Of a DNA stretch of 39,122 nucleotides, positions 1 to 39,122 are shown piece by piece. Origin of the DNA: a virus. How positions within the stretch are numbered: the first letter of the stretch is position 1; every line of letters starts with the position of its first letter. The DNA lies in the IMG/VR virus record IMGVR_UViG_3300034062_001359, positions 1 through 39,122 of that record; one strand, given 5' to 3'. Below the pieces are notes generated by a model. That model saw only the letters and a list, made by a program, of their open reading frames with translations, ran no database searches and was not told the origin of the DNA. The translations under genes and the position numbers were made by a program.

Positions 1-2
1 CT

Positions 3-1076
3 ACTGCTGCTGCTGCCTCGGCTAGTGCTGCATCTACCTCTGCAACCAACGCAGCGGCCTCGGCAAGCACAGCTACGACACAAGCAACCAACGCTGCTAC
101 ATCAGCCAGCAACGCATCTACAAGTGCCAGCAACGCTTCCACAAGTGCCACTAACGCTGCTGCTAGTGCGTCTAGCGCGTCCACCAGTGCAACTAATGCT
201 GCGACATCTGAAAGCAATGCTGCTGCAACGTATGACCTGTTTGATGATAGATACCTGGGAGCCAAAGCGGCTGACCCAACGCTAGACAATGATGGCAATG
301 CGCTTGTCACTGGTGCGATGTACTTCAACACGGTATCTAACACAACTAGGATATACAACGGGGCTAGTTGGCAAGATACTGCTGCTCTGGCTACAACGAT
401 TAACCTAGCTACTCAAGTCACAGGCACACTACCAATTGCTAACGGTGGAACAGGCACTACCTCTACAACCTTTGTTAACCTTGCCACCAACGTCACCGGC
501 ACACTACCTGTCGGCAACGGCGGCACAGGCGCAACAACGCTGACAGGAGTTCTCAAGGGCAACGGCACAGGTGCGTTTACTGCTGCGACTGCTGGAACAG
601 ACTTTGTTGCACCTGCAACGGCTACGACTTTCACAGCTACACAAACCTTCAGCGGTAGCACTAGCGCATTGGGTATTGTGTTAAACGATGCAGCAGAAGT
701 AGCTACAGTGTCTGCAACAGCGGCCACAGGTACGATTGCCTATGACATCACTACGCAGTCTGTCCTGTACTACACAAGCAACGCATCAGCAAACTGGACT
801 GTTAACTTTCGTGGTTCGTCAGGTACAAGTTTAAACACGCTGATGGCTACAGGTGAGTCAATGACTGTTGCATTCCTTGTCACTCAAGGTGCTACGGCGT
901 ATTACAACAGTGCTGTGCAGGTAGATGGTACAACCAGTGGCGTAACAACAAGATGGCTTGGTGGCGCACCTACAGCAGGCAACGCAAGCGGCATCGACAG
1001 TTATAGGTACTTAATAATTAAAACAGGCAGTGCAGCGTACACTGTGTTGGCTTCAGTCACTCAATTTAAGGCGTAA
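3..1076 (+). CDS. Tail fibre protein, 5' end missing (copy A)
   Basis: The reading frame is open from base 3, so the start lies left of the window. The first ~70 codons are an Ala/Ser/Thr/Asn repeat (units like ATNAATSASNAS), typical of the extended shaft of phage fibres. It is followed by YDLFDDRYLGAK and TGAMYFNTVSNTTRIYNG, phrases common in T7-type and other tail-fibre proteins, then two GTLP(I/V)xNGGTG repeats. The last ~145 residues match the C-terminal part of the gene at 33397-34254 almost residue for residue, while the N-terminal parts are unrelated. It probably forms part of the host-recognition apparatus at the tail tip. The stop is followed after 3 bases by the next adhesion gene, so the two are probably co-translated. 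Confidence 0.75.
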   Translation, partial: TAAAASASAASTSATNAAASASTATTQATNAATSASNASTSASNASTSATNAAASASSASTSATNAATSESNAAATYDLFDDRYLGAKAADPTLDNDGNALVTGAMYFNTVSNTTRIYNGASWQDTAALATTINLATQVTGTLPIANGGTGTTSTTFVNLATNVTGTLPVGNGGTGATTLTGVLKGNGTGAFTAATAGTDFVAPATATTFTATQTFSGSTSALGIVLNDAAEVATVSATAATGTIAYDITTQSVLYYTSNASANWTVNFRGSSGTSLNTLMATGESMTVAFLVTQGATAYYNSAVQVDGTTSGVTTRWLGGAPTAGNASGIDSYRYLIIKTGSAAYTVLASVTQFKA

Positions 1077-1079
1077 CCT

Positions 1080-3077
1080 ATGCCATTACAATCAACATCA
1101 GGTGCTGCGAGTTACGATGCCTTTGGTGGCGGTGCTGCTGCTGTACCGAATTACATAGAAGAAGTTTTCAGTACGCACCTCTACACAGGCAATGTCACCC
1201 CTTTAAACATTACCAATGGTATTGATTTGGCGGGTAAGGGTGGGCTGATTTGGACAAGAGAAAGAAACAATGCTGCAAATCATCTTTTAATAGATTCTCA
1301 AAGAGGTTTGGCTAATGGTTTTTTAGAATCAAACACAACAGACGCTGCTGACACAAGCAGGGTGTCTGAGTCTATAAGTTCTTTTAATACCGATGGATAT
1401 ACGCTTCACGCCCCAGATACTCTGTGGGATAGAGCTTCATATAACTACGTCTCATGGACATTCCGCAAGCAGCCGAAGTTTTTTGATATTGTGACGTATA
1501 CGGGGACAGGCAGCAACCGTACCATTGCACACAGCTTAAACAGCGTTCCAGGCTGTATTATTGTTAAAAGAACAGACACGACAGCAAATTGGGCTGTCTA
1601 CCACCGTGGTCTTGCCAATACAGAGTATCTTGTTCTAAATAGCGATGCTGGGGCGGCTACAGGCGCAACGTGGTGGAACTCTACAACTCCAACATCCGCA
1701 GTTTTTAGCGTAGGCACTGACGCAAGTGTTAATGCTTCAGGCGGTACATACGTAGCCTACATATTCGCCCACGATGCAGGCGGCTTCGGTCTGGCTGGTA
1801 CGGACAATGTGATTTCGTGTGGGACTTATACAACTGACGGTAGTGGTAACGCAACGGTAACTTTGGGGTATGAGCCACAATTCCTTTTAAGGAAACGCAA
1901 TGTGGCTGGGTCAACGCCATGGTTCATTGCTGATGCTGCCCGTGGATGGACAACATCTGGTGTCGCAGGGACGCAAATACTTCAGCCCAACGACTCATCA
2001 GCGGAGTCTGTCGGAAATAATATTGCCTGTTCACCCTCTGCTACAGGGATGACAATTGCAAACGATGGCGCATCACGCACCTACATCTACATAGCCATAC
2101 GCCGTGGCCCAATGAAAGTGCCAACGAGTGGGACGAGTGTTTTTGCTCCTGTTTTTAGGAAAGGAACAAGCACTGTTGTTCAAGTACCTAGTGGATTTGT
2201 AACTGATTTAGGAATAACGCAGTCAACACAAAATGGCTTTAGCACAGGCGGGGCTGTGTTTTATGACAGATTGCGGGGGCGCACATTGTTTTTAAGTCCA
2301 AGTGGCAACTCCGCTGAGGATACATACACTACGCTAGTAGAGGGCTTTGATACACAAAGTGGCGTAATCATGGCTGCTGATACATCTAGGGCATGGACAA
2401 ATTTTCTTGGCTCGCCTCCAAACGATAATTATGAGTTCTATGCCAACTGGTTCTTCAAACGCGCCCCAGGCTTCTTTGATGAGGTTTGTTATACGGGGAC
2501 GGGGAGTGCAAGGACTGTGGCACATAACTTGGCGGCAGTGCCTGAGATGATGATTGTGAAGCGCAGAGACAGTATAGGTGTGTGGCGTGTATACCATCAA
2601 AGTCTTGGAGCAACAAAAAACATTCGGCTAAATGATACAGCAACACCAGAAACAGACTCAGTTATATGGAACGACACAGCCCCAACTTCTTCGGTGTTTA
2701 CAGTAGGAACAAACGCTAATGTCAACGCATCCAGCGGCACTTACGTTGCCTACCTATTCGCTACACTCGCTGGAGTCTCCAAAGTCGGCAGCTACACAGG
2801 CACAGGCACAACGCTACAGATCAACTGTGGCTTCACTGGTGGTGCGAGGTTCGTGATGATAAAGCGCACTGACTCTACAGGTAACTGGTTCGTCTGGGAC
2901 ACAGCTAGAGGCATCATAGCGGGTAATGACCCTTACCTAGTGCTTAACACCACAGACGCTCAAGTCACCAACACAGACTACGTTGACACCTACAGCGCAG
3001 GGTTTGAGATCAGTAGCACAGCCCCTGCGGCAATTAATGCTAACGGCGGCACTTACATCTTCTTGGCTATCGCGTAA
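1080..3077 (+). CDS. DUF7483-like virion adhesion/structural protein (copy A)
   Basis: A 665-residue protein built from repeated beta-rich modules. A recurring signature is FFDxVxYTGTGS, then IAHxL, xxVPGCIIVKRTD, and later an AYIFAHDAGGFG or AYLFATLAGVSK segment. Copies of this unit start near residues 134, 460 and 575. The repeats resemble the DUF7483 family found in phage tail or decoration proteins (family recalled, not searched). The N-terminal 20 residues, SWTFRKQPKFFD and the last ~100 residues are nearly identical to the paralogue at 34258-36261, but the segments between are strongly diverged, as expected of a receptor- or glycan-binding surface under diversifying selection. It sits between the fibre and fibre-assembly genes with spacers of only 3 and 10 bases. 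Confidence 0.75.
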   Translation: MPLQSTSGAASYDAFGGGAAAVPNYIEEVFSTHLYTGNVTPLNITNGIDLAGKGGLIWTRERNNAANHLLIDSQRGLANGFLESNTTDAADTSRVSESISSFNTDGYTLHAPDTLWDRASYNYVSWTFRKQPKFFDIVTYTGTGSNRTIAHSLNSVPGCIIVKRTDTTANWAVYHRGLANTEYLVLNSDAGAATGATWWNSTTPTSAVFSVGTDASVNASGGTYVAYIFAHDAGGFGLAGTDNVISCGTYTTDGSGNATVTLGYEPQFLLRKRNVAGSTPWFIADAARGWTTSGVAGTQILQPNDSSAESVGNNIACSPSATGMTIANDGASRTYIYIAIRRGPMKVPTSGTSVFAPVFRKGTSTVVQVPSGFVTDLGITQSTQNGFSTGGAVFYDRLRGRTLFLSPSGNSAEDTYTTLVEGFDTQSGVIMAADTSRAWTNFLGSPPNDNYEFYANWFFKRAPGFFDEVCYTGTGSARTVAHNLAAVPEMMIVKRRDSIGVWRVYHQSLGATKNIRLNDTATPETDSVIWNDTAPTSSVFTVGTNANVNASSGTYVAYLFATLAGVSKVGSYTGTGTTLQINCGFTGGARFVMIKRTDSTGNWFVWDTARGIIAGNDPYLVLNTTDAQVTNTDYVDTYSAGFEISSTAPAAINANGGTYIFLAIA

Positions 3078-3087
3078 GGAATAAATC

Positions 3088-3576
3088 ATGCAAATCAGAG
3101 TTAAAGCTACAGGCGCGGTGATGTACGAAAGTGAGTTTCGCGCATACATTAAAAACACAAGCGGTGCATCGTGGAATGAAACAACTGACGAGATACTACA
3201 GTCTCTGGGTGCTGATGTAGTCTTTGAAGGCGCACAAGCCACTGGCGGCACAGTGTATCAATACAGCCAGCGTGACGGTGTTGAGGAAGTTGATGGTAAG
3301 TGGTATACAAAGTATATCCTTGCACCAGTGTTTACTGACAACGAAGATGCTACAGCCGCAGAGCAAGAGGCTGCTTACAAAGCCATGAAGGATGCAGAGC
3401 AGGCAACGTCTGTACGCACAAGCCGTGGTGACAAGTTAAAGGATAGCGACTGGACACAGGTAGAGGATGCACCTGTAGACAAAGCAGCGTGGGCTACCTA
3501 CCGTCAAGAGTTAAGAGATATCAGCGCACAGGAAGGCTTCCCTTGGGCTGTAGTGTGGCCTACGCAACCAGAGTGA
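3088..3576 (+). CDS. Tail fibre assembly-like protein (Phage_tail_APC type, copy A)
   Basis: 162 residues. The C-terminal ~60 residues follow the pattern R..RxxKLxDSDWTQ, DAPVDKAAWATYRQELRDI, then FPW and WPTQP, which is the hallmark of phage tail assembly chaperones encoded next to tail fibres. The N-terminal ~90 residues (starting MQIRVKATGAVMYE) form a small adaptor region typical of aquatic phages. The likely role is to help fold or attach the neighbouring fibre or adhesin. A GGAATAA sequence precedes the ATG. It is nearly identical to 36272-36760, differing mostly at third codon positions. Confidence 0.75.
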   Translation: MQIRVKATGAVMYESEFRAYIKNTSGASWNETTDEILQSLGADVVFEGAQATGGTVYQYSQRDGVEEVDGKWYTKYILAPVFTDNEDATAAEQEAAYKAMKDAEQATSVRTSRGDKLKDSDWTQVEDAPVDKAAWATYRQELRDISAQEGFPWAVVWPTQPE

Positions 3577-3584
3577 GGTAGATC

Positions 3585-3827
3585 ATGCCCGAATCAAGCC
3601 TAATTGACATGTTGATAGCCGGAGCCGGTGCTGTTGTAGCCTGGTTCGTCAAATCTACCCGTGAAGATAACAAGGAACAGGATCGCAAGATCGAAACCTT
3701 GCAGCGTGAACAAGCTGCTCTGTTAAGCCGCGAGGAGTTCAGGCAAGACATGCAAACCTTCAGGCAAGAGATGAATCAGAACTTTGACAAAGTTTTCAGC
3801 AAGCTGGACAAGAAGGCAGATAAGTAA
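3585..3827 (+). CDS. Small membrane-anchored coiled-coil protein (copy A)
   Basis: 80 residues: a hydrophobic N-terminal segment (residues ~5-23), then a highly charged, probably coiled-coil stretch rich in Lys, Glu, Gln and Arg up to the C-terminus. A strong GAGGTAGATC precedes the ATG. It lies in the lysis cassette, so it may be a holin accessory or a haemolysin XhlA-like protein, although XhlA usually has the reverse domain order. The stop overlaps the next start by one base (TAATG), implying translational coupling. Conserved in copy B (36769-37011). Function not established. Confidence 0.6.
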   Translation: MPESSLIDMLIAGAGAVVAWFVKSTREDNKEQDRKIETLQREQAALLSREEFRQDMQTFRQEMNQNFDKVFSKLDKKADK

Positions 3828-4303
3828 TGCTTGATCCGGTCTCAGCCTTAGCCATAGCTACGTCTGCGTTTAATCTGCTAAAAAAGGGAATATCCGCAGG
3901 TCGAGAATTGGAAGACATGGCAGGCCAGCTTGGCACATGGTTTGGCGCAGTCAGTGACGTAAAATCCGCTGAAGAGGAAGCCAAAGACCCACCACTGTTT
4001 AAAAAGCTTTTAAGTAAAAACTCAGTCGAGCAAGAGGCAATGCAAGCACTCTTGGCTCGCAAGAAGATTGAGCAGCAAGAACGTGAACTGCGTGAGCTTA
4101 TTGTGTACAAGTGGGGAACTGACGCTTACGTTGATATGCTTAGAGATCGGGCAAGGATCAAAGACACTCGCGCAAAGGCTATTCAAAATCAACGGCGCAA
4201 GATGCGTAAGTTCATTGCAAACGTATTAACAATCGGTGCAATTCTTGCGCTGGTCGGCATCATAGTCGCATTTATTATTGGCATAATTTCAAACATAGGG
4301 TAA
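3827..4303 (+). CDS. Membrane-anchored helical protein of the lysis cassette (copy A)
   Basis: 158 residues. An N-terminal helix (ALAIATSAFNLLKK) is followed by a charged helical region with the phrase KIEQQERELRELIVYKWG. A basic segment (QRRKMRKF) leads into one clear transmembrane helix at residues ~128-155, near the C-terminus. It starts inside the stop of the upstream gene and ends 5 bases before the holin candidate. It is conserved in copy B at 37011-37487. I do not recognise a named family. Its place among TM genes and lysozyme suggests a lysis or virion-membrane role, but this is inference from context. Confidence 0.6.
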   Translation: MLDPVSALAIATSAFNLLKKGISAGRELEDMAGQLGTWFGAVSDVKSAEEEAKDPPLFKKLLSKNSVEQEAMQALLARKKIEQQERELRELIVYKWGTDAYVDMLRDRARIKDTRAKAIQNQRRKMRKFIANVLTIGAILALVGIIVAFIIGIISNIG

Positions 4304-4308
4304 TCATC

Positions 4309-4809
4309 ATGTTGAGTTTAGTATCAAGTCTGCTCGGTTTTGCTGCTGGCGGTGTGCCAAAAATTCTAGACAACGTGTTTACGATGGTTCAAGACAGAGG
4401 CGATAAAAAGCACGAATTGGCAATGATGGCCGCTAACCGTGAGCGCGAACTGGCACTTGCTAAGGAGGGCTTTGTTGCCCAAGCTCGCGTAGAAGAGATC
4501 AAAAGTGACCAGATCGCTATGCAGACACAGACCCAAGAAAGGCTTGGGATGTACAAGCACGATATGAAAATCGGGGAAGGGGCTAGTACCTGGGTAATCA
4601 ACCTTCGATCCTCGGTACGGCCAGTTGTGACCTATATCTTCGTAGCCTTGCTGGTGGTCGTTGACATAGCAGGCATCTGGTACGCTTACTCAACAGGTGT
4701 TGCGTTTGCTGAAGCGATGGAGATGGTGTTCAGTGACGATGAGATGGCTATGCTAGCCGCAATACTGAGCTTCTGGTTCGGCAGTCAAGCGTTTAATTCC
4801 AAGCGGTAA
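4309..4809 (+). CDS. Putative holin, GTA-type 3-TM (copy A)
   Basis: 166 residues with three hydrophobic segments: an amphipathic or hydrophobic N-terminus (MLSLVSSLLGFAAGGV), a long middle charged helix (QDRGDKKHELAMMAANRERE), then two close TM helices near residues 107-128 and 145-162, ending FWFGSQAFNSKR. This resembles the gene-transfer-agent holin family (3 TMs), and it is placed directly upstream of the lysozyme with a 2-base gap. It would form the membrane lesion that releases the lysozyme. The copy B version (37748-38233) lacks five residues near position 22. The family assignment is moderately sure. Confidence 0.6.
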   Translation: MLSLVSSLLGFAAGGVPKILDNVFTMVQDRGDKKHELAMMAANRERELALAKEGFVAQARVEEIKSDQIAMQTQTQERLGMYKHDMKIGEGASTWVINLRSSVRPVVTYIFVALLVVVDIAGIWYAYSTGVAFAEAMEMVFSDDEMAMLAAILSFWFGSQAFNSKR

Positions 4810-4811
4810 CT

Positions 4812-5297
4812 ATGACTATTTCAGAAGCGGGTATTCAGTTGATTAAGAGCTTTGAGGGCTGTCACAATCAGCCCTACAAGTGTCCTGCTACGCTTTGGAC
4901 GATAGGCTATGGCAGAGTACTCTATCCAGATCAGGCAAGGCTCAAAACAGACGAGAGAGCCAGCTATCCACTACGCAGCGAACATAATAGGCTTTGGAAT
5001 GCTGACGAAATTGATGCGTTACTTGAAGCGGATTTACAACGCTTTTCGGATGGGGTACTACGACTATGTCCTGCTGCTGCTGATAATCAGTGCCACCTTG
5101 ACGCAATTACGAGCCTTGCTTTCAATATTGGACTAGGGAATTTAGCGTCATCCACCCTACGCATGAAGTATAACCGTTCTGACTATGATGGCGCAGCAGA
5201 TGAGTTCCTCAAGTGGCGCAAAACAAACGGCGTGGTACTGCGAGGACTAGAAAGGCGCAGAGAAGCGGAGAGGGCGTTATTCCTCTCCGGCGGCTAG
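4812..5297 (+). CDS. Endolysin, GH24 lysozyme (copy A)
   Basis: 161 residues, the usual size for a phage muramidase of glycoside hydrolase family 24, which cuts MurNAc-GlcNAc bonds of peptidoglycan. The catalytic triad follows the family spacing exactly: Glu15 (KSFEG), 8 residues, Cys24, 5 residues, Thr30, followed by IGYG. Cys replaces the Asp of T4 lysozyme, a variant common in phage enzymes. No signal peptide or SAR anchor is visible, so export should depend on the holin. The 3' end overlaps a convergent minus-strand gene by 21 bases. Copy B is at 38230-38715. Confidence 0.92.
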   Translation: MTISEAGIQLIKSFEGCHNQPYKCPATLWTIGYGRVLYPDQARLKTDERASYPLRSEHNRLWNADEIDALLEADLQRFSDGVLRLCPAAADNQCHLDAITSLAFNIGLGNLASSTLRMKYNRSDYDGAADEFLKWRKTNGVVLRGLERRREAERALFLSGG

Positions 5298-5447
5298 TCT
5301 ATCAAGTATCTCCTGCACTTCTTGCTGGGCTTTATCGTGACGCTCCTGCAACGATAACTGTAAGTCGCTACATAGTGCCATGATTGACCCAGAATCGTGT
5401 GGAGCGCAGCACAGGACGCTTCCAGATGGGTAGGTGACGAACTTCAT
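5277..5447 (-). CDS. Conserved 56-residue protein (copy A)
   Basis: A short gene starting ATG at 5447 with N-terminus MKFVTYPSGSVLCCAPHDSG and C-terminus ILDRLAAGEE. The start overlaps the stop of the upstream gene (ATGA), and the 3' end overlaps the lysozyme gene tail-to-tail by 21 bases. An equivalent 56-codon frame exists in copy B (38695-38865, GTG start). Most differences between the two are synonymous or conservative, so it is a real protein gene. Two Cys (13, 14) are followed by a helical C-terminus. Function unknown. Confidence 0.7.
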   Translation of the reverse strand: MKFVTYPSGSVLCCAPHDSGSIMALCSDLQLSLQERHDKAQQEVQEILDRLAAGEE

Positions 5448-5644
5448 CGCGGCCTCGGACGTTTCTTGTGAAAAGCAATGTTGTCATCATTGTAAAAACC
5501 GGCAGGCCATTGGTTTGTGCCATCTACTGCTACTGATTCACCAGGCTGACGCACATCAATCTTGCCGCCACCTGACAGATACAATTTAATATCAAGTTCT
5601 AATCGTTCGCGGTCTAGTTTATTTTCCTTCTGATATTTCATCAC
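5444..5644 (-). CDS. Small conserved hypothetical protein (copy A)
   Basis: 66 residues. It starts at adjacent GTG/ATG codons; copy B has ATG ATG at the same place, which supports the N-terminus M-M-K/R-Y-Q. A charged N-terminal helix is followed by a compact C-terminal part with GESVAVDGTNQWPAGFYNDD and a basic tail. The stop overlaps the next gene (ATGA), and the start lies inside the upstream gene by 26 bases. The conserved Gly-Thr-Asn-x-Trp-Pro-Ala-Gly-Phe-Tyr core may be a small fold; no family recognised. Confidence 0.65.
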   Translation of the reverse strand: MMKYQKENKLDRERLELDIKLYLSGGGKIDVRQPGESVAVDGTNQWPAGFYNDDNIAFHKKRPRPR

Positions 5645-5819
5645 TAGCTCTATGCTCCTCGTAAAGTGTCATTGCCTCGACATGAGTTTCTGGCTTTGGG
5701 CAGTTACCTTTCGGCATAACGATGTAGTGCATCTTTATCTGCTCATAACCCAACGGGCAGAACATGGCTGGTTTGCTACTCGGAAACCGATATACGGCAC
5801 AAGTCAGGCAGGTGTTCAT
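5619..5819 (-). CDS. Small Cys-containing hypothetical protein (copy A)
   Basis: 66 residues. Cys4, Cys7 and Cys21 (MNTCLTCAVYR, then FCPLGYEQ) plus Cys40 could bind a metal, but this is not certain. The C-terminal half (PKPETHVEAMTLYEEHRASD) is matched by the partial gene at 39040-39122. It overlaps both neighbours, as expected in this compressed operon. Function unknown. Confidence 0.6.
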   Translation of the reverse strand: MNTCLTCAVYRFPSSKPAMFCPLGYEQIKMHYIVMPKGNCPKPETHVEAMTLYEEHRASDEISEGK

Positions 5820-5943
5820 TGTTGTTTACCTTGTTTGCCAGTGCATTTGCTTCCATGATCAGCCCAGTTGTCAGGCCAGTGATCCGCGACTGCTCTACCT
5901 TCTCAGTAATAGCGTACAGCAAAAATTCGGTATCTAGTACCAT
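5776..5943 (-). CDS. Small hypothetical protein, 55 residues
   Basis: A short frame starting ATG at 5943, with GAGG 8 bases upstream; the start overlaps the upstream stop (TGATG). The protein begins MVLDTEFLLYAITEKVEQ and is mostly helical and soluble. Its last 44 bases overlap the next gene. Its operon position, coupling and ribosome site support it; there is no homologue in the window and no family recognised. Confidence 0.5.
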   Translation of the reverse strand: MVLDTEFLLYAITEKVEQSRITGLTTGLIMEANALANKVNNNEHLPDLCRISVSE

Positions 5944-6080
5944 CAAATCATCCTCACGCCAACAACAATCACAACAACAATCAGCACGATTAGAGTGCCG
6001 CAGATGATCATAGACTCCCGCAGCATTTTCTTAGCCTCTGCCTCGTGCTTCTCTTTCACCCTTGTCACCGTGTCTTTCAT
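5943..6080 (-). CDS. Single-TM small membrane protein, 45 residues
   Basis: The ATG at 6080 is preceded by GAGGTG and overlaps the upstream stop (ATGA). Residues 1-22 are highly charged and helical (KDTVTRVKEKHEAEAKKM); residues 24-42 are a strong transmembrane helix rich in Ile and Val. The stop is coupled to the next gene through TGATG. Such tail-anchored microproteins are common in phage early operons, for example superinfection exclusion or host-membrane modifiers, but nothing here identifies the function. Confidence 0.6.
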   Translation of the reverse strand: MKDTVTRVKEKHEAEAKKMLRESMIICGTLIVLIVVVIVVGVRMI

Positions 6081-6292
6081 CGTGCCACCTCGCGTGGCTT
6101 GCCTGCACCGCATTCGTGCTTTTGGTACTCCGTAGAGTCATCACCAACTCGATACGCTCCATCAGCTTTGCGCTGAGTAGCGTCAATGTCGATCAGTCGC
6201 TGGATGTCATCAGTGCGCTGGTAACGAACACCAGCGGAGCCTACAAGATAGCCTGACAGCAAACCTATGATTAAGACTGTTAAGTGTGTCAT
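6077..6292 (-). CDS. Small protein with N-terminal TM segment, 71 residues
   Basis: It begins MTHLTVLIIGLLSGYLVGSA, a probable signal anchor, followed by a charged soluble part (QRTDDIQRLIDIDATQRKAD) that would face the periplasm. The ATG overlaps the stop of the sigma-like regulator upstream, with GAGGAG as ribosome site. The topology resembles an inner-membrane spanin, but it is far too short and on the opposite strand from the lysozyme, so I do not call it that. Function unknown. Confidence 0.6.
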   Translation of the reverse strand: MTHLTVLIIGLLSGYLVGSAGVRYQRTDDIQRLIDIDATQRKADGAYRVGDDSTEYQKHECGAGKPREVAR

Positions 6293-6873
6293 CGGTATTG
6301 CTCCTCAAAATAAGATTTATTAGAAGGGTGTCGCAATTTACGCAAAGCCTTGCACTCAATCTGCCTTATACGACATGCTGTAACATTAAATTTTAATCCA
6401 GCCTCAGCCAAAGTATGCTCATCTTCACCGTTAAGACCAAAGCGTAATGACATTACCTTTCTTTCTTTTTCGGTTAGCAAAAAAAGCATTTTGTTTACAA
6501 GTTCATTGTCTTGATATGTAGAAACAAGATGTGCTGGGTCTAATGTGTTTTCTAAAAGGCCGCTTGGTAGCAACTGATTTAAATCTGCTTTAATATGTGC
6601 TTTATTGTTGGGCAAAGATTGTTCAATGTGCTGTGCTGGGAAAATGTCGTATATCTCGCAGCAGAAAAACTCGCACAACTTTTGAACGCTTGGGTAAATC
6701 TTGCCAGCCTTACTATAAGCAGCAATTTTTAAATTCAGTATATCTCCTAAACTTGCTTGGCTAACTTCAGAAAATCTGCTTAGTTCTGCAACAGTCTTGA
6801 TTCCATGCTCATACATCTTTTCGAGCAAATAATTATTCTGCACTTTAAGCGTTAGTTTATAATCATTGATCAT
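6289..6873 (-). CDS. XRE-type HTH fused to sigma-70 region 4: phage transcription regulator
   Basis: 194 residues from the ATG at 6873, chosen because GGAGGTAAGC lies immediately upstream; the frame extends 24 codons further without a better site. Residues ~15-75 resemble a lambda-repressor/XRE HTH (AELSRFSEVSQASLGDILNL). Residues ~130-185 are a clear RpoD-like region 4 with LTEKERKVMSLRFGL, HTLAEAGLKFNVT and RIRQIECKALRKLRHPS, the -35-recognising HTH of housekeeping sigma factors. Regions 1-3 are absent, so it cannot act as a complete sigma factor. It may bind the RNA polymerase beta flap or -35 DNA and redirect host transcription. It is the lead gene of the small-protein operon. The domain calls are good; the mechanism is inference. 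Confidence 0.75.
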   Translation of the reverse strand: MINDYKLTLKVQNNYLLEKMYEHGIKTVAELSRFSEVSQASLGDILNLKIAAYSKAGKIYPSVQKLCEFFCCEIYDIFPAQHIEQSLPNNKAHIKADLNQLLPSGLLENTLDPAHLVSTYQDNELVNKMLFLLTEKERKVMSLRFGLNGEDEHTLAEAGLKFNVTACRIRQIECKALRKLRHPSNKSYFEEQYR

Positions 6874-6887
6874 GCTTACCTCCCTTG

Positions 6888-6934
6888 CCTGCTGAAAGCA
6901 GGGCTTCCAGACTCCTGCACCTAATGCGGTGCAG
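6888..6934 (-). promoter_or_regulatory. Two stem-loops in the leader of the sigma-like regulator
   Basis: On the minus strand two perfect hairpins stand in tandem before the start at 6873: a 7-bp stem CTGCACC/GGTGCAG with a 6-base loop (6915-6934), and a 6-bp stem CCTGCT/AGCAGG with a 3-base loop (6888-6902). The second ends a few bases before the GGAGG ribosome site. Neither has a U tract, so they are not terminators. They may control translation or mRNA stability. Confidence 0.4.
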
Positions 6935-6956
6935 TATCCACTCAATAAAATGCTGG

Positions 6957-7151
6957 TTATGTTTCATCTGGGTGCAGCACTCTAGCTATTCGGCTTGGGT
7001 AGCCCAAGATGTGGCACTTTTCTTTAACCCTGTGGCAGGCTCCCATGCCGTCAACCCACCACATACTGTCATTAGGGGCATTGACAAACTCAGGGTTTGT
7101 CATCTCACCATCATCGTCATACTCGCAAAAAAACCACTTAGTAGTAGTCAT
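6957..7151 (-). CDS. Small hypothetical protein, 64 residues
   Basis: It starts at the ATG at 7151 because AAGGAGATACAG lies just upstream; the longer frame from 7175 has no such site. The N-terminus MTTTKWFFCEYDDDGEMTN is followed by a Trp-rich part (MWWVDGMGACHRVKEKC). Cys and Trp residues suggest a small folded domain; no family recognised. It overlaps the end of the upstream gene by 14 bases. Confidence 0.55.
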   Translation of the reverse strand: MTTTKWFFCEYDDDGEMTNPEFVNAPNDSMWWVDGMGACHRVKEKCHILGYPSRIARVLHPDET

Positions 7152-7422
7152 TCTGTATCTCCTTAAGTTCTGCATCCCACAACTCAGACGCTTCTGCGTC
7201 AGCCTTGGCTACAAGATTGTCGCAGCCTTTCCACTGAGCGTAAGGAACCTCAGTGCCATCCTCATCAATCATGACTTTAACAATCTTGCCGTCATAAAAG
7301 GTAAACAGAGTAGGCTCTCCGCTTTCATCCTCAACATATACTTCACCAGTGTAGCTGTGATCTTCTGGGTACTCTGGCGGAAGCATACTGTCGTAGTGCT
7401 GCTGTGCTGATCTTAGTGTCAT
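7138..7422 (-). CDS. Acidic hypothetical protein, 94 residues
   Basis: First gene after the promoter at 7468-7522. The ATG at 7422 has AAGGGGATATAAAC upstream. The protein is strongly acidic, with a probable beta-rich middle (YTGEVYVEDESGEPTLFTFY, then GKIVKVMIDEDGTE). Small acidic early phage proteins often bind host enzymes or mimic DNA, but nothing specific is recognisable here. Confidence 0.6.
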   Translation of the reverse strand: MTLRSAQQHYDSMLPPEYPEDHSYTGEVYVEDESGEPTLFTFYDGKIVKVMIDEDGTEVPYAQWKGCDNLVAKADAEASELWDAELKEIQNDYY

Positions 7423-7436
7423 GTTTATATCCCCTT

Positions 7437-7470
7437 TACGGTACAGGTCGCGGTGTGCGCCTATACCGTA
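7437..7470. promoter_or_regulatory. Dyad (operator-like) at the start of the leftward promoter transcript
   Basis: An 11-bp inverted repeat, TACGGTACAGG and CCTATACCGTA, with one mismatched pair and a 12-base spacer. Its outer end meets the -10 element of the leftward promoter, so a protein bound here would block initiation. As RNA it would form a hairpin ahead of the 7422 start. Confidence 0.5.
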
Positions 7471-7522
7471 TAATCAACCATTGCTTTGCTATTGTAAAGC
7501 GTTATGGATAATAATTATTCAT
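7468..7522 (-). promoter_or_regulatory. Leftward promoter, first copy of a 55-bp phage element
   Basis: On the minus strand: an A/T-rich 15-mer ATGAATAATTATTAT, 7 bases, then GCTTTACA containing -35 TTTACA (7493-7498), a 17-base spacer and -10 GATTAT (7470-7475). A near copy lies at 12936-12990 on the plus strand with identical internal spacing. It should drive 7422 and the small-protein operon downstream. Confidence 0.65.
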
Positions 7523-7851
7523 TAAAAGGGAATATCATCATCGAAGTCGTCATAGCCAGCCGGTACAGTCTGACCCTTCGGCGCGTGGTTGCTATGCTGC
7601 TGCGGTGCTGCCGGACGACCTGACTCTGTCCAGAACAGTTTGCAGTTACCGAGAATCGGACCATTTTTGCCAGCTTCTCGGTTCTCCTTAGTTTCTTCCT
7701 GAGTAATCATGCCGTTGTTGCCGTATTCATCTGCCTGGTGAAGTTCTACAAACACAGTAGCGTCTAAATAAACTCCTTTTTTGCCTTTAAATAGCAGGGC
7801 TTTGTCGATCTTTGTTACATCAATCTTTAATTTAATTCCGACCTTGCTCAT
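7522..7851 (-). CDS. Single-stranded DNA-binding protein (SSB-like)
   Basis: 109 residues. A beta-rich N-terminal half (KLKIDVTKIDKALLFKG, YLDATVFVEL) is compatible with an OB fold. It is followed by a Gln/Pro/Gly-rich linker and the acidic tip DDFDDDIPF, the hallmark of bacterial SSB C-termini that recruit repair partners. It forms a recombination cassette with the exonuclease and annealing protein just upstream, coupled by ATGA overlaps. It coats ssDNA during replication and recombination. The N-terminal sequence is not canonical SSB, so it is a phage SSB family member rather than a host-type one. Confidence 0.82.
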   Translation of the reverse strand: MSKVGIKLKIDVTKIDKALLFKGKKGVYLDATVFVELHQADEYGNNGMITQEETKENREAGKNGPILGNCKLFWTESGRPAAPQQHSNHAPKGQTVPAGYDDFDDDIPF

Positions 7852-8441
7852 ATTAACCTCGTATAAATTGCTGGTGGTAACACTGGTTTCTTACGCTTAG
7901 GTGGCTCAATATCCTGCTGGACGCAAGCCCAAAACTCTATCAACAACTCAAGACACTGATGCCAATACTCCGCATCTGCTGGGACGTAAAACACCTCAAA
8001 ATCGTCCGGTGTCCAACAGATAAAATGCGCGGCTGGTTTATCGGTTATCGCCATCTGCCCTTGTATCTGAGGCATATAGTGATCTGGGACTTTTCCATAC
8101 ACTCGCATTGAGGCTGGGCATTTTGCCTCGATCACGATCTGCTTATCCGAGAAGGTAACAAACCCGTCCGGCGTAGCACCGAGCCAGTCATGCTGCGGGT
8201 GAATAAAAAAACCCTGTTTATCACCGGCAGATTGGACTATCTCGCCTGTGGCTACTTCATACTGACGGATAGCGTTTATCTCGTTATCACTACCCCACTG
8301 AGTAGCGGCATTGCCTTCAAAGCGCGGCTCTCGGCCTGTTATGCGTCTCCAGAGCTTTTGTCGGCTGTCGTAGCCTATGCCTATGGCGTTGGCAAAAGAA
8401 CTGGCAGTCAACCTGCCAGCGCGTTTCGGGGACAGGCTCAA
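7848..8441 (-). CDS. YqaJ-like exonuclease (lambda Exo type)
   Basis: 197 residues. Features of the PD-(D/E)xK YqaJ viral recombinase family are in order: GRLTASSFANAIG near the N-terminus, AATQWGSDNE (conserved acidic residue), GATPDGFV, IVIEAKCPAS (the ExK metal and catalytic motif) and MPQIQGQMAI. This enzyme would resect dsDNA ends 5' to 3' for single-strand annealing by the neighbouring ERF protein. It is coupled by ATGA overlaps at both ends. The length is normal for the family. Confidence 0.9.
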   Translation of the reverse strand: MSLSPKRAGRLTASSFANAIGIGYDSRQKLWRRITGREPRFEGNAATQWGSDNEINAIRQYEVATGEIVQSAGDKQGFFIHPQHDWLGATPDGFVTFSDKQIVIEAKCPASMRVYGKVPDHYMPQIQGQMAITDKPAAHFICWTPDDFEVFYVPADAEYWHQCLELLIEFWACVQQDIEPPKRKKPVLPPAIYTRLI

Positions 8442-8986
8442 GATATACGCTCTTTCACTTCAGCGAATACGTCACCGTGGCTTTCGCGCTGTTCCTCGGT
8501 CAGACCTTTCCAGACCGCCCGCAGTTCGTCGATGTTTGTGCAGGCGTGGATCGACTGGCTGATGATCGGGTCTACTTTGCCAGATTTGACGGGCTTATTC
8601 CTTTGCGCGGTATGCTCGTCCGTATCCGCGTCTTTGTTATCGTCTATTGCTAGCAATCCGTTTAAAGCATACTTGCGAGCATAGGATGACGCAGTGCCTG
8701 TAATCTGGCTTGCGTCCATTCCTTTTTTATCGTCCGGCTCACGGGCAAACGCAGTTGATTGGCCGAGCAACTCAGAACCTTTATAGATACTAGCGGTGGC
8801 CTTAATGTATATCCGGTCGCCTACTGCAACCACATCGTCAGACAGGTTCAGGTGACAGCCACCGGAAGCCAAGATCGGTTTTACCGCCTCGACAATATCC
8901 TCGCAGCTACGGTACTTATATTTGCCGAACGAGTTAAACTGCCCTTTTGGGGCTTTGAGTTCCTGCTGAATACGTGCTAAGTCCAT
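8438..8986 (-). CDS. erf: ERF-family single-strand annealing protein
   Basis: 182 residues. Typical ERF signatures are visible: FNSFGKYKYRSCEDIVEAVKP, a beta-strand run with DRIYIKATASIY, then MDASQITGTASSYARKYALN and GLLAIDDNKDAD. ERF proteins form rings that anneal complementary strands, as in phage P22 circularisation. It is the first gene of the leftward recombination operon, with AAGGG before the ATG and a coupled exonuclease behind. Together with YqaJ and SSB it makes a complete phage recombination module. Confidence 0.9.
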   Translation of the reverse strand: MDLARIQQELKAPKGQFNSFGKYKYRSCEDIVEAVKPILASGGCHLNLSDDVVAVGDRIYIKATASIYKGSELLGQSTAFAREPDDKKGMDASQITGTASSYARKYALNGLLAIDDNKDADTDEHTAQRNKPVKSGKVDPIISQSIHACTNIDELRAVWKGLTEEQRESHGDVFAEVKERIS

Positions 8987-9045
8987 GATTCTTATACCCT
9001 TTAAGTTGTTTGTAAGTCTGCTTTATATTATGTAACAGGGCAAGT

Positions 9046-9062
9046 GTATACCTAAGGTGTAC
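9046..9062. promoter_or_regulatory. Operator-like palindrome in the divergent control region
   Basis: GTATACC-TAA-GGTGTAC is a 7-bp inverted repeat with one mismatch, in the 149-base gap between the leftward recombination operon and the rightward early operon. It ends 13 bases upstream of the rightward -35 and could bind the Cro-like protein at 9136-9351. Confidence 0.45.
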
Positions 9063-9075
9063 CCGTTGTAAACAC

Positions 9076-9104
9076 TTTACATAACTTTTTTAATGGGCTA
9101 TAGT
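9076..9104 (+). promoter_or_regulatory. Rightward early promoter
   Basis: -35 TTTACA (9076-9081), a 17-base spacer and -10 TATAGT (9099-9104), 31 bases before the ATG at 9136. It is the best sigma70-like match in the window. The rest of the gap (8987-9045) is A/T-rich and must contain the leftward promoter for erf, but I see no clean match there. Confidence 0.7.
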
Positions 9105-9135
9105 TTACGCACCTACAATCACAGGAGCAGGTGAA

Positions 9136-9351
9136 ATGATAGAAACAAGGGTTCAAGCGGTATCTGCCGTCGAGGAAATAGCAGAGCTTACGGGTTGGTC
9201 ATACGCGGAAATTGCCAGGCGGTCAGGTATCTGCAAGGGTACGATGCGACGACTGCGGACAGGTAAGATGAAGTGGCCTGGGGAAGATACTCGGCGTGGA
9301 TTGACGGAGTGCTTAATATACGCACGGAACATACCGGCGCGGATACAATAA
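9136..9351 (+). CDS. Cro-like HTH regulator
   Basis: 71 residues. The middle is a compact helix-turn-helix: IAELTGWSYAEIARRSGICK followed by GTMRRLRTGKMKWPG, like small XRE/Cro proteins. CAGGAGCAGGTG precedes the ATG. It is the first gene right of the divergent control region and is followed directly by a terminator, the same layout as cro in lambdoid phages. It probably binds the palindrome at 9046-9062 to control both early promoters; this is inference. No CI-type repressor with a cleavage domain is present. Confidence 0.7.
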   Translation: MIETRVQAVSAVEEIAELTGWSYAEIARRSGICKGTMRRLRTGKMKWPGEDTRRGLTECLIYARNIPARIQ

Positions 9352-9352
9352 A

Positions 9353-9387
9353 AAAAGCCGCCTTCACGCTAATGACCGGCGGCTTTT
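9353..9387 (+). terminator. Intrinsic terminator after the Cro-like gene
   Basis: A perfect 10-bp stem AAAAGCCGCC/GGCGGCTTTT around a 15-base loop, beginning right after the stop of the HTH gene. T and A runs on both sides let it work in either direction. There is no room for a promoter between it and the gene at 9415, so the replication genes need read-through or antitermination. Confidence 0.85.
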
Positions 9388-9414
9388 AAAACTAAGCACA
9401 GGAGCAGTATATCA

Positions 9415-10218
9415 ATGCACTATTATCAATTCAACATTGGCGATTATGCCAGCCACACGGCGCACCTTGATCCGCTTGAGGACATAGCGTACCGAAGGAT
9501 GCTGGATTACTGTTATCTAAATGAATGCGGCTTGCCAGAGACTGTGCAGGACATAGCCAGAGTAATCCGTATGCGAACGCATTGCGATTGCATTGCGATC
9601 GTATTGCAAGAGTATTTTCATTTGCATAGCGACGGCACTTGGCGCAACAAACGTGTCGAGGATGAAATAACAGCCTTTAAAGGCAAGTCAGCGAAGGCTT
9701 CAGAAGCAGCCCGTAAACGCTGGGGAAATGCTGATGCGAACGCATTGCCAACGGATAGCGAACGCAATGCTAACCATAAACCATTAACCATAAACCATAA
9801 ACCAGTAACCAATAAAGATAAAACACCGTCTCGCGCTGCTGCGCTTGATTATTCCTGCTGGCCTTCCTTGCCTACGGATCAGACGCTGCAAGACTGGTTA
9901 ACAATGCGAAAGCGATTAAAAGCCTCGGTATCTCAAACGGTAATTAACAATTTTGCTACGGAACTAAACAAGTCAGCGGCATCTGGTTATTCTGTTGACC
10001 ATTGTTTATCAGAGTGCGTAACCCGTGGCTGGCGCGGTTTTAAATTTGAGTGGATTCAGGAGAAACAAAATGCAGCACATCAACGAGTTGGTCGGGAAAC
10101 TTTATCAGAGCGAGCCAACCGCGCAGCAGACGAAGCGTTTGGAACACAATCACAGTCCGGAGTTCTTGAAGGGTGTTTTAACGTCATTAACCAAAATGGG
10201 TTTGATTCACTCCCCTGA
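9415..10218 (+). CDS. Replication initiator (O-like, DUF1376/YdaU domain)
   Basis: 267 residues. The N-terminus (MHYYQFNIGDYASHTAHLDP, then EDIAYRRMLDYCYLNE) is the DUF1376 signature of phage replication proteins. A linker with SEAARKRWGN follows, then a C-terminal domain with LPTDQTLQDWLTMRKR resembling DnaT-like or O-like domains. It probably binds the origin and, with the P-like gene, recruits host DnaB helicase. Two sets of short direct repeats lie inside the gene, as lambda iterons lie in gene O. Its last 149 bases overlap the P-like gene in another frame. Confidence 0.8.
   Translation: MHYYQFNIGDYASHTAHLDPLEDIAYRRMLDYCYLNECGLPETVQDIARVIRMRTHCDCIAIVLQEYFHLHSDGTWRNKRVEDEITAFKGKSAKASEAARKRWGNADANALPTDSERNANHKPLTINHKPVTNKDKTPSRAAALDYSCWPSLPTDQTLQDWLTMRKRLKASVSQTVINNFATELNKSAASGYSVDHCLSECVTRGWRGFKFEWIQEKQNAAHQRVGRETLSERANRAADEAFGTQSQSGVLEGCFNVINQNGFDSLP
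9579..9607 (+). repeat. Tandem 11-bp repeats inside the O-like gene
   Basis: GCATTGCGATT, GCATTGCGATC and GTATTGC stand head to tail. A related GCGAACGCATTGC occurs just before the first unit and again at about 9736-9748. They could be initiator binding sites or simply repetitive coding sequence. Confidence 0.45.
9774..9815 (+). repeat. Iteron-like 7-bp repeats, candidate replication origin
   Basis: Six head-to-tail 7-mers of consensus CCATAAA: CCATAAA, CCATTAA, CCATAAA, CCATAAA, CCAGTAA, CCAATAA. Because 7 is not a multiple of 3, the encoded residues change from unit to unit, so the periodicity is held at the DNA level. The location in the middle of an O-like gene, followed by A/T-rich sequence, matches the lambda origin layout. 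Confidence 0.6.
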
Positions 10219-10681
10219 TCGTGATCTGTATCAAATCTGGGCAGCAAACCTGTCTGACTTGAGCGAGGCGCAGATTAAATTTGGACTAATCCGTTCGCGA
10301 GACTTTACCGGGTTTTTTAACCTGCCAGCGTTCAGAGAGTTGTGCAAGATCAGGCCGGAGGATATTGGCCTGCCTAACGTGAAGCAGGCATACGTCGAAG
10401 CCTGCATGGCTCCTAGTCCCAAAGCCAAGCACAAGTGGAGTCATCCTGCTGTTTACCATGCTGGTAAGGCAACTGGCTGGTTTGAACTGTCGACCTTTCC
10501 AGAGGATCAAATCTATACTCGGTTTAAATCGTTTTACGCTGAGATGTGCGACAGAGTTATGAAAGGCGAACGGCTAGACGCTCCGGTAATGGACGCACTA
10601 CCGGAGAAAGTATCCGTGGTGCTGACGCCAGAACAAAACGAACAACGAATGGCTGACCTACGTGGCAGCTTGGGAATTTAA
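10070..10681 (+). CDS. Replication protein P-like helicase loader
   Basis: 203 residues from the ATG at 10070, chosen for CAGGAG 8 bases upstream. Family-like features: helical N-terminus MQHINELVGKLYQSEPT, then YQIWAANLSDLSEAQIKFGL, FFNLPAFRELCKIRPEDIGL and HPAVYHAGKATGWFEL. These match phage lambda replication protein P relatives, which load DnaB on the O-origin complex. Its first 149 bases overlap the O-like gene out of frame, much longer than the usual few bases. An alternative internal ATG at 10196 lacks a ribosome site. Confidence 0.75.
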   Translation: MQHINELVGKLYQSEPTAQQTKRLEHNHSPEFLKGVLTSLTKMGLIHSPDRDLYQIWAANLSDLSEAQIKFGLIRSRDFTGFFNLPAFRELCKIRPEDIGLPNVKQAYVEACMAPSPKAKHKWSHPAVYHAGKATGWFELSTFPEDQIYTRFKSFYAEMCDRVMKGERLDAPVMDALPEKVSVVLTPEQNEQRMADLRGSLGI

Positions 10682-10697
10682 TCTAAGGGGAAACATA

Positions 10698-10886
10698 ATG
10701 ACGCAAACACAACAAATACTTAGGCATTTTGAAAAGGGTAACAAGCTAACGCCGATGGAAGCACTTAACTTGTTTGGATGCTTTAGACTTGCGGCACGGG
10801 TGCGGGAGTTGCGTGATGTAGGCCATGAGGTCAAGTCTCAACTGATCAGGATCAACGGCAAACGCATTGCAGAGTACTGGCTATGA
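10698..10886 (+). CDS. Small HTH_39-type DNA-binding protein
   Basis: 62 residues from the ATG at 10698, with AAGGGGAAACATA upstream. The sequence TQQILRHFEKGNKLTPMEAL then LFGCFRLAARVRELRDVGHE is the classic small winged-helix/HTH_39 protein of phage early regions, usually near NinB-type genes. It presumably binds DNA as a regulator; the target is unknown. The stop overlaps the next start (ATGA). Confidence 0.75.
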   Translation: MTQTQQILRHFEKGNKLTPMEALNLFGCFRLAARVRELRDVGHEVKSQLIRINGKRIAEYWL

Positions 10887-11302
10887 GTGAGCAGTGGGTA
10901 GTCAACTCTGACAGTAAACTCGGTGGGTTTCTGGCTCACGCTGCCGAGCTTTATCGGAAGCACAAATACGTGACTTTCAAGTGGTCAACTGGGCAGCAAA
11001 GAAGCGAAACACAAAACGATGCAATGCACCTATGGTTTGAGCGCGTAGCCAAAACACTTAATGATGCAGGCTTGGAAATGGTTGTCAGTTTACCAACAGG
11101 AAAAGAGTGGACCATCCCCTGGTCCAAACACACGGTTAAGGAAAACATCTGGAAGCCAGTTCAGGAGGCAATAACAGGCAAGCAATCGACTACCGAAGCC
11201 AAGCGCATCGAGTACAGCCAAGTCTACGAAGTTATCCACAGCCGGTTTGCAGGTCATCATGGGATCACGCTACCTTTGTGGCCGAGCAAGGATAAGGAAT
11301 AA
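10883..11302 (+). CDS. NinB-like recombination protein
   Basis: 139 residues. Key features of the NinB-like phage family are YVTFKWSTGQQRSETQNDAM (the R-S-x-x-Q-N signature), IPWSKHTVKENIWKPVQEA and a KQSTTEAKRI motif, with C-terminal FAGHHGITLPLWP. NinB (Orf) proteins of lambda help load recombinases on ssDNA covered by SSB. It is coupled to the upstream gene by ATGA and to the overlapping ORF at 11302 by TAATG. Only distantly like lambda NinB, so the exact role is uncertain. Confidence 0.6.
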   Translation: MSEQWVVNSDSKLGGFLAHAAELYRKHKYVTFKWSTGQQRSETQNDAMHLWFERVAKTLNDAGLEMVVSLPTGKEWTIPWSKHTVKENIWKPVQEAITGKQSTTEAKRIEYSQVYEVIHSRFAGHHGITLPLWPSKDKE

Positions 11303-12030
11303 TGGGATGGATAATCAGCCAGGCACTATACGAGAAATGGCATTGTTCGCAGGAGCTGGAGGAGGAATTCTCGCAGGACATTTGCTTGGATGGAAAACAG
11401 TCTGCGCCGTTGAGTGGGAACCCTACCCAGCTTGCGTACTTGTCGCCAGACAAAATGACAAAATTCTCCCGCCTTTCCCGATTTGGGATGACGTTAAAAC
11501 CTTTGACGGCAGACCGTGGCGAGGACTTGTTGATGTGGTATCTGGAGGCTTTCCTTGCCAAGACATATCCAGTGCTGGACGAGGCGCAGGAATTGACGGA
11601 GAGCGATCTGGCATGTGGCGTGAAATGGCACGAATTGTCGGTGAAGTACGACCTAGGCTCGTGTTCGTGGAGAACTCACCAATGCTTGTGGGACGAGGAG
11701 CTGCACTGGTCATCAGTGACCTTGCCAAGATGGGGTATGACTGTCAGTGGTGTATTGTTTCAGCATCCGACTTCGGAGCGCCCCATCAACGGGACAGGTT
11801 CTGGCTTCTGGCCGACACCAACAGCACACAATGCAAAGGAAACCAATGCGCCCAGCGAAGCGAACAGAAACGAGCCAACACTAGCCAGTCGAGTTGGTGG
11901 GCATCTGAACCCGATGTGGGTAGAGTGGCTGATGGGGTGGCCGCTAGGGTGGACAGACTTAAAGCCATTGGCAATGGACAGGTTCCAGTGTGCGCGGCTA
12001 CCGCATTCAATATCCTTAGAGGAAAAATAG
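11302..12030 (+). CDS. Overprinted phage protein in a second frame of the methyltransferase gene
   Basis: 242 codons without a stop, one frame away from the methyltransferase and overlapping it for 724 bases. The ATG is coupled to the NinB-like stop (TAATG), and the stop codon abuts the NinG start exactly. The translation is not random-looking: FGMTLKPLTADRGEDLL, SCSWRTHQCLW, LPRWGMTVSG, GSGFWPTPTA, then LNPMWVEWLMGWPLGWTDL and KPLAMDRFQ. I recall this set of Trp-rich phrases from stand-alone proteins of many environmental phages. Their function is unknown. It may be a genuine dual-coding gene or a fossil shadow of methyltransferase codons. The AAGGA is only 3 bases from this ATG, so its translation would rely on coupling. 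Confidence 0.5.
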   Translation: MGWIISQALYEKWHCSQELEEEFSQDICLDGKQSAPLSGNPTQLAYLSPDKMTKFSRLSRFGMTLKPLTADRGEDLLMWYLEAFLAKTYPVLDEAQELTESDLACGVKWHELSVKYDLGSCSWRTHQCLWDEELHWSSVTLPRWGMTVSGVLFQHPTSERPINGTGSGFWPTPTAHNAKETNAPSEANRNEPTLASRVGGHLNPMWVEWLMGWPLGWTDLKPLAMDRFQCARLPHSISLEEK

Positions 12031-12038
12031 ATGCGTAG
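11307..12038 (+). CDS. DNA cytosine-5 methyltransferase
   Basis: 243 residues from the ATG at 11307, which lies 8 bases after AAGGA. All core motifs are present: motif I ALFAGAGGG (12-20), motif IV GFPCQDIS with catalytic Cys84, motif VI ENSP (122-125), motif VIII QRDRFW (161-166) and motif X IGNGQVP (221-227). It transfers a methyl group from SAM to C5 of cytosine. The target-recognition region between motifs VIII and X is only ~45 residues, far shorter than in Dcm-type enzymes, which suggests a short recognition site. No restriction enzyme is nearby, so it is a solitary phage methylase. The TET/JBP-like gene downstream suggests its product is a substrate for oxidation. Confidence 0.92.
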   Translation: MDNQPGTIREMALFAGAGGGILAGHLLGWKTVCAVEWEPYPACVLVARQNDKILPPFPIWDDVKTFDGRPWRGLVDVVSGGFPCQDISSAGRGAGIDGERSGMWREMARIVGEVRPRLVFVENSPMLVGRGAALVISDLAKMGYDCQWCIVSASDFGAPHQRDRFWLLADTNSTQCKGNQCAQRSEQKRANTSQSSWWASEPDVGRVADGVAARVDRLKAIGNGQVPVCAATAFNILRGKIDA

Positions 12039-12588
12039 ATGCAAGCAGTGTAGATCAGAGATAGCACCTGCTGCAAAGTGTAACGACTTTATCGGTAAAA
12101 AAGGTTTCTGCGGTATCGACTGCGCCAGTGCCTGGGGAGCGTCGGTCGCTATTACCAAGCGGGAAAAAGCCTACAGGCTCGAAACACAGGCGAAGCGGGA
12201 ACGGCTGAAGACCCGATCAGATCACGCACGGGAAGCACAGGAAGCGGTAAACGCATACGTCAGGCTCAGAGACGCTCTCAAGCCGTGTATAAGCTGCCAG
12301 CGTTATCACACAGGCCAGTACCATGCGGGACACTATAGAACGGTTAAGGCGGCTCCCCAGCACCGATTCAACGTCCTACAAATTAGAAAACAATGCTCGG
12401 TCTGTAACTCGCATCTTTCTGGGAATATAACCGAATACCGAATAAACCTTGTGCGACTAATTGGTGCTGAACGGGTAGAAAGAATAGAGTATGACAATAA
12501 TCCTCGCCGATACGAGGTTGACTACCTTAAAAGGTTACGGTCGGTATTTAAAAAACGAGTTAAACACCTACTAAGGCTAAGAACATGA
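12031..12588 (+). CDS. ninG: NinG/Rap-like recombination endonuclease
   Basis: 185 residues. N-terminal zinc-like Cys pairs (RCKQC, then CGIDCASAWG), a charged helical middle, and the NinG core: CISCQRYHTGQYHAGHYRTV followed by FNVLQIRKQCSVCNSHLSGN. NinG (Rap) of lambda resolves Holliday junctions and D-loops in RecA- or Red-type recombination. The size is close to lambda NinG. The start follows the overprinted ORF stop with no gap and overlaps the methyltransferase end by 8 bases. Confidence 0.92.
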   Translation: MRRCKQCRSEIAPAAKCNDFIGKKGFCGIDCASAWGASVAITKREKAYRLETQAKRERLKTRSDHAREAQEAVNAYVRLRDALKPCISCQRYHTGQYHAGHYRTVKAAPQHRFNVLQIRKQCSVCNSHLSGNITEYRINLVRLIGAERVERIEYDNNPRRYEVDYLKRLRSVFKKRVKHLLRLRT

Positions 12589-12797
12589 CAGAACCAACCC
12601 CTGACGGCATTACGCAATCACAATGGCAACACTACAACATGGGGCGACGCTTTCACGCAGAAGGTTTAGGATCGGAGGCGGCAAAGTGCGTATTTGACAC
12701 GACTCTGCGCTCATGGTGCTTGGCTGGCTGGCATGACGCAGATATCGAGGCCGGTGGTAAAACTGCCCAGGATTTAATCAGGTTCCTAGATTCCTGA
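12585..12797 (+). CDS. RMF-like small protein
   Basis: 70 residues coupled to ninG by ATGA. The pattern MGRRFHAEGLGSEAAKC, spacing, then WCLAGWHDADIE matches the ribosome modulation factor fold (G..A...G......C ... W..GW..A). Phages and plasmids carry many RMF-like genes of unknown target; some affect ribosomes or host enzymes. It is the last gene before a terminator. Confidence 0.6.
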   Translation: MTEPTPDGITQSQWQHYNMGRRFHAEGLGSEAAKCVFDTTLRSWCLAGWHDADIEAGGKTAQDLIRFLDS

Positions 12798-12918
12798 TCT
12801 GCCTTGCTGCGTTGTTTAACCCGATGATAGTATCGCTCCGTCCTTTGGCTGAGACGCTGCCGACTCCCCTTGTCGGCGTAAAAGCATTGCAGCACCGCCC
12901 CTGAATGGGGCTTTTTTT
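12798..12918 (+). other. Structured 120-base intergenic stretch, possible small RNA or 3' UTR
   Basis: No gene. It holds a short CGAT/ATCG hairpin near 12825, a perfect 6-bp hairpin GCCGAC/GTCGGC with a 7-base loop (12859-12877) and then the terminator. It may be the 3' UTR of the early operon or an independent small RNA ending at the terminator. Confidence 0.35.
12897..12918 (+). terminator. Intrinsic terminator after the RMF-like gene
   Basis: A GCCCC/GGGGC stem with a 5-base TGAAT loop followed by seven T. It closes the replication-recombination operon just upstream of the second copy of the 55-bp promoter element. Confidence 0.85.
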
Positions 12919-12935
12919 GATCTATATTAATTAAA

Positions 12936-12990
12936 ATGAATAATAATTATAAAAAAGGCTTTACAGATGCACAGCAATGATAGATTATAT
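12936..12990 (+). promoter_or_regulatory. Rightward promoter, second copy of the 55-bp element
   Basis: ATGAATAATAATTAT, 7 bases, GCTTTACA with -35 TTTACA (12960-12965), a 17-base spacer and -10 GATTAT (12983-12988). A gapless hand alignment to 7522-7468 gives 43 matches of 55. It should drive the genes from 13029 on. Confidence 0.65.
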
Positions 12991-13028
12991 ACCTATCGGC
13001 GGCATCCAGCGGCCAGAGGAAACGGAAA

Positions 13029-13217
13029 ATGAAAAAAGCAAAACAGACACCAGAGCAAATAGCACTCTTAAAAGTGCTTGAGGTCGCTGGATGCTCTATT
13101 GCTAATGCTGACCACATTATGACAGCGGCCATTGCTTTAGACATGGAGCCTTGGTTTGTAGAAGGCGCATACTTTGATTACCTTGATGCAAACGAAAGAA
13201 TAGCCGCTAAAGGCTAA
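13029..13217 (+). CDS. Small hypothetical protein, 62 residues
   Basis: First gene after the promoter at 12936-12990, with AGAGGAAACGG upstream. A mainly helical protein beginning MKKAKQTPEQIALLKVLEVA, with one Cys (22) and an acidic C-terminal half containing EPWFVEGAYFDYLDANERI. No family recognised. Confidence 0.55.
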   Translation: MKKAKQTPEQIALLKVLEVAGCSIANADHIMTAAIALDMEPWFVEGAYFDYLDANERIAAKG

Positions 13218-13260
13218 CTAACCACGGCCACGGACGGTCATTAACTAAGGGGATAAAAAT

Positions 13261-13527
13261 ATGTACGCACTACAAGCAATCGAAACACGATACAGCCCAG
13301 CAACAGCGCACCGAGGCAGCAGGATCAGCGCAAAGACCGCAACAGGAATAAAACTCAGTATTGGCTACCCGCACGAACTCTCAGGGGTAAACTGCCACGC
13401 AAAGGCAGCGGAAGCACTGGCGCGGAAACTTAACTGGATCGAACCTGACGCAGCCTTTGAGTCACAGTACATCGCAGGCGGTACTCAGGCTGGGTACGTG
13501 TTTGTTAACACAGGAGCAAAGTCATGA
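13261..13527 (+). CDS. Conserved phage hypothetical protein, 88 residues
   Basis: It starts after AAGGGGATAAAAAT. The pattern RGSRISAKTATGIKLSIGYP followed by CHAKAAEALARKLNW resembles a short protein seen in many phage early operons that pairs a small beta sheet with a helix ending in LNW. The function is unknown to me. The next gene overlaps its stop (ATGA). Confidence 0.6.
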   Translation: MYALQAIETRYSPATAHRGSRISAKTATGIKLSIGYPHELSGVNCHAKAAEALARKLNWIEPDAAFESQYIAGGTQAGYVFVNTGAKS

Positions 13528-13760
13528 ACGCTTTTTACTTGCAATCAGCAGATCAAATATTCCCTGTTTACGGTGTTAGCAGTATAGCCGAGGCAGAAAA
13601 ATATGCAGGCGAGTTCGACAAAGTCATAGAAACTGATGAAAAAGTGTACATGAATATGGCAACAGGATCAGTCGATTTTGCGTCTGGATGGGATGACATA
13701 GCGGAAGTTGTAGAGGTTAGATATTGTTCTGAAACAGAAGGATGGGTATGCAATGAGTGA
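13524..13760 (+). CDS. Hypothetical acidic protein, 78 residues
   Basis: Coupled to the upstream gene by ATGA and overlapping the next by 8 bases. It begins MNAFYLQSADQIFPVYGVSS and contains ASGWDDIAEVVEVRYCSETE. Acidic, soluble, probably a small alpha/beta protein. No family recognised. Confidence 0.55.
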   Translation: MNAFYLQSADQIFPVYGVSSIAEAEKYAGEFDKVIETDEKVYMNMATGSVDFASGWDDIAEVVEVRYCSETEGWVCNE

Positions 13761-14091
13761 GTTAAGCGCATCCAAGTATGTAAAGCAGCGTGGCCTGAAG
13801 AATCTAACCGAGGTCAGCAATATGACCGGCAAGCCTTGCGGTACGCTGCGGAACTGGCACAGGGACGAGAACGAGTTGTTTAAGATCGTTATCACTGGCT
13901 GCATTGAAACTAAGAAAAAAACAAACCTGAAGGGGCAAGATATGAAATTTCAAGTGATTCTGGTGGCCGAGGACGGGGAGTATACCCTTACCGGCTCAAT
14001 GTCATACGACGCTGCGGCAGCGTACTGCAAGCGGCACGAAAACAGCTACGGCGAAGGGCAGGCTCTTTGCATCGAGGTGGTCCATGTTTAA
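13753..14091 (+). CDS. HTH-like protein with a C-terminal extra domain
   Basis: 112 residues. Residues 1-52 (SASKYVKQRGLKNLTEVSNM, then TGKPCGTLRNWHRDE) resemble a phage DNA-binding HTH found as a stand-alone protein. Residues 64-112 are a separate unit starting MKFQVILVAEDGEYTLTGSM. An internal ATG at 13942 is preceded by AGGGGCAAGAT, so the C-terminal domain may also be made alone, or two genes may have fused. It overlaps both neighbours by 8 bases. Confidence 0.55.
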   Translation: MSELSASKYVKQRGLKNLTEVSNMTGKPCGTLRNWHRDENELFKIVITGCIETKKKTNLKGQDMKFQVILVAEDGEYTLTGSMSYDAAAAYCKRHENSYGEGQALCIEVVHV

Positions 14092-14584
14092 CCTGGCGGA
14101 TATAGGTGACAAAATAAATACTATAGAACTGATAAAGCAATGGGGACGGGATCGAGGCATTACTGTAAACGGAACGCATCAAGGCCAGTGGTACAAGCTG
14201 ATTAGCGAGTTCGGGGAACTGGCCGACAGCTTGGCAAAAGGCAGTGACCCACGGGACGACATTGGCGATATGTTTGTTGTTCTGGTAATGATTTGCGAGA
14301 TCAGGAAAGTCGATATTGATCAGGCACTAAACATGGCAAGGCTAGTTGAGTTCGAGAATGCCGAAGTTTACGAACTAATGGGCTGGCTGCTCATGGATAT
14401 TCAGACCCTACAATACCAAGCCAACGTAGGCCGTGCAGTTAAGGTAATCTGCATACTGACCGCCATTGCTGAGGCACACGGCCACACGCTCGAGGACTGC
14501 ATGGAGATAGCGTACAATGACATAAAAGACCGGAAAGGCTACCTAAGCGTGGACGGAGTATTCATAAAGGAGTCGGCAGCATGA
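14084..14584 (+). CDS. MazG-like NTP pyrophosphohydrolase
   Basis: 166 residues. The all-alpha NTP-PPase motif is visible as KLISEFGELADSLAKG, with its Glu residues, followed by DDIGDMFVVLVMICE (E-x-x-D-type metal site). The C-terminal half adds MEIAYNDIKDRKG, typical of MazG-like phage proteins. These enzymes hydrolyse nucleoside triphosphates to monophosphates, cleaning the nucleotide pool or altering (p)ppGpp stress levels. In this phage it could also remove unwanted modified dNTPs, which is speculation. Confidence 0.8.
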   Translation: MFNLADIGDKINTIELIKQWGRDRGITVNGTHQGQWYKLISEFGELADSLAKGSDPRDDIGDMFVVLVMICEIRKVDIDQALNMARLVEFENAEVYELMGWLLMDIQTLQYQANVGRAVKVICILTAIAEAHGHTLEDCMEIAYNDIKDRKGYLSVDGVFIKESAA

Positions 14585-14763
14585 AAACAGCACTAACATT
14601 TTTTATTATGGGTGCGCTATCCATAGCGGGGGGAATAAACCTCGCTATGCTCGCCCTTGATGACGCTCCCGCTGTTTTATGGCTCATGGCAGGTGGAAGT
14701 ATAGCATGTGGCGTAACGTGCCTAATATCTGGTTTTACGCAGTTTGACCAGTCGCTGAAATAG
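14581..14763 (+). CDS. Two-TM small membrane protein
   Basis: 60 residues with two hydrophobic helices (residues ~4-25 and ~32-52) separated by a short acidic loop. Coupled to the MazG-like gene by ATGA. It lies far from the lysis cassette, so it may be an antiholin, exclusion protein or host-membrane modifier; nothing decides among these. Confidence 0.6.
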   Translation: MKTALTFFIMGALSIAGGINLAMLALDDAPAVLWLMAGGSIACGVTCLISGFTQFDQSLK

Positions 14764-14825
14764 ATGATACATTCCCAACACATAAAGCCGCACAAGAAGG
14801 CATCAAGCACGATATGGGGTAAGTG

Positions 14826-15434
14826 ATGCAAAAATTTCCGACCTATAAAACCGCCAGCGTTGAATCGCTGATTCCATACGCACGTAATTCCCGAACACAC
14901 TCCGAGGCGCAGGTCACTAAGATAGCGGCCTCGATCAGGGAGTTTGGATTCCTGAACCCAGTCATCGTTGATAAGGATAACGGCATTGTGGCAGGCCACG
15001 GGCGGGTTATGGCTGCGAAAAAACTTGGCATGGTAGAACTACCAGTAATTCAGGCTGATCACCTAACTGATGCTCAAAGACGAGCATACGTTATTGCCGA
15101 TAACCGTCTTGCGCTTGATGCTGGGTGGGACTACGAAATGTTGAAGGTTGAATTTGATGAGTTGTCTAGTATCGGCTTTGATATAAACCTAACCGGCTTT
15201 GAAGATTCAGAGATTGCAGCCTTTAACCCGGACTATTCGTTTTTGGACGAGGCTGGCGATCTTGATAACGAACTAGATCAAATGGCCTCGGAAGTGAAAA
15301 AGGCAATACAAATAGAATTTGAGCCTGACCACTACCAAAGGGCAATGGACGTTATATCGCACTGGCGCGGACAAGGCGCATACGTTGGCTACATGATATT
15401 GACCTATCTGGAGAGCGAAAAAGGCGACTCGTGA
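14826..15434 (+). CDS. ParB-like nuclease/DNA-binding domain protein
   Basis: 202 residues from the ATG at 14826. It follows GGGGTAAG and overlaps the stop of a possible 20-codon leader ORF (14764-14826). The ParB/sulfiredoxin N-domain spans residues ~8-100: VESLIPYARNSRTHSEAQV, IREFGFLNPVIVD, the catalytic-type GIVAGHGRVMAA, then AYVIADNRLAL. In phages such domains often sit next to DNA modification enzymes. Here it is coupled (GTGA) to the glycosyltransferase and followed by the TET-like dioxygenase, so it may target or support base modification. The C-terminal ~80 residues are acidic and unrecognised. Confidence 0.82.
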   Translation: MQKFPTYKTASVESLIPYARNSRTHSEAQVTKIAASIREFGFLNPVIVDKDNGIVAGHGRVMAAKKLGMVELPVIQADHLTDAQRRAYVIADNRLALDAGWDYEMLKVEFDELSSIGFDINLTGFEDSEIAAFNPDYSFLDEAGDLDNELDQMASEVKKAIQIEFEPDHYQRAMDVISHWRGQGAYVGYMILTYLESEKGDS

Positions 15435-16261
15435 AAGTATTCACATTTTTCTACAACAGATACGACACCGCAACAACGTCTCGCGCTTTGCATGAAAGCG
15501 GAATATCCCATTATGTAATGATTCACAATCAGCAGGACTGCGACAAGTTTGTGGCCGGTAACACGCTGCACGGCCAGCCAGTTATAACAAACAACCCGAA
15601 AGGGCTGGCACACCAAAGGAACAGCGCACTTGCTATGATGCAGCCGGGCGAGTGGGCTGCGTTCCTTTGCGACGACTTTGAAAAAATTATGAGCTTCCCG
15701 CCAGCGTGGATAACCGGCAAAACAAGCCGCATAAACATAACGGCAGAGAATCAAAACAGGTTCCGGCTTTCCAACCACATCCAGATGACGCTGGCGCAAA
15801 TGTTTGATCTGTTCCCATATCTCACGAGCATTGCGGAAAAAAGCGGCATTCACCTGATCGGTTTCGGGCTGCATGACAACCCGCGCAATCTGGCGCGGAA
15901 GTTTACGACAAAAGGACTGGCCGATGGGCGGTTCTGGCTGGTACGCAAATCCACTTACGAGTTTGACGTAAACGCACAGCTAATAGACGACGTGGCATGG
16001 ACGGCCGAAAACATAGTGCGGCACAAAAAAGTTATGGTATTGAATTGGCTTGTCCCGTATTTTAAACGGTATACCGCTGGCGGCTTTGGCTCAACCACGG
16101 AGCGTAAGGAAAGGCGGCGAAAGGAATGCTCGTATCTAGTTGCCAAGTATGCACCGCTGATTCGTTTTGCAGCAAAGCCTGGCTGGGACTCTGGTACGCA
16201 CATCAAAATCAACGCATCCGACAAGAACATCGAAATCATGAGAAAGAGGTTCGGAATATAA
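15431..16261 (+). CDS. Putative DNA-base glycosyltransferase (TAGT-like, GT-A fold)
   Basis: 276 residues from a GTG that overlaps the ParB stop (GTGA). It begins with a beta strand VFTFFYNRYDTATTS typical of GT-A enzymes. HQRNSALAMM (61-70) and FLCDDFEKIM (78-87) follow, the latter a DxD-like metal site. DDVAWTAENI (186-195) may hold the catalytic acid, and a basic C-terminal region follows (RKERRRKECSYL). This layout fits the TET/JBP-associated glycosyltransferases described from phage base-modification operons. It would add sugar to oxidised 5-methylcytosine in phage DNA. The stop overlaps the TET-like gene (TAATG). The glycosyltransferase class is likely; DNA as acceptor is inferred from the neighbours. 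Confidence 0.65.
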   Translation: MKVFTFFYNRYDTATTSRALHESGISHYVMIHNQQDCDKFVAGNTLHGQPVITNNPKGLAHQRNSALAMMQPGEWAAFLCDDFEKIMSFPPAWITGKTSRINITAENQNRFRLSNHIQMTLAQMFDLFPYLTSIAEKSGIHLIGFGLHDNPRNLARKFTTKGLADGRFWLVRKSTYEFDVNAQLIDDVAWTAENIVRHKKVMVLNWLVPYFKRYTAGGFGSTTERKERRRKECSYLVAKYAPLIRFAAKPGWDSGTHIKINASDKNIEIMRKRFGI

Positions 16262-17034
16262 TGCGAATTTTAAATCTTGTGCAGGTGCAGCACAGCATTA
16301 AGATTGGCGACGTCTGCGGCGACATAGAGCCAAACATCACCGAGGATACAATCTTTATGGAGAACGGTGTGCCAGTAGGTTTCTATATCAAAAGCATAAC
16401 AGGCAAGCTGAAACAATATGTAGAGATTGCTAACGCAGAACTATTGAGCGATCGGGTTCCTAAAAGCGAAATGAAACGCTCTAGCGGCTTTGTCAGCAAG
16501 GAAAACGAGGTTCTACAATACAGCACTATCATAGGTGCGATACCACCCAAGCCACACATGAAACGCAACTACCCTTCTATGTCCAGTGTGCATCAGGTAA
16601 AAACCGCGAGGAACTTTATTAAAGCTATGCTGCTGGCCTGCAAAGAGGCTGAGGATGTGATTCTAGAATTGACACCGGAAATCTATCACCGGCAGAAAAA
16701 GATTATTGCAGAAAACTGCCCGGAAAAGTTCCGCTTCGGCAATTTGTTTACCAGTAGCATCAGCAATTTTAATATCGCAGCAGCGTTCCACCGCGACGGC
16801 GGCAACCTTGAGGGCTGCGTGAATGTTATTATTGCAAAAAAGCGCAACGCAACCGGCGGTAACACTACAGTCCCAGACTACGGGGCAACCGTTGACAGTA
16901 GTGATAATTCAATGCTGGTTTACCCAGCGTGGAAGAATGTTCACGGGGTAACACCTATCAGGCCAACAACAGAAGGCGGTTACAGGAATAGTCTTGTATT
17001 CTATCCTTTAAAGGCTTTTGCAAAATATGTATAG
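16261..17034 (+). CDS. TET/JBP-like 2-oxoglutarate/Fe(II) dioxygenase
   Basis: 257 residues from the ATG at 16261, coupled by TAATG; an upstream in-frame extension is only shadow of the previous gene. The double-stranded beta-helix signature is clear: FNIAAAFHRDGGN gives His177-x-Asp179; GGNTTVPDYGATV and MLVYPAWKNVHGVTPI give the distal His228; YRNSLVFYPL gives Arg242 for 2-oxoglutarate. This spacing and the HRDxGN phrase match the TET/JBP family, which oxidises 5-methylcytosine or thymine in DNA. A C5-cytosine methylase earlier on the same strand makes 5mC the likely substrate, and the adjacent glycosyltransferase would use the 5hmC product. Active-site residues look intact. Confidence 0.75.
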   Translation: MRILNLVQVQHSIKIGDVCGDIEPNITEDTIFMENGVPVGFYIKSITGKLKQYVEIANAELLSDRVPKSEMKRSSGFVSKENEVLQYSTIIGAIPPKPHMKRNYPSMSSVHQVKTARNFIKAMLLACKEAEDVILELTPEIYHRQKKIIAENCPEKFRFGNLFTSSISNFNIAAAFHRDGGNLEGCVNVIIAKKRNATGGNTTVPDYGATVDSSDNSMLVYPAWKNVHGVTPIRPTTEGGYRNSLVFYPLKAFAKYV

Positions 17035-17069
17035 TTGTTTGAAATTTGCGTCAAAGCGAGGTAAAGACT

Positions 17070-17351
17070 ATGGCAAAAGACCCTAGACTAGAACGAGCAG
17101 GTGTAGAGGGCTTTAACAAACCAAAACGCACACCCAGTCACCCAACAAAGAGTCATGTAGTAGTCGCTAAAGAAGGCGATGAAATCAAGACAATTAGGTT
17201 CGGGCAGCAGGGCGTTAGCGGGTCACCTAAGCGCGAAGGTGAAAGCAAGGCAGATGCAGCGAGACGAGCCGCTTTCAAGGCTCGACATGCTGCGAACATA
17301 GCCAAAGGCAAATTGTCTGCGGCCTACTGGGCAAATAAAGTTAAATGGTGA
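17070..17351 (+). CDS. Conserved small basic phage protein (DUF6321-like)
   Basis: 93 residues from the ATG at 17070, with GAGGTAAAGACT upstream; the longer frame from 17046 lacks a site. The sequence is a well-known phage ORFan-like family: MAKDPRLERAGVEGFNKPKR, TPSHPTKSHVVVAKEGD, IRFGQQGVSG and a C-terminus AAYWANKVKW. It is very basic and perhaps nucleic-acid-binding. It usually lies near packaging genes. Function not established. Confidence 0.75.
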   Translation: MAKDPRLERAGVEGFNKPKRTPSHPTKSHVVVAKEGDEIKTIRFGQQGVSGSPKREGESKADAARRAAFKARHAANIAKGKLSAAYWANKVKW

Positions 17352-17355
17352 CAAC

Positions 17356-17493
17356 ATGCCGCTAAAAACTGGTTACGGTAAAAAGACAATAGCATCCAAC
17401 ATCAAAACAGAGCTTAAGGCTGGCAAGTCTCAAAAGCAGGCTGTTGCCATAGCAATAAGTGCTGCTGAGAAGGCTAGACGCAAAAAGAAGTAA
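17356..17493 (+). CDS. Small Lys-rich phage protein (DUF6496-like), 45 residues
   Basis: A short gene 4 bases after the previous stop. MPLKTGYGKKTIASNIKTEL then KAGKSQKQAVAIAIS is the recognisable pattern of a small basic protein widespread in phages next to terminase and portal genes. It ends in a run of Arg and Lys. Probably nucleic-acid-binding; function unknown. Confidence 0.75.
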   Translation: MPLKTGYGKKTIASNIKTELKAGKSQKQAVAIAISAAEKARRKKK

Positions 17494-17538
17494 CTGTGAT
17501 AAGATACGTTGTATCGCTCCCTGTGGGGGCATCATAAC

Positions 17539-17551
17539 GACCAGGGGTCAA
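17539..17551 (+). promoter_or_regulatory. SD-overlapping dyad, first copy
   Basis: GACCAGGGGTCAA occurs here and again at 21590-21602. GACC-AGG-GGTC is a dyad around an AGGGG ribosome site. It sits just before the small leader ORF and the small terminase gene. The stretch 17494-17538 also holds a short GATAC/GTATC hairpin but no clear promoter. Confidence 0.35.
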
Positions 17552-17552
17552 T

Positions 17553-17639
17553 ATGAACGCAAGCAAGTTCCCGCTTATTAAAACTGCACAAATCAGCAAT
17601 GCACGAATAAGGATGCCTAATAATGCCCGGCACTCCTGA
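17553..17639 (+). CDS. Possible 28-residue leader peptide
   Basis: An ATG 4 bases after AGGGGTC opens a 28-codon frame (MNASKFPLIKTAQISNARIR and on) that ends 17 bases inside the small terminase gene. The ribosome site is good and the overlap suggests coupling, but there is no comparative support in the window. Confidence 0.3.
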   Translation: MNASKFPLIKTAQISNARIRMPNNARHS

Positions 17640-17988
17640 ACACATCCCAGACGACAAGACCCGTGGTGAAGTCTCGGCACTGTGCGCCTTTGGTGTGCCG
17701 CAGGAAGAAATTGGCATTTATATTGGTATAGACGCTAAGACCCTACGGAAGCATTACCGCAGTGAGCTAGACAGCGCAAGGGTTAAAGCCAATGTGAAAG
17801 TCAGGCGATTCCTGTTTGAGGCTGCATCAGGCGATGCAATGGCAAAGGGTGCAAGTTATGCCGACTGTCTGCGCGGCTCTATGTTCTGGGCTAAAACGCA
17901 GATGGGTTTCCGTGAAGGTGACGAATTAGCAGACAAAGGTGACATTGACCGCGTGATTGAGATTGTCCGTGCGACTAAGCCTGTCTGA
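17623..17988 (+). CDS. terS: Terminase small subunit-like protein
   Basis: 121 residues. An HTH region (RGEVSALCAFGVPQEEIGIY, IGIDAKTLRKHYRSEL) is followed by VRRFLFEAASGD and SMFWAKTQMGFRE, the usual pattern of phage small terminases that recognise pac/cos DNA. An insertion between the last two motifs (AMAKGASYADCLRG) is unusual. The gene overlaps the large subunit start. Confidence 0.75.
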   Translation: MPGTPEHIPDDKTRGEVSALCAFGVPQEEIGIYIGIDAKTLRKHYRSELDSARVKANVKVRRFLFEAASGDAMAKGASYADCLRGSMFWAKTQMGFREGDELADKGDIDRVIEIVRATKPV

Positions 17989-19207
17989 ACCTCAGGAAGA
18001 GTTTGTATTCTGCGAACAACCTTACCCAGCTATGGTGGCCGGACTTGGTGCTGGGAAAACACAAGCTGGCATAGTAAGAAACCTGCTGAAAATGCTGCAA
18101 ACACCAGGCATCGACACAGCCTATTACATGCCGACTTATGACTTGCTGAAACTGAGAGCAATGCCAGGCGCACAAAAAATTATTTCAGAGCTTGGCCTTA
18201 AGCACACAATCAACAATTCCAGCTACACGATAAAGATAAAAGGCTACGGCAAGATGATCTTCCGCAGCTATGACAAGCCAAGCAGAATTGTGGCTTATGA
18301 GGTTGCACACAGCATCGTTGACGAGTTAGACACATTACCAAAGGACAAGGCTGAAGAAGTCTGGCGCAAGGCAGCAGAGCGCAACCGGCAGAACTGCGGT
18401 GAGCAGAACACGATGGGCAACGTCACTACACCAGATCAGGGCTTCAGCGGCTTCACTTACCAGAAGTGGGTCAAAAAAGCACAAGAGGGCTACCATCTAA
18501 TCAAAGCAGCAACATCATCAAATATTTACTTGCCAGAAAAGTACATTGAGGATATTCGCAAAAACTACGACCCGCTGCTCGCAGAGATGTACCTTAACGG
18601 CGATTTTGTCAGTCTGAGCCAGAACAAGGTCTATCACTTCTTTGACCGGCACAAGCACCACACAACAAGGGTTTTGACACCAGATGACAGGGCAATCTAT
18701 GTCGGGCTGGATTTTAACATTGGCGGCTGCGCTGCAAACCTTTGGCTTATTGAAAACAATAAACCCGTGGCAGTTGATGAGTTTGTGGCTCACGATACCC
18801 GCGACATCTGCAACAGGCTTGATCGCTACAGGCATGGCGGCAGGATGATAACTGTCTACCCAGACGCATCAGGCAGGGCTGGCAGAACTAATGCAAGCCA
18901 GTCTGATATCCAGATAATTGAGCAGGCTGGCTACCGTGTGGACGCTCCTAATGCAAATCCGGCAATTCGTGATAGAATTAACGCTGTCAACGCTTTGTTT
19001 GCACATGATCGCATCAGTATTAACACTGACAGATGCCCAATGCTGACAGATGCGCTTGAGTCGCAAGGCTACGATGCGAAGGGTGAACCGGAGAAATACA
19101 ACGATCACCCATCCATTGATGACTACACAGATTCAATGGGTTATTTCCTGCACAGGAGATTCCCACTGGTTCGCCCAATATCACAGGCGAGGATTGCAGG
19201 CATATGA
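17969..19207 (+). CDS. terL: Terminase large subunit
   Basis: About 412 residues. ATPase: Walker A GLGAGKTQAG near residue 26, Walker B SIVDELDTL near 110, and an ATPase coupling region NVTTPDQGFSG. Nuclease: YVGLDFNIGG, VYPDASGRAGR and the C-terminal HPSIDDYTDSMGYF supply the acidic metal ligands. It pumps and cuts concatemeric DNA at the portal. The start is uncertain: GTG at 17969 is preferred here, with TTG at 17957 and 17963 as alternatives, none with a good ribosome site, so coupling to terS is likely. The stop overlaps the portal ATG (ATGA). Confidence 0.93.
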   Translation: MRLSLSEPQEEFVFCEQPYPAMVAGLGAGKTQAGIVRNLLKMLQTPGIDTAYYMPTYDLLKLRAMPGAQKIISELGLKHTINNSSYTIKIKGYGKMIFRSYDKPSRIVAYEVAHSIVDELDTLPKDKAEEVWRKAAERNRQNCGEQNTMGNVTTPDQGFSGFTYQKWVKKAQEGYHLIKAATSSNIYLPEKYIEDIRKNYDPLLAEMYLNGDFVSLSQNKVYHFFDRHKHHTTRVLTPDDRAIYVGLDFNIGGCAANLWLIENNKPVAVDEFVAHDTRDICNRLDRYRHGGRMITVYPDASGRAGRTNASQSDIQIIEQAGYRVDAPNANPAIRDRINAVNALFAHDRISINTDRCPMLTDALESQGYDAKGEPEKYNDHPSIDDYTDSMGYFLHRRFPLVRPISQARIAGI

Positions 19208-20601
19208 TCACCAAGAACTATACCGGCGTATCAACGCCACATCCGGCTTATGAAAAGAACCTGCCTTTGTGGGATCGGTGCATTGATGCCTCAGAAGGCC
19301 AGTATAAAATCCATGAGAAAAATACTGCTTATCTGCCAAGATTGCGCTTTGAAGAGCAAAACGACTACGAGACAAGGCTGAAAAGAACTCCATTCTTTAA
19401 CGCTACTTGGCGAACCATCTCTGGTCTGAAGGGCATGGTCTTTCGCAAGCCCGCTAATATTGTTGCGCCAGCAGGTGCAAAGCGTTTTATAGATAATGTT
19501 GATTTGGCTGGCACACCACTTGATGTCTTTGTTCAAAGTATCTTTGAGCGAGTTCTTAAGACAGGCAGAAGTGGCATTCTTGTTGATTACCCGCCCATTG
19601 CTAACCCTGGCGGGTTTACTCTTGCTGGCGCAGAACTATTAGGTGGGCAACCTTTAATGGCTCACTATACTGAAAAAGCAATAATTAACTGGCGCACAAC
19701 CCGAATTAATGGCGCGGAAGTGCTAACGCTTGTAGTTTTGCAAGAAGAAAAAGCTATGGAGCAGAACCCATATTCACACGAGATGCAGACAGTTTTCAGG
19801 GTGCTTGATTTAACGCCTGAAGGATACCGCCAACGAGTGTACCAGCGAGTTGATAATGCGGATAATCAGATTGGTGAAGATTTATATCCGTTGATGAACA
19901 ATCAGCCGATGCGAAGAATACCTTTTTACTTTGCTGGTGTTGACTCCATAAGTTCCGCAGTCAGCTCACCTCCGCTGCTGGATTTAGTTGATATGAACCT
20001 GGCGCACTACATGGTCACATCTGACTATGAACACGCTTGTCACTTCTCAGGCTTACCAACTTTGTTCATCACTGGTCACAGAATGGAACAAGGTGACCCG
20101 CCTATCACATTAGGTGGAACGTCAGCAAACTGCCTGCCTGACCCGATGGCGAAGGCATTTTACGTTGAAACAACAGGCGACTTCCCTGCTCTGCGAACGA
20201 ACCTCGAAGATAAGAAATCACAGATGGCAGTGCTTGGCGCAAGAATGCTTGAAGGGCAGAAGTCTAGTGTCGAATCAGCAGAAACGCAGAAAACAAGGCA
20301 ATCGGGTGAACAGTCGCAACTGGCGGCAATGACTCAGGTCATGAACATTACAGTCACTAATGCACTGACTACGTTTTTGCGTTGGGCTGGGTTTAATGCA
20401 CCTGTTGCATATACTCTTAACAACGACTTTGTACCAATCAGAATGTCAGCACAGGAATTGACTGCACTTATCGGCTCATGGCAGTCAGGTGCGATTTCTA
20501 ACCAGACCTTGTTTGATAACTTGCAAGATGGTGAAATTATAGCTCAAGGTGTTACGTTTGAAGTCGAGCAGGAACGGATAAACAGCCAGCGGATTGATTG
20601 A
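19204..20601 (+). CDS. Portal protein (DUF4055 type)
   Basis: 465 residues. N-terminal STPHPAYEKNLPLWDRCIDA, then LKRTPFFNATWRTISGLKGM and VFRKPANI, then LKTGRSGILVDYPP, are typical DUF4055 portal features. The C-terminal part holds LEGQKSSVESAETQKTRQSG and SWQSGAISNQTLFDNLQDGE, like many siphovirus portals. It forms the dodecameric vertex ring for DNA passage. It lies between terL and the head morphogenesis gene with coupled starts. Confidence 0.88.
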   Translation: MITKNYTGVSTPHPAYEKNLPLWDRCIDASEGQYKIHEKNTAYLPRLRFEEQNDYETRLKRTPFFNATWRTISGLKGMVFRKPANIVAPAGAKRFIDNVDLAGTPLDVFVQSIFERVLKTGRSGILVDYPPIANPGGFTLAGAELLGGQPLMAHYTEKAIINWRTTRINGAEVLTLVVLQEEKAMEQNPYSHEMQTVFRVLDLTPEGYRQRVYQRVDNADNQIGEDLYPLMNNQPMRRIPFYFAGVDSISSAVSSPPLLDLVDMNLAHYMVTSDYEHACHFSGLPTLFITGHRMEQGDPPITLGGTSANCLPDPMAKAFYVETTGDFPALRTNLEDKKSQMAVLGARMLEGQKSSVESAETQKTRQSGEQSQLAAMTQVMNITVTNALTTFLRWAGFNAPVAYTLNNDFVPIRMSAQELTALIGSWQSGAISNQTLFDNLQDGEIIAQGVTFEVEQERINSQRID

Positions 20602-21575
20602 TGAACAAACAATTTGATGCGGCAGTTGCGTTACAGCTGGACATATTCAGGGCTTCTGAAGGTGTCAGTCAGAACGTAATCCGCATTCTGCGCCAGTTAG
20701 AACGTGAGCTGATTGGCAAACTCGCAGGCGAGATGACCGAGTGGGGCAGGGCAAGGGCAAATAAGCAATTAAAAGAAGCACAGGCTCTGATAGAAAAGTA
20801 TTATGACCGTATCGCAATTCAGTCAATATCCAATACCGATGAGATTGCAAAGGTTGCAGCACAAGTAACCGCGTCATCTATTGCAAGAGACGCTGTTTTG
20901 GCATCTGCAACAGTTTTGGATAAAATAGCAACTGATGCTGTTATTCAAGGTGCGACACAGGGTGCATTTTGGGCAAAGCAGTCTGCTGATGTACAATTCA
21001 ATTTTGCAGCAGCGGTCAGGCAAGGTATCGCAGGGGCTGAGACTAACGCGCAGATCATAAACCGTGTGCGTCAGGTGATGGATGTATCGCGCAGCAACGC
21101 AGCAGCACTGGTGCAGACATCAACAGCGACCATTGCCAATGATGCTCGCATGAAGGTGATGGAGGACAATGATGACATCGTCCTGCGTTATAGGGCTGTC
21201 GCAACGCTTGATTCGCGCACCTGTTTAGTCTGTGCGCCATTAGATGGTAAAGAGTGGGAGAAGTCTGGCAAACCATACGGCGGTCACAGTTCGCCAATGC
21301 CAAGTTATCCGCTGCACTTTAACTGCCGGTGCTTATTGATTCCGGTTGTGCTTGATGGCGAGCCTGGTGGAACAAGAGCGTCAGAAACGGGTCAGGTCAA
21401 GGCTTCACTGACATTTGATGACTGGCTATCACGGCAGACGCAAGATCGTCAAGATGATATACTTGGCAAAGGTCGCGCAGAGATGTATCGTAAAGGTGAG
21501 ATAACGCTGAACGATTTAGTCAATGGTCGAGGTAGGCCATTAACGATTGCACAGCTTAAAGAAAGAAACAACTAA
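20601..21575 (+). CDS. Phage head morphogenesis protein (Mu gpF/SPP1 gp7-like)
   Basis: 324 residues from the ATG at 20601 (TGATG overlap with the portal stop). Helical N-terminal two-thirds, then the conserved minor head core: SRSNAAALVQTSTATIAN, RYRAVATLDSRTCLVCAPLD, GKEW and HFNCRCLLIPV, with Cys residues likely binding metal. This family is a minor capsid or ejected protein next to the portal. Normal length. Confidence 0.88.
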   Translation: MNKQFDAAVALQLDIFRASEGVSQNVIRILRQLERELIGKLAGEMTEWGRARANKQLKEAQALIEKYYDRIAIQSISNTDEIAKVAAQVTASSIARDAVLASATVLDKIATDAVIQGATQGAFWAKQSADVQFNFAAAVRQGIAGAETNAQIINRVRQVMDVSRSNAAALVQTSTATIANDARMKVMEDNDDIVLRYRAVATLDSRTCLVCAPLDGKEWEKSGKPYGGHSSPMPSYPLHFNCRCLLIPVVLDGEPGGTRASETGQVKASLTFDDWLSRQTQDRQDDILGKGRAEMYRKGEITLNDLVNGRGRPLTIAQLKERNN

Positions 21576-21587
21576 GGCCAGAGGCCA

Positions 21588-21602
21588 TGACCAGGGGTCA
21601 AA
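21588..21602 (+). promoter_or_regulatory. SD-overlapping dyad, second copy
   Basis: TGACC-AGG-GGTCA is a perfect 5-bp dyad that encloses the AGGGG ribosome site of the scaffold gene at 21605. The 13-mer GACCAGGGGTCAA is identical to 17539-17551. A neighbouring GGCC-AGA-GGCC dyad lies at 21577-21587. Confidence 0.35.
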
Positions 21603-21604
21603 CG

Positions 21605-22222
21605 ATGGAAAGAACACCAGAAATACAGGCGATGATTGACGAGGCGGTTGCTACTGCTACTGAAGGCTTAAAGAACCACAACAAGCAGTTGTTAGCAGAC
21701 TTGAAGAGAAACGAGCGCAACGGTAAATCCGTTGATCCAGCAGAGGTTGAGCGTTTAGAGGCTGCGCTAGAAAAGTCGCAAGCTGATAACGCAACACTGC
21801 AAAAGCAGTATAAAGATTTGACCAAGAATTTTGAAGAGAAAAGCAATGCTCTAGACTCAGAGTCAAAATACACTCGCCAGCTTTTGATACAAAACGGCCT
21901 TACAGCAGAGCTGTCTAAGGCTGGAGTGACAAACCCAACACACCTAAAAGCAGTACAGGCGATGTTGAAGGAAAATGTGCAAATCGTTGTTGAAGGTGAT
22001 GCGCGAATTGCAAAGATCGGTGATAAAGCCCTTTCAGACTATGTGAAGGAATGGGCAGCGGGTGACGAAGGCAAGCATTTTGTCCAAGCTCCTGCAAACT
22101 CTGGTGGTGGAGCCACTGGTGGAAATGGCGGCGGGGCTGCCTCGATAAAAGGCAGAATTGATGGCTCACCAGTAGAACGAGCAGCATATTTCGCCACAAA
22201 ATTCCCTGACTTAACGCCATAA
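21605..22222 (+). CDS. Capsid scaffolding-like protein
   Basis: 205 residues from the ATG at 21605 (AGGGGTC upstream). A long charged helical coil (EVERLEAALEKSQADNATLQ, KQYKDLTKNFEEKSNALDSE) leads to a Gly-rich linker (NSGGGATGGNGGGAASIKGR) and a short C-terminal helix ending in ATKFPDL. Composition, length and place just before the capsid gene fit a scaffold. No protease motif seen. Confidence 0.75.
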   Translation: MERTPEIQAMIDEAVATATEGLKNHNKQLLADLKRNERNGKSVDPAEVERLEAALEKSQADNATLQKQYKDLTKNFEEKSNALDSESKYTRQLLIQNGLTAELSKAGVTNPTHLKAVQAMLKENVQIVVEGDARIAKIGDKALSDYVKEWAAGDEGKHFVQAPANSGGGATGGNGGGAASIKGRIDGSPVERAAYFATKFPDLTP

Positions 22223-22239
22223 CCTAAGAGGTAATTATC

Positions 22240-23208
22240 ATGGCTCTAACCAACATGAAAGTGTTTAACGAGTACGTCCGTGAAGCAACAATTGAAACTG
22301 TTGCCCAAATGGTAGAGAAATTTAACGCAGCCAGCAACGGCGGCATCCAGTTGTCAACACAAGGCTTTGACGGCGACTTCTTCCTGAAGTCAATGTTCTC
22401 CAGCCTGCACAGCGCACAACGCCGAGTTGATCGCTACGCCACCAACACCAGCGCATCAAGCACTCAGCTTGCACAGCTTGAACACGTTACTGCAAAGGTT
22501 GCTGGCGGCTTTGGTCCAATTGAGTGGGAACCTTCACAACTGCGTTGGGTCGGTGATAACCCGACTATTGCTGTTGAAGTTATCTCCCGCAACATGGCCG
22601 AGGCAATGCTGCGTGACATGCTGAACGCTGGTATCGCATCAGCAATCGCTGCAATGGAGAACCTCGGCGCAACGGTCACGAATGATATCGGCACTGGCCG
22701 TGATCTGACCTACAACGACATCAACAACTCACACGCACTGTTTGGCGATTCCAGCCAGTTGCTGGTGTGTGATGTGATGGACGGCGTTATGTATCACAAG
22801 CTGATCGGTCAGAACCTGACTAACGGCGCAGAACTGTTCCAAGCTGGCACTGTGACTGTTGTCGAGATTCTGGGCAAGCGTATCGTTGTGACTGACGCTC
22901 CTGCACTGCGTGAGACTCCTGCAACTTCCACCAATGACATCAAGATTCTGTCACTGGCTCAAAGCGGCATTGTAGTTCACGATGCTGGTGACCTGATCAC
23001 CAACGTAGAAACCAGCAACGGCAGTCAGCGCATCAAGACTACCATGCAGGCTGATTACACGTTTGGTCTGGGTCTGAAAGGCTACGCTTGGAGCAAGTCT
23101 GTTGCATCACCGACTGATGCAGAGCTTGGCACTGGCAGCAACTGGACGAAGATCGCTACCAGCGTGAAGCACACTGCTGGCGTGTTGACACTGGGTCAGG
23201 CTGCTTAA
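22240..23208 (+). CDS. Major capsid protein
   Basis: 322 residues, following GAGGTAATTATC. It has the composition and order expected of a HK97-fold capsid: N-terminal helix MKVFNEYVREATIETVAQMV, central AKVAGGFGPIEWEPSQLRWV, spine-like MAEAMLRDMLNAGIASAIAA and DVMDGVMYHKLIGQN. The C-terminal part ends TKIATSVKHTAGVLTLG. It follows the scaffold gene. Sequence alone does not identify a named family, but context is strong. Codon use is strongly biased toward C-ending codons, as in highly expressed genes. Confidence 0.85.
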   Translation: MALTNMKVFNEYVREATIETVAQMVEKFNAASNGGIQLSTQGFDGDFFLKSMFSSLHSAQRRVDRYATNTSASSTQLAQLEHVTAKVAGGFGPIEWEPSQLRWVGDNPTIAVEVISRNMAEAMLRDMLNAGIASAIAAMENLGATVTNDIGTGRDLTYNDINNSHALFGDSSQLLVCDVMDGVMYHKLIGQNLTNGAELFQAGTVTVVEILGKRIVVTDAPALRETPATSTNDIKILSLAQSGIVVHDAGDLITNVETSNGSQRIKTTMQADYTFGLGLKGYAWSKSVASPTDAELGTGSNWTKIATSVKHTAGVLTLGQAA

Positions 23209-23210
23209 TT

Positions 23211-23759
23211 GTGACTCCAGCGGAGTATTGGGCGAGCAATGAAAAGTTGCAGCACATTACTCCGCTGGGCGAACGATTCCCCGAAGTAAATCTGTTTCCC
23301 GCATTACAAAAAGCAATCAAAGGTTCTGTTTTTGAATACGGCTGCGGCGATGGTCGGCTTGCGCCAGCTTTTAACCCAGATCAATACGTTGGCTACGACA
23401 TAAACTATTCTGCAATTAAAGCAGCGAGACTAAACAACCCGGCTTATCAATATACCGATGCTCATGCCATAGGGTATATTTATCACGCCTATACGTTTCT
23501 TGCGTACACTGTCTTGCTACATGTGCCTGACTACGAAATAGAAAACGTGATCGGCTTGGCGAAAAAGTACAAGCGGATAGTAATTGGCGAGATCATGGGC
23601 AGGCAATGGCGAAGGCCAGGCAACCCGCCTGTGTTTAATCGTGAGTTGTCAGAATACGCTGAGATGATCCAAAGACCGTATGAGGTTATAAACGTACAAT
23701 ATCCGCGCTACGGCTGCGACCTGACGCTGGCGGTATTTGATGAATCTTTGCGTTCTTAA
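23211..23759 (+). CDS. SAM-dependent methyltransferase (class I)
   Basis: 182 residues from a GTG 2 bases after the capsid stop. Motif I FEYGCGDGRL (residues ~41-50) and the acidic loop VGYDINYSAIKAARL define the Rossmann SAM site; FLAYTVLLHVPDYE lies at the motif IV position. The acceptor is unknown. It is followed by two glycan-related genes, so sugar or capsid modification is possible. It is embedded in the head operon, where accessory genes are unusual, and looks like a moron insertion. Confidence 0.78.
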   Translation: MTPAEYWASNEKLQHITPLGERFPEVNLFPALQKAIKGSVFEYGCGDGRLAPAFNPDQYVGYDINYSAIKAARLNNPAYQYTDAHAIGYIYHAYTFLAYTVLLHVPDYEIENVIGLAKKYKRIVIGEIMGRQWRRPGNPPVFNRELSEYAEMIQRPYEVINVQYPRYGCDLTLAVFDESLRS

Positions 23760-24285
23760 AAGCGGTGGCGATTTCAAACCAGAGCATGTGCGGCGACTTG
23801 CCAGCATGGTTCCTGACCTATTCTGCATATCGGATGTGTTCATACATGGTGTGCCTGTCATCCCGATGCGCTACAACTGGCCGTCTTGGTGGTGCAAGAT
23901 GGAGATGTTCCGGCCTGATATCGAGGGCGATATTTTCTATTTTGACCTTGATACAACGGTTATCCAAATGCCGGAAATACCTAAAGGCGATTGTGTGCTT
24001 ACCGACTTTGGCAATCCAAATGTGATCGGTTCCGGCTTAATGTATCTGACGGAGCAAACGAGATTTAAAATTTGGGATGACTGGATTAAATCACCAGGCA
24101 AGCACATCGGCCAGAATATAACGCTCGGTGATCAAGGCTATTTAAATCAGCACCTGCACTTAGCAAAACGATGGCAGCGCATTGCAAAGGTGTACAGCTA
24201 TAAACGTCATGGCAAGCCAGCAGATGCTCAAGTGATCTGCTTTCACGGCAAACCTAGACCGTGGGACATAGAACATGCACTTTGA
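23740..24285 (+). CDS. DxD glycosyltransferase-like protein
   Basis: 181 residues from the ATG at 23740, overlapping the methyltransferase by 20 bases. WPSWWCKMEMFRPD followed by IFYFDLDTTV (DLD at 69-71) is a nucleotide-sugar and metal site of GT-A enzymes, and the C-terminal VICFHGKPRPWD supplies the usual late His. The family is similar to small phage glycosyltransferases of the GT8-like type. The acceptor is unknown: capsid, tail or host surface sugar. Confidence 0.72.
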   Translation: MNLCVLKSGGDFKPEHVRRLASMVPDLFCISDVFIHGVPVIPMRYNWPSWWCKMEMFRPDIEGDIFYFDLDTTVIQMPEIPKGDCVLTDFGNPNVIGSGLMYLTEQTRFKIWDDWIKSPGKHIGQNITLGDQGYLNQHLHLAKRWQRIAKVYSYKRHGKPADAQVICFHGKPRPWDIEHAL

Positions 24286-24988
24286 ACCAACTGCTCCACT
24301 GGCTGACCTAATCATGCGTCATGCTGGGAAAAGAATCTGCGTGATGGGTGGAGGCAAAACTCTGCAATCGGATATTGAAGGCATCGAGGCAGACATCTGG
24401 ATCAGCGTCAACAACCACGGGGCAAAGCTAAAGCCTGTTGATTACATTGTCTGCATGGACAATATACACACAGCAAACAAACGTGAGATGCGTTATTTCC
24501 TAAGGCAGTTCTCTGATGCGCCGGTAATATCCCCGTGGCACTGGGGTCAGTATCAGATGCACAAGTGGCCTGGTTATCCAAGAATGTTTAATTCTGGAGT
24601 CATGGCAGTCTGGGTGGCGTACCTAATGGGGGCGCATCCTGTTATAATGGCAGGGTATGATTGCTATAATGGCGACAAGAAGATCATTGATATGCACAGA
24701 TTCTTTTTGCCAGAGGTGCGTTGTCAGGTTCGTGTTGCCTCTGGGGCATTGATTGGAATGTATCCAAAGCACAAAATAACAGAGAATTTTGATAAATTTG
24801 CAATTCCTGAGATACTAGGTGACGCAAGAGATGGCTGCGTTAAGGTTAGAGTTAAATCACTATTCACTTATCGCGGCTGTGAATGGCCTATTGGAACAAT
24901 ACTGACGTTGCCAGAGTTTGAAGTGCGGCGACAGATAAAGCATAAATCACTGGAGATTGTACCTGATGAAAAAACCGACAAAGCGTAA
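24275..24988 (+). CDS. DUF115/MptE-like or sialyltransferase-like protein
   Basis: 237 residues. A Rossmann-like N-terminus ICVMGGGKTLQSDI, then DIWISVNNHGAKLKPVDYIV, and FNSGVMAVWVAYLMGAHPVI with MAGYDCY. These phrases occur in phage and bacterial DUF115 and glycosyltransferase-like proteins. The C-terminal ~60 residues add a beta-rich tail. It overlaps the previous gene by 11 bases. It probably works with the neighbouring methyltransferase and glycosyltransferase. Confidence 0.6.
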   Translation: MHFEPTAPLADLIMRHAGKRICVMGGGKTLQSDIEGIEADIWISVNNHGAKLKPVDYIVCMDNIHTANKREMRYFLRQFSDAPVISPWHWGQYQMHKWPGYPRMFNSGVMAVWVAYLMGAHPVIMAGYDCYNGDKKIIDMHRFFLPEVRCQVRVASGALIGMYPKHKITENFDKFAIPEILGDARDGCVKVRVKSLFTYRGCEWPIGTILTLPEFEVRRQIKHKSLEIVPDEKTDKA

Positions 24989-25148
24989 AACAGCAGACGT
25001 TGTTGAGCAGGTAGAGCAGCCATCAGGTGATGCTGTGATGCTTAAGGTTGTGCGGCCTGTTGATGGCAAAGAAGTGGGCGAAACATTTACTGGCAGGCTA
25101 AACGACTACCGTTTGCAAATCAAACATGGGTCGATTGAGGTGATCTGA
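24966..25148 (+). CDS. Small basic head-region protein, 60 residues
   Basis: It starts at the ATG at 24966 inside the end of the previous gene. N-terminus MKKPTKRKTADVVEQVEQPS, then a small beta-rich part VRPVDGKEVGETFTGRLNDY. The stop overlaps the next ATG (TGATG). Typical of small uncharacterised proteins between capsid and connector genes. Confidence 0.55.
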   Translation: MKKPTKRKTADVVEQVEQPSGDAVMLKVVRPVDGKEVGETFTGRLNDYRLQIKHGSIEVI

Positions 25149-25969
25149 TGGCCGTTCCTGTCAATAGCGTTTTACCTGTCATCAGCGGCACAGTTGAGGT
25201 CGGTTATACACTGACGGCAACAACTGGCACATGGTCGCCGACACCAACGAGCTTTGCTTTCCAGTGGCAGCGTGTCAACGACAGCATTGTTGATATTGCA
25301 GGCGCAACTAACAACCAATACATTATTACCGCCAACGACACAGGTTATACGCTCAGGGTTCGGGTTATCGCTACCAACAACAGCGGGGACTCATTGCCAG
25401 CCATTAGTGCTGAAACAGTAACGATACCAAGCGACTGGTTTATTGTTGAGGACGGTACTGCAAAGGCTGACGCTGTCAGCTATGCAACAATTAACTATGC
25501 TAACGATTACCATGCGAGACGCGGCAATCAGGTCTGGGGTAATTTGAGCATAGGCGAGAAAAAAGCAGCAATGGTCAAATCTGCTGAGTACCTGGTTGAA
25601 AAGTACCGGATGCGATGGAAGGGCGAACGGGTAAGCACAACCCAATCACTCGATTGGCCGCGAAACTGGGTCGAGTATGCTGACTATCAATTTATTACCC
25701 GCAACGGCGCACAGGTGATTGGCGGGTTTCTTTATTACCCATCCAATGAAGTGCCAGAAGAAGTCAAAGCTGCACAGGCTGAACTTGCCTACGCAACACT
25801 GACAGGTGTGCTGTACGGTGAGCAAGGTCAAGTTGTTAAGCGGCAGAAGGTTGATGTGTTGGAAGTTGAATATGACCAATACAGTTTTCAGGGTCGCAGA
25901 TTCCCTGCTGTAGATGGTCGGCTGGCTCCTTTGCTAGGCAATGTTCGTAATCAGGTAGTGCGAAAATGA
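25148..25969 (+). CDS. Ig-like domain fused to head-tail adaptor (DnaT_2-like)
   Basis: 273 residues. Residues ~5-95 form an Ig-like/bacterial surface repeat: GYTLTATTGTWSPTPTSFAF, QWQRVNDS, IAGATNNQYIITANDTGYTL, RVRVIATNNSGDS. Residues ~100-273 are the adaptor part: ADAVSYATINYANDYHARRG, SLDWPRNWVEYAD, NEVPEEVKAAQAELAYATLT, ending in a basic tail. The second part belongs to the DnaT-like/connector family usually found alone at this position. The Ig part probably projects from the virion and binds cell-surface carbohydrate. The fusion is unusual. Confidence 0.75.
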   Translation: MAVPVNSVLPVISGTVEVGYTLTATTGTWSPTPTSFAFQWQRVNDSIVDIAGATNNQYIITANDTGYTLRVRVIATNNSGDSLPAISAETVTIPSDWFIVEDGTAKADAVSYATINYANDYHARRGNQVWGNLSIGEKKAAMVKSAEYLVEKYRMRWKGERVSTTQSLDWPRNWVEYADYQFITRNGAQVIGGFLYYPSNEVPEEVKAAQAELAYATLTGVLYGEQGQVVKRQKVDVLEVEYDQYSFQGRRFPAVDGRLAPLLGNVRNQVVRK

Positions 25970-26331
25970 GCTTTGACTATGTTGCCTTGCAAGCGGTATC
26001 GACAAGCCTGCTGACTCAGGCGGGGCAGTCTGTCACGCGCACAGTAGTGACTGTTGGCGCGTATGATCCGGCAACTGGTACTGCAACAACGACAACATCA
26101 ACCAGCACAAGAAAAGGCGCACTGCTTAATTACAGCAAGACATCAGAGCAATACATTCGCGGCAACCTAGTCGAAATCAATGACAGGAAACTATTGCTCG
26201 ATGCAACAGCGGCAGTGGCACTGACTGACATCTACACAATTCAGGGTGAGCAGTATACGGTTGTTTCGATTAAGCCAACTAACCCTGCTGGCGTAGATGT
26301 GTTGTTTGAATTGCATGTGAGGCTCTCGTGA
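25966..26331 (+). CDS. Head-tail joining/completion protein
   Basis: 121 residues, coupled by ATGA to the adaptor and by GTGA to the next gene. Helical start MSFDYVALQAVSTSLLTQAG, then beta-rich RTVVTVGAYDPATGTATTTT and YTIQGEQYTVVSIKPTNPAG, as in head-closure or stopper proteins. Called from position and fold-like pattern; no family named with confidence. Confidence 0.6.
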   Translation: MSFDYVALQAVSTSLLTQAGQSVTRTVVTVGAYDPATGTATTTTSTSTRKGALLNYSKTSEQYIRGNLVEINDRKLLLDATAAVALTDIYTIQGEQYTVVSIKPTNPAGVDVLFELHVRLS

Positions 26332-26759
26332 GCTTTTCTTCTGACATGTCAAAGTGGTGTAAGCAGACAATGCCGCAGACAATGGAAAAGGTTGTGCGCC
26401 GAGTTGTTGTTGAGGTGGCTAACAGAGCAATCTTTAATTCGCCAGTTGGTGATCCTTCATACTGGATAAACCCGCCACCGCCTGGTTACGCTGGTGGTCA
26501 GTTTAGAAGAAACTGGGTGTACGGCTTTAACTCCCCACCAGTGGGTTACATAAATGATATTGATCCATCAGGGCAAAAGACTCTTGCTGCTATAATGAGT
26601 TCGGCACATGGCAAGGCTGGTGTGCATTACATTGCTAATAATGTGCCTTATGCCCAGCGAATAGAAAACGGTTGGTCAAGGCAAGCACCACAAGGCATTG
26701 TTGGCAGAATTGAACTTGAGTTACCTGAGATATTTACAAGGGCGGTGGCACAGGCATGA
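26328..26759 (+). CDS. HK97 gp10-like tail completion protein
   Basis: 143 residues from a GTG overlapping the previous stop. The N-terminal helix VVRRVVVEVANRAIFNSPVG precedes WINPPPPGYAGGQFRRNWVY and IANNVPYAQRIENGWSRQAP. The last motif is the family hallmark (xVPYAxxxExGxS). It completes the tail end at the neck. Coupled (ATGA) to the tail terminator. Confidence 0.8.
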   Translation: MSFSSDMSKWCKQTMPQTMEKVVRRVVVEVANRAIFNSPVGDPSYWINPPPPGYAGGQFRRNWVYGFNSPPVGYINDIDPSGQKTLAAIMSSAHGKAGVHYIANNVPYAQRIENGWSRQAPQGIVGRIELELPEIFTRAVAQA

Positions 26760-27163
26760 GTACGGTATCTATTCGCGCAGCACTGGAAGCAAGGCTTAAC
26801 GGCATTACGCCAGCACTTGCTACGGCGTTTGAAAACGCGCCATTTAAGCCGCCTGCTGCAACTGTTCCGTATCAAATATGCAATGTGTTATTTGCCAGAC
26901 CTGACAACACAGAAATCGGCAGGTCACATCAGGAATTGGGCTACATGCAAGTTCGCTTGATGTACCCAATGAACACAGGATCGTCAGCGGCGATGACCAG
27001 AGCAGAGCTTATACGCACGAACTTTGAAAGAGCGTCAACCGTTAGCAGTGGCGGGGTCACTGTCAACATAACCGAAACGCCGGAGATAGAAACAACCGGC
27101 ATCGAAGACAACCGTTATACTGTGCTGGTGAAAATCAGATTCAGATCATTTATCCCAACGTGA
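26756..27163 (+). CDS. Tail terminator protein (DUF4128-like)
   Basis: 135 residues. IRAALEARLNGITPALATAF, then FKPPAATVPYQICNVLFARP, and later GYMQVRLMYPMNTGSSAAMT with VNITETPEIETT are typical of the family that caps the tail tube and joins it to the head. The position immediately before the tail tube gene supports this. Confidence 0.78.
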   Translation: MSTVSIRAALEARLNGITPALATAFENAPFKPPAATVPYQICNVLFARPDNTEIGRSHQELGYMQVRLMYPMNTGSSAAMTRAELIRTNFERASTVSSGGVTVNITETPEIETTGIEDNRYTVLVKIRFRSFIPT

Positions 27164-27174
27164 GGTAAGCCATC

Positions 27175-28380
27175 ATGGCCATTGCTCAAAAAATTGCTAA
27201 ACGCACCACCATCCGCAAACAGACTGGGCTTGGCGTACCAGGCTCTGCAACTGGTCAAGTTCTGCGGCGAACGTCCAGTATCTTTACCGCAAGCCGTGAT
27301 ATGTACGGCAGCAACGAGATTCGCTCTGACCACCAGTCAAGCGGTCAAAACTACGGCCTCAAGTCAGCATCAGGCACAATCAACGGTGAGTTGTCCTCGG
27401 CAACCTACAAGATACTCGTTGAGGCAATGCTTGAATCTGCATACGCTGCCACAACGCCCTATGCGGCTGGCACTGATGTAACTCCAGACGCTGCGGGTAC
27501 ATTCACAGACGCATCAGGCGGGTATTTGACTGCTGGTTTAAAGGTTGGTGATGTTGGGCGATGGACGGGATTTGCAGCCCCTGGCGATGCTAACAACGGA
27601 AAAAACTTCCTGATCACTGGCCTGACTGCAACTGTTATGACCGGCGTTTTCCTTAACGGTGACGCTGTTGTGACAGATACGTCTGGTGATTCGGTTACCT
27701 TCACGCTGCCAGGCAAGAAAGCAAAACCGCCATTGACTGGTCACACAAAGGACTATTTACAGGTTGAGGAATTTTACTCAGACCTGACTGACTCTGATCT
27801 TTTTAGTGACATGATCGTTTCGGGATTAACCTTTGATCTACCTGCAAGCGGCAACGCAACAATGTCAGCTACATTGGCTGGATTGTCTCGCGCATTGTCT
27901 GGCTCACAGGTAATGACCAGCCCAACTGCTGAAACGCAGACAGGCATCATTGCCTCGATTAACGGTCGTATTTTCATCAATGGCACTGCAATTCCTGTGA
28001 CTGCTGTGAATATACAGATTGCCAACGGCGCAGCACCGACAGGCGCAGAGATTGGCAGCAACGAGTCTGGTGATGTATTCCGTAATCAGATCGTAGTGAC
28101 TGGTCAGTTCATGGCAATGCTGCGTGATCAAACCCTTTCTGCGCTTTATGATGCAGAAACTGAAATCAGCCTGATTGTTGCTGCTGCTGCTGATGAGACT
28201 GACGCTGCTGACTTTATGGGCTTCTCTATCCCTAAAATCCGAATCACTGGTGACTCACCAGATGATGGCGATGCAATCATGCGTACTTATCCTTTTAGTG
28301 CGCGACTGAACGTAGACGGCGGTGCTGCTTTGGCTTTTGACGAAACAACGATCACAATCCAAGACAGTGCTGTTGCTTAA
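27175..28380 (+). CDS. Major tail tube protein
   Basis: 401 residues, after GAGGTAAGCC. N-terminus MAIAQKIAKRTTIRKQTGLG, then TGQVLRRTSSIFTASRDMYG and EIRSDHQSSGQNYGLKSASG, fits the Phage_tube_2-type tail tube family. An internal insertion around residues 95-180 (DAAGTFTDASGGYLTAGLKV and on) is probably a surface-exposed domain. It polymerises into the tail tube. Followed by a leader hairpin and the chaperone gene. Confidence 0.85.
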   Translation: MAIAQKIAKRTTIRKQTGLGVPGSATGQVLRRTSSIFTASRDMYGSNEIRSDHQSSGQNYGLKSASGTINGELSSATYKILVEAMLESAYAATTPYAAGTDVTPDAAGTFTDASGGYLTAGLKVGDVGRWTGFAAPGDANNGKNFLITGLTATVMTGVFLNGDAVVTDTSGDSVTFTLPGKKAKPPLTGHTKDYLQVEEFYSDLTDSDLFSDMIVSGLTFDLPASGNATMSATLAGLSRALSGSQVMTSPTAETQTGIIASINGRIFINGTAIPVTAVNIQIANGAAPTGAEIGSNESGDVFRNQIVVTGQFMAMLRDQTLSALYDAETEISLIVAAAADETDAADFMGFSIPKIRITGDSPDDGDAIMRTYPFSARLNVDGGAALAFDETTITIQDSAVA

Positions 28381-28406
28381 CCGAGTACCTGCCGTCCTGC
28401 CAACTA

Positions 28407-28460
28407 ATCCTCGCGGACTAGCGGCGGGGCGGTAAGGGCATTAAACCAAACCGCGAGGAT
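28407..28460 (+). promoter_or_regulatory. Hairpin sequestering the ribosome site of the tail chaperone
   Basis: A perfect 10-bp inverted repeat ATCCTCGCGG/CCGCGAGGAT separated by 34 bases. The 3' arm contains the GAGGAT Shine-Dalgarno of the gene at 28467. The hairpin would lower translation until opened. No U tract follows, so it is not a terminator. Confidence 0.65.
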
Positions 28461-28466
28461 ATACTG

Positions 28467-28898
28467 ATGAAAGATAAAAAAACTTTATCGCTAGACGAAT
28501 TTGATGTTGGCACACGATCAAACGAAGGTGTTGAAATTGAATTGCGTCACCCTGTCACAAGCGATGATCTGGGCATATTTGTTACTGTTGTCGGACGTTA
28601 TTCTGAAACCTATCAGTCGGCAGTGCGGGAAATATCTTCCCAATCTATTAAAGGCGCAGCCACTAAAAAGAAAAAGGTTGAACCTATCGCTGACGCTATT
28701 GAGAAAGGTGTGCGTCTGTTATCGCTTTGCACAATTAGCTGGCGCACTGATGATAAGCCTACGATTAACTTTCACGGCGCAGAACATCCGTACAGTGTGG
28801 ATGCTGCCGTTGATTTGTACACATCAAAGTCGCTGCCGTGGGTAAAAGAGCAAATTGATTCGGCAATTCACAGCAACGCAAATTTTATGAAGCCCTGA
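28467..28898 (+). CDS. Tail assembly chaperone, gpG-like
   Basis: 143 residues. N-terminus MKDKKTLSLDEFDVGTRSNE, then VEIELRHPVTSDDLGIFVTV, SLCTISWRTDD and a C-terminal helix ending NANFMKP. The place between tail tube and tape measure genes is that of lambda gpG. Near its 3' end it has a slippery site (28880-28886), and the -1 frame continues into the downstream ORF, as in gpG/gpGT. Confidence 0.78.
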   Translation: MKDKKTLSLDEFDVGTRSNEGVEIELRHPVTSDDLGIFVTVVGRYSETYQSAVREISSQSIKGAATKKKKVEPIADAIEKGVRLLSLCTISWRTDDKPTINFHGAEHPYSVDAAVDLYTSKSLPWVKEQIDSAIHSNANFMKP

Positions 28899-29233
28899 TT
28901 CAAGGGCTTGCAAGCTACGCTAAATCCGAAATTGATCTATCAACGCCACAAGATGACGGGCAATCGCTGCGGGTGCATTTAGAAAGCCTGCGGCGACAGA
29001 CCGGCGAAACGCCTGACCTGTTGGCTGAAGCAGTGCCAGAGCCTGAGATGACTGGCTACTTGTGGGGCTATTATTGCCTGATAAGACAAGGCATGGACAG
29101 AAAGTCATTAAGACCAATGGCAGCGCAAGATGTACAGGATTTCTGTTGGTTTTATGCTGTAGAATTAGAGCTATGGGAGCGCATTGCTCTAAAACAGATT
29201 GACGCTGTTTATATGGAGGCATCAAGTGACTGA
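28467..29233 (+). CDS. Tail assembly chaperone frameshift product, gpGT-like
   Basis: The zero frame reads GCA AAT TTT ATG; the heptamer A AAT TTT fits X XXY YYZ. A -1 slip continues as NFYEALIQGLASYAKSEIDL and then the T part: RRQTGETPDLLAEAVPEPEM, GYYCLIRQGMDRKSLRPMAA and FYAVELELWERIAL. The -1 frame is open from 28859. Lambda-like siphoviruses make G and GT in a fixed ratio to wrap the tape measure. Without slipping, the T part would need the GTG at 28973, which lacks a good ribosome site. Confidence 0.75.
28880..28886 (+). other. Probable programmed -1 frameshift site
   Basis: The heptamer AAATTTT is positioned so that tandem codons AAT and TTT can slip one base back, 9 bases before the zero-frame stop TGA (28896-28898). 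Rules for -1 slip sites are met; no obvious downstream pseudoknot was identified by eye. Confidence 0.65.
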
Positions 29234-32200
29234 AGCAGTCTTAAAAATAGGTGTTGATAGCACCGATGTTAACAAAGCTAAAAAGTCACTTGATGATTTA
29301 GCTGCCGCAAGTGCTTCAGCGACAACATCAACGGACAGGCTCTCTGAAACTACCAGTGAGCTTGGCTCGTCTGCAAAAGCGGCAGGCAATGAAGTCGATG
29401 CTAACACTAAAAAAATCGACAATTCATACAAGACAATGGGCGGCAGTGTTGCCAGCAGTATAGGCAAGGTTGTCGCTGCACTTGGCCTGATGCAGGTCGG
29501 CAGAATGTTTGCTGACACTGTGATGGAAACTGAAAAGCTCAGGGGCGCACTAACTACAATGACCGGCAGCACAGAAAATGCTGCTGCTGCATTTGAAAAC
29601 CTTACCAAGTTTGCCAGTGAAACACCGTTCACCCTTGATCAATCCGTCAACGCATTTATTAAACTTAAAGCACTAGGGCTTGACCCTTCAGAACGCGCAT
29701 TGCAGTCATACGGCAATACTGCTTCCGCTATGGGCAAAGACATGATGCAGATGATCGAGGCGGTAGCAGATGCCTCGACAGGTGAGTTTGAGCGACTCAA
29801 AGAATTTGGCATTAAAGCTAAATCTGAAGGCGATAATGTTGCGCTGACATTTCAAGGCGTGACAACCACAATCGGCAAAAACTCTGAAGAAATACAAGCA
29901 TATTTGCTGGCAATTGGTGAAGTCCAGTTTGCCGGTGCGATGGAAAACCAGATGCAGCGGTTGCCAGGTCTCATGAGCAACCTGCAAGATAATATTGATG
30001 GCCTATTTAGAAAACTTGGCGACAGCGGCGGGATAAATCTATTTGGCAAAGCTATAAGTCTTGCCTCTGGTGCTGTTCTTTTGCTCACTGATAACCTTGA
30101 TTTAATAGGAACTGCGCTGGGTGCTGCTGGTGCTGCCTTTGCTGTTTTGGCTGCGCCTGCTGCAATTTTGGGCGGCATTGCAATGATTCAGAAAGCAGTG
30201 ATTGCTATGAACGCGGCGATACTTGCAAACCCGATTGCGGCGGTTGCTGCTGCGATTGGTGCTGCTGCGTTTGTTATTTATAAATACTGGGATGATATTG
30301 CTCTGGCTGCTAAAAAAGCATGGATAAACATACAAATCAGCTTTAACGAATTTAGAATTTATTTAATTGAAAACTTTGGGGCTGCTGCTGATGCTTTTGC
30401 TTTAATTTTTGGATATGTCAAAGCGACTGCGCTGGGGGTGTGGGGCGCAATAAAAACAGGCGCAAGCCTTGTTGTTGACGGATTTAATTCTATTAAAACT
30501 GCGGCTGAATCTGTTGCAATAAATATTGAAATTGCATGGACATCATTAAAGGATTTTTTGGGAAACTCCTTTAGTACAGCATTATCTGCAATCATGAACC
30601 TTTTTGATGATGTAAAAAATAAAGCCATTGCAACATGGGCAGCAGTCTCTGAGGCAACGAAAAACCCATTAACGGCAGTTGATACATTTAACACAACATT
30701 TGCAGAAACATTAACTAGCCTTGAAAACGCAGAAACAAAAACAAACGCTTTTTCTACCTCTGCTGCGTCATCAAGAACAAGAGTAGAAGAGTTACAGGCA
30801 AAGTTGGCTGCTCTTAATGCTACAACGGCAACGACCAGCACAAATATTGGAACTTCTGATACTGCGCTTTCCGATTTTTCAACAACCGCAAATAGTAGCG
30901 AAGGCCAGATTAACGCATTGACAACCGCCGTCAATGCTGAAAATGAAGCATTAAGATCGGTTGATTTAACGCTCGGAGAGGTATCAATAAGCACTGAAGG
31001 ATTGTCTACCACAACTGCGAGCACCGTTGATAGCTTGGGCGGATCAATAGAGCTTTGGACTAAACTATCCAAAGCAGGCTCAGAACAACGCGCAGCAGCA
31101 GAGATTGAATCACAAAAAAAACAAGAAGAGGCAATGACTCGGACGCACGAGTATTTAACCACAAGCTTTATCGACATATTTAATAACGGCAAAAACGCTT
31201 TTGACAATATCGCTAAAGCATTTAGCACGATGATCCAGCGAATGCTCGCCGAGTGGGCTGCGTCTAAGCTGATGAACCTTATCGGCATGGGCAGTGGCAC
31301 AGCAACGGCTAACCCATTTGCGGCTATTGGCTCTGCGATAAGCAGCGCAATTGGCGGCACTGCTGCTACTGCTGCTGGAACTGCTGCGGCTGGTGCTGCT
31401 GGCACTGCTGCGGCTGGTGCTGCTGGTGGTGCTGCCGCTGGAACAGGCATAGGGGCAACATTGGCTTCTGCTGCGGGGTCAGTAGGCACTGCAATAAGCG
31501 GCGGTGCGGCTGCTGTAGGTTCTGCAATCTCTGGTGGTGCATCTGCTGCAACTGCCATGATTGTTGCTAACCCTTTACTGGCTGCGGCTGCACTTGCTGC
31601 TGCTGCGGCTGCTGCACTTGCTAAAAAGCCAACAACCTCTAGCAACGCTGGTCTGTTGATTCATGATGCACCAGGCGCATCTGCTGATCGCAAGTTTGCT
31701 GTTGATGCCTTTGCCTCTGGCTTTGCCCCTGTTGGCTTTGCAAGGCGCGAAGATCAAGCGTCAGCAAATGAGGTAATTGATGTTTTCAGAAAATACGATG
31801 CCTCATTAACCGAGATCGCAAAAGCGGCTGGCCTTAATGTTAACTTCAGCAACAATCCTTTTGGTGGCTTTGATGAAAAGGGTCAGGGCAGTGGCTTGTT
31901 CTTGGGTACAGCAGCAGAGGAAGGCAGGGGCGTAACATCTGCGCCAATGTCTGAGCAACTAACCCAGTTTACAAAGCAGTGGGTCGAGGCTCTTGGCGGT
32001 CAGGTATCGCCTGCTGATAGAGAGTTCCTGTTATCCTCTGGCTCTGCCGATGTCTTGTTGGAAAGGGCTGCAACGCTTGGTCAGGCTGAACGCGGCAGGT
32101 TAGATGGAATAGGTTTCGGCGGTATTAGAAATGTTCCGTTTAACGGTTTTAGGGCTGAATTGCACAAAGGCGAGGAAGTACTAACTGCGAGTGATCCGCG

Positions 32201-32345
32201 CAACCGCAACAACGGGGGCATGATGAGCGAAATGCGTGATATGCTAACCGAAATGCGTAACATGGCTTTTTACACCAAGCGCACAGCAGACTTGTTGCTG
32301 CGGGTAACGCGTGATGGTGACTCACTTGTAACGGTGGCAGCATGA
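29226..32345 (+). CDS. Tail tape measure protein
   Basis: 1039 residues from the GTG at 29226, preceded by GGAGGCATCAA. N-terminal VLKIGVDSTDVNKAKKSLDD and coiled coil, then the TMP core MQVGRMFADTVMETEKLRGA with GALTTMTGSTENAAAAFENL and FASETPFTLDQSVNAFIKLK. Hydrophobic helices lie around residues 290-360, a second Ala/Gly-rich hydrophobic region at ~700-800, and the C-terminus is charged. It sets tail length and probably forms a membrane channel at ejection. Both flanks match the standard order. Its Ala-rich codons create long antisense open frames. Confidence 0.93.
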   Translation: MTEAVLKIGVDSTDVNKAKKSLDDLAAASASATTSTDRLSETTSELGSSAKAAGNEVDANTKKIDNSYKTMGGSVASSIGKVVAALGLMQVGRMFADTVMETEKLRGALTTMTGSTENAAAAFENLTKFASETPFTLDQSVNAFIKLKALGLDPSERALQSYGNTASAMGKDMMQMIEAVADASTGEFERLKEFGIKAKSEGDNVALTFQGVTTTIGKNSEEIQAYLLAIGEVQFAGAMENQMQRLPGLMSNLQDNIDGLFRKLGDSGGINLFGKAISLASGAVLLLTDNLDLIGTALGAAGAAFAVLAAPAAILGGIAMIQKAVIAMNAAILANPIAAVAAAIGAAAFVIYKYWDDIALAAKKAWINIQISFNEFRIYLIENFGAAADAFALIFGYVKATALGVWGAIKTGASLVVDGFNSIKTAAESVAINIEIAWTSLKDFLGNSFSTALSAIMNLFDDVKNKAIATWAAVSEATKNPLTAVDTFNTTFAETLTSLENAETKTNAFSTSAASSRTRVEELQAKLAALNATTATTSTNIGTSDTALSDFSTTANSSEGQINALTTAVNAENEALRSVDLTLGEVSISTEGLSTTTASTVDSLGGSIELWTKLSKAGSEQRAAAEIESQKKQEEAMTRTHEYLTTSFIDIFNNGKNAFDNIAKAFSTMIQRMLAEWAASKLMNLIGMGSGTATANPFAAIGSAISSAIGGTAATAAGTAAAGAAGTAAAGAAGGAAAGTGIGATLASAAGSVGTAISGGAAAVGSAISGGASAATAMIVANPLLAAAALAAAAAAALAKKPTTSSNAGLLIHDAPGASADRKFAVDAFASGFAPVGFARREDQASANEVIDVFRKYDASLTEIAKAAGLNVNFSNNPFGGFDEKGQGSGLFLGTAAEEGRGVTSAPMSEQLTQFTKQWVEALGGQVSPADREFLLSSGSADVLLERAATLGQAERGRLDGIGFGGIRNVPFNGFRAELHKGEEVLTASDPRNRNNGGMMSEMRDMLTEMRNMAFYTKRTADLLLRVTRDGDSLVTVAA
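31366..31440 (+). repeat. Ala/Gly-encoding tandem repeats in the tape measure gene
   Basis: Two copies of a 24-base unit (CTGCTGCGGCTGGTGCTGCT plus GGCA or GGTG) stand at 31381 and 31405, flanked by further degenerate GCT-rich units. They encode AAGAAGTAAAGAAGGA-type hydrophobic sequence and may change length by slippage. Confidence 0.6.
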
Positions 32346-33397
32346 AAGTAATCCCGCCCATTGCGATAACATCAATCACATCCAGCACAGTGCCAGAGGA
32401 AGTTGCAGCAACGTATAACGCTGGGACAACCTATGCCATTGGTGCGCTGGTCGGCCTTGCATCTGTCTACGGTGACCCACAAACGGTTTGGCGATCTTTG
32501 CAGAATGGCAATGTCGGGCAGGCTCTGGCTGAAGGTGCTTACTGGACTAATGCTGGTATCGTTTACCCAATCTACGCTTCTGGCTCGTCCTGTGATCTAA
32601 ATGACATCGTTACCGACTTGGCAAACCATGATCTCTATCAATCGCTGGTTGCTGCTAACACTGGCAACCCGTTGACCGACACCACAAAGTGGAAGTATAT
32701 CGGCAAGACTAACCGCTTCCGATTGTTTGACTACGACAGAAACAATCGCACTAGTGTGCCTTTGACATTCACTGTTGTTTTTGCACCAGGCAAACGAATC
32801 GACAGTATCTGTCTCGATGGCATACAGGCTAACTCCTACACAGTAACAGTGACCAGTGTGCTGGGTGGCGGCACTATCTTTACATCAACAGGTAGTTTAA
32901 ATACTCGAATTGTTCGCACATGGTATGAACACCTGACAGTGCCATTCACAACGCAAAAGAGTCTAAACTTTTTCAACATCCCACCTTATACAGACTGCAT
33001 CGTTACAGTCACGCTGACTGCAACAACGGGCAACGCTGAACTGGCTGCGCTTGGCGTGGGTCGTGAAGTAGCATTTGGTCAGACCCAATACAGTGCAATC
33101 AGCGACATTTTGAACTTTTCCACTGTTGACCGAGACGATGAAGGTAATGCAATACTGGTAAAAAGAAGGAATGTGCCGAAAAGCAGGCAGACTGTTTTCT
33201 GTGATAAAATTGCGGTTAATAAAATAATCGAAACAAGAGACCTGCTTAACGCAGAGCCTGCCTTCTGGTACGGCATAGACAATGCAAGTGACGGTTACTT
33301 TGAAGCAGTTTCAATGCTTGGCTACTACCGCGATTTCAGTATCAACCTGCAATACCCTGAAAACGTAATTTTGAATTTTGAGCTGGAGCGAGTCTGA
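32342..33397 (+). CDS. Distal tail/baseplate protein
   Basis: 351 residues, coupled to the tape measure stop (ATGA). YNAGTTYAIGALVGLASVYG and a second similar unit (LYQSLVAANTGNPLTDTTKW) resemble carbohydrate-binding or baseplate modules found in phage tail-tip proteins. The middle and C-terminus are beta-rich (RTSVPLTFTVVFAPGKRIDS, INLQYPENVILNFELERV). Likely a distal tail or hub component that carries the fibre encoded next. No exact family named. Confidence 0.6.
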   Translation: MKVIPPIAITSITSSTVPEEVAATYNAGTTYAIGALVGLASVYGDPQTVWRSLQNGNVGQALAEGAYWTNAGIVYPIYASGSSCDLNDIVTDLANHDLYQSLVAANTGNPLTDTTKWKYIGKTNRFRLFDYDRNNRTSVPLTFTVVFAPGKRIDSICLDGIQANSYTVTVTSVLGGGTIFTSTGSLNTRIVRTWYEHLTVPFTTQKSLNFFNIPPYTDCIVTVTLTATTGNAELAALGVGREVAFGQTQYSAISDILNFSTVDRDDEGNAILVKRRNVPKSRQTVFCDKIAVNKIIETRDLLNAEPAFWYGIDNASDGYFEAVSMLGYYRDFSINLQYPENVILNFELERV

Positions 33398-34254
33398 TGA
33401 CTACGATAACGCAAACGATACCGAGTTTAGGCTCACCACCTCTAACAACCGATCCGGTCAACTTTGATACACGCGCAGACACTTTATACGGTACATCACT
33501 GCCTGCGGTGATCACTGCAACCAATACTTGGTCAGGCCAAGCAAACACGGTTGCTGGTGAGGTCAACACTAACGCAACTAACGCGCAGACTTCCGCAAAC
33601 ACTGCATCTGGCGCATCTGCTGCGGCTGTTGCTGCGGTTAATGCAACGCAGTGGAACAGCGGTCAATCATACCTTACGGGCGCAGTTGTTTGGTCGCCGA
33701 TAAATTATCTGTCGTATCGCGCAACCACAAACACCAGCGGAACAACTGATCCAAGCCTTTCTGCTGATTGGACATCTCTTAATCTTTCACTTTCTGCTGC
33801 TAATACATGGACTGGAAAACAAACCTTTAGTGGCACAACCAGCACACTTGCCGTTGTGTTAAACGATGCAGCAGAAGTGGCTACAGTGTCTGCAACAGCA
33901 GCTACGGGTACGATTGCCTATGACGTTACTACGCAGTCTGTCCTGTACTACACAAGCAACGCATCAGCAAACTGGACTGTTAACTTCAGGGCATCAAGCG
34001 GTACAAGTTTGGACACGGCTCTGGCAACAGGTCAGTCAGTAACAGCAGCCTTCCTCGTCACTCAAGGTGCTACGGCTTATTACAACAGTGCTGTGCAGGT
34101 AGATGGCACAACCAGTGGCGTAACAACAAGATGGCTTGGTGGCGCACCTACAGCAGGCAACGCAAGCGGCATTGACAGCTATAGGTACTTAATAATTAAA
34201 ACAGGCAGTGCAGCGTACACTGTGTTGGCTTCAGTCACTCAATTTAAGGCGTAA
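33397..34254 (+). CDS. Tail fibre protein (copy B, complete)
   Basis: 285 residues, TGATG-coupled to the baseplate gene. N-terminal ~60 residues (TLYGTSLPAVITATNTWSGQ, NTNATNAQTSANTASGASAA) are an attachment and helical shaft. Then QSYLTGAVVWSPINYLSYRA, a chitin-binding-like module. From residue ~142 (QTFSGTTSTLAVVLNDAAEV) to the end it matches the C-terminal part of copy A almost exactly. This is the full-length version and shows how the missing start of copy A probably connects to the baseplate gene. Confidence 0.8.
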   Translation: MTTITQTIPSLGSPPLTTDPVNFDTRADTLYGTSLPAVITATNTWSGQANTVAGEVNTNATNAQTSANTASGASAAAVAAVNATQWNSGQSYLTGAVVWSPINYLSYRATTNTSGTTDPSLSADWTSLNLSLSAANTWTGKQTFSGTTSTLAVVLNDAAEVATVSATAATGTIAYDVTTQSVLYYTSNASANWTVNFRASSGTSLDTALATGQSVTAAFLVTQGATAYYNSAVQVDGTTSGVTTRWLGGAPTAGNASGIDSYRYLIIKTGSAAYTVLASVTQFKA

Positions 34255-34257
34255 CCT

Positions 34258-36261
34258 ATGCCATTACAATCAACATCAGGTGCTGCGAGTTACGATGCCT
34301 TTGGTGGCGGTGCTGCTGCCGAGCCAAACTATATAGAGTCATGTTTTAGTACATACCTCTACACAGGTGTAGGTTCAGCAATAACCATTACTAATGGCAT
34401 TGACTTAGCGGGTGACGGTGGACTGGTCTGGCTAAAGAATAGAGGGACTGTTAGTAATAATTCATTACACGATACTACAAGAACCCCATCCTACCAGCTC
34501 GTATCAAACTCTACAGCCGCACAAGATACAGTGAACGGCGATTTAAGCTCCTTTAATAGCAATGGGTTTTCACTAGGAACTTCAGGCGGGGGCAATAACA
34601 TAACAGGCAACATTGCCTCATGGACATTCCGCAAGCAGCCGAAGTTCTTTGATGTTGTAACGTATACGGGGACTGGAAGTAATCAAAGTATTGCTCATAA
34701 TCTTGGTTCTGCACCGGGCTGTATTATTGTTAAAACATTGGGTTCTGGCTACGATTGGAATACATGGCATCGTTCAGGTACACAACTAAATTCCTATTCA
34801 CTCGCATTAAACTCTACACGTGCCTACCAGAATACTGGCGATGACCTTTGGGGGACAGTTGGCGGCGTTCCTAATATGAACTCGGCAACATTTAGTGTCG
34901 GCTCTTATGGTGCTGTTAATGCTTCTGGTCAAACATACGTTGCCTACCTATTCGCCCACGATGCAGGCGGCTTTGGTCTGACGGGTACGGACAATGTTAT
35001 AAGCTGTGGGTCGTTTACGACTGATGGTAGTGGTGTGCCCCCTAACGTAAACCTTGGGTATGAGCCTCAATGGATTATGTGTAAAGGGTCTAGTGCTGGT
35101 GCGGCTGGTTTTGGATGGACAATTCAAGACAATATGCGGGGCAGTACCGCTAACGGTGCGGTGCAGTATTTGAGAGCTAATTCATCTGGGGCAGAAAATG
35201 CAGATACAGGACAACTTGCAATTAACTCAACTGGATTTGGCGGCGGGTCTGGGTTTGGCGCAAGCAACACATTCATCTACATAGCCATACGCCGTGGCCC
35301 AATGGAAGTGCCAACGAGTGGGGCGGAGGTGTTTAGTCCTGTTGGTTTTAACTCATCAGCAAGTAACCAAACGATTAATACAAATATTGTCACAGATTTG
35401 TGCTTATATAATTTTAGAAACATAACAAACGGGTTTATGTGGTTTGATCGTCTGCGTGGAATTACAGGAACTACAGGCAGCGGTAATAAAATGCTATTGT
35501 CCCCGTCAGCAGCCGCAGAAGCAAACGACACCTCTATAAATGGAGCAGGCCAAACTACTCTTGTTGCTGGTGGAACTTTAGGCGGCTATACGCAAATTCT
35601 TGAATGTTTCAGACGCGCCCCAGGCTTCTTTGATGTGGTTTGTTATACAGGGAATGGGACAGGCAGTACACAAATCACACACAACTTAGGTGTTGCTCCA
35701 ACATTGGTGATTGTGAAACAACGCTCAGGGTCGCCAGACCGTTCTTGGTGGGTTCTTACAACTGCTGTTCCGCAATTAAACATTCTCAATGACACATCTG
35801 CGGCAAATGCCTACGGAGTTCCAGCAAACTTGTTTGGTGATTCAACGTACAACAATTACATAGCACCTACCGCAACAACGCTTACGCTTTCGCCAAGTAG
35901 TGAAGTTAATAATTCCGGCTCAACCTATGTTGCCTACCTATTCGCCACACTCGCTGGAGTCTCCAAAGTAGGCAGCTACACAGGCAACGGAAGCAGTCAA
36001 ACTATTAACTGCGGCTTCACTGGTGGTGCGAGGTTCGTCCTCATAAAGCGCACGAACAGCACAGGTGATTGGTACGTCTGGGACAGCGCAAGGGGTATCG
36101 TAGCGGGTAATGATCCACACCTCAGCCTCAATACTACAGCCGCTGAAGTTACCACAGATGACAGCGTAGACACTGACAGCACAGGCTTTGTAGTCAACCA
36201 AGTGGCCGCAACAAACGTGAACGTAAACACTGCCACTTACATCTTTTTGGCTATTGCGTAA
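34258..36261 (+). CDS. DUF7483-like virion adhesion/structural protein (copy B)
   Basis: 667 residues with the same architecture as copy A. Identical start MPLQSTSGAASYDAFGGGAA, then SWTFRKQPKFFDVVTYTGTG, FAHDAGGFGLTGTDNVISCG, RAPGFFDVVCYTGNG and AYLFATLAGVSKVGSYTGNG. The stretches between these anchors (residues ~25-120, 150-230, 270-340, 360-460 and 500-560) differ strongly from copy A in sequence and length. This mosaic of fixed framework and variable inserts is what is expected for a host-range determinant. Confidence 0.75.
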   Translation: MPLQSTSGAASYDAFGGGAAAEPNYIESCFSTYLYTGVGSAITITNGIDLAGDGGLVWLKNRGTVSNNSLHDTTRTPSYQLVSNSTAAQDTVNGDLSSFNSNGFSLGTSGGGNNITGNIASWTFRKQPKFFDVVTYTGTGSNQSIAHNLGSAPGCIIVKTLGSGYDWNTWHRSGTQLNSYSLALNSTRAYQNTGDDLWGTVGGVPNMNSATFSVGSYGAVNASGQTYVAYLFAHDAGGFGLTGTDNVISCGSFTTDGSGVPPNVNLGYEPQWIMCKGSSAGAAGFGWTIQDNMRGSTANGAVQYLRANSSGAENADTGQLAINSTGFGGGSGFGASNTFIYIAIRRGPMEVPTSGAEVFSPVGFNSSASNQTINTNIVTDLCLYNFRNITNGFMWFDRLRGITGTTGSGNKMLLSPSAAAEANDTSINGAGQTTLVAGGTLGGYTQILECFRRAPGFFDVVCYTGNGTGSTQITHNLGVAPTLVIVKQRSGSPDRSWWVLTTAVPQLNILNDTSAANAYGVPANLFGDSTYNNYIAPTATTLTLSPSSEVNNSGSTYVAYLFATLAGVSKVGSYTGNGSSQTINCGFTGGARFVLIKRTNSTGDWYVWDSARGIVAGNDPHLSLNTTAAEVTTDDSVDTDSTGFVVNQVAATNVNVNTATYIFLAIA

Positions 36262-36271
36262 GGAATAAATC

Positions 36272-36760
36272 ATGCAAATCAGAGTTAAAGCTACAGGCGC
36301 AGTAATGTACGAAGCAGAGTTCCGCGCATACATTAAAAGCACAAGCGGTGCATCGTGGGATCGCACAACTGACGAGATACTTGAGGAGCTGGGTGCTGAT
36401 GTAGTCTTTGAAGGCGCACAAGCCATTGGCGGCACAGTGTATCAATACAGTCAGCGTGACGGTGTAGAGGAAGTTGGTGGTAAGTGGTATACAAAGTATG
36501 TTCTTGCACCAGTGTTTACTGACAACGAAGATGCTACAGCGGCAGAGCAAGAGGCTACCTACAAAGCCATGAAGGATGCAGAGCAGGCAACGTCTGTACG
36601 CGCCTCACGCAGCGACAAGCTCAAGGATAGCGACTGGACACAGGTAGCTGATGCACCAGTAGACAAAGCAGCCTGGGCTACCTACCGTCAAGAGTTAAGA
36701 GACATCAGCGCACAGACGGGCTTCCCGTGGACAATAGAGTGGCCTACGCAACCAGAGTGA
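36272..36760 (+). CDS. Tail fibre assembly-like protein (copy B)
   Basis: 162 residues, same length and start as copy A, with the C-terminal KLKDSDWTQVADAPVDKAAW and AWATYRQELRDI signature of tail assembly chaperones. Substitutions cluster at residues ~15-42 and the extreme C-terminus. An identical GGAATAAATC leader precedes the ATG. Confidence 0.75.
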   Translation: MQIRVKATGAVMYEAEFRAYIKSTSGASWDRTTDEILEELGADVVFEGAQAIGGTVYQYSQRDGVEEVGGKWYTKYVLAPVFTDNEDATAAEQEATYKAMKDAEQATSVRASRSDKLKDSDWTQVADAPVDKAAWATYRQELRDISAQTGFPWTIEWPTQPE

Positions 36761-36768
36761 GGTAGATC

Positions 36769-37011
36769 ATGCCCGAATCAAGCATTATTGACGCAATGAT
36801 CGCAGCAGCAGGAGCCATAGTTGCGTGGTTCGTAAAGTCCACGCGCGAGGACAACAAGGAGCAGGATCGCAAGATCGAAACCTTGCAGCGTGAACAGGCT
36901 GGCCTCTTAAGTCGCGAAGAGTTCCGTCAGGACATGCACCTACTGCGGCAAGAAATGAACGCAAACTTTGACAAAGTGTTTTCTAAATTGGACAAGAAGG
37001 CAGATAAGTAA
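36769..37011 (+). CDS. Small membrane-anchored coiled-coil protein (copy B)
   Basis: 80 residues: TM-like N-terminus SIIDAMIAAAGAIVAWFVKS, then a charged coil identical to copy A over TREDNKEQDRKIETLQREQA. Differences at the DNA level are mostly silent, which shows selection for the protein. TAATG-coupled to the next gene. Function unknown; lysis-cassette context. Confidence 0.6.
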   Translation: MPESSIIDAMIAAAGAIVAWFVKSTREDNKEQDRKIETLQREQAGLLSREEFRQDMHLLRQEMNANFDKVFSKLDKKADK

Positions 37012-37487
37012 TGCTTGATCCAGTCTCAGCGTTAGCCATAGCCACCAGTGCCTACAAAGTCATCAAGCGTGGCATTGAAATGGGGCGTGAGCTTGAAGAC
37101 ATGGGCGGCCAGCTCGGCACGTGGTTTAAGGCTGTGTCCGATGTTAAGAACGCTGAAGAAGAGGCCAAAGACCCGCCGCTTTTTAAGAAGCTTATGTTCT
37201 CCGGCAGTGTCGAGCAAGAGGCGATGCAGGCACTTGTAGCCAGAAAGAAGATCGAGCAGCAAGAGAAAGAACTGCGGGAACTGATAGTCTACAAATGGGG
37301 CGTTGAGGAGTACACGGCAATGATGCGTGACCGCGCTAAGATTAAAGACACGCGGGAAAGAGCGATGCTCAACCAGCGGCGCAAGATAAGAAAGTTTATC
37401 GCAAACACGCTGACTATTATAGTGATTGCAGCACTCACTGGGCTTCTCGTTATGTTTCTTGTTGGTATTATTACAAATCTGAGGTAG
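37011..37487 (+). CDS. Membrane-anchored helical protein of the lysis cassette (copy B)
   Basis: 158 residues as in copy A, with MLDPVSALAIATSAYKVIKR, KKIEQQEKELRELIVYKWG and a C-terminal TM helix (TLTIIVIAALTGLLVMFLVG). Here it is followed after 3 bases by an additional membrane gene that copy A lacks. Confidence 0.6.
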   Translation: MLDPVSALAIATSAYKVIKRGIEMGRELEDMGGQLGTWFKAVSDVKNAEEEAKDPPLFKKLMFSGSVEQEAMQALVARKKIEQQEKELRELIVYKWGVEEYTAMMRDRAKIKDTRERAMLNQRRKIRKFIANTLTIIVIAALTGLLVMFLVGIITNLR

Positions 37488-37490
37488 CAA

Positions 37491-37754
37491 ATGAACGAGA
37501 GCGACATCAAGGGCAAGTTAACTTTTGCGGTAACCCTGATGGTCTCCGCCACGTTGTGCGTCTCTGTCATAGTCATGGTCATTGCGCTAGTGGCCGGTCT
37601 CTGGTTTGACAACATCGACAATGCCGAGATATTCAAACTGATCTCTCCTGCTTTTCAAACAATTATCGGGGGCTTTATTGGCCTGCTTGCCGGAATAAAA
37701 CTCGGTAACGCTGACGATTCCCAGCCCCCCTGCCGAGGTAACAAATCATGTTAA
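37491..37754 (+). CDS. Two-TM membrane protein, holin candidate, only in copy B
   Basis: 87 residues with two TM helices: TLMVSATLCVSVIVMVIALV (~15-38) and PAFQTIIGGFIGLLAGIK (~53-70), and a polar C-terminus. NIDNAEIFKLISPAFQTIIG is a phrase I recall from small membrane proteins of aquatic phages. It overlaps the 3-TM holin candidate start by 7 bases. Copy A has only 5 bases at this place. It may be a second holin or antiholin. Confidence 0.65.
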   Translation: MNESDIKGKLTFAVTLMVSATLCVSVIVMVIALVAGLWFDNIDNAEIFKLISPAFQTIIGGFIGLLAGIKLGNADDSQPPCRGNKSC

Positions 37755-38233
37755 GTTTAATATCAAGTTTGATGGGTTTTGCTGCCGGTGGTTTGCCGAA
37801 GGTACTGGATTTCGTCCAAGATCGTGGCGACAAGAAGCACGAACTGGCGATGATGGCCGCTAACCGTGAGCGCGAGATCGCCCTGGCGAAAGAAGGCTTT
37901 ATTGCTCAAGCCCGTGTTGAGGAGATCAAAACAGAACAGATTGAGATGCAGACGCAAGCGCAGGAAAAACTTGCGATGTGGAAACACGATATGAAAATCG
38001 GAGAAGGGGCTAGTACTTGGGTAATCAACCTTAGAAGTAGCGTGCGACCAGTTGTGACCTATATCTTCGTGCTTCTGCTGGTGGTCGTTGACATAGCAGG
38101 CATTTGGTACGCGTACAGCACAGGCGTGGCGTTTGCACAAGCGATGGAAATGGTCTTCTCTGATGACGAGATGGCGATCCTTGCTGCAATCATCAGCTTC
38201 TGGTTCGGGTCGCAGGCATTCAACAAGAAATGA
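37748..38233 (+). CDS. Putative holin, GTA-type 3-TM (copy B)
   Basis: 161 residues. Compared with copy A it lacks five residues between GGLPKVLD and FVQDRGDKKHELAMM, so the first hydrophobic segment is shorter. The two C-terminal TM helices (VVTYIFVLLLVVVDIAGIWY; ILAAIISFWFGSQAF) are conserved. The stop overlaps the lysozyme start (ATGA), whereas copy A has a 2-base gap. Confidence 0.6.
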   Translation: MLSLISSLMGFAAGGLPKVLDFVQDRGDKKHELAMMAANREREIALAKEGFIAQARVEEIKTEQIEMQTQAQEKLAMWKHDMKIGEGASTWVINLRSSVRPVVTYIFVLLLVVVDIAGIWYAYSTGVAFAQAMEMVFSDDEMAILAAIISFWFGSQAFNKK

Positions 38234-38715
38234 CAATATCCGAAGCTGGCATCCAGTTGATCAAAAGCTTTGAGGGCTGTCACAACCAGCCCTACAAGTG
38301 TCCTGCGTCACTTTGGACGATTGGTTTTGGAAGAGTGCTGTACCCTGACCAAGCGCGGCTCAAAACAGACCAGAGAACTAGCTATCCACTACGCAGCGAA
38401 CATAATAGGCTTTGGAATGCTGACGAAATTGATGCGTTACTTGAGGCAGATTTGGATCTTTTTTCGGCTGGCGTACGAAGATTATGTCCTGCTGCTGCTG
38501 ATAATATGTGCCACCTGGATGCAATGGTCTCGTTTGCTTTCAACGTGGGGCTAGGCAATTTGCAATCTAGTACGCTGCGGATGAAGTACAACAGGGCAGA
38601 CTATCAGGGCGCAGCAGATGAGTTTCTTAAGTGGAACAAGGCTGGCGGCAAAGTACTTAATGGGCTGGTCAGGCGCAGAGAAGCGGAGAGGGCGTTATTC
38701 CTCTCCGGCGGCTAG
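38230..38715 (+). CDS. Endolysin, GH24 lysozyme (copy B)
   Basis: 161 residues with the same triad as copy A: Glu15 (SFEG), Cys24 and Thr30, then IGFG instead of IGYG. The variable surface is the C-terminal half. DNA identity to copy A is patchy, with a 65-base identical block in the middle of the gene. Overlaps the convergent minus-strand gene by 21 bases. Confidence 0.92.
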   Translation: MTISEAGIQLIKSFEGCHNQPYKCPASLWTIGFGRVLYPDQARLKTDQRTSYPLRSEHNRLWNADEIDALLEADLDLFSAGVRRLCPAAADNMCHLDAMVSFAFNVGLGNLQSSTLRMKYNRADYQGAADEFLKWNKAGGKVLNGLVRRREAERALFLSGG

Positions 38716-38865
38716 CCTATCAAGTATCTCCTGCACCTCGTTCTGGGCTTTATCGTGACGCTCCTGCAACGATAGGTGCATGTTGCTACATAGTGCCATG
38801 ATTAATCCAGAATCGTGTGGAGCGTGGCACAGGACGCTTCCAGAGGGGTAGGTAACAAACTTCAC
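38695..38865 (-). CDS. Conserved 56-residue protein (copy B)
   Basis: Starts GTG at 38865, overlapping the stop of the upstream gene (GTGA) where copy A has ATGA. Encodes KFVTYPSGSVLCHAPHDSG and ends VQEILDRLAAGEE. Differences from copy A are mainly silent or mild, with no indel, confirming a translated gene. Function unknown. Confidence 0.7.
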   Translation of the reverse strand: MKFVTYPSGSVLCHAPHDSGLIMALCSNMHLSLQERHDKAQNEVQEILDRLAAGEE

Positions 38866-39065
38866 TTGATTGGCCTCGGCTTTTTTTTGTGGAACATTAT
38901 GTTGTCTTCATTATAAAACCCAGCAGGCCAGTTATTCGTCCCATCTATTGCAACTGACTCACCAGGCTTACGCACATCAATCTTATTGCCTGCTGATAGA
39001 TACATCTTGATGTCGTTCTCCAGAATCTCACGCGCTAATTTATTCTCTTTCTGATATCGCATCAT
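38862..39065 (-). CDS. Small conserved hypothetical protein (copy B)
   Basis: 67 residues from the ATG at 39065 (a second ATG follows), with GAGGAG 10 bases upstream. Conserved core GESVAIDGTNNWPAGFYNED as in copy A. The frame is open further upstream, but that part overlaps the preceding gene and is not conserved as protein in copy A. Confidence 0.65.
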   Translation of the reverse strand: MMRYQKENKLAREILENDIKMYLSAGNKIDVRKPGESVAIDGTNNWPAGFYNEDNIMFHKKKPRPIK

Positions 39066-39122
39066 TAGCTTTATGCTCCTCGTAAAGTGCCATAGCTTGG
39101 GCATGTGTATCAGGCTTTGGGC
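39040..39122 (-). CDS. Small hypothetical protein, 5' end cut by the window (copy B)
   Basis: Only the last 26 codons are present, reading PKPDTHAQAMALYEEHKAND and ending at TAA 39040-39042. It matches the C-terminus of the 66-residue protein at 5619-5819. Confidence 0.6.
   Translation of the reverse strand, partial: PKPDTHAQAMALYEEHKANDAISERE

Follow-up and report, generated by a model that had tools for sequence, protein, structure and literature searches.

M.EcoHK31I was reportedly described as a two-polypeptide C5-methyltransferase by Lee, Kam and Shaw in 1995. The gene for its beta polypeptide lies in another frame, overlapping the alpha gene. In this enzyme (recognition sequence YGGCCR), the larger alpha chain contains motifs I–VIII and X together with the predicted target-recognition domain, and motif IX is found in beta (PMC3404938). 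M.AquI (CYCGRG) is a split C5-methyltransferase in which beta carries motifs IX and X (PMC3404938). A second protein may also be concealed in a phage methylase gene by insertion, as in the ShiLan element, an out-of-frame HNH endonuclease that is mobile and has a patchy distribution (PMC11855218). The locus analyzed here comes from a 39 kb virus record (39,122 nucleotides in full, hereafter referred to as the window). On the basis of sequence comparisons, we consider it quite probable that two genes nested here in different frames specify the chains of a two-polypeptide C5-cytosine DNA methyltransferase.

All the features considered are on the plus strand. The proposed alpha polypeptide, M, is a C5-cytosine methyltransferase gene of 243 codons (11307..12038), and the nested second-frame gene, F2 (11302..12030, 242 codons), the proposed beta polypeptide, is in the +1 frame relative to M. 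Each F2 codon consists of positions 2 and 3 of an M codon and position 1 of the next; a substitution that is silent in M will therefore almost always alter F2. The ATG of F2 lies in a TAATG overlap with the stop codon of a NinB-like gene (10883..11302; phrog_7283, E 4e-6), and its TAG is located directly 5' of the ATG of NinG at 12031 (12031..12588; PF05766, E 3.5e-47). Two putative Shine-Dalgarno-like AAGGA sequences, the function of which is inferred, are found 9 nt upstream of the F2 ATG (11288..11292) and 8 nt upstream of the M ATG (11294..11298). The arrangement given in the preliminary description was thus reproduced: the two frames are open together for 724 bases, their starts are 5 bases apart, F2 begins and ends at its neighbors as reported, and the quoted F2 phrases overlie the methylase segments as claimed. 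No cognate restriction endonuclease gene adjoins the pair, the immediate neighbors being the NinB-like gene and NinG (the rest of the window is partly annotated). Elsewhere in the window, 15431–16261 gave a weak match (E 1e-4) to phrog_842, a beta-glucosyl-HMC-alpha-glucosyltransferase, in a phage that also has a cytosine methylase. The same module (a tail-fibre-like gene, small genes and an endolysin) is present at 676–5701 and 33854–39122, with 80–89% DNA identity, and corresponds either to a real duplication or to a chimera, assembled from two related phages, that extends past one genome length.

M matched the Pfam profile PF00145 (E 1.5e-31; M11–189 on profile positions 4–181 of 324), phrog_363 (E 1e-64) and M.HhaI (E 1e-14). 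Motifs I–VIII (M8–167, 11328..11807, with FPCQ at M82–85) were recognized with PF00145, and the FPCQ, EN and R.R residues were invariant. Motif X (GNxxxP; AIGNGQVP at M216–231, 11952..11999) was identified by hhalign comparison of the M C-terminus with the motif X part of one-chain methylases (P 94%, E 2e-8). M had been credited with every C5-methylase motif, but this assignment does not hold: the PF00145 match stops at M189, so that M does not contain the recognition region and motif IX in one chain, and the motif IX stretch sits in F2. The M-type C-terminal stretch (EPDVGRVADGVAARVDRL) is a frequent ending of annotated methylases, and some methylases with such a C-terminus may function without F2.

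F2 matched phrog_1008, labeled 'DNA methyltransferase' (E 4e-21), and its C-terminus also matched short unnamed PHROGs. There was no match to Pfam and nothing significant among PDB sequences (best E 0.21 for the profile), and AlphaFold predicted no confident fold for F2 alone (pLDDT 52, pTM 0.20). A hidden HNH endonuclease of the ShiLan type was rejected, as F2 has no HNH or other homing nuclease domain and no Pfam match. The most informative similarities were those to one-chain phage methylases. The F2 C-terminal profile aligned with the C-termini of these enzymes (hhalign P 97%, E 2e-10; reversed control P 0.1%), and the F2 profile matched them in the methylase's own frame (best E 5.5e-8 to 2e-7). 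In the one-chain actinophage methylases, "PTP" modules followed by EWMMGWPAGW are in frame just 5' of motif X; in Mycobacterium phage Aggie and its relatives, a single chain contains the catalytic domain and ends with ...RLAAAFPEWMMGWPAGWVT...RNDALRIIGNGVCPQQA. Actinophages also have other arrangements. In Arthrobacter phage Chubster, Mycobacterium phage Krili and Gordonia phage Upyo, the F2 frame is a downstream ORF, partly overlapping or adjacent, in which motif X is combined with PTP modules and EWMMG; natural split versions (L375, L380 and L381) have PTP, EWMMG and motif X in the F2 frame. F2 itself contains, at the place of the target-recognition region, a 'WPTPTAHNAKETNAPSEANRNEPTLASRVGG' module (F2 170–200, 11809..11901) resembling the LPTPVARDFKGTGPADMNRNSPCMSAIAD of one-chain methylases, followed by 'NPMWVEWLMGWPLGWTDL' (F2 203–220, 11908..11961), the proposed C5-methylase motif IX, within the hhalign match to one-chain C-termini.

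The corresponding segment of Gordonia phage Rabbitrun gp78 aligned collinearly with M.HhaI 273–306 (KLHPRECARVMGYPDSYKV...QFGNSV), at a HMMER score below significance. The AlphaFold model of a one-chain relative (L411) was confident over the C-terminal 85 residues, its nearest PDB fold was that of M.HhaI (E 3e-13), and the PTP region was predicted to be disordered. The designation of the F2 PTP stretch as a target-recognition domain is therefore a matter of position, since this region is disordered even in L411. As judged by homology to the in-frame VIII–X region of one-chain phage C5-methylases, the C-terminal part of F2 is the methylase segment that holds the recognition position and motif IX, moved to the +1 frame. 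In two loci (L018 3001–3978 and L140 2001–2951) 'PTP' modules recur in the F2 frame and enlarge the VIII–IX variable region; the exchange of such modules could alter specificity.

Candidate stretches were numerous, with at least 597 in IMG/VR and 216 in bacterial genome contigs. The preliminary description mentioned stand-alone relatives of F2, but none was found: when loci were sought with the F2 profile and with a DNA motif for its C-terminus, F2-like sequence lay over a methylase frame or in a frame-switch locus in all 200 F2-bearing loci tested. A consensus-like query matched 317 phage records, and the methylase frame was overlapping or fused in all 12 loci examined from this and an earlier search. 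The stand-alone proteins of the preliminary description are probably cases in which gene callers picked the F2 frame over M. The inspected records were mostly annotated with one frame only, F2 alone in Pseudomonas phage phPA-G and M alone in Salmonella phage S9-5 and Escherichia coli PT62. Indels or recombination allow the F2 start to run into the methylase C-terminal sequence in L225 (2880–3978) and L016 (2998–4161). Among E. coli copies, both frames are intact in the PT62 prophage (L415, NZ_CP090448.1), whereas in strain PCP07014 (L416 2503–3264) a stop interrupts the methylase, which is annotated as a pseudogene, and the F2 frame has a stop at the same place, so both products have been lost together. 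A close relative of the Kluyvera copy was present in only 4 of 5,426 complete E. coli genomes. The PT62 prophage also contains a second, different annotated DNA cytosine methyltransferase gene, which precedes the nested pair by about 2 kb (L415 1–530; E. coli PT62 1251531–1252517).

Both frames were found to be under selection. Fourfold-site identity in M was 0.60, versus 0.33 in flanking genes, at 60–65% protein identity, and 0.77 versus 0.36 at 80–85% identity. As simple counts over non-independent pairs, rather than a full OLGenie analysis, NN/NS for F2 was 0.52–0.62 and SN/SS 0.31–0.40, versus 0.80–0.84 and 0.75–0.87, respectively, for the phantom +1 frames of neighboring control genes. 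The synonymous-variation check proposed at the outset thus supported constraint on the second frame, the synonymous sites of M being strongly conserved and the phantom-frame controls showing no such effect. In sliding windows, constraint passed along the gene from M (motifs I–VIII) to F2 (about F2 170–217) and back to M (motif X). The M frame is dominant over M8–167, within which F2 is constrained in two blocks (about M40–63 and M120–151), and again over M216–231 (SN/NS 2.7). F2 is dominant over M168–215 (11808..11951; F2 NN/NS 0.18–0.50, M NN/SN 0.9–1.4, SN/NS 0.16–0.43), and from about M176 to M215 M is neutral (NN/SN 1.1–1.4) and F2 constrained. The suggestion that each frame dominates in a different part was borne out in the variable region that separates motif VIII from motif X, where M is neutral (NN/SN 1.1) and F2 is under purifying selection.

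These data bear on the possibility that F2 is a real but independent protein, anti-restriction or regulatory for example, born on top of the methylase and acting outside the enzyme. Such a protein could account for the conserved start of F2 and for the two constrained blocks over catalytic motifs, and also for the state of one locus (L134) in which F2 is intact and the C-terminus of M is broken, although the state of L134 is also in line with the two-polypeptide reading. However, the best-constrained part of F2 is homologous to the segment 5' of motif X in one-chain methylases, M is neutral exactly where F2 is best constrained, and no F2 was found away from a methylase gene in the 200 loci. 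We therefore consider an independent F2 unlikely.

The F2 start is strictly maintained. The F2 ATG was present in 171 of 171 loci, because the M codon read at this position is always AAT for the Asn of 'NEL' (169/169, never AAC) or CAT for His (2/2). The start codon of M itself varies (ATG, GTG or TTG), and Shine-Dalgarno cores, where found, were mostly 3–5 nt 5' of the M start, corresponding to 7–9 nt 5' of the F2 ATG. This conserved ATG with well-spaced cores argues against a composite protein generated by two programmed frameshifts on one mRNA, from M to F2 before the variable region and back to M before motif X, in which case the composite would be the working methylase and free F2 a by-product or regulator. 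The selected order on the DNA is exactly M, F2, M, which would yield a normal succession of motifs I–VIII, recognition region, IX and X, and one-chain relatives with the same order exist. Nevertheless, F2 contains no stops and shows partial constraint even before the first switch point, where the composite product would have no need of it, and we regard this explanation, including the role that it assigns to free F2, as very improbable.

The openness of F2 was assessed by synonymous resampling of M with the codon usage of the window. F2 contains no internal stop, versus a mean of 8.7 expected (a mean that counts the terminal stop of F2 itself; P for none, 5e-5), and stops in the +1 frames of 17 other genes of the window were near the expected rate. 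In 74 related loci, observed over expected stops in the F2 frame were 0/117 (M10–110), 0/142 (M111–167) and 2/139 (M168–228). The F2 frame was stop-free in all of a further count of 80 loci, retrieved with a methylase query, which avoids selecting loci by F2, and the third frame of these loci contained 1,189 stops. Nearly all of the 88 loci found with F2 were also stop-free except near the ends of F2, with 7–28 stops in the third frame. The F2 frame over the methylase is no chance open frame; both frames are coding and selected, and the dual coding first proposed for this locus is real. A functionless shadow frame, kept open by methylase codon bias and conservation, was the least credible explanation and is ruled out statistically: some frame-shifted similarity is expected wherever a methylase protein is conserved, but not zero or near-zero stops versus 117–142 expected per segment, fourfold-site conservation absent from neighboring control genes, M neutrality where F2 is constrained, and a start at which AAT is never replaced with AAC.

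The preliminary description also proposed that the F2 family was born by overprinting of a methylase. This origin is tenable for about 110 N-terminal residues of F2 and does not extend to the C-terminal part, which has its homology in one-chain methylases. Over motifs I–VI of the one-chain actinophage loci, 3–8 stops were counted in the F2 frame, versus 2–6 expected per locus (the counts include one at the start codon), and the frame was mostly open downstream of these motifs. As the second frame of these loci retains some constraint past about M112, their use as a clean negative control is confined to the upstream part. The N-terminal ~110 residues of F2 probably arose as a lineage-specific extension that covers the catalytic motifs, because the actinophage second frame is broken there at a neutral rate of stops. 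At the position of F2, one such one-chain locus (L379 1935–2450) and its relatives (L382–L394) retain a shorter open frame (SETWPTSGMTRNG...PTP), which shows some sign of being constrained and may encode a short protein.

In the two-polypeptide enzyme that we favor, M (alpha) would provide AdoMet binding, catalysis and DNA binding through motifs I–VIII, together with motif X. F2 (beta), starting almost where M does in the +1 frame, would provide the variable 'PTP' stretch at the target-recognition position and then motif IX (NPxWVEWLMGWPxGWTDL), its N-terminal ~110 residues having been added later, as the nested frame grew upstream across the catalytic motifs. Together, M and F2 would form a single enzyme that methylates phage or host DNA at a specific sequence, most likely protecting phage DNA from restriction or adjusting expression, a role proposed because no restriction enzyme was seen adjoining the pair. 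From these comparisons we infer that F2 is translated from its own start and assembles with M, that both chains are needed and that F2 sets the specificity, and we propose the biological role given above.

Hundreds of phage and prophage methylase loci appear to conceal a second, selected gene. The nested pair is real, widespread and hidden by annotation, its two products presumably acting as subunits, and many phage methylases, a large and commonly misannotated group, probably consist of two parts. If the two-subunit reading is true, many methylases annotated as 'one-chain' would, if cloned by themselves, lack activity or be mis-specified, and specificity could shift as the F2 frame evolves. 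The locus is also an unusually clear natural case in which constraint changes hands between two frames along a single gene, and the one-chain relatives reveal where the nested part came from.

Among known systems, the closest in layout is M.EcoHK31I. As in that enzyme, motifs I–VIII and X are in the larger chain and motif IX is in a second polypeptide. Unlike M.EcoHK31I, the constrained variable VIII–IX stretch is in the second frame rather than in the larger chain, F2 spans essentially the entire methylase gene, and the pair is numerous in phages, with no adjacent restriction gene. M.AquI is another C5 enzyme that naturally consists of two chains, with the break around the variable region, but motif X stays in M here, and nesting in another frame is absent from the description of M.AquI in PMC3404938. 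The one-chain actinophage methylases (for example, Mycobacterium phage Aggie gp53 and Gordonia phage Rabbitrun gp78) share a homologous catalytic domain and a homologous EWMMGxPxGW segment 5' of motif X, and the Aggie type also has in-frame PTP modules; they differ in that these parts are in frame with the catalytic domain and stops interrupt their second frame over motifs I–VI. With the ShiLan element, too, a phage methylase gene conceals a second protein in a different frame, whereas F2 overlies the methylase's own conserved sequence. In the Rz/Rz1 pair of lambda (mentioned in PMC9409062), one phage gene likewise lies entirely within another, out of frame with it, and the two products cooperate, although Rz and Rz1 are membrane spanins and different proteins.

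Follow-up and report, generated by a model that had tools for sequence, protein, structure and literature searches.

The base J pathway of kinetoplastids consists of JBP1/2 and a J glucosyltransferase, and partners of the ADDT and hmU-kinase type belong to known thymidine hypermodification. Where a C5-MTase co-occurs, phage TETs reportedly act on 5mC, as Burke et al. are said to have described in PNAS in 2021. PMC12730594 cites Burke 2021 for phage TETs acting on 5mC. The TAGT of phage T6 adds glucose to alpha-glucosyl-hmC (PMC13216743), and for Rhodococcus phage Tonitrus, which has a ParB-TET-ADDT-5hmU-kinase cluster, thymidine hypermodification was already proposed in 2025 (PMC11955845). Here we describe a related locus in the window, by which we mean the whole analysed stretch of 39,122 nucleotides of viral DNA. 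Our preferred reading, held with a little more belief than doubt, is that its ParB-like protein, glycosyltransferase (GT) and TET/JBP dioxygenase form a post-replicative pyrimidine hypermodification module of a tailed phage, in which a series from T to 5hmU to glycosyl-hmU is likelier than one from phage-made 5mC, ParB would load or direct the oxygenase, and the C5-methylase stands apart.

The initial annotation had placed genes for a methylase, a MazG-like protein, a ParB-like protein, a GT and a dioxygenase in this region, and these ORFs are all present on the + strand at the positions claimed. The proposed three-gene unit is real as well: the GTG start of the GT at 15431 sits inside the ParB stop (GTGA) and the ATG start of TET at 16261 falls on the GT stop (TAATG), so that all three genes are joined by start/stop codon overlaps. 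Upstream lies the MazG-like gene (14084-14584, + strand; phrog_1992, 1.5e-41; PF03819 at 0.0045, below cut-off). Directly 3' of the module is a terminase region (17623..19207, + strand), comprising a putative small subunit (17623-17988, + strand), assigned from its location and from the gene lengths seen in relatives, and the large subunit (17957-19207, + strand; phrog_2, 2.4e-33). A small ORF on the + strand between TET and terminase (17046..17351; phrog_7595, 1.6e-40) has a TTG start and an alternative in-frame ATG start. In relatives, TET is followed by a short gene and then by one of about 390-490 aa.

The dioxygenase gene (16261..17034, + strand) matches the Tet_JBP profile (PF12851, 8.8e-9) just over the cut-off, with 35.2 bits against 34.9. 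H177-x-D179, H228 and the 2OG-binding R242 are invariant in an alignment of 30 relatives, and a profile of the family (A2) aligns with human TET2 across the HRD, the distal H and the R. The TET/JBP identity first read from the HxD, distal His and Arg is thus upheld by both profile and TET2 alignment. Since 159 encoded relatives were found in viral contigs, chance is excluded for this ORF. The same core occurs in the cultured phages MED4-184/P-HS2, mycobacteriophage LilMcDreamy, whose cluster reads ParB-TET-ADDT, and Tonitrus, and the hosts of the module (Prochlorococcus, Mycobacterium and Bacteroidota) are far apart. The TET tree covers these relatives and leaves out the 5mC-type TETs of Burke et al., because Pedobacter and S-CBWM1 TETs used as seeds gave no useful new loci. 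As a separate observation, the TET2 His two residues past the conserved Tyr (H1904), which we take to be a base contact, is an invariant Leu in these TETs; this comparison is with TET2 only, without JBP or 5mC-type phage TETs, and we do not count the Leu for thymine.

The ParB-like protein is encoded at 14823..15434 (+ strand), with a GTG start at 14823 or an ATG at 14826. A profile search placed ParB_N (PF02195, 2.4e-6) over its curated cut-off, at 28 bits against 26.3, and phrog_620 matched at 5e-52; the Arg of the ParB G-x-x-R nucleotide box can be read from the sequence (AGHGR). The initial annotation regarded this partner as particular to the locus, but it turned out to be the rule. ParB lies upstream of TET in all 67 clade-1 loci that have more than 1400 b of upstream DNA and, judged by coupled genes, in most loci of the second deep clade (clade 2); it is likewise coupled with TET in Pedobacter and Oscillatoria contigs. 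PF02195 is present in 25 of 28 TET records versus 2 of 29 non-TET records (Fisher p=1e-10). Even where the gene between them is missing (nine loci), ParB directly precedes TET. We conclude that ParB-TET is the fixed core of the module across the fetched relatives, and suggest that the ParB-like protein, as the constant partner, would load or direct the oxygenase on DNA.

Between them sits the GT gene (15431..16261, + strand). Its product matches the TAGT profile PF20691 over nearly its full length, at 17.3 bits (0.0048), below the cut-off of 27.5, and phrog_842, 'beta-glucosyl-HMC-alpha-glucosyltransferase', at 1.1e-4. The slot proteins of two related loci (L002 and L026) pass the TAGT cut-off, and a clade-2 relative (L194) reaches 22.8 bits. 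D81 and D187 are invariant among 21 slot proteins, D81 being part of the Asp motif D81-D82 of the GT. Foldseek searches with an AF2 model (pLDDT 86.8) returned GT-A enzymes (best E 1.1e-5), general ones such as TarS, TarP and PcManGT. Profile matches, Asp motif and model fold therefore agree with the original call of a GT-A enzyme and point to the TAGT type, the profile match itself staying under its threshold. Relatives of the GT were collected via TET loci; as sole seed it found none in viral contigs, and tblastn gave no match in phages. The slot is variably filled in relatives, with a TAGT-like protein, an FkbM methyltransferase, ADDT plus a P-loop kinase, or nothing, and these three families recur in both clades. 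It is a swappable tailoring slot, which in the window holds the GT and lacks an ADDT and 5hmU kinase of the Tonitrus type.

Such a sub-threshold GT, with fold matches to general GT-A enzymes, could instead belong to a system in which oxygenase and GT act on protein, tRNA or a surface glycan. PHROGs and database records do name the oxygenase 'queuine tRNA-ribosyltransferase' (PHROG 6059 and several records), a mislabel without sequence support. We consider a target other than DNA very improbable, given the Tet_JBP match and TET2 alignment, the fixed ParB partner, the terminase directly after the module and the DNA-modification enzymes (ADDT) that occupy the same slot in relatives.

Which base, then, is modified? 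A C5-cytosine methyltransferase is indeed encoded at 11307..12038 (+ strand; PF00145, 1.9e-31; phrog_363, 8.8e-65), as first annotated, and motifs I, IV, VI, VIII and X can be read from its sequence (FAGAGGG, GFPCQ, EN, QRDRFW and GNGQVP); a longer TTG-start frame opens at 11247. It could make the 5mC that TET turns into 5hmC and the GT then glycosylates. All three enzymes of this cytosine route lie in one genome within 6 kb, 5mC is the substrate of phage TETs that have a C5-MTase partner, according to what is summarised of Burke 2021, and in one subclade of relatives a C5-MTase gene follows downstream of TET at a distance of 2-3 kb. Across records, however, methylase and TET are independent. 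A C5-MTase is lacking in 33 of 34 related virus records, in 27 of 30 clade-2 virus records and in all six cultured phages, absences that are soft evidence because most comparison records are incomplete contigs, the cultured genomes being the firmest. Conversely, relatives of the window's methylase occur in 29 records not derived from the TET search, none of which carries a TET. Within the TET tree, the window belongs to a well-supported clade with 29 rows and is its sole row with a C5-MTase; for 12 of these rows the records are long and lack a C5-MTase. Moreover, its methylase is only about 30% identical to the C5-MTases near other TETs and lies at a different locus. Counting against the thymine reading, the window itself carries a C5-MTase, as do at least five other clade-1 loci. 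Of the initial interpretation, the TET/JBP enzyme, the TAGT-type GT-A enzyme and their coupling in one unit thus stand, and the methylase as supplier of the TET substrate does not. The methylase is probably a separate, independently inherited gene, and because it is not part of the module in relatives, we do not regard the cytosine route as the best reading and judge it unlikely.

Under the preferred thymine reading, the TET/JBP enzyme would hydroxylate a 5-methyl group in DNA after replication, this methyl group would be that of thymine (T to 5hmU), and the GT-A enzyme would then put a sugar on the 5-hydroxymethyl group, giving a base-J-like glycosyl-hmU. The direct observations underneath are gene order, coupling, families, catalytic residues, ParB-TET constancy, slot swaps and the independence of C5-MTase in relatives. 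None of 29 TET records contains thymidylate synthase/hydroxymethylase (PF00303), which makes synthesis of hydroxymethyl bases at the nucleotide level improbable. TET/JBP chemistry takes 5-methylpyrimidines in general, and the oxygenase might therefore act on 5mC placed by the host, or on both T and 5mC, with a host-dependent pattern. The MAGs behind two TET loci (G094, G095) do hold several C5-MTases, but the MAG behind a third (G096) has no C5-MTase match and the module is spread across Prochlorococcus, Mycobacterium and Bacteroidota hosts; we regard this reading as improbable. By analogy with known hypermodified phages, it is plausible that the modification would protect the genome from restriction or CRISPR.

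More tentatively, and with somewhat more doubt than belief, we propose that phage modules of this kind are widespread, a ParB-like DNA clamp delivering TET/JBP to hydroxylate thymine in finished DNA, independently of any methylase, and a plug-in gene for a sugar transferase, an O-methyltransferase or an amino-acid transferase tailoring the product. If so, the base made by the window's module would be a viral counterpart of base J, and modules with FkbM would yield bases of the 5-methoxymethyl type, which to our knowledge have not been described in DNA.

A point separate from the ParB-TET module concerns the methylase gene itself. The linker between motifs VIII and X, where the target recognition domain is expected, is indeed short, as noticed initially, and in homologues this goes with an overprinted second protein that the first reading missed. 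This ORF2 (11302..12030, + strand; 242 aa; phrog_1008, 4.4e-21) overlaps the methylase along its entire length in the +1 frame. All 80 of 80 methylase homologues conserve it, with 94 +1-frame stops seen among them versus 481 expected. ORF2 is a candidate recognition subunit; the recognition part may possibly lie in the +1 frame, and the overprinted protein is a possible cause of the short region. We claim no fold for it because its structure model was unusable (pLDDT 43.5). Should ORF2 prove to be such a subunit, what has been read as one protein in a common family of phage methylases would perhaps be two.

How does the locus compare with known systems? It shares with base J synthesis TET/JBP hydroxylation followed by glycosylation, if its substrate is thymine, and differs in having phage enzymes, a TAGT-type GT-A enzyme and a ParB partner. 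With the TAGT of T6-like phages (PF20691) the GT shares the GT-A fold and the weak full-length match; unlike the T6 enzyme, it would have the hydroxymethyl base itself as acceptor, because the module holds no other GT. Burke-type 5mC-TET pathways, as outlined in the literature citing them, are alike in combining TET and glycosyltransferase with a C5-MTase in the same genome, whereas the window's clade does not keep the methylase and has ParB as its constant partner. In the Prochlorococcus phages MED4-184 and P-HS2, gene order is the same, TET is 52% identical, terminase comes next and ParB shares the C-terminal part of the window's ParB, but an FkbM methyltransferase stands in place of the GT (ParB-FkbM-TET). 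Tonitrus likewise has a ParB-like gene near and upstream of its TET/JBP gene, both upstream of terminase; its TET is only 27% identical to the window's, it tailors with ADDT and kinase rather than a GT, and its genome lacks the C5-MTase that the window has. These comparisons make thymine, rather than cytosine, the likely substrate, and single out ParB. A ParB-directed thymine hydroxylase, if true, would mean a base-J-like mark for bacterial viruses and would have implications for the origin of TET/JBP enzymes in phages. Systems of this type are known already; for the window, the comparison with relatives suggests a thymine substrate, with no part played by the nearby cytosine methylase, and ParB as the constant partner.

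The window is an entire IMG/VR record (39,122 bases) of a lambda-like tailed phage. Its recombination genes are Erf-like and RecE-like and its replication genes are of the O/P type; NinB-like and NinG genes are present, as are terminase, portal and tape measure genes. A C5-cytosine methyltransferase (11307-12038), a ParB-like protein (14823/14826-15434), a glycosyltransferase (GT, 15431-16261) and a TET/JBP dioxygenase (TET, 16261-17034) are encoded on the + strand where the initial annotation had placed them, and the DNA confirms that the last three genes are coupled by overlapping stop and start codons: ParB and GT share GTGA at 15431, and GT and TET share TAATG at 16261. A tail-fibre/lysis module is present twice, once at each record end (~641-5701 and ~33819-39122). 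The two share ~79% DNA identity, with protein identities of mostly 74-90% and 49% for the tail fibre, and have diverged too far to be an assembly copy.

The dioxygenase lies narrowly above the Pfam Tet_JBP cut-off (35.2 bits, cut-off 34.9), and H177, D179, H228 and R242 are invariant in an alignment of 30 TET relatives. A profile of these 30 rows matched human TET2 (8e-4) with the HRD motif, distal His and Arg aligned, which bears out the TET/JBP assignment. A 'queuine tRNA-ribosyltransferase' label, common to PHROGs and several RefSeq records, stands on the TET gene in PHROG 6059, NC_020847 and mycobacteriophage records and is apparently an annotation error. The GT matches the Pfam TAGT profile weakly, below the cut-off (17.3 bits, cut-off 27.5), and is matched by phrog_842, the group of T-even beta-glucosyl-HMC-alpha-glucosyltransferase. 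Its predicted model (pLDDT 86.8) resembles GT-A enzymes in structure comparison, and two Asp positions are invariant among 21 proteins encoded in the slot between ParB and TET. We describe the protein as TAGT-like rather than as a TAGT.

The ParB-like partner, previously thought particular to this phage, is instead constant. A search of viral contigs for TET relatives yielded 159 encoding stretches, and 80 loci were kept. All 67 loci whose upstream sequence exceeds 1400 bases have a ParB-like gene upstream of TET, either adjacent to it or separated from it by one to four genes. In nine loci ParB directly precedes TET with no slot gene, and ParB-TET is therefore the minimal unit. In a second, deep TET clade (clade 2), to which actinophage TETs led at 21-27% identity, ParB is coupled directly upstream of TET in most loci having upstream sequence, as it is in Pedobacter and Oscillatoria contigs; record annotation likewise places ParB upstream of TET in the cultured phages Tonitrus, Margaery and LilMcDreamy. 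As a control, PF02195 was found in 25 of 28 TET records versus 2 of 29 non-TET phage records (p=1e-10). On the bacterial Pedobacter nanyangensis contig (L175, 9070-10438), ParB overlaps a distant TET (31% identity), and no GT adjoins the pair.

Among close relatives of the window TET (clade 1), the slot gene is TAGT-like in 35 loci and an FkbM-type methyltransferase (PF05050) in 22, the latter replacing GT for example in loci L001, L016 and L164:16431-17132; elsewhere the slot is empty or holds P-loop kinases, a nucleotidyltransferase-like protein, or ADDT together with an amidotransferase-like gene. Prochlorococcus phage MED4-184, a cultured cyanophage, reads ParB-FkbM-TET and then terminase: ParB is first and TET last as in the window, but FkbM stands in place of GT. 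Together with the 22 clade 1 loci, this arrangement hints at O-methylated hydroxymethyl bases. Clade 2 tailoring genes stand after TET and belong to the same families (TAGT-like, FkbM, ADDT with P-loop kinase); six of their products resemble the window GT, and a nucleotide-sugar epimerase is also present. Since different gene orders recruit the same enzyme families, the comparison supports a common chemistry, in which the TET-made hydroxymethyl group would be altered.

The initial annotation had the C5-methyltransferase supply 5mC to TET. The window phage does carry this enzyme, but PF00145 is present in only 1 of 34 other clade 1 records, none of six cultured phages with TET and only 3 of 30 clade 2 virus records. 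A profile search found four more C5-methyltransferases in shorter clade 1 contigs, ~2-3 kb downstream of TET and ~30% identical to that of the window. Within a supported clade of 29 rows in the TET tree, the window alone carries a C5-methyltransferase, and 12 of the 29 rows come from C5-free records above 16 kb. Conversely, no TET was found in 29 records carrying close relatives of the window methyltransferase, several above 30 kb. Comparison contigs are often incomplete and single absences mean little; independence is argued from complete cultured genomes and from the pattern in both directions. The methyltransferase thus appears to be a story separate from the ParB-GT-TET module, and a cytosine route with 5mC as TET substrate is less probable than a thymine route, although a C5-methyltransferase of its own keeps it plausible for the window phage. 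A thymidylate-synthase-type hydroxymethylase was absent from all 29 TET records searched. Thymine, the 5-methylpyrimidine substrate of JBP, is the base we somewhat favor, because the relatives need no methylase; host-made 5mC and a non-DNA target jointly take the small remaining share of probability. Most likely, ParB would be loaded on phage DNA before packaging, TET would hydroxylate a 5-methylpyrimidine and GT would then attach a sugar.

The methyltransferase recognition region is indeed short, and its gene is overprinted. The +1 frame encodes ORF2 (242 aa, 11302-12030; phrog_1008, 4.4e-21), with a homologue in all 80 fetched methyltransferase homologues (39-72% identity), most of which keep the frame open along almost the entire gene. 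Stops in this frame number 94 versus 481 expected by synonymous-codon shuffling (ratio 0.20), whereas TET, ParB, slot and other window genes give 0.95-0.98. In Gordonia phage Upyo (L177), the C5-methylase is split over two frames, with motifs I-VIII in gp54 and the remainder in the gp53 frame, which is open already within gp54. Because this ORF2-homologous frame extends beyond the N-terminal half of the methylase to take in a recognition-like stretch and a motif X (LGNGVVPQ), ORF2 may be a recognition subunit, which would explain the short region. ORF2 carries no annotation in the Salmonella phage S9-5 record, its AF2 model was not usable for fold, and a literature search found no paper on the overprint.

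Phage TET hypermodification was first predicted and later shown by others. Public annotations already show ParB and TET side by side, and the pairing has been named in one thymidine system; added here are ParB constancy, the swappable slot including FkbM, C5-methyltransferase independence in both directions and the methylase overprint. For Rhodococcus phage Tonitrus, thymidine hypermodification was proposed in 2025 for ParB, TET, aGPT-Pplase2/ADDT and kinase genes (PMC11955845), which agrees with the thymine reading; beside ParB and TET, Tonitrus has aGPT-Pplase2/ADDT and a kinase, whereas the window has a GT.
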